From positions 1-25,950 of the IMG/VR virus record IMGVR_UViG_3300013125_000045: a DNA stretch of 25,950 bases; one strand, given 5' to 3'. Positions within the stretch are counted from its first letter, which is position 1. Each line of letters begins with the position of its first letter. This document shows, piece by piece, positions 1 to 25,950 of this stretch. The notes under the pieces are model-generated. The model searched no databases and was not told where the DNA came from. It saw nothing but the letters and a program-made list of their open reading frames with translations. The translations under genes and the position numbers were made by a program. The DNA comes from a virus.

Positions 1-58
1 AACGACCAGTTACTTGGCAAGTCGTTTTGTAAATGTAATGGTGTTGTTTGCGTGGCAT
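1..58 (-). CDS. GIY-YIG homing endonuclease, N-terminal fragment (cut by window edge)
   Basis: Reading from an ATG at 58 toward the left edge gives MPRKQHHYIYKTTCQVTGR, still open at base 1. The HYIYKTT...TGR pattern is the usual first strand of a GIY-YIG nuclease domain in phage homing endonucleases. The catalytic YIG, Arg, Glu and Asn lie outside the window. The ATG sits at the end of the 3' arm of an 18-bp hairpin whose loop carries a late promoter (see 56-107). The gene follows directly after the last tRNA of the array. The family call rests on 19 residues plus the shared regulatory layout, so it is likely but not proven. Confidence 0.6.
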   Translation of the reverse strand, partial: MPRKQHHYIYKTTCQVTGR

Positions 59-107
59 TTTTGTACTGATGTCTTTTGATTATTTATACGACATCAGTAC
101 AAAAATG
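56..107 (-). promoter_or_regulatory. 18-bp hairpin with late promoter TATAAATA in its loop, hiding a start codon
   Basis: Bases 56-73 and 90-107 are a perfect 18-bp inverted repeat around a 16-base loop. The loop holds TATAAATA on the minus strand (88 to 81), the T4 late-promoter box. The ATG of the endonuclease at 58 ends the 3' arm. A long transcript running through the tRNA array would fold and hide the start. A transcript started at the late promoter would lack the 5' arm. It could also act as a terminator for the array. Confidence 0.75.
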
Positions 108-115
108 ACCAGATG

Positions 116-188
116 TAGCGGGAGAGGGATTCGAACCCTCGACCTCAAGATTATGAGTCTTGCGAGCTGGCCTCTGCTCTACCCCACA
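116..188 (-). tRNA. tRNA with CAT anticodon (Met or Ile2)
   Basis: Full cloverleaf: D stem GAGC/GCTC, anticodon loop CTCATAA on a CAAGA/TCTTG stem, T arm GAGGG-TTCGAAT-CCCTC. The first acceptor pair is T:T, the rest pair with G:T wobbles. The anticodon stem lacks the three G:C pairs of initiator tRNA, so elongator Met, or Ile after C34 modification, is more likely. CCA is not encoded. Confidence 0.88.
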
Positions 189-191
189 ATG

Positions 192-264
192 TGGAAACGG
201 ACGGAATCGAACCGCCGACGCCAAGCTCTTCAGGCTTGCGCTCTACCGACTGAGCTACGCTTCC
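192..264 (-). tRNA. tRNA-Phe (GAA)
   Basis: Seven acceptor pairs (GGAAGCG/CGTTTCC, one wobble), anticodon loop CTGAAGA, T arm GGCGG-TTCGATT-CCGTC. CCA is not encoded. Confidence 0.95.
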
Positions 265-270
265 AATTAT

Positions 271-348
271 TGGTGCTCTCTGTAAGATTCGAACTTACGA
301 CTTTCACTTTGTAAGAGTGACACTCTGAACCAACTGAGTTAAGAGAGC
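271..348 (-). tRNA. tRNA-Val (TAC), CCA encoded
   Basis: Acceptor GCTCTCT/AGAGAGC pairs fully, anticodon loop CTTACAA, T arm GTAAG-TTCGAAT-CTTAC, followed by ACCA. Confidence 0.95.
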
Positions 349-353
349 GTGTG

Positions 354-428
354 TGATCGTAGCTGGATTCGAACCTGCGACCCCTACCCTGTCAAGGTAA
401 TGCTCTAAACCAACTGAGCTATACGATC
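354..428 (-). tRNA. tRNA-Val (GAC)
   Basis: Acceptor GATCGTA/TACGATC pairs fully, D arm GCTC/GAGC, anticodon loop TTGACAG. The anticodon arm closely resembles the enterobacterial Val(GAC) arm. T arm GCAGG-TTCGAAT-CCAGC. Confidence 0.92.
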
Positions 429-436
429 AATCTTAG

Positions 437-510
437 TAGTCCCGACGGGGCTCGAACCCGCAACCTTTGCCTTGAAAGGGCAACGACTTAACCTGTTCGT
501 CTACAGGACC
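437..510 (-). tRNA. tRNA-Glu (TTC), copy 1
   Basis: Acceptor GGTCCTG/CGGGACT pairs with two wobbles, anticodon loop CTTTCAA on TTGCC/GGCAA, T arm GCGGG-TTCGAGC-CCCGT. A second Glu(TTC) with a different body follows at 526-600. Confidence 0.9.
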
Positions 511-525
511 ATGAACTTTCGTTAG

Positions 526-600
526 TCCTCCGTACGGGATTCGAACCCGTGATCTCCAGGATGAAAACCTGACGTCCTTGACCGACTAGACGAACGGAGA
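526..600 (-). tRNA. tRNA-Glu (TTC), copy 2
   Basis: Acceptor TCTCCGT/ACGGAGG, D arm of the classical Glu type (TTCGTCTAG...AGGAC), anticodon loop TTTTCAT on TCAGG/CCTGG, T arm ACGGG-TTCGAAT-CCCGT. Confidence 0.92.
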
Positions 601-610
601 ATAGCAGAAT

Positions 611-1447
611 CTAAAGGTTGCTTATTATTACTTCGCTAGTGAATTTGCTTGTTTTAGCGCTTGCTACGATTGCTGACCAAGCAAAGTACCTCATAGATAC
701 GTCAATTACTGAGTATTTTTTGGACCACTCGATCAATTCGGAGTTTGTTAAACCGCTGTGAACAAAAGTGTTAGAAAGAACAAATTTGTACCCTAGACTG
801 TCCAATCCGTCAATATGCTCTAGCAACTGTACCTCATTTTCTATGTTCCACCCACAGTAAGTGTATTTTGATGCTAAGTACGGTGGATCAAAGTAAATAA
901 CATCCTTTTCTTTATCAATTTGACCGAGATCCAAGCTTGAGTAATCTCCGACGAAAAAGGAAAATTCTTTATCCTCGGCTAGCTTAACGTGAGCTGCTAG
1001 TCTATTGAAATCTAATTTTTTATACCCAAACGGGGTGTTAAATCCGTTTGGCCCAAACCTTAGCAGCGAGTTAAAGCTTGATTGAACTAGAACGTGTAGC
1101 ATTGGCGCATTATCCTGAGTAGTTCCGGTCACCTTCCATGTGTTATTGAAGTCGGAACGTAATCTCATAAATCCATCCTTAGTAGTTTCGCCAGATGGGT
1201 AATAATCGTTTGCAACGCTAACGCAATTTACTACGAAGCTTGGATCAAATATGCACTTGTGCAATTCGATAACGTCGTTACTTGAATCTATTCCTATACC
1301 TCCTCTTGCAGAATTGTACAAGCAGACTCCTGAACCTAAAAACGGTTCGTGAATTCGTTCAAACGGCGCTAACAAAGTTTTTAAGTTAGAAGACCAAATT
1401 CTAAATTTGTTTCCAGTATAAGAGAAAAGACCTTTGCTTGATGTCAT
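611..1447 (-). CDS. D12-class (Dam-like) adenine-N6 DNA methyltransferase
   Basis: 278 residues, the usual length for the D12/Dam family, which transfers a methyl group from S-adenosylmethionine to N6 of adenine in a short DNA site. Motifs appear in family order: FSYTGNKF near residue 8 (AdoMet pocket), HEPFLGSGV near 33, an IGIDSSN acidic strand near 51, the NSLLRFGPNGFNTPFG block near 126-141 and the catalytic DPPY near 187. All key residues look intact. It lies alone between tRNA-Glu and tRNA-Ile(TAT) with no restriction partner in view, so protection of phage DNA from host restriction is the simplest role. Target sequence cannot be read from the protein. A GATAAATT box about 20 bases upstream of the ATG may be a weak late promoter. 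Confidence 0.93.
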   Translation of the reverse strand: MTSSKGLFSYTGNKFRIWSSNLKTLLAPFERIHEPFLGSGVCLYNSARGGIGIDSSNDVIELHKCIFDPSFVVNCVSVANDYYPSGETTKDGFMRLRSDFNNTWKVTGTTQDNAPMLHVLVQSSFNSLLRFGPNGFNTPFGYKKLDFNRLAAHVKLAEDKEFSFFVGDYSSLDLGQIDKEKDVIYFDPPYLASKYTYCGWNIENEVQLLEHIDGLDSLGYKFVLSNTFVHSGLTNSELIEWSKKYSVIDVSMRYFAWSAIVASAKTSKFTSEVIISNL

Positions 1448-1483
1448 ATACTTTTCTACTAATTTATCGCTATCGGTTTACAG

Positions 1484-1556
1484 TACTCCAGGATGGAATT
1501 GAACCACCGGCCTTGAAGGTATAAGCTTCCTGCTCTCACCCCTGAGCTACTGGAGC
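1484..1556 (-). tRNA. tRNA-Ile (TAT)
   Basis: Acceptor GCTCCAG/CTGGAGT, D arm GCTC-AGGGGTGA-GAGC, anticodon loop CTTATAC, T arm GGTGG-TTCAATT-CCATC. It would read the rare AUA codon. The outermost anticodon-stem pair is G:A. Confidence 0.88.
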
Positions 1557-1641
1557 AAATAAAAGAAGAGAATTTTAGTTAGGGTTTAGTGTACAAAATC
1601 CAAATTTGCGAAGTAACCCTGTACTTTACTACTTCTTATTG
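1557..1641 (-). other. Spacer with copy M1 of the shared GTTACTTCG motif
   Basis: Between Ile(TAT) and the Ala-like locus. Minus strand 1632-1609 reads GTAGTAAAGTACAG then GGTTACTTCG, matching the motif at 2010-2034, 4184-4209, 4894-4918 and 5053-5080. No tRNA half was recognised on its 3' side, so this copy may be a relic. Confidence 0.5.
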
Positions 1642-1712
1642 TTGACACATTGGGAATCGAACCCAGTCATCTTCATTGCAAGTGAAGCGCCCTGCCTTCG
1701 GGATCTGGCCCA
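1642..1712 (-). tRNA. Atypical tRNA-like locus, anticodon TGC (Ala), 5' acceptor strand missing
   Basis: The 3' half is good: anticodon arm CTTCA-CTTGCAA-TGAAG, variable loop, T arm around TTCGATT, then TGTGTCA as 3' acceptor strand. The expected partner TGACACA is not found upstream; the sequence there (TGGGCCA) pairs at only about five of seven positions, and the D arm is irregular. An intact Ala(TGC) lies at 1850-1923. This may be a decayed gene, or one whose 5' end is supplied in some other way. The structured RNA at 1723-1845 lies directly on its 5' side. Confidence 0.5.
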
Positions 1713-1722
1713 TTTCTTCTCG

Positions 1723-1845
1723 TTCAGAACGAGCGAGCGAGGTTACCTGATATTGCATCGGGATATTTTCTACCTCGGGTGGTCTGCGTTCGGTTTGGAC
1801 TCTAAACAGCCTCGCTCAGCCATCGTCCGTTGAGCTCGTTCTGAA
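1723..1845 (-). ncRNA. Structured RNA element A between two Ala-type tRNAs
   Basis: 1723-1734 pairs perfectly with 1834-1845 (12 bp), and the adjoining 1735-1742 pairs with 1810-1817 (8 bp). This makes a long stem broken only by a 16-base bulge on one side. The 67-base interior holds a GTTT/AAAC hairpin with a seven-base loop. The length of the pairing makes chance unlikely. No hammerhead core or group I P7 pair was found. Function unknown; a processing signal or a small intron-like RNA are possible. Confidence 0.5.
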
Positions 1846-1849
1846 TTTG

Positions 1850-1923
1850 TGGACCGTAAGGGATTCGAACCCTTGACCTCCTGCTTGCAAGGCAGGCGCT
1901 CTAGCCATCTGAGCTAACAGCCC
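1850..1923 (-). tRNA. tRNA-Ala (TGC)
   Basis: Acceptor GGGCTGT/ACGGTCC with wobbles, D arm GCTC-AGATGGCTA-GAGC, anticodon loop CTTGCAA on CCTGC/GCAGG, T arm AAGGG-TTCGAAT-CCCTT. Confidence 0.95.
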
Positions 1924-1946
1924 GTAAAAGTAGAGAAAGTCGGGAG

Positions 1947-2009
1947 AGTCAACAGGCGGATTTGAACCGCATCGATTGTTTAAGAGACAATTGCCTTACC
2001 GTTAGGCGA
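1947..2009 (-). tRNA. Atypical tRNA-Lys (CTT), 5' acceptor strand replaced by the shared motif
   Basis: D arm GCC-TAACGGTAA-GGC, anticodon arm ATTGT-CTCTTAA-ACAAT, T loop TTCAAAT and 3' acceptor strand TGTTGAC are present. The partner GTCAACA is absent. In its place, directly before the TCGCC of the D arm, stands the motif ...AGAGTTACTTCG (2010-2034). tRNA-Pro ends only seven bases beyond the motif, so no 5' exon fits nearby in cis. Confidence 0.55.
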
Positions 2010-2034
2010 CGAAGTAACTCTATCCATTACTACT
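2010..2034 (-). other. Copy M2 of the shared GTTACTTCG motif
   Basis: On the minus strand it reads GTAGTAATG, then GATAGAGTTACTTCG, and joins the D arm of the Lys(CTT)-like tRNA. It is nearly identical to the motif overlapping the 3' end of the HNH gene at 4184-4209. Confidence 0.55.
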
Positions 2035-2040
2035 ACTTAG

Positions 2041-2114
2041 TCGAGTAGAGAGGATTCGAACCTCCGACCCCTTGATCCCAAATCAAGAACGCTAGCCAGC
2101 TGCGCCACTACTCG
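2041..2114 (-). tRNA. tRNA-Pro (TGG)
   Basis: Perfect acceptor CGAGTAG/CTACTCG, anticodon loop TTTGGGA on CTTGA/TCAAG, T arm GGAGG-TTCGAAT-CCTCT. The acceptor and T stem match the neighbouring Pro(CGG), which suggests a tandem duplication. Confidence 0.95.
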
Positions 2115-2126
2115 TTAGTTTAATAT

Positions 2127-2202
2127 TGGTCGAGTAGAGAGGGTTCGAACCTCCGACCCCAACGTCCCGAACGTTGTACGCTACCAGCTGCGCTACTACT
2201 CG
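2127..2202 (-). tRNA. tRNA-Pro (CGG), CCA encoded
   Basis: Acceptor CGAGTAG/CTACTCG followed by ACCA, anticodon loop TTCGGGA on CAACG/CGTTG, T arm GGAGG-TTCGAAC-CCTCT. Probably a diverged duplicate of Pro(TGG). Confidence 0.95.
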
Positions 2203-2209
2203 AATTTAT

Positions 2210-2286
2210 TGGTGGGCAAAGTAGGAGTCGAACCTACGGCCTTCTGAATATCAGTCAGATGCTCTAACCAACTGAGCTATATGCCC
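2210..2286 (-). tRNA. tRNA-Ile (GAT), CCA encoded
   Basis: Acceptor GGGCATA/TTTGCCC then ACCA, D arm GCTC/GAGC, anticodon loop CTGATAT on TCTGA/TCAGA, T arm GTAGG-TTCGACT-CCTAC. Confidence 0.95.
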
Positions 2287-2301
2287 GTTATGCAACTTTG
2301 T

Positions 2302-2412
2302 TCGATGTCAGCGGGAGTTGCCAACCCGTCCGCCTTACGGTGCGGCTCGCCGTTTGATCTTACGATCAGGGAAAGCGAGGAACTACGATCCGGTGGCCTA
2401 CCGGCTCATCGA
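2302..2412 (-). ncRNA. GC-rich structured RNA element B with two GTAA tetraloop hairpins
   Basis: 2302-2307 pairs with 2407-2412, extended by 2310-2312 with 2404-2406. Inside are the hairpins 2390-2394/2400-2404, TGATC-GTAA-GATCA (2355-2368, minus strand) and a second GTAA-capped hairpin at 2330-2345, plus CGGG/CCCG at 2312-2328. GTAA is a GNRA tetraloop, common in folded catalytic or regulatory RNA. The element fills the whole gap between Ile(GAT) and the interrupted Leu-like tRNA. Family unknown. Confidence 0.5.
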
Positions 2413-2620
2413 CACCCCTAGAGGATTTGAACCTCTGACTTCTCGACTACACCTTATTAACGATAGCATCACGTACGCTCTGTTATCTTTTGGGGTTCGT
2501 CTACCTTGATTCTCCCGGCTACTTCATCGGTTACCTCTGCGCAAAAGTAAACGAGTACCTTACCGAAGTCCTCAAGTTCCGGCCCTCAACTGGACGCTCT
2601 AACCGCTGAGCTAAGAGGTG
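2412..2620 (-). tRNA. Interrupted tRNA, Leu-like (GAG), with a 141-base insert before the T arm
   Basis: The 5' half (CACCTCT, D arm GCTC-AGCGGTTA-GAGC, anticodon arm TCCAG-TTGAGGG-CCGGA with one A:C mismatch) and the 3' half (AGAGG-TTCAAAT-CCTCT then AGGGGTG) pair at all seven acceptor positions with one wobble. Between them lie 141 bases (2437-2577). The insert folds locally: CTTGA 2576-2572 with TCAAG 2509-2505, ACTTC 2569-2565 with GAAGT 2525-2521, and GGT 2564-2562 with ACC 2531-2529. The D arm is of the short-variable type, odd for Leu. Intron in the variable loop is the likely reading; group I cores were not recognised. Confidence 0.55.
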
Positions 2621-2626
2621 ATTTTG

Positions 2627-2702
2627 TGGAGCCTTTGGAGGGATTCAAACCCCCGACCTTCTGAGTACAAATCAGTGGCTCTATCAGCTGAGCTACAAAG
2701 GC
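2627..2702 (-). tRNA. tRNA-Thr (TGT), CCA encoded
   Basis: Perfect acceptor GCCTTTG/CAAAGGC then TCCA, D arm GCTC-AGCTGATA-GAGC, anticodon loop TTTGTAC, T arm GGGGG-TTTGAAT-CCCTC. The T loop begins TTTG rather than TTCG. Confidence 0.94.
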
Positions 2703-2708
2703 ATTGAG

Positions 2709-2781
2709 AGCCTCATGCCGGAATCGAACCGACGACCTACTGAGTACGAAACAGTCGCTCTACCGTCTGAGCTAAAGAGGC
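2709..2781 (-). tRNA. tRNA-Thr (CGT)
   Basis: Acceptor GCCTCTT/ATGAGGC, D arm GCTC-AGACGGTA-GAGC, anticodon loop TTCGTAC on ACTGT/TCAGT, T arm GTCGG-TTCGATT-CCGGC. CCA is not encoded. Confidence 0.93.
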
Positions 2782-2784
2782 GTT

Positions 2785-2860
2785 TGGCACCAGTGGAAGG
2801 ACTCGAACCCTCAACCTTCGGTTTTGGAGACCGCTGCTCTACCAATTGAGCTACACTGAT
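2785..2860 (-). tRNA. tRNA-Trp (CCA), 3' CCA encoded
   Basis: Acceptor ATCAGTG/CACTGGT with G73 and encoded CCA, anticodon loop CTCCAAA on GCGGT/ACCGA, T arm GAGGG-TTCGAGT-CCTTC. Confidence 0.94.
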
Positions 2861-2905
2861 ATTTTTGATTTGAGAACAACGAAAAGAGCGACTTGATACT
2901 AAGCA

Positions 2906-3598
2906 TTATGGAAGCTTGGTACGGGATTCGAACCCGTGATAACCAACGATGAAACTCTGTTTCTCACTACAAATCAATAAGTTAATGGTGCGGGCGCCAC
3001 GGGGGTCGAACCCGCAATCCTCGAAGTGACAGTCCGATATGTTACCTACAACACTTCGCGCCCATTTTTTTTTATCAAGAATTTCTTTTGTCCAAACAGC
3101 TAATGTTCCGATTTTTCGTAATGCTTCCCATTTAAGTAGATCAGTAATAGTTGTTCTACCTTTAACTTCAACATACGTTATTGTATCGTCTAAGTTAGTT
3201 ACCGTGAAATCGATGATGTATGTATGCTTTTTAGAGTCTGACCCAATATATTGAATTCGGTTTTTTGCGTATTCCCAATTTTTAATCATACCCGACAACT
3301 TAGCTTCATCTAGTATTCGGCAGGCTTTAGCTTCGTACGAACCTTGAACCTTTAACGTTCTATCTGAGCATGCTACAACTATCCATTTAGTAGTTCCGCC
3401 TGCGACAAAATTCTTACCAGTTTGATAAGAACGTTTGTTAACTTCAGACCAATTTACTTTACTGTGATTAGTCCATCCTCCTCTATAAGAAGTTGCACAA
3501 CTTCGTGAACAACAAGTTTGGCGACGTTTATTCCAGTTGACAATAAATTCTGTTTGACAATTTTGGCAGATCAATTTTACTTTGTCGTGTCCGGTCAT
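2906..3598 (-). CDS. PD-(D/E)XK-type homing endonuclease with zinc-binding N-terminus
   Basis: 230 residues. The N-terminus has a CQNC...CCSRSC zinc-ribbon pattern (about residues 11-34). A nuclease-like core follows: SYEAKACRIL near 88, IIDF near 128 and YVEVKG near 141, matching the E...xD...ExK spacing of PD-(D/E)XK nucleases. It resembles the second endonuclease at 5128-5697 in layout (zinc site, then core ending in YVEIKG). The recognisable protein ends near DKKKW (about base 3063). After that the frame runs through tRNA-Asp (2991-3063) and the orphan tRNA half to a stop at 2906, so the last 50 or so residues are tRNA sequence read as protein. A late promoter and start-codon hairpin lie at 3594-3619. 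DNA target unknown. Confidence 0.75.
   Translation of the reverse strand: MTGHDKVKLICQNCQTEFIVNWNKRRQTCCSRSCATSYRGGWTNHSKVNWSEVNKRSYQTGKNFVAGGTTKWIVVACSDRTLKVQGSYEAKACRILDEAKLSGMIKNWEYAKNRIQYIGSDSKKHTYIIDFTVTNLDDTITYVEVKGRTTITDLLKWEALRKIGTLAVWTKEILDKKKWARSVVGNISDCHFEDCGFDPRGARTINLLICSEKQSFIVGYHGFESRTKLP
2913..2965 (-). tRNA. Orphan tRNA 3' half (Glu-like TTC loop)
   Basis: T arm ACGGG-TTCGAAT-CCCGT and 3' acceptor strand ACCAAGC are clear, and a TTTCAT loop resembling that of the Glu tRNA at 526-600 lies before them. No upstream 5' half with GCTTGGT exists before the next tRNA. Downstream, GCTTAGT (2904-2898) could pair with ACCAAGC at six of seven positions around a nine-base loop, similar to the permuted Ser locus, but no D arm follows. 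It overlaps the 3' end of the endonuclease ORF 2906-3598. Confidence 0.4.
2991..3063 (-). tRNA. tRNA-Asp (GTC), copy inside the endonuclease ORF
   Basis: Acceptor GGGCGCG/GGCGCCC pairs at six of seven positions (G:G at the base). D arm GTGT/ACAT, anticodon arm TCGGA-CTGTCAC-TTCGA, T arm GCGGG-TTCGACC-CCCGT, G73. Its 5' end follows a run of A in the endonuclease frame, as if the endonuclease inserted directly beside it. Confidence 0.85.
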
Positions 3599-3619
3599 GT
3601 TTTATTTTATTTATATGAC
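3594..3619 (-). promoter_or_regulatory. Late promoter inside a start-codon hairpin (endonuclease 2906-3598)
   Basis: TATAAATA occupies 3615-3608 on the minus strand. GTCAT (3619-3615) pairs with ATGAC (3598-3594), which contains the ATG start. The stem is 5 bp with a 16-base AT-rich loop. Same layout as at 56-107, 4655-4686 and 17802-17834. Confidence 0.65.
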
Positions 3620-3644
3620 TTTCAGCGTGAACTAAAATGGTCGA

Positions 3645-3720
3645 TGGCGGTCCCAACGAGAGTTGAACTCGCTCCGTACTGCGTGACAGGCAGACATCTT
3701 AACCGTTTGACCTTGAGACC
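3645..3720 (-). tRNA. tRNA-Asp (GTC), CCA encoded
   Basis: Acceptor GGTCTCA/TGGGACC with G73 and CCA, D arm GTC-AAACGGTTAA-GAT, anticodon arm TCTGC-CTGTCAC-GCAGT, T arm GCGAG-TTCAACT-CTCGT. Confidence 0.94.
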
Positions 3721-3727
3721 ATTACTG

Positions 3728-3813
3728 TGACCCCGGTTGGATTCGAACCAACGACTTTCCGCTTAAAAGGCGGAAGCTCTAAGCTTGCGCAAACCGGACT
3801 GAGCTACGAGGCC
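3728..3813 (-). tRNA. tRNA-Lys (TTT) with an enlarged D loop
   Basis: Acceptor GGCCTCG/CGGGGTC, anticodon arm TCCGC-CTTTTAA-GCGGA, T arm GTTGG-TTCGAAT-CCAAC. The D stem GCTC/GAGC encloses a 21-base loop instead of 8-10 bases. The extra part contains the self-complementary TTGCGCAA. All other parts are normal, so the tRNA may still work. Confidence 0.88.
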
Positions 3814-3830
3814 AGCTAATAAATATCGCT

Positions 3831-4028
3831 ATGAACTTGTATCACTGCGATCATTGCGACTCAATAACTGACGAGGCAGGAAATTTCGTCAGATTAGATA
3901 CCAGGCCGTTGGCGTTCAACGACCTCCCACTCCGTTGTTGTAAGTCTTGCCGCGATTACGAAATGTGGGAATACGAAGAGTATTTTTCTGGAAATCCGAG
4001 GACCGAGAGGGATTCGAACCCTCAATAA
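3831..4028 (+). CDS. Small cysteine-rich protein, possible zinc ribbon, antisense to the tRNA array
   Basis: 65 residues on the opposite strand to the array. CDHC at residues 6-9 and CCKSC at 36-40 form a plausible zinc site, and the middle (FVRLDTRPLAFNDLPLR) reads like real protein. AATAAATA at 3818-3825, a late-promoter-like box, ends only five bases before the ATG. The last 10 or so residues are antisense to the Gly-like tRNA at 3999-4068 and look accidental. The cysteine pattern argues for a real gene; short length and position argue against. Function unknown. Confidence 0.45.
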   Translation: MNLYHCDHCDSITDEAGNFVRLDTRPLAFNDLPLRCCKSCRDYEMWEYEEYFSGNPRTERDSNPQ

Positions 4029-4068
4029 CCAGTGGGACGGGGCGCGCACCAACCGTCGCATTCGGCCC
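3999..4068 (-). tRNA. tRNA-like gene, possibly Gly (CCC), with a poor anticodon arm
   Basis: Acceptor GGGCCGA/TCGGTCC pairs at all seven positions (one wobble) and the T arm GAGGG-TTCGAAT-CCCTC is perfect. D stem GCG/CGC is possible. The anticodon arm is weak: a loop GTCCCAC would give CCC, but the flanking stem pairs at only two or three positions. Possibly a decaying gene. Confidence 0.55.
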
Positions 4069-4107
4069 ATAATTACAAACAAGAACATTGGATAGAGGTA
4101 TTTGTTT

Positions 4108-4184
4108 GATGTCAAATTTCAAGTTTGATGACTTAACCACTTGTCTACACGGATTGCTCCATGATGGGATTCGAACCCACGATC
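4108..4184 (-). tRNA. Apparent circularly permuted tRNA-Ser (TGA)
   Basis: Read along the minus strand, the 3' half comes first: variable-arm GATC (4184-4181), T arm GTGGG-TTCGAAT-CCCAT (4180-4164), acceptor strand CATGGA (4163-4158). After the tetraloop GCAA the 5' half follows: TCCGTG (4153-4148, pairing six of six), TA, D arm GAC-AAGTGGTTAA-GTC of Ser type, anticodon arm TCAAA-CTTGAAA-TTTGA, then ATC pairing with the opening GAT. All cloverleaf parts are present once, with the gene ends in the variable arm. Ordinary reading fails: no fitting 3' half lies downstream. CCA is not encoded. Whether it is processed into a tRNA is unknown. Confidence 0.6.
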
Positions 4185-4209
4185 GAAGTAACTCTATGAC
4201 CTTACTATG
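4184..4209 (-). other. Copy M3 of the shared GTTACTTCG motif, overlapping the HNH gene end
   Basis: The minus strand reads CATAGTAAGG, then TCATAGAGTTACTTCG. The first part codes for the last residues and the stop of the HNH protein; the second runs straight into the permuted Ser tRNA. This ties the motif family to a mobile endonuclease gene. Confidence 0.6.
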
Positions 4210-4661
4210 CTTGATTTCTTATTGACAATGTTTTTTGCTCCGAACGTATGCGTTTGAGAATGACAGTTTGGACACAAAAGTCTCAGATTTCTAAGTCTGT
4301 GATTTCTGTTATTTCCGTCAATGTGATCGACTTGTAAAGATAAAGGTCGACCATTCCATTCTGCTGGAGTTCCGCATTCTTCGCAACGATCCTCTTTGTA
4401 ACCTTCCGCAATCAAACGTCTTTTTAGTTTAGACGTAGGATATTCTGGATGCTTTCCTTCGAGAATGTCAAGCAATTTGAATGCTACTCCGCCGGTTCTT
4501 TTCATTTTGCGTAACTTGACTTCAATTTGAATTCCTAACAGATTGCAATATTTAGTTAGAGTCACTCTACTGATTCCAGTTACTTCTGAAAGTTCCAAAA
4601 CAGAATTAACGTTCTTGGCATTTTCATTGATTTTGTCTACGATTTCTTGGTTTAGCCGCAT
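4194..4661 (-). CDS. HNH homing endonuclease
   Basis: 155 residues from the ATG at 4661. An earlier TTG start at 4697 is rejected because the late promoter lies between the two. The N-terminal half carries a helix-turn-helix-like stretch (VLELSEVTGISRVTLTKYCNLLGI, about residues 21-44). The C-terminal half is a classic HNH nuclease with two zinc-binding CxxC pairs (CEECG and CPNCH) around LQVDHIDGNNRNHRLRNLRLL. The catalytic DH, N and final H are present. It lies between tRNA-Tyr and the permuted Ser tRNA. Its stop overlaps the repeated motif that marks the other interrupted tRNAs, so it may be the mobile partner of that family. Confidence 0.9.
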   Translation of the reverse strand: MRLNQEIVDKINENAKNVNSVLELSEVTGISRVTLTKYCNLLGIQIEVKLRKMKRTGGVAFKLLDILEGKHPEYPTSKLKRRLIAEGYKEDRCEECGTPAEWNGRPLSLQVDHIDGNNRNHRLRNLRLLCPNCHSQTHTFGAKNIVNKKSSIVRS

Positions 4662-4686
4662 TGCTTTATTTTTATTTATATGCGGC
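4655..4686 (-). promoter_or_regulatory. Late promoter inside a start-codon hairpin (HNH gene)
   Basis: TATAAATA occupies 4680-4673 (minus). GCCGCAT (4686-4680) pairs perfectly with ATGCGGC (4661-4655), whose first three bases are the start codon. The loop is 18 bases. Read-through RNA would hide the ATG; RNA begun at the late promoter would not contain the 5' arm. Confidence 0.75.
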
Positions 4687-4714
4687 CTGTTTACCAAAAC
4701 TTCTGTAAACTACG

Positions 4715-4796
4715 TAGGATGTGATGGAGTCGAACCACCCGAGCTTTCACAACAGATTTACAGTCTGCCCCGCTACCATCTACGGAATAACATCCC
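4715..4796 (-). tRNA. tRNA-Tyr (GTA)
   Basis: Acceptor GGGATGT/ACATCCT, anticodon arm GCAGA-CTGTAAA-TCTGT as in typical bacterial Tyr, a longer variable region, T arm GGTGG-TTCGACT-CCATC. Confidence 0.92.
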
Positions 4797-4840
4797 ATTT
4801 CCCTCTATTTTTGATTTCCTGGAGGGTGCGGAATCATTCG

Positions 4841-4962
4841 TGGGGAAGGCTGGATTTGAACCAACAAGATCAACTTATGAGATTGATTGTTTCCGAAGTA
4901 ACACTTATCATTGCTATCATCGCTGAAGAAAACCGACAGTGCGCATTTTTGTTTTCTTCCCC
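4841..4962 (-). tRNA. Interrupted tRNA with CAT anticodon (Met/Ile2-like), insert between acceptor and anticodon arm
   Basis: Acceptor GGGGAAG/CTTCCCC is perfect. Anticodon arm TCAAT-CTCATAA-GTTGA and T arm GTTGG-TTCAAAT-CCAGC are good. About 75 bases stand where the D arm should be. They hold a 9-bp hairpin (4959-4951 with 4933-4925) that uses part of the 5' acceptor strand. Its loop CTGTC (4939-4935) can pair with GATAG (4918-4914), making an H-type pseudoknot, and the shared motif (4914-4894) follows. TGTT-ACTTCGGA-AACA at the end could be the D arm, placing the insert after base 7. Confidence 0.6.
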
Positions 4963-4998
4963 ATAGGTACCTGTTTTTACTGTACAGGAAAACAGTTT

Positions 4999-5119
4999 TG
5001 GCGGGGAAGGCTGGATTCGAACCAACATTACCAATTTTCAAGTTTGCTTTTTACCGAAGTAACTCTTATCTTTGCTATCGTTTCCGAAGAAATTCGACAG
5101 AGTATTGAATTTCTTCCCC
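4999..5119 (-). tRNA. Interrupted tRNA with TGA anticodon (Ser-like), CCA encoded
   Basis: Sister of 4841-4962. Acceptor GGGGAAG/CTTCCCC is perfect and followed by GCCA; G73 fits Ser. The T arm GTTGG-TTCGAAT-CCAGC is good; the CTTGAAA loop has a weak stem. The D region holds a perfect 10-bp hairpin (5116-5107 with 5095-5086). Its loop CTGTCG (5100-5095) can pair with CGATAG (5080-5075), followed by the motif ending GTTACTTCG (5053). Hairpin arms differ in sequence between the two copies yet stay paired. Confidence 0.6.
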
Positions 5120-5127
5120 ATGTTTCT

Positions 5128-5697
5128 TTATGAATTCCAAGATTTTCCTCTGTACTCTCGATTTACTTTACGATAATCAGAAATGAGTCCTAACGAGAAA
5201 AGATCCTGGCCGTTCAATATCTTCAATGAAAGTGGAAATTCATTCCACTTTGCAAAATCCTTTTCGGTAGGGTACCCCTTTATTTCAACGTATTGATTGT
5301 CATCAACGAGATAGAAATCTGGAGTGTAATATCGAGTTTTTGAATCGAATTCGTATCTGAACTTTTCAGTTGGTCGTCTCCACCGAATTCCTTGTGAATC
5401 TAACCATTTGGCGTATTCAACTTCCCATGTTCCGTGAAATCGTTGACCACCGTATTCGATTGTTCGTTTTTTCGAAAAAGATAGGTGCCAGTTATCAGTC
5501 CTGACGTTTTCCTTTACTGTATCGGAAATCTTCCGTCTGACTTCAGATCGACTTGCTGGATTTTTTTGACCCATCATTCGATTCTGACTCTTCTGTCTGG
5601 AAGTTTCAACGTTTGGATTATTTTTACACCAAACGATGTGACCTCCTAACTTCAAACCATTATCAAATGCTTTTCCGCAATATTTACATTCATGCAT
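5128..5697 (-). CDS. PD-(D/E)XK-type homing endonuclease with zinc finger
   Basis: 189 residues. The N-terminus has a C2HC-like zinc finger, CKYCGKAF...LKLGGHIVWC (residues 4-24). A basic linker follows (QNRMMGQKNPASRSEVRRKISDTV), like DNA-binding modules of mobile nucleases. The core reads HGTWEVEYAKWLDS, YYTPDFYLVDD, YVEIKGYPTEKD, which gives the glutamate, the PD and the ExK of the PD-(D/E)XK fold. It resembles the endonuclease at 2906-3598 and is not obviously truncated. It sits between tRNA-Asn and the interrupted tRNA at 4999-5119. A late promoter lies just upstream. Confidence 0.8.
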   Translation of the reverse strand: MHECKYCGKAFDNGLKLGGHIVWCKNNPNVETSRQKSQNRMMGQKNPASRSEVRRKISDTVKENVRTDNWHLSFSKKRTIEYGGQRFHGTWEVEYAKWLDSQGIRWRRPTEKFRYEFDSKTRYYTPDFYLVDDNQYVEIKGYPTEKDFAKWNEFPLSLKILNGQDLFSLGLISDYRKVNREYRGKSWNS

Positions 5698-5704
5698 GAG
5701 CGCT

Positions 5705-5730
5705 TGTCCTTTATTTTATTTATACAGACA
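5705..5730 (-). promoter_or_regulatory. Late promoter upstream of endonuclease 5128-5697, weak hairpin over AAAGGA
   Basis: TATAAATA lies at 5724-5717 (minus). TGTC (5730-5727) can pair with GACA (5708-5705), partly covering the AAAGGA ribosome site. The stem is only 4 bp, so the hairpin is less certain than in the other endonuclease genes. Confidence 0.5.
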
Positions 5731-5744
5731 CCTGCTCGTTTCTG

Positions 5745-5817
5745 CGGGAGTAGAGGGATTCGAACCCACAACCTCAAAGTTAACAGCTTTTCGCTCTACC
5801 GTTGGAGCTATACTCCC
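5745..5817 (-). tRNA. tRNA-Asn (GTT)
   Basis: Acceptor GGGAGTA/TACTCCC with G73, D arm GCTC-CAACGGTA-GAGC, anticodon arm AAAAG-CTGTTAA-CTTTG, T arm GTGGG-TTCGAAT-CCCTC with one mismatch. Confidence 0.92.
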
Positions 5818-5822
5818 AAAAT

Positions 5823-5879
5823 ATGAATCATCATCCATCATCCCAACGTCCTGCTGAGGTGAAGATAGAAATGATTCAT
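5823..5879. repeat. 9-bp inverted repeat between tRNA-Asn and tRNA-Gly
   Basis: ATGAATCAT at 5823-5831 and ATGATTCAT at 5871-5879 are exact reverse complements 39 bases apart. It may be a processing structure in the tRNA precursor; no gene was seen here. Confidence 0.45.
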
Positions 5880-5882
5880 GTG

Positions 5883-5955
5883 AGCGGAAAACGGGGCTTG
5901 AACCCGCAACCCTTAGCTTGGAAGGCTAATGCTCTACCAGTTGAGCTATTTCCGC
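5883..5955 (-). tRNA. tRNA-Gly (TCC)
   Basis: Perfect acceptor GCGGAAA/TTTCCGC, D arm GCTC-AACTGGTA-GAGC, anticodon arm TTAGC-CTTCCAA-GCTAA, T arm GCGGG-TTCAAGC-CCCGT. Confidence 0.95.
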
Positions 5956-5959
5956 GTTT

Positions 5960-6015
5960 GCACGGGTCACCATCACGGCCCCGTGCTTGTGCTAGGCGGG
6001 CGGTAGACCGCCTAG
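5960..6015 (-). ncRNA. Tandem GC-rich hairpins (element D) between two tRNAs
   Basis: GCACGGG/CCCGTGC (5960-5966 with 5980-5986) is followed at once by CTAGGCGG/CCGCCTAG (5992-5999 with 6008-6015). Both stems are perfect, and the stretch is far richer in GC than its surroundings, as in element B. No T run follows, so terminators are unlikely. Function unknown. Confidence 0.45.
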
Positions 6016-6057
6016 CTTTGTGCCAATATTTTCCAAGATGTCAAAGAACCTTTACTG

Positions 6058-6173
6058 TGCGCTCGGAAGGATTCGAACCTCCGTAGATTCCAGCTTAATT
6101 TCTGAACGTTAAGGTTGTAAGCCCGTTCAGTGTACCAATTTCGGCTGGTGCTTATCCGCTCAGTCACGAGCGC
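6058..6173 (-). tRNA. Atypical long tRNA, Ser-type D arm, with an extra internal stem
   Basis: Perfect acceptor GCGCTCG/CGAGCGC, Ser-like D arm TGACTGAGCGGATAAGC, T arm GGAGG-TTCGAAT-CCTTC. The middle is too long and folds two ways. ACCAG/TTGGT can enclose CCGAAA, a six-base version of a Ser(CGA) loop, leaving a long variable region with the 7-bp stem CTGAACG/CGTTCAG. Alternatively CCAGC/GCTGG forms an anticodon stem holding that hairpin as an insert. First gene of the array in the transcribed direction. Confidence 0.55.
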
Positions 6174-6197
6174 GTTTATGTTAAAGAACTGTTAAAA

Positions 6198-6236
6198 CAA
6201 AAAACCCGAGCTTTCTTTTTGAAGGCCCGGGTTTTC
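6198..6236 (-). terminator. Strong rho-independent-type terminator upstream of the tRNA array
   Basis: A hairpin pairs 6201-6215 with 6221-6235 (core AACCCG.GC...GC.CGGGTT), with a run of T on its 3' side on the minus strand. It separates the tRNA array from the genes on its right. Confidence 0.8.
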
Positions 6237-6259
6237 CAAGTTTCTTGTGATAATTACCT

Positions 6260-6388
6260 TCACTTCAACCTATGCAAACCTGAGCCCATTCTTACGTCAT
6301 CGCATGATGGATTCCATGTTCCAATAAAGCCCTCGAGGGATATTGGTTGGGAACTGCGATACGCCTTATGTAACTGTAGGGTTTTCAT
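6260..6388 (-). CDS. Possible small protein of 42 residues
   Basis: ATG at 6388 opens MKTLQLHKAYRSSQPISLEG..., ending in GSGLHRLK and a stop at 6260. GATAAATA at 6422-6415 lies 27 bases before the ATG, and the terminator at 6198-6236 lies just after the stop, so promoter, ORF and terminator form a plausible unit. No family recognised. It could instead be a short untranslated RNA. Confidence 0.4.
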   Translation of the reverse strand: MKTLQLHKAYRSSQPISLEGFIGTWNPSCDDVRMGSGLHRLK

Positions 6389-6414
6389 TTGTTGTTTGTG
6401 TTAGTGTTCGGTTT

Positions 6415-6422
6415 TATTTATC
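6415..6422 (-). promoter_or_regulatory. Late-promoter-like box GATAAATA
   Basis: Minus-strand GATAAATA followed by AAAC, differing from the T4 late box only in the first base. It faces the 42-residue ORF at 6260-6388. Confidence 0.5.
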
Positions 6423-6595
6423 ACGACCTTCTTAAAAGTTTTCGTCGATGTGAAACTATTCTACAACTTTTTCCAACGTTTGGCCAATTTTTTTGGAACT
6501 TTTTTACAAACTTTTTTCCAAGTGATTGATTCTCATTGAAATAATTGGTGAAGCTAAATTACAACTTTTTCCCGAAAGGAAAAAATCCAGCCAAA
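6423..6595. other. AT-rich spacer with short repeats
   Basis: No convincing gene. Several near-repeats of GGAAAAAAGTT on the minus strand lie at about 6465-6525. A TTTTTCC-CGAAA-GGAAAAA hairpin at 6566-6586 may be a second terminator. Confidence 0.35.
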
Positions 6596-6624
6596 CAAAA
6601 ATGGACAGGCTAAAACCTGTCCAT
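6596..6624 (-). terminator. Rho-independent-type terminator
   Basis: ATGGACAGG/CCTGTCCAT (6601-6609 with 6616-6624), six-base loop, then TTTTTG on the minus strand. It ends the membrane-protein operon that stops at 6658. Confidence 0.85.
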
Positions 6625-6657
6625 TCTCCCGCGGGCGAGCGCGTTCCTATTTTATTT

Positions 6658-6993
6658 CTATTGAACCAAAGTTCGGTTAAGAATTGGGTACTTTTCTCGA
6701 TCACTTTCAACTTCCGACTCGACGTTTTTTCCGTCAACCTTGAACTCACGAGTAGGAGTTACGCTTATCTCGAGCTTCATAAGGTTCGCTCTGAAGGCTT
6801 TCCGATTGAAGATGAATAACGCTGTTTCGTAGAGCGTGTGCATCCCAGCGTAAGCGTAGTGAACTAACGTAAGAATCAGAGCTACGAAAAAACCGGCAAT
6901 CTTGGTCGATCCTTTGAATTCCTTCGTCATCATGGTCTTCATTCGCTTCCTGTGTATGCATTCTTTTTTCCAGAGTACTTCAACGTAAGTCAT
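6658..6993 (-). CDS. Small protein with one membrane segment
   Basis: 111 residues from the ATG at 6993, chosen because AAGGAGGA lies seven bases before it. This is the clearest Shine-Dalgarno site seen in the window; a TTG six bases further up is a less likely start. Residues around KIAGFFVALILTLVHYAYAG form one hydrophobic helix, preceded by a basic stretch (KKECIHRKRMKTMMTK), so the N-terminus is probably cytoplasmic. The C-terminus is charged and soluble. It follows the gene at 7006-7722 by 12 bases and precedes a terminator. No family recognised. Confidence 0.65.
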   Translation of the reverse strand: MTYVEVLWKKECIHRKRMKTMMTKEFKGSTKIAGFFVALILTLVHYAYAGMHTLYETALFIFNRKAFRANLMKLEISVTPTREFKVDGKNVESEVESDREKYPILNRTLVQ

Positions 6994-7005
6994 GATCAAT
7001 CCTCC

Positions 7006-7722
7006 TTACTTGCTTGTTAATTGTTTGAGATAATTTTCCCGGCCTTTGAAAGCGCAGGTTCTTTTTACATTTTCAGGAAGAGCATCGTACTCTTTTTGCG
7101 GAAGGTATAAACACATGTAGTCTCCCCAGGCTGGAATGGATTCGCTTACTATCCACTTGAAATTCTCAGCGTACTTTATTCCAATAGACTCGAACCTTGG
7201 CTTGCTAACCGTATCTCCTTCAGGAATTGGAACGACCTTAAGATCTGACGAGACTGTCCAATAGTCTACGTCCAATTTGTTGTCCTTTACCTGAACGTAC
7301 CCAATAGCTGTATCGTAAGCTGAGTTCCAATAGAGAATGTAGTGAATGAGAACTTCCTTTTTGTAGGATTTCTTGATGAAGACGCCTGTGTCAGTCTTGA
7401 TGCTGTCAGTTCGTATGCCTCTAGCTACGAGTGCTTCTCCTTCCAAGTCAGTTATCCTCCATGAGGAATCTTTAGCCATGACGAAACCTGTGGAATCTTG
7501 AGCTTTTTCGCTTATCCACATGGGCTTGATGTAGTACCTCTGCCTAACCTCATCCGTGAGTTTGATGGAAGGTCTGAAGACAAAGGAAGTAGTTAGTAAG
7601 CTCACCAGCATGAGTGCAGCTGAGATGCCCAGAACGTTGATTCGCTTTTCCCAGAAGTTCTTTCCGTACAAGCAGCCTCCAACGATAAGGCCGATAAAAA
7701 GTGCAATTACTATTGTCCACAT
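7006..7722 (-). CDS. Membrane-anchored protein of unknown function
   Basis: 238 residues from the ATG at 7722. An upstream extension to 7794 would run through a terminator hairpin and is rejected. Two hydrophobic helices open the protein (WTIVIALFIGLIVGGCLYG and VLGISAALMLVSLLTTSFVF), followed by a soluble domain of about 170 residues with beta-rich character (WRITDLEGEALVARGI..., VLIHYILYWNSAYDTAIGYVQVKDNKLDVDY). The layout fits an inner-membrane anchor with a periplasmic domain. No catalytic motif is visible. It lies between two other membrane-protein genes on the same strand. Confidence 0.65.
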   Translation of the reverse strand: MWTIVIALFIGLIVGGCLYGKNFWEKRINVLGISAALMLVSLLTTSFVFRPSIKLTDEVRQRYYIKPMWISEKAQDSTGFVMAKDSSWRITDLEGEALVARGIRTDSIKTDTGVFIKKSYKKEVLIHYILYWNSAYDTAIGYVQVKDNKLDVDYWTVSSDLKVVPIPEGDTVSKPRFESIGIKYAENFKWIVSESIPAWGDYMCLYLPQKEYDALPENVKRTCAFKGRENYLKQLTSK

Positions 7723-7763
7723 AATTTTTAAGTTTGTTACGGTTAATATACCCTTTTCACGCA

Positions 7764-7798
7764 AAAAGTGCCCGATTCTTTTGAAACCGAGCACTTTT
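7764..7798 (-). terminator. Bidirectional-type terminator hairpin, with GATAAATA on its edge
   Basis: AAAAGTGC at 7764-7771 pairs with GCACTTTT at 7791-7798, continued inside by CGGTT/AATCG, with T runs on both sides. GATAAATA (7805-7798, minus) sits between the upstream stop codon and the hairpin. A late transcript begun there would carry the hairpin in its leader for the gene at 7006-7722. Confidence 0.75.
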
Positions 7799-7805
7799 AT
7801 TTATC

Positions 7806-9221
7806 TTAGTCTTCAGTATCTGTCCATTCGATACCTGGGCAGTAGTCCTTCTTGCTTGCTCCGAAGTACTCTCCGAAGATTCCGAGACTACCGACGAAGA
7901 TGCCGCCGATTGCTCTGCACAGGCCCCAAAGGAATATCCCAAGGTTGACCAGGATAACTTTCCAGAGGAAAGTGTAGAAGATGAACTTCAACGGAACGAA
8001 CAGTATGTAGTACAGCAGGTAGAATATTCCGAGAATGAGGTACTTAACCGGGTAGCCGATAACGTACAGAAAACCTTGAACGTACCAAACTTTCTTTCCC
8101 ATCTGGTATTTGCCTATGACGTGCTGGATCCAGTTGAATATAACGTACTCGATCGCTACTAGGATTGCTAGAGCTGCGAGTGCTAACACTGCTCCCAGTA
8201 TGTACATTCCAAAGCTAGTGAAGAGGTATGCTACGCCGTCCGCTGCTGCAATGATCACGTAAGTAACGCCCATTACCAGAAAGACAGTTATGGCCAGTAC
8301 GATCATGGAAACCAGCAAACCGATGAACTGCTTGGTGCGTTTGATGATTGGACTCTTCTTGTAGTCAAAGGTCATAGCGCTCGAGATGCTGGTGCCGATC
8401 TTGTTCATGGTATCGTTGAACGGTTTCCAGAACAAACGGTTGCGTTCCTGACGAGCTCTGCGCTTGCTCTCACGTTCCCAGAACAGACGATCCTGACGTT
8501 CGCGTTCGATTCGCTTTTGCTCCGATTTTTCAGCGTTTTCGATCCTTCTTTTTTCTTCCCACTCTTCCTTGATTCGCTTTAGCTCTTCTACTTTCCTAAC
8601 GTAAACTTCAGGATTTTTAGTTTCATCGATGCCATACCTTATTTTGATGAAGGTTGGCAGGAACCAGTTGCCGGTGTGCTTGAAGTGGGCTTTTGCTAGG
8701 ATAGGAACGTTGTAGTCTCCTTTCCATGGATTTCCGTAGTAGTCAATGTCGTACGCTTTTTCTTCCGGCATGATTCGTAACGTTGCGTTAGCGAACAGCT
8801 CGAGAACTTTCCAGAAAAGGTACGGGAAGTCCAGGAGGAATGTTCCAAAACCGCGCAGGATGAAGAGGAACGGAACTACCAGGATGGAGAAGACCAGCAG
8901 CCAGAAATACGGACAGCCGTTCTGCATCGTCTGTGGGGTAGGCACATTGCTGCGAAGAACGTACTTCATGAGTCGGTAGTGCCATGACTTCATGCTCACT
9001 TTCATGAGCTTGGGACTCTCGCAGAAGTTCGTAAACTCCACGTGTTCCTCGCGTAGGTAGAATTTTCCGGCTTCCTTAGCAGTTCCTTTGTACACTTCGA
9101 TCGGTTTGATGAAGTAGTCACCGCTGTTGTCCCGGAACAGAAAACCCTTCATGTGGTCGGTGCTGTTATTCAGCTCAACCAGCTTGTGGGTCAGAGATTT
9201 CAACTTTGAATTGTTGTTCAT
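7806..9221 (-). CDS. Large multi-pass membrane protein
   Basis: 471 residues from the ATG at 9221; the TTG at 9230 is a weaker start. A soluble N-terminus of about 100 residues is followed by hydrophobic helices (PYFWLLVFSILVVPFLFILRGFGTF), then a soluble loop. Next comes a charged coiled-coil-like stretch rich in Glu, Arg and Lys (EELKRIKEEWEEKRRIENAEKSEQKRIERERQDR...). At least four more membrane helices end the protein (FIGLLVSMIVLAITVFLVMGVTYV, FGMYILGAVLALAALAILVAIEYVIF, YLILGIFYLLYYILFVPLKFIFY, LGIFLWGLCRAIGGIFVGSLGI). No known family recognised. The base composition is richer in GC than the tRNA region. Role could be in envelope remodelling or exclusion, but this is only inference. Confidence 0.75.
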   Translation of the reverse strand: MNNNSKLKSLTHKLVELNNSTDHMKGFLFRDNSGDYFIKPIEVYKGTAKEAGKFYLREEHVEFTNFCESPKLMKVSMKSWHYRLMKYVLRSNVPTPQTMQNGCPYFWLLVFSILVVPFLFILRGFGTFLLDFPYLFWKVLELFANATLRIMPEEKAYDIDYYGNPWKGDYNVPILAKAHFKHTGNWFLPTFIKIRYGIDETKNPEVYVRKVEELKRIKEEWEEKRRIENAEKSEQKRIERERQDRLFWERESKRRARQERNRLFWKPFNDTMNKIGTSISSAMTFDYKKSPIIKRTKQFIGLLVSMIVLAITVFLVMGVTYVIIAAADGVAYLFTSFGMYILGAVLALAALAILVAIEYVIFNWIQHVIGKYQMGKKVWYVQGFLYVIGYPVKYLILGIFYLLYYILFVPLKFIFYTFLWKVILVNLGIFLWGLCRAIGGIFVGSLGIFGEYFGASKKDYCPGIEWTDTED

Positions 9222-9339
9222 GTTTATCAACTTTGATCATTGCTTATTGTATGATACTTCAACTTTGGATCGTATCTGAACTAACGTAGTCCGTCTGACG
9301 ATAACCCATATTGTACTAAAAATTGATGAAGTAGGTTAA

Positions 9340-9347
9340 AATAAATA
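9340..9347 (+). promoter_or_regulatory. Late-promoter-like box AATAAATA
   Basis: AATAAATA ends five bases before the ATG at 9353, on the plus strand. The same AATAAATA box precedes the plus-strand amidase gene at 20087. The gap 9222-9352 between divergent genes shows nothing else clear. Confidence 0.5.
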
Positions 9348-9352
9348 AAACT

Positions 9353-9970
9353 ATGAAACAACCAATAGTCAAATCATTCTTACAGTTCATCAACGAGAAT
9401 GTAGAGCAACCTCAACTCGACAGTAGTCAATTTTTAATAGAATTAGCAGATAGGATTCAAAAAACTGAAAAATTCGGAATCGTATCTGTCGAGGGTACTT
9501 ACCTTCAAATTAGCAAAAGTGATAATATTCACGATTGGGCGGACATTAGGGACGCAGCAAATGATGTGATTCGAGTGTACGCAGACTATGAAGCTAAGGT
9601 GATGCCGTTATTCAAGGATCAATCAGAAACGAATTACGAAGAAATCAATGTTCTGGCTCAACACGGAATATTAGAACTGTCCACTTTTTTGAAAGGCTTT
9701 GCAATATCCAGTTCGCTGAACTGCTGGTCAAAAGATCTCGACGGTTGGTCGATGGACGATGGTAGCGATGAAATGGAAGAATATCCGCTTGACGAGTTTA
9801 ACTTGAAAGAAGGAGATCCTATTGAAACTATAGCAAGAGAACTGAGTGAATACATTGATGATGGATTCAATCAGTTCTATACTGCAGAGGATGTTATTCA
9901 GGATTCAGTAAACGATTATTGCAATCAATATTCTGATGATGAAGAAGAAGACGAATCAGATGATGATTAA
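9353..9970 (+). CDS. Acidic protein with a capsid-targeting-like N-terminus
   Basis: 205 residues, very acidic, ending in EEEDESDDD. The N-terminus MKQPIVKSFLQFINENVEQ resembles the T4 capsid-targeting sequence, whose type is MKTYQEFIAEA: a short amphipathic helix with a conserved F and E that directs internal proteins into the prohead and is then cleaved by the prohead protease. The rest (ELADRIQKTEKFGIVSVEGTYLQISKS...) matches nothing I recognise. It is one of few plus-strand genes here and stands alone behind a late-type box, as expected for a virion-related protein. No cysteine-based or catalytic motif is apparent. Confidence 0.65.
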   Translation: MKQPIVKSFLQFINENVEQPQLDSSQFLIELADRIQKTEKFGIVSVEGTYLQISKSDNIHDWADIRDAANDVIRVYADYEAKVMPLFKDQSETNYEEINVLAQHGILELSTFLKGFAISSSLNCWSKDLDGWSMDDGSDEMEEYPLDEFNLKEGDPIETIARELSEYIDDGFNQFYTAEDVIQDSVNDYCNQYSDDEEEDESDDD

Positions 9971-9995
9971 AAACTGAAAGGTTTCATTCCGGGTT

Positions 9996-10253
9996 TTACT
10001 TACGGTTAAGGACCTCGGCCGAAACTGTTAAACCGTCCGTGCCCTTGATTATTTTTATTGAGACTTCTGAAAATCCTCGTATGAACAAAACATCGTCCAC
10101 TATCTCCTGAATATCATCTCCGCCTATGTTAGGATGAACTATTCCTGGCTGGTACGGATCGACTAATAATTTCTCAGCAAATTCCTCAGCTGTTCTGATG
10201 AATTCTTGCTTCTCGTGAAGAGCTTTGAGCTCCGATCCTTTCTTATCGCTCAT
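9996..10253 (-). CDS. Small conserved-type hypothetical protein
   Basis: 85 residues; start codon overlaps the stop of the upstream gene (TAATG), so the two are translationally coupled. The N-terminal half is helical and charged (LKALHEKQEFIRTAEEFAEKLLVD), the C-terminal half has a beta pattern (EVSIKIIKGTDGLTVSAEVLN). Last gene of the operon that begins at 16720. Function unknown. Confidence 0.65.
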   Translation of the reverse strand: MSDKKGSELKALHEKQEFIRTAEEFAEKLLVDPYQPGIVHPNIGGDDIQEIVDDVLFIRGFSEVSIKIIKGTDGLTVSAEVLNRK

Positions 10254-10969
10254 TAGCTGACGTATTTTGCAAAGTTAGTTGCTGCTTCAAGTGCTTCATC
10301 CTTTGAAGCTATCGTCAAACTTCCGTGAAGAGTGAACGGGATGAACCTAGCTGCCCATGCGTTCAGAGTCATTTCTGATTCCGGTGCTTTGTGCGTAGAC
10401 TCGCTGTTCTCCCACTCCGCGTACTCTTCTTCGAACTCGTTCAAGTATTTCACATAGTACTTTTGAAGTTCGTTCAGCTCGTCATCGGTTGGGATCCAAT
10501 CAGGTTCGAATAGTTTGTCACCTAGCGTGAAGCTCTGAGCGGCTCGGTGAGAGAAGCCTACCCATGAAAACGTATCCTCGCACCAAGCTACTCTCGGATG
10601 AGTTCCAGGCACAGCGACTAAACCGTTCTTGAAGTAATCCCAGCCGTCTTCGATGTCTCCTACTAATATTCCATCCGAATTTAAGCACGCATTGTATATC
10701 GTTCCCTCTGATTCTGGCAGCGTATCGTCAACTCGGTAGTCTCTTACAGTTAAGCCTGTTCTCGAATTGATAGCAAAGATCTTCTTAGGGTCAACGTCCC
10801 AACCTCTGCCGTTTGAAATTAAGTTAGGTTTCATCCGACTCACCAACTTTGTAAAACCAAGGTTGACGTGAACTCGGTTGAGCACAGTGCTTCCGCTGTA
10901 CTCTGGGTACTTTTCAAAGGTCAGGAAGATCTTCCCAACATACGGTGTTTGGTTCTTAATTAGACACAT
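10253..10969 (-). CDS. Hypothetical protein in the sugar-modification operon
   Basis: 238 residues. The start overlaps the stop of the small gene at 10960 by 10 bases. It has a mixed alpha/beta pattern, no signal peptide and no membrane helix. The middle (WDYFKNGLVAVPGTHPRVAWCEDTFSWVGFSHRAAQSFTLGDKLFEPDWIPTDDELNEL) is rich in Trp and aromatic residues. No family recognised. Confidence 0.7.
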   Translation of the reverse strand: MCLIKNQTPYVGKIFLTFEKYPEYSGSTVLNRVHVNLGFTKLVSRMKPNLISNGRGWDVDPKKIFAINSRTGLTVRDYRVDDTLPESEGTIYNACLNSDGILVGDIEDGWDYFKNGLVAVPGTHPRVAWCEDTFSWVGFSHRAAQSFTLGDKLFEPDWIPTDDELNELQKYYVKYLNEFEEEYAEWENSESTHKAPESEMTLNAWAARFIPFTLHGSLTIASKDEALEAATNFAKYVS

Positions 10970-11145
10970 TCTTCTTCGTCTGTTTTTTCAGGTATTTCTT
11001 CATCGTCTACCTCTATTATCTCGTCGTCTGGAATAGTCGGTAGGTAATCACGTATAACTGCTGCACTCTCGTAATTTTCAACTTCCAACGCTTGTTCAAG
11101 CGTTTTCTGGTAGAGAGCTTTCTTGTTGATCTTCAGCTTTGCCAT
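10960..11145 (-). CDS. Small UVR-motif protein
   Basis: 61 residues. [25 protein letters not shown] (residues 11-35) matches the UVR helical hairpin found in UvrB, UvrC, McsA and ClpC, with its hallmark E.Y..AA.IRD core. In those proteins it is a protein-protein contact. The tail is strongly acidic ([20 protein letters not shown]). The gene overlaps the acetyltransferase gene by 50 bases in another frame, and its own end overlaps the next gene. It may adapt the phage to a host repair or Clp protein; that is inference. Confidence 0.65.
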
Positions 11146-11986
11146 CTTCTGGGACAGAGGTGTTTTCGTCTTTTACTTTCGTTTGAACCTCGGTTTCGTT
11201 CAAAATTTCGCTAGTTTCTAAGTCCAGAATCATAAATCGGCGATCTTCGGACGAGTCGAACTGCTCTGAAAAGTAAATTATGTCTGGCAAAAGATCCATA
11301 ACTTCGGCGTAGATCAGAGTACCTTCGTGATTTTGAAAACGGACCTGAACGGTAATCGGTTTTGAGGTTACGTTCTGAAAGTAAACTATTCGATTGTCTT
11401 CGACCGAAAGTATCTCAACTTTCTTTACTTCCTGCATGTCGTACATTGACCTAGCTATGAAAGCCATTATGTCATCACTCCACAGGAACTTGGCCAGTTC
11501 CTTTACTCGACGGTCAGGCCAGTCCCACCATTTTATGTGCAGCAACTTTTCAACCACTTCAGAAGAAAATCTGTTGTAAAGGAACTGCGCGGGATTTCCA
11601 CCGACAACTGTGTAAGGTTTCACGTCCTTTGAAACGACCGATCCTGCTGCAATAACCGCGCCATCTCCTATTCGAACACCTGACATGATGATCGATTTTG
11701 TTCCTATCCAAACGTCGTTTCCTATGACGATGTCTCCTCTTGAAGAATTGTGACCGAGCGTGTGATTAAGGTACTCATCTAACTCTGGACTAACCGGTCC
11801 CAATAACGTAGTAGATGTTGTAACCCAATCCGGTCTGTGATTTGCGTTTAGCAGGAAAGTGCAATCCCTAGCTATCGAACAGTACCTACCAACTATGACT
11901 TTTGAGTCGTCAGTCCAAGATAGTATGTTGATGTTTCGATCGAAGTAAGTTCCACGACCGGTCTGTAGTAAGTGTAAATTCTCCAT
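11096..11986 (-). CDS. CatB/Vat-like hexapeptide-repeat acetyltransferase with C-terminal extension
   Basis: 296 residues from the ATG at 11986, which overlaps the upstream stop (TAATG). Residues 20-150 form a left-handed beta-helix typical of the xenobiotic/antigen acetyltransferase group: [13 protein letters not shown], the [13 protein letters not shown] block with the catalytic His, [50 protein letters not shown]. These enzymes move acetyl from acetyl-CoA to a hydroxyl or amine of a sugar or antibiotic. About 110 extra C-terminal residues (from [11 protein letters not shown] on) have a beta-strand pattern and an acidic end with no recognised fold. Sitting with glycosyltransferase and aminotransferase genes, the substrate is probably a sugar. 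Confidence 0.85.
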
Positions 11987-12945
11987 TATGAAAATAATTT
12001 GTTTTCCCAATACTTCACGAAATTGTCAACCGTCTCTGTGTCCCTTCTCTCCAATTCCTTTATGTGATTAGTTACCATACCGATCGTCGTGTTTGCCCAG
12101 TGTATGTCGTCTAACCCGTAAGCAACACCGTATCTCTGGATTGGGTTTATTTCTCTGTACTCTTCTGGAGTAAGAATTTTCTTGTAATCTTCGGAATCTG
12201 AATTAGCATTTGGCGCGAACTCGTACGATTTACCTGGATTAAGTATGATAGATTTGCATCCACACAGGCCAGCGGCAACCGTGTAAAAACTCTTCTGATC
12301 GTAGGTGAGCATGTACTCGTACTGGTTAAAATGTTCTCTCAAGTAATCGTAATTGCCGAGAGTTTTCCAACCAGTAAGGTCCATTGATGATAACTGGTTT
12401 ATCAGGTTTTCTCCTCCTGGCGGAGTGTGCTTGTGATACATGTGACAGAAGCCTTTTCTCTTTCCTGTGTTGGTGATGTAAAGCTTGTCCATGTAATAGT
12501 TGAACGTTGTTAGAGGAAGGTGGTCGACGTTTCGGTATGACTTAAAGTTTCCAAAGTTCGCGTAAACGTCGTTTTCTCCGTACGCATCTTCCAATAGTTT
12601 TTCAGTATCGTAAAGAAGCCACCTAACGACGTGCGAAGCTCCAACCGGATTGCCTCTGGCTATCTGAGGGTAGATCACTACTGTGTTCTTGTAAAGATAG
12701 CTGAACTGGTCCCAAGCGTAAAATTCAACGAACTCGTGAGTAGATGTCTTCCATGAATTTATGACTTTTATGTTGGAATGTGGGTACTCGGGTTGAGTGA
12801 ACATGAAAACGTTGTGGCCTCTTTCTGCTAGCAGGTAGGCTAGTTTGTGCATAGCAACAACTCCACCTGTTAAAACGTTGGCAAAGTTAACGTGAACTGC
12901 CACTATAAAGTTTATCTTACCAGGATCGTTAGGTAATTCTATCAT
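11986..12945 (-). CDS. Glycosyltransferase, GT-B type
   Basis: 319 residues. ATG at 12945 overlaps the upstream stop (ATGA). The N-terminal half has the pattern of GT-B enzymes: [45 protein letters not shown] (residues 10-55), with a glycine-rich acceptor-side loop and the usual helix-strand order. The C-terminal half holds [37 protein letters not shown], equivalent to the donor-binding region where a Ser/Thr and a glycine-rich turn follow an acidic residue. The classic EX7E motif is only loosely present. Sugar donor and acceptor cannot be inferred, though the adjacent aminotransferase and acyltransferases suggest an acylated amino sugar. Confidence 0.75.
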
Positions 12946-13547
12946 TCTTCGAGCTTTAGTATTTTTGCAGGAACGCCAACGTAAATTCCTGGACCTACCC
13001 ACTCTTTAGAAACCAGGCAGGAATTCATTCCTAACGTTACATCTGAGTCAATTTTGGATTTTTCTCTAATCGATGAGTTAGTTCCAAGGTAAACCCGATC
13101 GGCTACGTTGCAATTACCGGATACGATGGCTCCTGGCATAGCACTAAAAAAGTCGCCGATCCTAGTATCGTGACCTATTTGAACTGCTCGATTTAAGATA
13201 GCGTGTTTTCCTATCTGAACATTGGTAGTTATTATTGAATATGCTCCGACGAAAGAACCCGGTCCTATGCTCACAAGATCAGGATCCATGATAAGAGCGG
13301 TACGGTGAACGAACGTAAAATACATTGTTTCCTTAGGCAATCTAGCTTCAATAGCTTCTCTATTAATAGGTTCAGCCACGCATATCATCATCGCGTATAC
13401 GGATGGATCAAACTCATCTATCGAAAGTATCTTATCTCTAGCGTACTTTTTATCGACAAAAAAGGTTACTGGCTGTCCTATCTGAGCAGCCACTTCTCTT
13501 GCGTGACCGCCGTACCCGAAAATAGCTATCTTTTTTGGTTTTTTCAT
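12942..13547 (-). CDS. PglD/NeuD-like sugar O/N-acyltransferase
   Basis: 201 residues from MKKPKKIAIFGYGGHAREV at 13547, two bases after the upstream stop; the longer ORF upstream overlaps the aminotransferase and is rejected. The N-terminal third is the small Rossmann-like domain of this family (IAIFGYGGHAREVAAQ, glycine-rich loop that binds the UDP-sugar). The rest is a hexapeptide beta-helix (VSIGPGSFVGAYSIITTNVQIGKHAILNRAVQIGHDTRIGDFFSAMPGAIVSGNCNVADRVYLGTNSSIREKSKIDSDVTLGMNSCLV) ending in GIYVGVPAKIL. The family His before the D (VQIGHDTRIGD) is kept. These enzymes acetylate 4-amino sugars made by DegT-type aminotransferases, which is exactly the gene before it. Confidence 0.9.
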   Translation of the reverse strand: MKKPKKIAIFGYGGHAREVAAQIGQPVTFFVDKKYARDKILSIDEFDPSVYAMMICVAEPINREAIEARLPKETMYFTFVHRTALIMDPDLVSIGPGSFVGAYSIITTNVQIGKHAILNRAVQIGHDTRIGDFFSAMPGAIVSGNCNVADRVYLGTNSSIREKSKIDSDVTLGMNSCLVSKEWVGPGIYVGVPAKILKLEE

Positions 13548-13548
13548 A

Positions 13549-14190
13549 TTATTCCCGGTTAGCATTAGTATACACTTCAAATTTAGAAAGGTCAGGGTAT
13601 GGAAGTTCCAAGTCTGGGTTACTTTTCTTCGTTCCATCCATGTTGTAGAATTGTTGTATTAGAAGAAGACCTCTGGCCGCTAGCTCCGGCATCATGTAGA
13701 AGTTCCAACCTAGCATGTCAAAGTAATCATCATGGTACGAAGTTTCTCTTCTTCCTGAAAACCTAGCTCGTCTGAACCAGTGATACGCTTCCAAACTATC
13801 AGTCAAAATGGCTCCACCCTTTGACAACTTGAAGTGTTTGTAAGGACCGGTAAACGAGATGCAGATGTGTTGACCTGGAACGTACATGTCCGCAGTGAAT
13901 CGAAGAGCTGAATCCCAAACGTTAGTCGGTTTCAATTGGTACATTCCTTTTAACGTTGTACCGTCGGTCGGTTCGAACTTTACCATAGCCCCAGCGTGAA
14001 TGATCTCACACGGAACCGACGGGTAGGTTCTAGCAGGAATGGTTATTTCTCGGCCCTTTACTTTTTCGTAATAGAGCGCTAAGAACAGAGCGTTGGACAT
14101 GTTATCAACAGTCACAACATACGGTGCTCCAGTGTAATCAGCTAACGCTTTTTCAAATTCTTCCGTTACTTTGTAAACTCCAACTGCCAT
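13549..14190 (-). CDS. Short DegT/DnrJ/EryC1-family sugar aminotransferase
   Basis: 213 residues, against about 370 for a usual family member. The PLP-binding half is visible: YTGAPYVVTVDNMSNALFLALYY (substrate/phosphate region), EITIPARTYPSVPCEIIHAGAMVKFEPTD (the variant of the VP..T......A....G..P.FVD block), WDSALRF (equivalent to the D of the PLP ring contact) and SFTGPYKHFKLSKGGAILT, which carries the Schiff-base lysine in the SF...K.......GG context. The C-terminal domain is mostly missing. It may be a naturally short form, since the gene is neatly placed in the operon with no frameshift debris, or a truncated one. Likely product is a 4-amino or 3-amino deoxysugar nucleotide. Confidence 0.8.
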   Translation of the reverse strand: MAVGVYKVTEEFEKALADYTGAPYVVTVDNMSNALFLALYYEKVKGREITIPARTYPSVPCEIIHAGAMVKFEPTDGTTLKGMYQLKPTNVWDSALRFTADMYVPGQHICISFTGPYKHFKLSKGGAILTDSLEAYHWFRRARFSGRRETSYHDDYFDMLGWNFYMMPELAARGLLLIQQFYNMDGTKKSNPDLELPYPDLSKFEVYTNANRE

Positions 14191-14197
14191 TGCTGAT

Positions 14198-15034
14198 TTA
14201 TTTTTTTATCGCGATCGCGTTAGAGCCATCGTTGAATAGTTTGTAATTGTGTTCCTGCATCCAATCCAACAGTAAAGAATACTGAGTAGACGGTATGTGC
14301 ATAGTTTCAAAGATCATCAGAAGGGGTTCGTACTTCAAAGAAAGTATTAGGTCTGCGTCTAACCCTTCCACATCGAAGTGAATCCAATCGAAGTACCCTC
14401 CGTTCTGTTCGATAAGATCGTTGATTGAGACAGATGATCTCTGAGTGTGTTGTATCTTATCATCTTCGATAAAATGAGTGATAACGTCCTTTCTTACGGT
14501 GTCGGTAAAACCCTCACCACCTTGCATCCAGTCAACGTCAGCTCCGTCAGTTGTGACGATCTCGTTGATGAACTTCGCGTTTGACAGGTGAGCGTAATTT
14601 TTCTTTACAGCTTCAAACTGTTTCTCACTTCCATCCACTATGACCACGTCAGCTTCATCGTTAAACACTGGAAATACCCAATGACCGAACGTTCCATCGT
14701 GAGATCCAAGAACTAAACCCTTGGAACGATACGAAAGACTTTTGACGAAATGGTAGAACGTTTTTTCCAACTGGTCGCCGTGTTCTCTAACGTCGAACTT
14801 CCAGTGCATGACTCTTTTTCCTTGCGCTGTGTTGACTATTACATCATACAGAGTTTCTCCTCCTTTCCACGATGCCCAAGTTCCTTCGGGTACAGGCAAC
14901 ATCCAAGAAAGAACGCCGTCTATTGATTTTCTAAACTCCGCTACCAGCGGAAGTTCTTCTGGCTTAAACATCGTAAACTTTTGAAGTTCAACGATCGTTT
15001 CATTTTTTAATCTATCGTACTTTACGTTTAGCAT
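14198..15034 (-). CDS. FkbM-family methyltransferase 1
   Basis: 278 residues. The central Rossmann fold is recognisable: LVLGSHDGTFGHWVFPVF (AdoMet loop, near residue 108), ADVVIVDGSEKQFEAVKKNYAHLSNAKFINEIVT, and FDWIHFDVEGLDADLILSL, the FkbM signature D.EG.D. FkbM enzymes O-methylate sugars or related small molecules using S-adenosylmethionine. The N-terminal 100 residues are an extra domain. The second FkbM gene lies three genes upstream in the same operon. The usual role in such cassettes is to cap a glycan. Confidence 0.85.
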   Translation of the reverse strand: MLNVKYDRLKNETIVELQKFTMFKPEELPLVAEFRKSIDGVLSWMLPVPEGTWASWKGGETLYDVIVNTAQGKRVMHWKFDVREHGDQLEKTFYHFVKSLSYRSKGLVLGSHDGTFGHWVFPVFNDEADVVIVDGSEKQFEAVKKNYAHLSNAKFINEIVTTDGADVDWMQGGEGFTDTVRKDVITHFIEDDKIQHTQRSSVSINDLIEQNGGYFDWIHFDVEGLDADLILSLKYEPLLMIFETMHIPSTQYSLLLDWMQEHNYKLFNDGSNAIAIKK

Positions 15035-15049
15035 TGCGACAGTTTATTT

Positions 15050-15739
15050 TTACACGAAAGTTATGGTGTTAGTCTTCGGCTCCCAATCAAAAGTCTGAGG
15101 TTTGTACTCGTACTCGTATCTCTCATTTAGAACAGATGCATTGAAGTAATGAGTTGATCCGTCAAACACGTAACCGTACCCACTGTGAATGTGACCGCAC
15201 ACGTGGATCTTTGGTTTTATGACTGCTATTCTAGCAGCTAATAGCTCGCAACCCAATTGGTCAGACCAACCTTTTACTTGGTCTAACGTTCCGTGAGCAG
15301 GACCGTGGGTGATAAGTATGTCAACATCGTCTGGCACGTCATTCCAAACCCTAGCTAACTCTTCGCCTTTTCGAGGAAGGTTGAAAGCCCAGTTGTAAAA
15401 TTCCGGCTGCCATGGGCTTCCGTACACTTTAACAAGAGCGTCAATGTCTTTTCCTACAGACACAAACGAATCCTGAAGGTAAGTAATCCACTTGTACGAA
15501 TTCACTATCTGAGCAGCTTCGTCCGGGTGATTTTCAAAAAGAAAATCGTGGTTACCGGCAATGAAGATCTTGTGATCGTAGTTGTCTATCGAATCGAACC
15601 ACTTGCAGAAATTTTGCACTTCGTGCGAGTACCCTCTTGAACTAAGATCGCCTGCATGAATAAGCAGATCACCACCTGGAAGGATGGTGTTTAGAACTTT
15701 GTGCTTTGTGTGAGTATCACTGATCAAGGTTATTCTCAT
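15050..15739 (-). CDS. Calcineurin-like metallophosphoesterase
   Basis: 229 residues. All five metal-binding motifs are present and ordered: SDTH (residues 7-10), HAGD (near 28), GNHD (near 60), THGPAHG (near 143) and CGHIHSGYG (near 178). The set is most like the MPPED1/2-type phosphohydrolases. These are dimetal enzymes acting on phosphodiesters or phosphomonoesters; the substrate is unknown. The ATG overlaps the stop of the zinc-ribbon gene (ATGA). In an operon with sugar enzymes it might remove a phosphate from a sugar phosphate, but it could equally act on nucleotides. Confidence 0.9.
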   Translation of the reverse strand: MRITLISDTHTKHKVLNTILPGGDLLIHAGDLSSRGYSHEVQNFCKWFDSIDNYDHKIFIAGNHDFLFENHPDEAAQIVNSYKWITYLQDSFVSVGKDIDALVKVYGSPWQPEFYNWAFNLPRKGEELARVWNDVPDDVDILITHGPAHGTLDQVKGWSDQLGCELLAARIAVIKPKIHVCGHIHSGYGYVFDGSTHYFNASVLNERYEYEYKPQTFDWEPKTNTITFV

Positions 15740-16008
15740 GGGTTAGGTAGACTTATTATTGGGCTAGCAGGCTTTTCTTCTGGTTTCTTTTCTTCTGGCA
15801 TCCTGAATTGCTCATTGACGTGACCGCACTTTGAGCAAGCGAACGCCGGAACGTTCATCACCATGTCCTGCGGAGCTCCGGTTAGTAATTTTGAAACGCG
15901 ACGCAAGTAATTAACTTCGACGAATGTGTCATTCTTGCAAGAGTCGCAAACGATAGCCGTGGAATTTTCCAAGCCTATCCTAATTTGATGTTGTGCCTGT
16001 GGTGCCAT
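15736..16008 (-). CDS. Small zinc-ribbon protein
   Basis: 90 residues from the ATG at 16008. CDSC (residues 20-23) and CSKC (near 57-60) frame a zinc ribbon, with the spacer KNDTFVEVNYLRRVSKLLTGAPQDMVMNVPAFA between. The C-terminus is Pro/Glu/Lys rich (EEKKPEEKPASPIISLPNP) and probably unstructured. Similar ribbons are common in large phages, with no assigned role. It overlaps the second FkbM gene by 29 bases at its start and the phosphoesterase at its end, so expression is tightly coupled. Confidence 0.8.
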   Translation of the reverse strand: MAPQAQHQIRIGLENSTAIVCDSCKNDTFVEVNYLRRVSKLLTGAPQDMVMNVPAFACSKCGHVNEQFRMPEEKKPEEKPASPIISLPNP

Positions 16009-16720
16009 GTGCAAAAGTTACTTTATCTGAATTGTCTATGTGAATTATGACTTGCTTGAAATAGCTGATGAACCAATCTCCGTGAAGGTGCTGAGTCACG
16101 TTGAACCCATCGACCGAATGGACCTCAAACTTATCAAAGGTTCTCAAGTACAGGTCCTTGAACTTAACGAACTGCTGGACCATCTTTGGAGTCTGAAGGT
16201 GCCACTCGCCAACGATCTTTCTAACGTTAGCGTGAATCCAGGAAAAGTTTTCGATGTTGAAGATGTCGTACTCTCCTCCTTCACAGTCAGTTTTAAGAAA
16301 ATCGATGTGATCGATCTTGTTCTTCTTCAAAAAATCTTTGAACGATATGGACGGAGCTTCTCCGACCTCGACCTGCTGGGGTCCTTGGTCCTTGTACGTT
16401 CCCCAAAGTTCCATCTCGGCTGTTCCGGTAGTTGCTCCGATGCCTTTGTTCAAGCAAGTTACAGGAAAATTCATGTTCTTAGCGTTGACCTGGAGAGTCT
16501 CAAATTCCTGAGGACTTGGCTCAATGCAGTACATGTGCTTTACTTTTTTACCAATGAGAGAGTACATGAACGGACCTATGCTCGCGCCTACATCAACTAC
16601 TATGTCCCCATCTTCTACTGGGTACATTTTTTCGTAGATTCGGTTCTGGAATATCTCTTGGCCGATCGTGTCCTTGAACCAAGCGTTCGCTTGGCCCCAT
16701 TCAAAATCTTTTTCGATCAT
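15980..16720 (-). CDS. FkbM-family methyltransferase 2
   Basis: 246 residues. IVVDVGASIGPFMYSLIGKKVKHMYCIEPSPQEFETLQVNAKNMNFPVTCLNKGIGA (residues 40-97) is a textbook AdoMet-binding fold with the VDVGA loop and the CIEP acidic strand. IDFLKTDCEGGEYDIF (near 139) is the FkbM signature with its D.EG.E. Shares the fold but not the sequence of FkbM 1. Most upstream gene of the operon, although the promoter is not evident; a terminator at 16781-16812 ends the preceding unit. Confidence 0.9.
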   Translation of the reverse strand: MIEKDFEWGQANAWFKDTIGQEIFQNRIYEKMYPVEDGDIVVDVGASIGPFMYSLIGKKVKHMYCIEPSPQEFETLQVNAKNMNFPVTCLNKGIGATTGTAEMELWGTYKDQGPQQVEVGEAPSISFKDFLKKNKIDHIDFLKTDCEGGEYDIFNIENFSWIHANVRKIVGEWHLQTPKMVQQFVKFKDLYLRTFDKFEVHSVDGFNVTQHLHGDWFISYFKQVIIHIDNSDKVTFAHGTTGTTSN

Positions 16721-16780
16721 ATAGACAACTTTTATTTGAGTTTCTATTACTACAAGAGCGTTAGAAGTTTATGATAAAAA

Positions 16781-16812
16781 CGAAAAAAGGGGCCATTTGG
16801 TCCCCTTTTTCG
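16781..16812 (-). terminator. Rho-independent-type terminator after the lipoprotein gene
   Basis: CGAAAAA.GGGG (16781-16792) pairs with CCCCTTTTTCG (16802-16812) with one bulged A, and T runs on both strands. It isolates the lipoprotein gene from the operon to its left. Confidence 0.85.
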
Positions 16813-16831
16813 TCATCGTTCACGTAAAACC

Positions 16832-17005
16832 TTACGGAGTTACCATGATCTTCGTTGTGTCAGCGGTTGCTGTGCTGTCAGCTGCAACCGCAGTTGTGTC
16901 AGCTACGGTATCTGTACTTGCCGGAGCATCCTTCTTTTCGAAGAATGAACAACTCGACAGAGTCAGAACAAAAGCAACTGCAAACAGGTAAAAGAACTTC
17001 TTCAT
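16832..17005 (-). CDS. Small lipoprotein
   Basis: 57 residues. ATG at 17005 opens MKKFFYLFAVAFVLTLSSC, a classical lipoprotein signal peptide with lipobox LSSC and cleavage before Cys19. The mature protein is about 39 residues, SFFEKKDAPAS followed by a Thr/Ala/Asp-rich repeat-like tail (STDTVADTTAVAADSTATADTT), probably unstructured. It would be acylated and lodged in the cell envelope. It has its own promoter (17027-17056) and terminator (16781-16812). Envelope lipoproteins made early by phages often block superinfection, for example T5 Llp, so this role is plausible but unproven. Confidence 0.85.
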   Translation of the reverse strand: MKKFFYLFAVAFVLTLSSCSFFEKKDAPASTDTVADTTAVAADSTATADTTKIMVTP

Positions 17006-17026
17006 TGTTTGGTGTTATTTTTCGAT

Positions 17027-17056
17027 ATTATACGCAGAAAAGCATTCTGGTTTCAA
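17027..17056 (-). promoter_or_regulatory. sigma70-like promoter for the lipoprotein gene
   Basis: TTGAAA (17056-17051) and TATAAT (17032-17027) on the minus strand, 18 bases apart, 21 bases before the ATG at 17005. The -35 box overlaps the stop codon of the GIY-YIG gene. It suggests early or continuous expression by host polymerase. Confidence 0.65.
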
Positions 17057-17802
17057 AATTTATTGATTTTGATCATATAACCCGAGTAAGGATAGATTCT
17101 TTTTTGTGAATTTTCAATGATTACTTGATTCGTTTTTCGTAAGGTTATTCTAGTTTTATGAGAAACTGGATATTCTGCGAATAGGCGTTTTAGGCAATCA
17201 AATTTTTTTACCAATTGTAAATTTTCATCATACAACTCGGCATAACCCAGCCATTGTGAATTATTCGAACCTCTTGAATTTAGACTTCGTTTTAATCGAT
17301 TTTCGGGAATAGAGCAAACCTCCTTCATTCTCCTAGAAAATTTTTTCTTATAGTCTACGGTATTTTCAACTTCTTTTTTTCTAGAAAGAACTCTTTGCCT
17401 AAAATCTTGATCTTTCCATAAATTCGTAGTATTGATTCGATGTTTTTCTCTAGTTTTTTCAGACAACTGAGAACTTTTATTCTGTAACTTTTTTCTCGTA
17501 ATATTTTGAGAATCGACTGATCTCATTGAAAAAGTATCTCCGCCGTCTCCGCCGGTTAACAAATTGTAACCTATTTTACGAAAGGTTGACTTTAATTCTT
17601 TTATCCAATACTGTTCAAGAGCATTCAAATCAGAAATAGTATCACACTCAGCTAATATTTCTTTTTGAAAATTTTCTATCCCATATTTCTTAATTGCTTC
17701 TTTTATCAATGAACCTGACCCAAAATATTTTGGGTCATTGTTTTTACTTTTGCCAACATAAATTTTGCCGTTTATCAAATTCGTAACTCTATAAACAAAC
17801 AT
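17053..17802 (-). CDS. GIY-YIG homing endonuclease
   Basis: 249 residues from the ATG at 17802. Upstream extension into the reductase gene is rejected because of the promoter-hairpin at the ATG. The nuclease domain is MFVYRVTNLINGKIYVGKSKNNDPKYFGSG (Y3, YVG at 15-17), then EAIKKYGIENFQKEIL, the catalytic Glu in LNALEQYWI (about 67) and GYNLLTGGDGG. The central part (about 95-200) is a basic string with NUMOD-like repeats (TREKHRINTTNLWKDQDFRQRVLSRKK; MKEVCSIPENRLKRSLNSRGSNN) that would bind DNA. A C-terminal segment completes it. It is free-standing next to the ribonucleotide reductase gene, a common site for phage homing genes. Confidence 0.92.
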   Translation of the reverse strand: MFVYRVTNLINGKIYVGKSKNNDPKYFGSGSLIKEAIKKYGIENFQKEILAECDTISDLNALEQYWIKELKSTFRKIGYNLLTGGDGGDTFSMRSVDSQNITRKKLQNKSSQLSEKTREKHRINTTNLWKDQDFRQRVLSRKKEVENTVDYKKKFSRRMKEVCSIPENRLKRSLNSRGSNNSQWLGYAELYDENLQLVKKFDCLKRLFAEYPVSHKTRITLRKTNQVIIENSQKRIYPYSGYMIKINKF

Positions 17803-17834
17803 TGCCGTGAGTTTATTGTTATTTATCACGGCAA
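17802..17834 (-). promoter_or_regulatory. Late promoter inside a start-codon hairpin (GIY-YIG gene)
   Basis: GATAAATA lies at 17827-17820 (minus). A perfect 9-bp stem pairs 17826-17834 with 17802-17810 around a 15-base loop. The promoter box spans the 5' arm and loop, and the first base of the start codon ends the 3' arm. The ribosome landing zone is fully paired in read-through RNA. Confidence 0.75.
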
Positions 17835-17858
17835 CGCTTGCGAAAATAAGTAAACTTT

Positions 17859-19787
17859 TTATACGACAGTGCATGAGTTTCCAACACATGCGAGTTCGCC
17901 TTTGAGGTCAGTTAGGTCTTCCATTTCTACCACTTTGGTGAGGTCAACCTTGGACAAGTGGTCCATCATTTCATGGTACTTTTCCTCAGTGCAATCCTCA
18001 AACGGCGGCTGAACGTAGGTCCCTCCATCGTAAGGCAGGACTGCTATTCCGTTGTAAAATTTGCGGTTTTCCCACATCCAATTTCCAACTGCTTGCCACT
18101 CGTCCACTCCGTTTGGATCGTCCGTTAGTTCGAGCTTGTGTTTCCACTTGTAAACGTAACGACGGTTCTTGTCTATCGACACCGTTGCAGATATGTTGTG
18201 AGTGTTCTGCCCAGACCTGTGCCCAGGTTTTATCCAATCGCTGTAGAACCGCTTGATCCTTTCCAGCAACTCTATAGCTGTTTCAGTTCTAAAGACCGAA
18301 CCTTCTGGCGCTTTTTGCGGAACGGATATGATAGCTGTATCGTGAGGCCTAAAGAAATCATCTTCAAGGAGTTCTGGGTGATAGATTGACAGGTGAGTGT
18401 AGATTGATTCATTCTTGCCAACTCTTATCCTGCGAATGTAGAATGGATTGTGCCAAGCGTGTATGCCAGAAGAGGTTCCGAGAACTAGACTTGACGTGCC
18501 GCTTGGTTTTATCGTCGTGCATCGTGCGGCAGAATTTATGCCGATGATCTTGGCTACTCTGTCATTTTCAACCTTTACTTCGTTAGCCGCTTCAGCTAAG
18601 TCAAACCGCTGAGCAGCGCCGGATCCGATGCCGGTCATTCCAACGCCAATGAGTGCTTCCTTCTCAGTAGTTCTCTGCCAGTTGGTTCTCAGGTAATGAA
18701 ATTCCGTGTACCCAGCCTGAAGAGTTCCGATGAATGCTGCAGCTTTTACTCGAGCGTTCAGGTCTTCCTGCGATTCAACGTCCGATGCATTCACTTCGCA
18801 CAGGTTGCAGAATTGAAAAGGCCTAAGCGAGATCTCGCAGCACGGGTTGGTTCCCCAATCTTTATCGTTACTCAGGTAAATACCTGGTTCTCCTGAACCC
18901 GACGCTTCTATCTTTGCCCACATGTCCATGAAAAATTCTCTGGTTATTATGTTGCGAAGAAGAACCGCAGAATTGTTAGCTCTACCTCTCTGCGGATTAA
19001 GTTCCCACCACGAGCCGGTTTTGGCTGAAATCATCTCGTCGTCGTCCGCACTGAACAAACTGATCAGGGCAGCTCTGCGAATTCCACCGGCTAGAACAGC
19101 GTCAGCTATGTAGCAGACCAAATCGTGAACTTCAATAGGTTTGAGCTTGTCGCCATTCTCTTTCTGAGACAGCAAGCCTTCTATCTTTACTAGACACTCT
19201 TTTAACGGTTGCGGTCCTGGCGCTTTTCCGCCTGATGTCACTAGCCTAGCTCCCTTTGGTCGAATGTCCCTGAAATCAAAATCGATAGCTGACCCGCCGA
19301 AGAAGTAAGATTTCATCAGAACTTTTATGGAATCTGCCCAACCCTCAATGCTATCACCTATCAGAAACCTTCTACTGCGGTTGTGATTAGGCTTTGTGAT
19401 TTCTGGTAAATTTTCAACGTGGTGTTTCTGAACGCTGAAACCTACTCCAGTTCCTCCTAACAGAAGAAACATGATCTCGCTGAAAGCTCTCCAGTCGTCT
19501 ATCGGAAGGTACGCGCAGTTGTAAATTCTGTTTGGAGATATTTCTATCGGTTTTCCACCGAACTGCAATGACCTCATCGAAGGGAGAACCTTTCGATCGT
19601 ACACAAACTTGTAATTTTTTCGAATTTCTTCTTCCAGGTCCGGGTACTTCCGTATGTGCATTTCCATGTTTCTGGTTACGAGTTCTTCCCAAGTTTCTCT
19701 CCTCTTGTGCTCGTTAGAATACCTGGCGTACTTCATGTATACTGTGATGTCGCTGAGTATCTGGTTTGACAATTCCATATTTTGCAT
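17859..19787 (-). CDS. nrdJ: Class II (B12-dependent) ribonucleotide reductase
   Basis: 642 residues from ATG 19787. It turns ribonucleotides into deoxyribonucleotides using adenosylcobalamin to form a thiyl radical. Signs of class II: VLPSMRSLQFGGKPIEISPNRIYNCAYLP (first redox Cys, near 90), LLLGGTGVGFSVQKHHVENLP, ARLVTSGGKAPGP, NPCCEISLRPFQFCNLCEVN (active-site Cys region, near 315), GMTGIGSGAAQR, IKPSGTSSLVLGTSSGIHAWHNPFYIRRIRV, and the tail CVGNSC, the re-reducing cysteine pair. Closest to monomeric RTPR of the Lactobacillus type; no small subunit gene is needed. The N-terminus lacks a long allosteric cone. Makes dNTPs during phage replication. Confidence 0.93.
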   Translation of the reverse strand: MQNMELSNQILSDITVYMKYARYSNEHKRRETWEELVTRNMEMHIRKYPDLEEEIRKNYKFVYDRKVLPSMRSLQFGGKPIEISPNRIYNCAYLPIDDWRAFSEIMFLLLGGTGVGFSVQKHHVENLPEITKPNHNRSRRFLIGDSIEGWADSIKVLMKSYFFGGSAIDFDFRDIRPKGARLVTSGGKAPGPQPLKECLVKIEGLLSQKENGDKLKPIEVHDLVCYIADAVLAGGIRRAALISLFSADDDEMISAKTGSWWELNPQRGRANNSAVLLRNIITREFFMDMWAKIEASGSGEPGIYLSNDKDWGTNPCCEISLRPFQFCNLCEVNASDVESQEDLNARVKAAAFIGTLQAGYTEFHYLRTNWQRTTEKEALIGVGMTGIGSGAAQRFDLAEAANEVKVENDRVAKIIGINSAARCTTIKPSGTSSLVLGTSSGIHAWHNPFYIRRIRVGKNESIYTHLSIYHPELLEDDFFRPHDTAIISVPQKAPEGSVFRTETAIELLERIKRFYSDWIKPGHRSGQNTHNISATVSIDKNRRYVYKWKHKLELTDDPNGVDEWQAVGNWMWENRKFYNGIAVLPYDGGTYVQPPFEDCTEEKYHEMMDHLSKVDLTKVVEMEDLTDLKGELACVGNSCTVV

Positions 19788-19906
19788 TATTTTTTTAAGT
19801 ATCAATCAGTTTCGAAATCCGTCTCAGTTTAGATGGCTGTGGCTCTCAGCTAAGTGTTTGACCGTGTTTCAGAGGTGAATTTTGAATTGGTCTCTCGCTT
19901 TCTGAA

Positions 19907-20003
19907 TTAAGTGAGGCAGCTTATTTCTGTGATTATCAGATGATCTAATCCGAGCTTAGGTAAGTGTGCTCTAACTGTTGATTTAATTAGTATGATCATC
20001 TGA
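19907..20003 (-). promoter_or_regulatory. 10-bp inverted repeat over a 30-codon ORF
   Basis: TCAGATGATC (20003-19994, minus) and GATCATCTGA (19945-19936) are exact complements 48 bases apart. The first holds an ATG (19999) that opens a 30-residue frame, MIILIKSTVRAHLPKLG..., ending at 19907. The ORF may be accidental. Confidence 0.3.
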
Positions 20004-20028
20004 AAGAATTTTGAGTAGATTTCAAGGT

Positions 20029-20068
20029 TATTTATACTGCCAAGGCTACATTTGGTTTGAAATAAATA
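20029..20068. promoter_or_regulatory. Divergent late-promoter boxes in the 300-base reductase-amidase gap
   Basis: TATAAATA on the minus strand (20036-20029) faces the gap and reductase gene. AATAAATA on the plus strand (20061-20068) lies 19 bases before the amidase ATG. The remainder of 19788-20086 shows no gene apart from the doubtful ORF at 19907-19999. Confidence 0.5.
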
Positions 20069-20086
20069 ACAAAAAATGAGAAAAAT

Positions 20087-20752
20087 ATGAAACCAATCAC
20101 GCAATACCCGTTTCCCGACAACCAGTACATTAAGGAGGAAACGACCAAGACTCAGCTGTACCTTCACCACACGGCAGGAAACCCAAACCCGTTCGCGACG
20201 TTTGAGTGGTGGGCAAGCACGCCGGAAAGAATAGCGACTTGCATAGCTATCGGCGGAAAACCAGGAAGCACAGGAAACTGGAAGGACGGCGAGATCGTTC
20301 AGGGTTTCTCTTCAAAGTACTGGGCTTACCATTTGGGACTTAAGGAAGCAACCTTTGATTTTTACGGGTTGCCGTATAAATCTCTCGACAAAAACAGCAT
20401 AGCTGTCGAAATTTGTAACTGGGGTCAACTTACTAAGGGCGCAGACGGGAAGTTCAGAAACTACGTCAACCGAGTTGTTCCTTTCGACGAAGTCTGCGAG
20501 CTTGACGTTCCTTACCGTGGTTACAAGTACTACCACGCATACACTGACGCTCAGATAGAAAGTCTGTACGAACTCATGAAATTCTGGGAACAGAGATACG
20601 GCCGGGATTACAAGTACTATGACGACATTTGGGACGTTAACGTAAGGGCTCTCAGAGGAGAACCTGGATTTTACGCTCACACGTCCGTTCGCAAGGACAA
20701 GAACGATTTATCGCCTCAGCCAAAAATGATCGCGATGCTAAAGGCGGTCTAA
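20087..20752 (+). CDS. N-acetylmuramoyl-L-alanine amidase (endolysin-type)
   Basis: 221 residues. It cuts the amide bond between muramic acid and L-alanine in peptidoglycan. Amidase_2 features: LYLHHTAGNPNPFATFEWW (zinc His at 27-28), IATCIAIGGKPGSTGNWKDGEIVQGFSSKYWAYHLG (second region, His near 84), DKNSIAVEICNWGQL (core strand with Glu) and AHTSVRKDKNDLSPQPKM, the late zinc-binding H...D end. No signal peptide or membrane helix is evident, so export through a holin, or a role on the virion, would be needed. It runs opposite to the reductase and overlaps the prs gene end to end by 15 bases. Confidence 0.92.
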   Translation: MKPITQYPFPDNQYIKEETTKTQLYLHHTAGNPNPFATFEWWASTPERIATCIAIGGKPGSTGNWKDGEIVQGFSSKYWAYHLGLKEATFDFYGLPYKSLDKNSIAVEICNWGQLTKGADGKFRNYVNRVVPFDEVCELDVPYRGYKYYHAYTDAQIESLYELMKFWEQRYGRDYKYYDDIWDVNVRALRGEPGFYAHTSVRKDKNDLSPQPKMIAMLKAV

Positions 20753-21673
20753 CCTTTCGTCCATGGAAACCTTGTTGATCACAGCTTCTATAGCTGCTGC
20801 CAACGAGTGAACGCAACTAACCACTTCTATCTTCGGGTTAGTAGGTTGTTGAACTGAATCTGTTATGACGAGCCGATCCAGGTGCTCTGACTTTGCTATC
20901 TTTTCGTGACCACTTCCTGAGAGAACACCGTGAGAAATCAAAGCAGTTACTTTTCGAGCTCCTCCAGTCTTGAGGAGCTCGGCTGCTTTAACGAGAGTTC
21001 CGCCCGTGTCAACCATGTCATCTAACAACAGAACGTGCTTTCCTTCTACCTCTCCAATAAGATCCATTCTCTCGATCTCGTTCGGTCGAGTTCTGATCTT
21101 CGACATCATCGCGAACGTTGAATTAGGAAAACGACGAAGGAACCTTTGGTAAAACCGCATAGCTCTTTTTACTCCGCCGGCGTCTGGCGAGCAGATGCAA
21201 TAATCGTCGTCTGGTAACTTCTTGCTGAACTTACTGAACGCAAAGCTTCCTGGTATTAGGTTCACCGGAATGTTGAAGAATCCCTGGATCTGCTCAGAGT
21301 GAAGGTCGATGCAGATGAGTCGGTTTGCACCTGCTGCTTGGAATAGATCAGCCATAAGCTTGGCTCCAATAGCACCTCTGGCGCCCTCTTTTCTGTCCTG
21401 TCGTGAATATCCGAAGTACGGTATGACCATGATTATTTCCGAAGCTGAAGCTCTCTTTGCAGCATCAATGCTGAGAAGCATCGCAACTATCTTTTCTGCT
21501 GTGATCGTGCTGGAAACCAAGAAAACTTTCTTTTCTCGTACGGACTCTAAAAATTGCGGGCTCAACTCTCCGTCGGAAAATTTGTCGATCTTAAATTTTC
21601 CGAGTTCGCACCCAAGCTCCTCGCATATTCCCTCAGCTAGTGAGGATCCGTCTACCGAAAAAATCTTGTACAT
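20738..21673 (-). CDS. prs: Ribose-phosphate pyrophosphokinase (PRPP synthetase)
   Basis: 311 residues, near the family's usual 310. It makes PRPP from ribose-5-phosphate and ATP for nucleotide and NAD synthesis. Key blocks: GKFKIDKFSDGELSPQF near 27, YFGYSRQDRKEGARGAIGAKLMADLFQAAG (the ATP flexible loop, near 90-118), IDLHSEQIQGFF near 126, CSPDAGGVKRA near 161, and the PRPP-binding LLLDDMVDTGGTLVKAAELL near 217. All expected residues are present. Last gene of a packed operon starting at 23879. In other large phages prs pairs with nicotinamide phosphoribosyltransferase to rebuild NAD; no such gene is in view. Confidence 0.97.
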   Translation of the reverse strand: MYKIFSVDGSSLAEGICEELGCELGKFKIDKFSDGELSPQFLESVREKKVFLVSSTITAEKIVAMLLSIDAAKRASASEIIMVIPYFGYSRQDRKEGARGAIGAKLMADLFQAAGANRLICIDLHSEQIQGFFNIPVNLIPGSFAFSKFSKKLPDDDYCICSPDAGGVKRAMRFYQRFLRRFPNSTFAMMSKIRTRPNEIERMDLIGEVEGKHVLLLDDMVDTGGTLVKAAELLKTGGARKVTALISHGVLSGSGHEKIAKSEHLDRLVITDSVQQPTNPKIEVVSCVHSLAAAIEAVINKVSMDERLDRL

Positions 21674-21683
21674 ATTTGTTTGA

Positions 21684-22070
21684 TTATTTTGGAACCAACA
21701 CTTTCTTGTTCATGCCGACTGCTACCTCCCAAAAGGTGTAGGTCCATTTAACGTCTAAGTAAGCAGGTTCCGGATCTGAATCAGGAAAGGAACCCCCAGA
21801 TTGAGGAACGTACCGGCCTTCACTCTTCTTGGTCTGTCCGATTATGATGCCTGACCCAGTTTGCCGCTTGAACACTACTTTTCGTATAGCTGTCGGAAAA
21901 TACATGAAACCTGGGTTGGCTACCGAATCTTTGGGTTCAACTATTGTGAACTTGTCAGTGTCGTATAGCTTACTATTTTCCAACTGTTTTTCAGCAATGT
22001 ATGCCACTTCTGAAAAGACCTCGGTGAATTCTATCGTTTCGCCGAACCTATTTTTTCTCTTGCTTCCCAT
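21684..22070 (-). CDS. Hypothetical protein upstream of prs
   Basis: 128 residues from the ATG at 22070 (MGSKRKNRFGETIEFTE); a GTG at 22097 would overlap the gene before. Strand-rich, with no signal peptide or membrane helix and no recognised motif. The glycine-rich stretch GIIIGQTKKSEGRYVPQSGGSFPDSDPEPAYLDVKWTYTFWEVAVG might be a small beta barrel. Its operon position next to prs does not reveal a role. Confidence 0.65.
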   Translation of the reverse strand: MGSKRKNRFGETIEFTEVFSEVAYIAEKQLENSKLYDTDKFTIVEPKDSVANPGFMYFPTAIRKVVFKRQTGSGIIIGQTKKSEGRYVPQSGGSFPDSDPEPAYLDVKWTYTFWEVAVGMNKKVLVPK

Positions 22071-22080
22071 AGTTTGTATT

Positions 22081-22590
22081 TTATCGGTAAGCTGCACAAT
22101 CCTCGCAAGATGGTTGGCTCGCGCAAGCTGCGTGAGTGTAACCGTCTTCCTCAGCGTGACAGATCTTTGTTTTTAACGGTTCTGATTGGTTTTCTTTTAT
22201 CATGACGGGTTCGCGAACGATCACCTTAGCTGGATCAATTTCCGAAACTGCTTCGAACTCTTCCTTAAGCTTTAAGTAATTCTGGTACCGACGATTCTTC
22301 ATCTCGATTTTGTGATCGCTTGCTTCTTTCAAGCGAATTTCCCGTTCAACATCAGTCTCCGGTCTTTCGCGAATCACGATAACTTCAGTGAACGGATCCC
22401 AAGAATTATTTTCAGAATAGAAACCTTCATCATAGCGAACGTATATCTCATCGGTCGGAAGAAGACCTTCTGGCAAGTCAGTTGTGTGCAACGGCCTGTG
22501 ATCTCCGTCGCCGAGTCGTTTTGTAAAAATCACTTCGTCCAAAAAAGCGATTCCGTTTTCTATTCTGAATACGGTCAATCTGCGCGGCAT
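22081..22590 (-). CDS. Hypothetical protein with a C-terminal cysteine cluster
   Basis: 169 residues; ATG one base after the previous stop (TAACATG). The N-terminal half is beta-rich (RRLTVFRIENGIAFLDEVIFTKR), the middle a charged helix (DVEREIRLKEASDHKIEMKNRRYQNYLKLKEEFEAV). The end holds ICHAEEDGYTHAACASQPSCEDCAAYR, with four cysteines and two histidines that could bind a metal. No known family recognised. Confidence 0.65.
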   Translation of the reverse strand: MPRRLTVFRIENGIAFLDEVIFTKRLGDGDHRPLHTTDLPEGLLPTDEIYVRYDEGFYSENNSWDPFTEVIVIRERPETDVEREIRLKEASDHKIEMKNRRYQNYLKLKEEFEAVSEIDPAKVIVREPVMIKENQSEPLKTKICHAEEDGYTHAACASQPSCEDCAAYR

Positions 22591-22591
22591 G

Positions 22592-22852
22592 TTAGCTGTA
22601 ATTGAATGGTGAAACTTCCTTTAACAGAGCTTGCCTCTGCTGAATTCTCCCGCACCTGACCAGTTCCAACGCAAGAGTTTGCATTATGTCGATCGGTTCG
22701 GATAAGTCAATGTGAACTACGTATGTGTTCGTATCTGGGTAGGTAAAGGTTACCCAAGAACCGTTTTTTCTTGAAACGCCAGAAGCTCGGTACCTAAAGC
22801 CCAAGGATTCAGCAATTTCTCTGACTTCGTCAACTGTGATTTTTCTTTCCAT
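22592..22852 (-). CDS. Small hypothetical protein
   Basis: 86 residues, three bases after the stop of the gene before. A helix (VDEVREIAESLGFRYRAS) is followed by strands (SWVTFTYPDTNTYVVHIDL) and a second helix. No motif recognised. Confidence 0.6.
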   Translation of the reverse strand: MERKITVDEVREIAESLGFRYRASGVSRKNGSWVTFTYPDTNTYVVHIDLSEPIDIMQTLALELVRCGRIQQRQALLKEVSPFNYS

Positions 22853-22855
22853 GGT

Positions 22856-23284
22856 TTACTGAAAACTTTGATCGTAATTTACTTTTCCGTCCGGAAATTG
22901 TATGATGGTCAAGCACCCGTTGTACGTGTCAGACAGGATAGCAGGCGAGGACGTTAAAATGTCTAACCTTTTCAGTCCCAAGTTCTTTTCCTTGTTTAGC
23001 TTGCTGATCTGGTAGATCAGTTGGTAGATTTCTTGAACGGAGCAGTGCCGTTCAGGAAAGGCCAAGAACCAGTGTTCAGGGAAAGTAGAGATGCTCCCAG
23101 AGAAGATCTCGTCGAACTTATTTATTCCAATACCCCGTATGAAGTCGAACATCGAGTGTCTTGGCGGAATGTCCTTAGAGCAGACGACCCTCAGTTCGAA
23201 TCCGTAGTGTTCGATAGATTCCGGCGTTGGCGATAGGTGTTCAGCCCAACTGTCGAATATTTGAGAAACTGATCTTACTTCCAT
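22856..23284 (-). CDS. Hypothetical protein downstream of the HD hydrolase
   Basis: 142 residues; ATG one base after the hydrolase stop. No signal, membrane helix or recognised motif. It has strand-helix alternation (YGFELRVVCSKD, EQWFLAFPE-like region, VQEIYQLIYQISKLNKEKNLG). Confidence 0.6.
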   Translation of the reverse strand: MEVRSVSQIFDSWAEHLSPTPESIEHYGFELRVVCSKDIPPRHSMFDFIRGIGINKFDEIFSGSISTFPEHWFLAFPERHCSVQEIYQLIYQISKLNKEKNLGLKRLDILTSSPAILSDTYNGCLTIIQFPDGKVNYDQSFQ

Positions 23285-23285
23285 G

Positions 23286-23879
23286 TTATTCCTTTAACCC
23301 GCCGTTTGGTGTTTCAAAAAGTTCAAGAAGGTACGAGTACATCGGGAAGCACATGTGCTGGGGGTTTTCGTGAACTCCAAGCATCTTACCGAACGATTCG
23401 TTTTCTTTTTTATATGTCTCGAACATTCTGGATTTAGTTAATTTTGAATATTGCACGTTTGCGATGCGGTCACACAGCTTTACGAACACTGCGCCAGGAG
23501 TCTGGCGAATCCCTTCGTAATACTTTTCATTAGCTCGTTCTGACCGATTCTTTCCTTTTTCGTTGGTAACCGCGTACACGATGTCAGCAGCATTGTGACC
23601 GAGCCGTTCCTTAATCTCGGTGTACGACTTGCGAGCATCTTCGATGAGATCATGTCCCCAGCAAGCGAATTCAACTGCTGACTTCGTGTCATCAACTGTT
23701 TCCCAGGAATTGTGGTAAACTGACTCTTCCGGGGTTAAGTAGTTCTTAGGAAGGAGGTGCAAGTAATCCTTGCAAACTTCTACGACCATCCTTAAGTGGA
23801 ACTCGTACGGAAGGTACCTGTCGTAAAAGTGATTAGTTGAACGGTGCTGGTCTATGCACCAAGAAGCTCTGTCTTGCAT
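23286..23879 (-). CDS. HD-domain phosphohydrolase, SpoT/MESH1-like
   Basis: 197 residues. The metal-binding His/Asp set of the RelA/SpoT hydrolase branch is visible: YEFHLRMVVEV (first His, near 28), FACWGHDLIEDARKSYTEI (HD..ED, near 74), and VFVKLCDRIANVQYSKLTK (the D near 137). AADIVYAVTNEKGKNRSERANEKYYEGIR between them matches the family's V..AV.DE.G..R.ER...... block. No synthetase, TGS or ACT domain follows, as in small alarmone hydrolases and MESH1. It may break down (p)ppGpp and so keep host growth high during infection, or process another nucleotide. First gene of the operon that ends in prs. Confidence 0.85.
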   Translation of the reverse strand: MQDRASWCIDQHRSTNHFYDRYLPYEFHLRMVVEVCKDYLHLLPKNYLTPEESVYHNSWETVDDTKSAVEFACWGHDLIEDARKSYTEIKERLGHNAADIVYAVTNEKGKNRSERANEKYYEGIRQTPGAVFVKLCDRIANVQYSKLTKSRMFETYKKENESFGKMLGVHENPQHMCFPMYSYLLELFETPNGGLKE

Positions 23880-23899
23880 TTCTTTTTTCTTATCTTACT

Positions 23900-23935
23900 A
23901 AAAAGCGGCTCAACCGGAAAGGCTGGCCGCTTTTT
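23900..23935 (-). terminator. Bidirectional-type terminator between gene 52 region and the HD operon
   Basis: AAAAAGCGGC (23900-23909) and GCCGCTTTTT (23926-23935) are perfectly complementary over 10 bp around a 16-base loop. Confidence 0.85.
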
Positions 23936-23959
23936 CAACGTATGTGCAGGTGGTTTGGT

Positions 23960-24097
23960 TTACAGCGAATTCATGAGAGCCTCTTTGTTCGGGTGAAGCC
24001 TGTGCTCAGCAAAGGTTCCGTGAACTGTTGTGTATGTGACGCCGTTTGTGTTGTCCCTTGATAGAACTTTTGCAGAGTGAACGAGGTTATCCCTCAT
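23960..24097 (-). CDS. Possible small protein after gene 52
   Basis: 45 residues: MRDNLVHSAKVLSRDN..., ending KEALMNSL. The ATG lies eight bases after the stop of the topoisomerase gene, and the terminator at 23900-23935 follows the stop, so it is framed as a gene. No ribosome site or family recognised. Confidence 0.45.
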   Translation of the reverse strand: MRDNLVHSAKVLSRDNTNGVTYTTVHGTFAEHRLHPNKEALMNSL

Positions 24098-24105
24098 GTA
24101 CCACA

Positions 24106-25500
24106 CTACTTGGCTCTCTTTTTCCTGACCGGTTCTGATGAACTTTCCTGAATCTTTAAAGTTTGCTTTAGTTTCAGCAGGTCCTCTCTGTACATGTCAA
24201 TTGGGTTTCTTTTCGAAATCTCAACGATCTCAGCCTTCTTGTCTTCAACCTCTTTTAACAATTGCTCGTAAGTTTCCTTAGTAAGAGAGTAAATCGGCAT
24301 GTTCAGCAAGTAGGAATAGGATCCGTCTATCTCGTCAAAGTTAGAAGTTTCCAAGTAAAGAACGATCTGAGCTTTTGGAACGTTGTTGATAGTCAGTTTC
24401 TTTTCTATTATGCTCTTCACGAACCGTGCACGGTTGCTAAGAACTTTTAGTTCACGGTTGTACTTATCGATCAGGTAAGCTTTCCTCTTGTCGTAGAACG
24501 AAAGTCTGAATTTTGTGAAGTACTCGACAACTTCAGGAACCGTGCTGAACTCTATGAGCTTTCCATTCTCGTTCAAGCAGGTCAAGTTCTCAGTTTCGGT
24601 TTCCAGCATCTTCAGCGTGCTTTCCAACCGGCCCTTCGACATCAGCTTAGCGAGAGTAGCTCTAGAAAATTTTATGACGTAGTTTATTCCGCTAGAAGAA
24701 TTGTCCTCGTAGTTATAGATGATGCCACGTTCTAGAAGAGAGTTAAGGTGAGCTTCGTACTTTGCAAACGTTACGGACGGTGGCAATTCAGTGACTTCAA
24801 CAGTCGTTGTGTTTAAGACTCTGTACGAGCCGTGCATGATGTACTGGTTGGTGCTGTCGACTTGCTCTACCTTTCCGTGATAGTCTTTCCACCAAGGAAG
24901 AAGCTTGCCAACAGGCTTCCCGTCTAGCACCCTTAGACACGCATCAATGAGATCGATTGCATTCCTATTCAATATGTTTGTTGCGAACCCGACAGCGATG
25001 CCTGAACTACCGTTGAGAAGAACGGTCGGTATGATCGGAAGGAAGTACTTCGGTTCTATCTCATCTCCCTCGTCGATTTGATTTTCGAGGAGTTCAAAAT
25101 CCTTGTAAAGAAGCCGGAAGTTCTTGGTGGTCTTAGTCGATATGTAACGAGCCGCTCCGGCTTCAGGAGAGCGAAGGGATCCGAATTGGCCGATCTCTTC
25201 CAGTAACGGGAGAGAATTATTGAACGATTGAGCCATTCCAATTATTGCTCCGTTTAAGCTTCCATCACCATGGTGGTAATGGGCATCGGCTGCAATCTTG
25301 CCTCCAAGCTGAAAGATCTTCAAAGGTTTTTCTGTACCTGTTTTCCAAACTTTGTCCGCAATGAAAATGATCTTTCTCTGAGTTGGTTTGAAACCATCGA
25401 TGACGGATGGAATTGCTCGATTCTCGAGAGTGTACATCCCGTAAAGGGAATAATCCTCATCGAGGTATTGTGTTACTGTCTTCTGTTTTGGTTGCGTCAT
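24106..25500 (-). CDS. 52: DNA topoisomerase II medium subunit, T4 gp52-like
   Basis: 464 residues, close to the T4 protein's roughly 440. This is the breakage-reunion subunit of a type IIA topoisomerase (GyrA/ParC family), which cuts both strands through a tyrosine and, with the gp39/60-type ATPase, relaxes supercoils during replication. Residues 1-120 hold the winged-helix core: EDYSLYGMYTLENRAIPSVIDGFKPTQRKIIF, HYHHGDGSLNGAIIGMAQSFNNSLPLLEEIGQFGSLRSPEAGAARYIS. The catalytic Tyr is in AARYIS (near 119). A tower and coiled-coil region follow (KNFRLLYKDFELLENQIDEGDEIEPKYFLPIIPTVLLNGSSGIAVGFATNI). No C-terminal GyrA beta-pinwheel is present, as in T4. The partner subunits are outside the window. 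Confidence 0.96.
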   Translation of the reverse strand: MTQPKQKTVTQYLDEDYSLYGMYTLENRAIPSVIDGFKPTQRKIIFIADKVWKTGTEKPLKIFQLGGKIAADAHYHHGDGSLNGAIIGMAQSFNNSLPLLEEIGQFGSLRSPEAGAARYISTKTTKNFRLLYKDFELLENQIDEGDEIEPKYFLPIIPTVLLNGSSGIAVGFATNILNRNAIDLIDACLRVLDGKPVGKLLPWWKDYHGKVEQVDSTNQYIMHGSYRVLNTTTVEVTELPPSVTFAKYEAHLNSLLERGIIYNYEDNSSSGINYVIKFSRATLAKLMSKGRLESTLKMLETETENLTCLNENGKLIEFSTVPEVVEYFTKFRLSFYDKRKAYLIDKYNRELKVLSNRARFVKSIIEKKLTINNVPKAQIVLYLETSNFDEIDGSYSYLLNMPIYSLTKETYEQLLKEVEDKKAEIVEISKRNPIDMYREDLLKLKQTLKIQESSSEPVRKKRAK

Positions 25501-25515
25501 ACTATCTGGTTAGAA

Positions 25516-25734
25516 TTAGGAATTGACTTCTTCGAATGTTGCGATTCCGTCTTTTACCTCTATCACCACTCTGATATTTACACCACGAACTCCTTCTTTC
25601 GTTTTCAGTTCGTAAGTTTTTTCTTTATACTGGACGGTAATTACGTATCCGCCCCAAGTTCCAACATAAAAACCGTCAGGAAGAGTAGACGGAGTTGGCG
25701 TTTTTTCTGTAATGGATTCAATTGAATTTCTCAT
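25516..25734 (-). CDS. Small hypothetical protein upstream of gene 52
   Basis: 72 residues, beta-rich (GFYVGTWGGYVITVQYKEKTYELKTKEGVRGVNIRVVIEVKDGIATFEE), reading like a small barrel-type domain. No motif recognised. Lies between gene 52 and the gene at the right edge. Confidence 0.6.
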   Translation of the reverse strand: MRNSIESITEKTPTPSTLPDGFYVGTWGGYVITVQYKEKTYELKTKEGVRGVNIRVVIEVKDGIATFEEVNS

Positions 25735-25746
25735 TTCGATTACGAT

Positions 25747-25950
25747 TTAATTCGGTGAAATTGCTTGCATCCATATCATTGTTCCCTCTGGCAGATCGCT
25801 GTTTGTTTCGTTAGCTTTACTGGAAATCGGGTAGATATGAATCTGCTCATCTTTTTTGAAGACGATGACTTTCTTGACGTCATCGTCGATTTTCATGTCT
25901 TCTTTTATATCAATCACAACGCCTTCAGTTTCTTTGAGAAGGCACGATAG
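25747..25950 (-). CDS. Hypothetical protein, C-terminal part (cut by right edge)
   Basis: The frame is open from the edge for 67 residues to a stop at 25747, ending SDLPEGTMIWMQAISPN. The visible part is charged with alternating strands (MKIDDDVKKVIVFKKDEQIHIYPISSK). No family recognised. Twelve bases separate it from the next gene. Confidence 0.6.
   Translation of the reverse strand, partial: LSCLLKETEGVVIDIKEDMKIDDDVKKVIVFKKDEQIHIYPISSKANETNSDLPEGTMIWMQAISPN

Follow-up and report, generated by a model that had tools for sequence, protein, structure and literature searches.

What does a perfect hairpin that ends in a start codon do for the gene behind it? The window, by which we mean the whole stretch of DNA analysed here (record G000, a virus contig, 25,950 bp), raises this question at its left edge, where a gene on the minus strand (1–58) is cut by the contig end after 19 codons. 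Two further contigs, G002 and G001, supply the full 211-amino-acid protein. The protein matches phrog_314 'homing endonuclease' (E 2e-34) and, weakly, the Pfam families GIY-YIG and NUMOD3, and by these matches the gene encodes a homing endonuclease (HEG). G002 and the window have the same sequence across 8,777 bp, and G004 overlaps the right end of the window at 99.98%; because of these overlaps we treat the window, G002 and G004 as a single genome (X); G001 and G003, which share an overlap of 833 identical bases, are likewise taken as a second genome (Y). Genomes X and Y form group A, so that two genomes stand behind every group A statistic.

The hairpin occupies positions 56–107 on the minus strand, with a 5′ arm at 107–90, a 16-nt loop at 89–74 and a 3′ arm at 73–56 whose final three bases are the AUG (58–56). 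The two 18-nt arms are 100% complementary, and no other perfect inverted repeat with a short loop in the window is as long. When the window was shuffled 20 times with dinucleotides preserved, not one perfect repeat reached 12 bp with a loop of 3–30 nt, which places the edge hairpin far above chance expectation. A T4-late-type promoter element, TATAAATA (81–88, minus strand), lies entirely within the loop. The coordinates thus bear out what the preliminary description had reported: a perfect 18-bp stem, the motif in its loop and the ATG at its end. They also place the gene right behind a tRNA array, as had been stated, with 56 nt between the AUG and tRNA-Met (CAU; 188–115, minus strand), the last of about 21 tRNA genes in the upstream array. 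An Rfam search over positions 1–6500 returned tRNAs and nothing else. An exact search of viral contigs with the arm sequences found the cassette's own contigs (the window's genome and genome Y); its only further hits, in L001, L002 and L006, fell in coding sequence that is unrelated.

In the window, TATAAATA occurs five times against 0.71 expected, a count that no shuffle reaches, and four of the five copies sit 17–30 nt ahead of an endonuclease AUG. By the T4 rule, which places the start six nucleotides past the motif, late transcription would begin at position 75 (minus strand). The predicted RNA would lack the 5′ arm and have a 17-nt leader containing the 3′ arm alone, a length that agrees with other genes of the lineage. 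A search of 13 related contigs, most of them fragmentary, turned up neither the T4-type late sigma factor gp55 (phrog_234; positive in the T4 control) nor gp33 (phrog_254), and a search of 10 related contigs turned up no phrog_12791; because of this, we infer the role of TATAAATA as a late promoter from motif, position and gene context.

Predicted masking of the start codon and its release

We computed the cost of opening the start region (−12 to +3) in the competing RNAs. In RNA that reads through from the array or has been processed at the tRNA, opening costs 20.9–23.8 kcal/mol, whereas in RNA starting at position 75, or within 3 nt of it, the cost is 1.0–2.6 kcal/mol; the AUG bases have an unpaired probability of at most 0.003 in read-through RNA or RNA cut at the tRNA 3′ end. 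By this computation, the earlier claim that the hairpin hides the ribosome site holds for the start itself. It fails for a Shine–Dalgarno (SD) sequence: none precedes the edge gene, and the phage and its nearest relatives are almost free of them. The share of genes preceded by an SD-like 4-mer is 0–15% in genomes X and Y, group B and group C, against 56% in T4 and 42–54% in group D. What the edge hairpin is predicted to mask is the AUG itself together with an A-rich leader. SD sequences are usually absent in Bacteroidetes (PMC9723584), and because they are nearly absent here as well, a Bacteroidota-type host is likely, if unproven.

The hairpin probably acts as a time switch of the T4 I-TevI/SegB type on a free-standing GIY-YIG HEG. 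RNA entering from the tRNA array, presumably present early in infection, would carry both arms whether or not it is cut at the tRNA 3′ end, and the 18-bp stem would bury the AUG and the A-rich leader and so block ribosomes. Late in infection, a phage-directed RNA polymerase would initiate in the loop at TATAAATA, at about position 75, yielding RNA that carries the 3′ arm alone and leaves the AUG open. If translation tracks the accessibility of the start site, the endonuclease would be produced only late, when many genome copies are at hand for homing. Sequence and computation support this reading in five respects: the anatomy, the gap in opening energy, similar hairpins at other HEGs, the covariation of the arms and the joint spread of gene and hairpin in one cassette.

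For a positive control we computed a switch score, the difference in opening cost between read-through RNA and RNA that begins in the loop, for the NATAAATA motifs that precede T4 genes. The top scorers were e, I-TevI, I-TevII, gene 26, segB and 49, and most structural genes (18, 20, 22, 34 and 36) scored near zero, at the bottom. Most of these top-scoring T4 genes, along with mobE of Aeromonas phage Aeh1, are published hairpin-controlled cases (PMC2988022, PMC3014915). The edge gene reaches 20.2 kcal/mol, compared with 13.5 for I-TevI, 12.7 for I-TevII and 10.0 for segB. Thermodynamics and the T4 control, together with the comparative evidence below, thus favour the I-TevI-type control first proposed for this gene.

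Recurrence at other endonuclease genes

The edge gene also has the top switch score in the window, in line with its earlier ranking as the strongest case. Strong scores in genome X are completed by a GIY-YIG gene at 17802–17053 (15.7 kcal/mol) and the 10309 gene of G002 (8.2). The hairpin of the former (17796–17840, minus strand; arms 17840–17826 and 17810–17796) includes the AUG in its 3′ arm and has GATAAATA (17827–17820) at and in its loop. Homologues of the 17802 gene are mostly without a comparable hairpin, L419 excepted. There (540–612), a 43% identical homologue has TATTTATA flanked by complementary arms, with a possible GTG start downstream. The 17802 gene lies directly past ribonucleotide reductase (the two together at 17053–19805, minus strand), a location that recalls that of mobE beside the nrd genes in T4 and Aeh1.

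Two further minus-strand genes scored modestly. The endonuclease gene at 5697–5128 (phrog_15137), which begins 46 nt past tRNA-Asn and for which we found no further relative, has TATAAATA at 5724–5717 in an imperfect hairpin (5698–5737; 5.4 kcal/mol) that 13% of shuffles equal in strength. The HNH gene at 4661–4194, 52 nt past tRNA-Tyr, has TATAAATA at 4680–4673 between the arms GCCGCAT and ATGCGGC (4655–4686; 4.9 kcal/mol), with the AUG in the 3′ arm. A significant hairpin was absent in three of the eight genome X HEGs (12939, 3598 and 14178); one of these, an endonuclease-like minus-strand gene (3598–2906) after a tRNA at 3720–3648, has TATAAATA at 3615–3608 (start region 3594–3619; 2.0 kcal/mol). 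Elsewhere in the array, past tRNA-Ile, lies a gene for a D12-class adenine methyltransferase (611–1447, minus strand) without a clear late motif. Plus-strand genes at 9353–9970 and 20087–20752, one of them amidase-like, have AATAAATA promoters and no hairpin, as expected for genes opposite the tRNA and ribonucleotide reductase strand if the hairpin serves solely against read-through.

Across group A, HEGs had a median switch score of 8.2 kcal/mol versus 3.1 in other motif-bearing genes (p=0.003, or p=0.0012 once two HEGs missed by the labelling are added). In the window's lineage, start hairpins are thus a feature of HEGs that most other genes bearing this motif lack (p about 0.001–0.003). Group B, the TATTTATA lineages, gave 7.4 versus 2.6 (p=8e-4); correcting the labels lowers this to p=4e-7, a biased value, as the re-examination was confined to top scorers. 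HEGs also differed from other genes in group D (p=0.003). Ten unlabelled genes with high scores in groups A and B were compared with PHROGs. HEG, HNH or endonuclease VII families were matched by six (among them G003|19, with a weak homing-endonuclease profile match); one (G024|41) matched chiefly an unannotated family and looks nuclease-like on inspection, and another resembles an endolysin gene. The same hairpin layout, with high switch scores, was seen at an endolysin-like gene in G004 (L101; promoter at 12270), compare T4 e, and at an endonuclease VII-like gene in G005 (MNKKCTKCKQ...), compare T4 49. Searches of viral contigs for GTGACTATTTTGTAC and GGTCATTTTTGTAC added several new members to the family, although most of the hits were chance matches.

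The hairpin loops of the HEGs carry the promoter motif of their own lineage. The upstream 7-mers most enriched in G001 are TAAATAA and ATAAATA, the latter being also the most enriched in T4, G022 and G028; most group B contigs favour TATTTAT, ATATTTA and similar 7-mers, and ATATATA, TATATAA and ATATAAA are among the top 7-mers of group C (G025, G017 and G018). In group B and C contigs (L178–L247), the candidate late-promoter motifs TATTTATA and ATATATAAAA replace TATAAATA. In G001, a AATAAATA promoter at 11185 heads a same-strand gene series that ends in a baseplate-hub match.

Arm pairing, the conserved octamer and cassette mobility

To follow the arms across the family, we compared the pairing of each member's own 5′ and 3′ arms with pairing to the arms of other members. 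Because gaps broke the register when all family hairpins were aligned with MAFFT, we did not count pairs on that alignment; we relied on this arm-swap test and limited pair counting to four gapless paralogues. Over 24 family members, own-arm pairing reached −8.65 versus −4.54 after swapping (p<5e-5). The effect was strong in group A HEGs (−15.7 versus −7.9, z −7.1) and group C (z −6.4) and marginal for the HEGs of groups B and D (p about 0.047); non-HEG genes also showed an own-arm excess, a smaller one (−5.96 versus −5.00). In the four paralogues two stem pairs vary and each is compensated, one of them through a UA>UG>CG series, and all remaining changes fall in the loop; the shuffle control for this set was not significant (65 of 500), there being too few sequences. 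By the arm measure, family members L111, L127, L222, L405 and L414 have a weak hairpin or no clear one, and in some such members the arm may extend into the coding sequence, past the tested stretch.

These data bear on the possibility that the repeat serves as an operator in the DNA, at which the endonuclease binds over the promoter and represses its own gene, the hairpin being incidental. I-TevI does autorepress at a site overlapping its own late promoter (PMC2988022), and an octamer next to the promoter, TTTTGTAC, is conserved across lineages. An operator predicts sequence conservation, however, and this is true of the octamer alone; the arm sequences of the paralogues diverge while their complementarity persists, and one paralogue retains a G–U pair, which is possible in RNA but not in DNA. 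We therefore regard an operator in place of the RNA switch as unlikely, and the two layers could coexist.

In the edge hairpin the octamer lies in the 5′ arm (97–104, minus strand), and several lineages keep it ahead of the genes of this HEG family. It occurs 29–49 nt ahead of the HEG AUG in G001, G003, G017, G018, G019, G020, G021, G024 and G030, lineages whose promoters differ. A role as part of the arm pairing was considered and dropped, since the octamer belongs to the stem in group A but falls beyond it in some other lineages. From its placement, TTTTGTAC is probably an element separate from the stem, possibly an operator or a homing half-site. Its presence past tRNA genes without an adjacent HEG (tRNA-Ser and tRNA-Glu in G017, tRNA-His in G001) would suit a repeat that is partly a homing target retained from the insertion site, with its symmetry stemming from nuclease recognition. 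We consider this highly improbable: the octamer alone is conserved, the other arm positions vary with pairing kept, and at least one HEG-free site, at tRNA-Asp in G019, resembles the remnant of a lost HEG. Equally improbable is a transcription terminator, or a processing or stability structure for the tRNA array: the hairpin does adjoin the last tRNA, but an intrinsic terminator is rejected by the lack of a T run past the stem on either strand, the same layout recurs without a tRNA between the ribonucleotide reductase gene and the downstream GIY-YIG gene, and the AUG lies in or at an arm in the strong cases.

The proposed time switch on the edge gene appears to have travelled with it. Genomes X and Y share 97.9% identity across the 954-bp cassette, which runs from the tRNA-Met interior to include the HEG, whereas their other aligned genes are 72–80% identical, which indicates that gene and switch moved together. 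In the window, identity to genome Y (97.8%) spans positions 1–138, so that the shared block stops within the tRNA-Met gene. A scan of contigs that included T4, and that counted genome X records even where they overlap, gave 42 labelled HEGs whose start lies within 110 nt of the 3′ end of a tRNA; most of them begin at 33–66 nt, and many tRNA types precede them.

Comparison with known systems

Timing control of this kind is known from T4: for I-TevI, the td intron endonuclease, and for I-TevII, the ribosome site is concealed in early RNA and becomes free when transcription starts from a late promoter lying inside the structure (PMC2988022). Both are GIY-YIG HEGs like the edge gene, but they are intron-borne. 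Protection of splicing is the proposed reason for timing control in intron-borne HEGs (PMC2988022), a rationale that is inapplicable to the edge gene, which has no intron. Aeh1 mobE is a free-standing HEG that has a late promoter and an RNA hairpin masking its ribosome site (PMC2988022, PMC3014915); it is of the HNH type and lies in a ribonucleotide reductase locus, which makes the window's 17802 GIY-YIG gene the nearer positional parallel. T4 e (lysozyme) and 49 (endonuclease VII) share the hairpin and late-promoter layout but are not HEGs.

The closest T4 parallel is segB rather than the intron-borne I-TevI. Like the edge gene, segB is a free-standing GIY-YIG HEG past a tRNA gene (41 nt, against 56 nt here), with an upstream late-type motif and a hairpin over its start. 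It differs in having a Shine–Dalgarno sequence, and the stem of the edge gene is longer and perfect, with the promoter wholly in the loop (20.2 versus 10.0 kcal/mol).

A broader reading, which we hold to be about evenly balanced between right and wrong, is that in SD-less phages, probably of Bacteroidota, a hairpin around the local late promoter is a recurrent start-codon-masking cassette of free-standing HEGs from several nuclease families, rebuilt in each lineage around its own motif and spread with the gene. The match between loop motif and lineage offers a way to use endonuclease genes for reading late promoters in uncultured phages. Our results suggest that timing control is perhaps a common need of free-standing HEGs, beyond intron-borne ones. 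A regulatory trick known from a handful of T4-type genes would extend to uncultured phages that seemingly initiate translation without Shine–Dalgarno pairing: the principle is known from T4, and what is new is its SD-less, lineage-adapted form in the tRNA arrays of these phages.

What the first reader, a model, noticed from the sequence alone, without database searches (positions are those of the whole stretch)
4108..4184. Circularly permuted tRNA-Ser gene in a phage
The T arm and 3' acceptor strand come before the 5' acceptor strand, D arm and anticodon arm. The two acceptor strands are joined by a GCAA tetraloop, and the ends meet in the variable arm (ATC with GAT). Permuted tRNA genes are established in some red and green algae and archaea; I know of none in phages. 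The rival reading, an orphan 3' half beside an orphan 5' half, would need the 6-bp match and the ATC/GAT match to be chance. A second rival is a tRNA mimic with another job.
Basis: partly seen in the sequence, partly recalled or inferred. Interest (0 to 1): 0.88.

Follow-up and report, generated by a model that had tools for sequence, protein, structure and literature searches.

The report
Phage Y RNA carrying permuted tRNA
The back-to-front tRNA in this giant-phage fragment is real, but it is almost certainly the head of a Y RNA, a small RNA that docks on the phage's own Ro60 protein, and not a tRNA gene; unusually, it keeps a complete anticodon arm that the bacterial Y RNAs examined here lack.

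Summary
The permuted order at 4184-4108 (minus strand) is real: T arm, closed acceptor hairpin, D arm, anticodon arm. It is more than chance: no such module occurs in 15 Mb of matched random sequence, and 20 orthologues in related phages keep it with compensatory changes in all seven acceptor pairs and all five anticodon-stem pairs. It runs about 4213-4080, and a covarying Y-RNA-type stem joins its two ends. An overlapping contig of the same phage (100% identical) encodes a Ro60/Rsr protein. At least ten units marked by UUACUUCG lie in the same tRNA array, and orthologues sit beside Ro60. So this is a YrlA-type Y RNA, whose tRNA-like domain is already known to be a circular permutation of tRNA (PMC11472068). 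It is not a permuted tRNA-Ser gene: the anticodon varies among orthologues, the phage has an ordinary tRNA-Ser(UGA), and the ATC/GAT ends match is not conserved. New features: the complete anticodon arm (0 of 49 cellular Ro60-linked modules have one), the size of the array, and two inside-out tRNA/Y hybrids nearby (5119-5003, 4962-4842). New variant of a known kind.

The parts
4080..4213 (-). Whole unit A: Y-RNA-like transcript with a permuted, complete tRNA module
   Evidence: CM R1 hit 4220-4083, 117 bits (window is in the training set); Y-stem permutation test p = 7e-5; Rfam YrlA weak full-length hit 4203-4105, 23.4 bits, E 0.073, below gathering
4192..4213 (-). 5' strand of the Y stem (CAAG.CAT.AGTAA.GG.TC.ATAGAG)
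   Evidence: overlaps the last codons of the HNH ORF
4184..4191 (-). UUACUUCG motif shared by 10 units of this phage
   Evidence: 11 sense copies in 35 kb (10 in units, 1 in a CDS), 0.5 expected
4164..4180 (-). T arm
   Evidence: 100% of cells paired
4148..4163 (-). Closed acceptor hairpin CATGGA-GCAA-TCCGTG
   Evidence: 7 of 7 pairs with changes on both sides in 20 orthologues
4130..4145 (-). D arm
4112..4128 (-). Anticodon arm, loop CUUGAAA (UGA)
   Evidence: 5 of 5 pairs with changes on both sides; triplet not conserved
4080..4097 (-). 3' strand of the Y stem (CTCTAT.CC.A.ATG.TT.CTTG)
5003..5119 (-). Unit D: tRNA-like with open acceptor GGGGAAG/CTTCCCC followed by G-CCA; Y stem closed inside it (CG-GAAA-CG loop)
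4842..4962 (-). Unit C: same inside-out layout, anticodon-like loop CUCAUAA
1928..2038 (-). Unit U4: Y stem in place of the acceptor stem of a D / anticodon / T arm module
1563..1637 (-). Unit U5: Y stem with no tRNA module
4194..4697 (-). HNH endonuclease ORF next to the unit; a mobile neighbour, not part of it
   Evidence: Pfam HNH 2.9e-8; absent beside the orthologue in L147

Best explanation
Unit A is a phage-encoded Y RNA of the YrlA type. Its two ends pair into a Y stem with flanking internal loops (UAGYAA on the 5' side, about AACAUUCU on the 3' side) that most likely docks on the phage's Ro60 ring protein. The head is a complete tRNA cloverleaf that is circularly permuted so that the Y stem leaves from the variable region, while the acceptor stem is sealed into a hairpin and cannot be charged. 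Shown here: anatomy, covariation of every helix, the sibling array, and a Ro60 gene in the same phage with units beside Ro60 in relatives. Inferred: transcription, Ro60 binding, and function. The most likely function is that the Ro60/Y-RNA particle presents the tRNA-like head as an effector-binding module. It could tether a host or phage RNA enzyme, as YrlA/Rsr does with PNPase, or act as a tRNA decoy; the covarying anticodon arm with a CU-NNN-AA loop fits a decoy or inhibitor of anticodon-directed enzymes during infection.
For: Ro60: ORF at L131 11120-12745 (contig 100% identical to window 1-8777) with TROVE above cut-off and vWA_Ro60; a profile of 30 relatives finds Ro60/Rsr chains in the PDB (1yvp, 2nvo, 9kop); model pLDDT 88, top Foldseek hits all Ro60, including the Thermus phage phiLo Ro60; MIDAS D369, S371, S373 invariant. 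Array: ten UUACUUCG units; matched 5'/3' flanks pair better than permuted ones, p = 7e-5. Orthologues: 20 units, 98.5% of cells paired, covariation 0.564 vs 0.163 shuffled, 0/500. The CM built from them finds untrained units in LR756511 (E 1e-11), L124, L132, L183, L176 and L213; in untrained Ro60 loci 20 of 23 hits lie within 700 nt 5' of Ro60, 3.5% of the DNA (hits not independent). Rfam YrlA hits sibling U8 (31 bits, E 0.007), L091 (36 bits, E 2.7e-5) and Gordonia phage Trax beside its Ro-like gene (44 bits, E 6.7e-7). All 49 closed-acceptor modules in cellular Ro60 loci have the same T / closed acceptor / D order.
Against: No expression or binding data. Unit A scores below Rfam's YrlA gathering cut-off (23.4 vs 69 bits), as do all phage units scanned. 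Bacterial YrlA, as described and as modelled in Rfam, has D, T and acceptor arms only; the anticodon arm is extra. TROVE was not detected in LR756511, L124 or L091, which carry similar units, so Ro60 dependence there is unproven. In the window phage, unit A lies about 11 kb from Ro60, not beside it.
Confidence: 0.88

Rival explanations
1. A true permuted tRNA gene: the transcript's ends are ligated in the variable region, RNase P and a 3' nuclease open the GCAA loop, CCA is added, and a working tRNA-Ser results.
For: All four arms intact and covarying; loop mostly CU-NNN-AA with U33 in 17 of 20 as parsed; in a few orthologues the acceptor loop begins with GCCA, as if a discriminator base plus CCA were a relic of a tRNA 3' end.
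Against: Anticodon not conserved; an ordinary tRNA-Ser(UGA) is present; the ends are joined by a covarying Y stem, not by ligatable ends; most acceptor loops lack NCCA; in the window the position 1-72 pair would be A-G; L147 lacks U33.
Confidence: 0.05
2. Two orphan halves of different tRNAs left by HNH insertion or array decay, adjacent by accident.
For: Tandem phage tRNA arrays often set a 3' half before a 5' half; an HNH gene is adjacent; Rfam tRNA can join the D and anticodon arms to a downstream T arm with a long insert (28.9 bits).
Against: No complementary half nearby; the same unit is kept in 20 relatives with compensatory changes; no HNH next to it in L147.
Confidence: 0.02
3. A tRNA mimic that acts without Ro60, for example a free decoy for a host anticodon nuclease or a sponge for tRNA enzymes.
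For: Similar units occur in phages where TROVE was not detected (LR756511, L124, L091); the anticodon arm is maintained but its triplet varies.
Against: The Y stem and UUACUUC motif are shared with Ro60-adjacent units in many phages, including Streptomyces isolates; this phage has Ro60.
Confidence: 0.05

Closest known systems
YrlA bacterial Y RNA (Rfam RF02553; Salmonella structure 6CU1, Wang et al. 2018 as cited in PMC11472068 and PMC8394870)
   Same: Basal stem joining the 5' and 3' ends; T arm, then closed acceptor hairpin, then D arm; circular permutation of tRNA; encoded with a Ro60/Rsr protein.
   Different: Has a complete covarying anticodon arm; Y stem enters at the variable region; weak Rfam score; one of many units in a giant-phage tRNA array, some of them inside-out.
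Y RNAs next to Ro-like genes in isolated phages (Gordonia Trax, Streptomyces BRock and JustBecause, Caulobacter CcrPW)
   Same: Closed-acceptor permuted module within about 1 kb 5' of Ro60; UUACUUC-like motif in the Streptomyces phages.
   Different: No anticodon arm found in these.
Permuted tRNA genes of red and green algae and archaea (own knowledge)
   Same: 3' half before 5' half, acceptor strands joined by an intervening loop.
   Different: Those are spliced into circles and cut into working tRNAs with fixed anticodons; here the ends form a stem, the anticodon drifts, and an ordinary tRNA-Ser(UGA) exists.
tmRNA and viral tRNA-like structures (PMC11472068)
   Same: tRNA mimicry with part of the cloverleaf replaced.
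   Different: tmRNA keeps an open, chargeable acceptor; plant-virus forms are non-circular permutations. Units C and D are nearer to tmRNA in this one respect.

Membership tests
YrlA-type bacterial Y RNA | 5' and 3' ends pair in a basal stem | tested here: met
   Permutation test p = 7e-5; inner Y stem 100% paired in 20 orthologues
YrlA-type bacterial Y RNA | tRNA-like domain ordered T arm, closed acceptor hairpin, D arm | tested here: met
   same order in the RF02553 consensus and in 49 cellular modules
YrlA-type bacterial Y RNA | No anticodon arm (D, T and acceptor arms only) | tested here: not met
   Anticodon arm present and covarying; 0 of 49 cellular modules have one. Hence a new variant; this is a typical trait rather than a functional requirement
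YrlA-type bacterial Y RNA | Score above the Rfam RF02553 gathering threshold | tested here: not met
   23.4 bits vs 69; Gordonia Trax, beside its Ro60, also falls below it at 44 bits, so the model is narrow
YrlA-type bacterial Y RNA | Encoded with a Ro60/Rsr protein | tested here: met
   Ro60 in the same phage; orthologues beside Ro60
YrlA-type bacterial Y RNA | Physically bound by Ro60; head binds an effector | not testable with these tools
   needs biochemistry
Functional permuted tRNA gene | Fixed anticodon matching a decoding need | tested here: not met
Functional permuted tRNA gene | Ends ligated, acceptor opened, CCA end formed | not testable with these tools
   needs RNA sequencing; most acceptor loops lack NCCA
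Ro60/Rsr protein | TROVE ring plus vWA domain with MIDAS | tested here: met

The most novel reading that the evidence does not exclude
The phage makes Y RNA/tRNA chimaeras in both topologies, and some are real tRNAs. Units C and D (open 7-bp acceptor, G-CCA after D) could be charged while tethered through their internal Y stem to Ro60. A-type RNAs whose acceptor loops begin with NCCA could be opened by RNase P into two-piece tRNAs held together by the Y stem. Ro60 would then handle charged or translating tRNAs rather than decoys.
Probability: 0.08. Interest if true: 0.88.

Novelty: new variant of a known kind. Interest (0 to 1): 0.62.

Why it matters
It explains a striking 'permuted tRNA in a phage' as a Y RNA and gives a large comparative set (20 orthologues, a working covariance model, about 80 phage Ro60 loci) for a class whose head function is poorly understood. 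The covarying anticodon arm with a drifting triplet is a strong clue that anticodon-arm-directed enzymes are among the partners, which makes the tRNA-decoy idea proposed for YrlA (PMC7790460) directly testable. The inside-out hybrids suggest that phages shuffle tRNA and Y modules by circular permutation in both directions.

Tried and rejected
MFE folding z-scores were weak (-1.4 and -0.85) and were not used as evidence. The first IMG/VR pattern mostly returned ordinary tandem tRNAs whose neighbouring acceptors pair by chance; a tighter pattern with a GNRA loop gave 5 contigs, but the GNRA loop later proved not to be conserved. BLAST of the module against phages gave one useful hit, LR756511. 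LR745206 has Ro60 but no tRNA array beside it. The L091 572-aa ORF with a vWA-like motif next to a Y array is not recognised as TROVE or any PDB chain by sequence and is left open. The first structure job, a single sequence, was useless (pLDDT 38) and was replaced by an alignment job.

Full report
What was claimed. A circularly permuted tRNA-Ser gene at 4184-4108 (minus strand) with a GCAA-closed acceptor.

Observation. The four arms are in the stated order and at the stated place. Under strict rules no such module appears in 15 Mb of random sequence of the window's composition. Neither half has a partner half nearby. The ends match ATC/GAT and the GCAA loop are not conserved in relatives.

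First lead. Rfam in permissive mode gave a weak full-length YrlA hit at 4203-4105 (23.4 bits, E 0.073, gathering score 69). YrlA is the bacterial Y RNA. The literature says its tRNA-like domain is a circular permutation of tRNA (PMC11472068), with D, T and acceptor arms, a basal stem that binds the Ro60 orthologue Rsr, and a head that binds PNPase (PMC8394870).

The phage has Ro60. A contig of the same phage (G001; 100% identical over window 1-8777) runs about 9.3 kb past the window's start. It holds a 541-aa ORF on the same strand with a TROVE domain above cut-off and a Ro60-type vWA domain. A profile of 30 relatives finds Ro60/Rsr structures in the PDB. The predicted fold (pLDDT 88) matches Ro60 best, including a phage Ro60 from Thermus phage phiLo.

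The unit is larger and one of many. UUACUUCG sits just 5' of the T arm. In 35 kb of this phage it occurs 11 times in sense (10 in units, 1 in a CDS) against 0.5 expected. Around eight of these units, including A, the 5' and 3' flanks form a stem with internal loops. Matched flanks pair far better than permuted ones (p = 7e-5). Units carry different heads: permuted tRNA with an anticodon arm (A); permuted tRNA without it (U6, U8, U9); D/anticodon/T order (U4, U10); or no tRNA (U5, U7). In C and D the Y stem is closed inside a tRNA with an open acceptor: the same parts permuted the other way. LR756511 (595-kb huge phage) seems to show both layouts too (by eye).

Orthologues. A Ro60 search of IMG/VR gave 79 loci. 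Twenty units, A and 19 direct orthologues, were aligned. Given the structure, 98.5% of cells pair, 20 of 24 pairs change on both sides, the covariation score is 0.564 against 0.163 in shuffles (0 of 500), and slid controls pair at 47% or less. The closed acceptor has 7 of 7 and the anticodon stem 5 of 5 pairs with changes on both sides. The anticodon varies: CAU most often, then UAU, AAA, AAU, GCA, and UGA in the window and L147 (L168 and L169 were read one base out of register by the parser). Acceptor loops vary in length and sequence; a few start with GCCA.

Independence. The covariance model built from these units finds others in phages not used to build it: LR756511, L124 (411 kb), L132/L091, L183, L176, L213 and others. 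In untrained Ro60 loci 20 of 23 hits lie within 700 nt 5' of Ro60 (hits within one locus are not independent, so the p value is only indicative). Isolated Streptomyces, Gordonia and Caulobacter phages have YrlA-like units near Ro60, without an anticodon arm.

Control for novelty. In 75 cellular Ro60 loci, 49 closed-acceptor modules were found; none has an anticodon arm under the same rules. The A-type is therefore a variant with a complete cloverleaf. Absence from these loci is not proof that none has been described; the key paper (Chen et al. 2014) and the Sim et al. 2020 review are not held in the library.

Mechanism. Shown: structure, conservation, array, Ro60 gene. Inferred: the Y stem docks on Ro60 and the tRNA-like head is the effector module. 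A sealed acceptor argues against charging. A maintained anticodon arm with a drifting triplet fits recognition of the arm's shape, for instance by modification enzymes or anticodon nucleases; YrlA has been proposed as a competitive inhibitor of such a nuclease (PMC7790460). An ordinary tRNA-Ser(UGA) in the array removes the need for a permuted one.

Verdict. Real and interesting, but a member of a known kind (YrlA-type Y RNA) in a new variant and setting, not the first permuted tRNA gene of a phage.

Noticed in passing
window 5119-5003 and 4962-4842 (-): Two ~120-nt tRNA-like units with open acceptor GGGGAAG/CTTCCCC and an internal closed Y stem in place of the D arm; D ends in G-CCA and has a UGA-like loop, C has a CAU-like loop. 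Inside-out version of unit A.
   Followed up: partly
window 6173-6058 (-) and L131 12785-12895 (+): tRNAs with about 45-50 nt inserted in the anticodon loop, containing a hairpin (CTGAACG/CGTTCAG in the first); Rfam tRNA 35.6 and 38.6 bits. Intron or Y-like insert unclear.
   Followed up: no
L131 5414-5592 (+), beyond window start: Full-length match to Rfam archaeal RNase P RNA (RF00373, 33.1 bits, E 8e-6, below gathering) between two tRNA genes: a possible phage RNase P RNA-like gene.
   Followed up: no
L091 / L132 (132.8-kb virus IMGVR_UViG_3300035698_017305), L091 about 3840-2930 (-): Array of at least six units with shared flanks (CCCTACAGT..CATACAT / CGACTAGC) in which the tRNA domain is opened at the D loop, acceptor, variable region or near the anticodon in different units; followed by a 572-aa ORF with a vWA-like motif not recognised as TROVE.
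   Followed up: partly
L129 9600-10400 (LR756511.1): 595-kb huge phage with a similar array; one unit has GCAA-closed acceptor CATCACA/TGTGGTG, a UUU anticodon loop and a 10-bp outer stem; another looks inside-out. No TROVE found in the record.
   Followed up: partly
window 10253-10969 (-): ORF matching Tad6, a type I Thoeris anti-defence inhibitor (Pfam PF25188, E 4.2e-15).
   Followed up: no
window 4070-4003 (-): tRNA-like stretch with a T arm and acceptor but no clear anticodon arm, directly downstream of unit A; not called by ARAGORN.
   Followed up: no
L228 7773-8028 (Brevundimonas phage Kabachok): Above-threshold Rfam hit to permuted tmRNA (RF04321, 57.1 bits) in a Ro60-encoding phage.
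   Followed up: no
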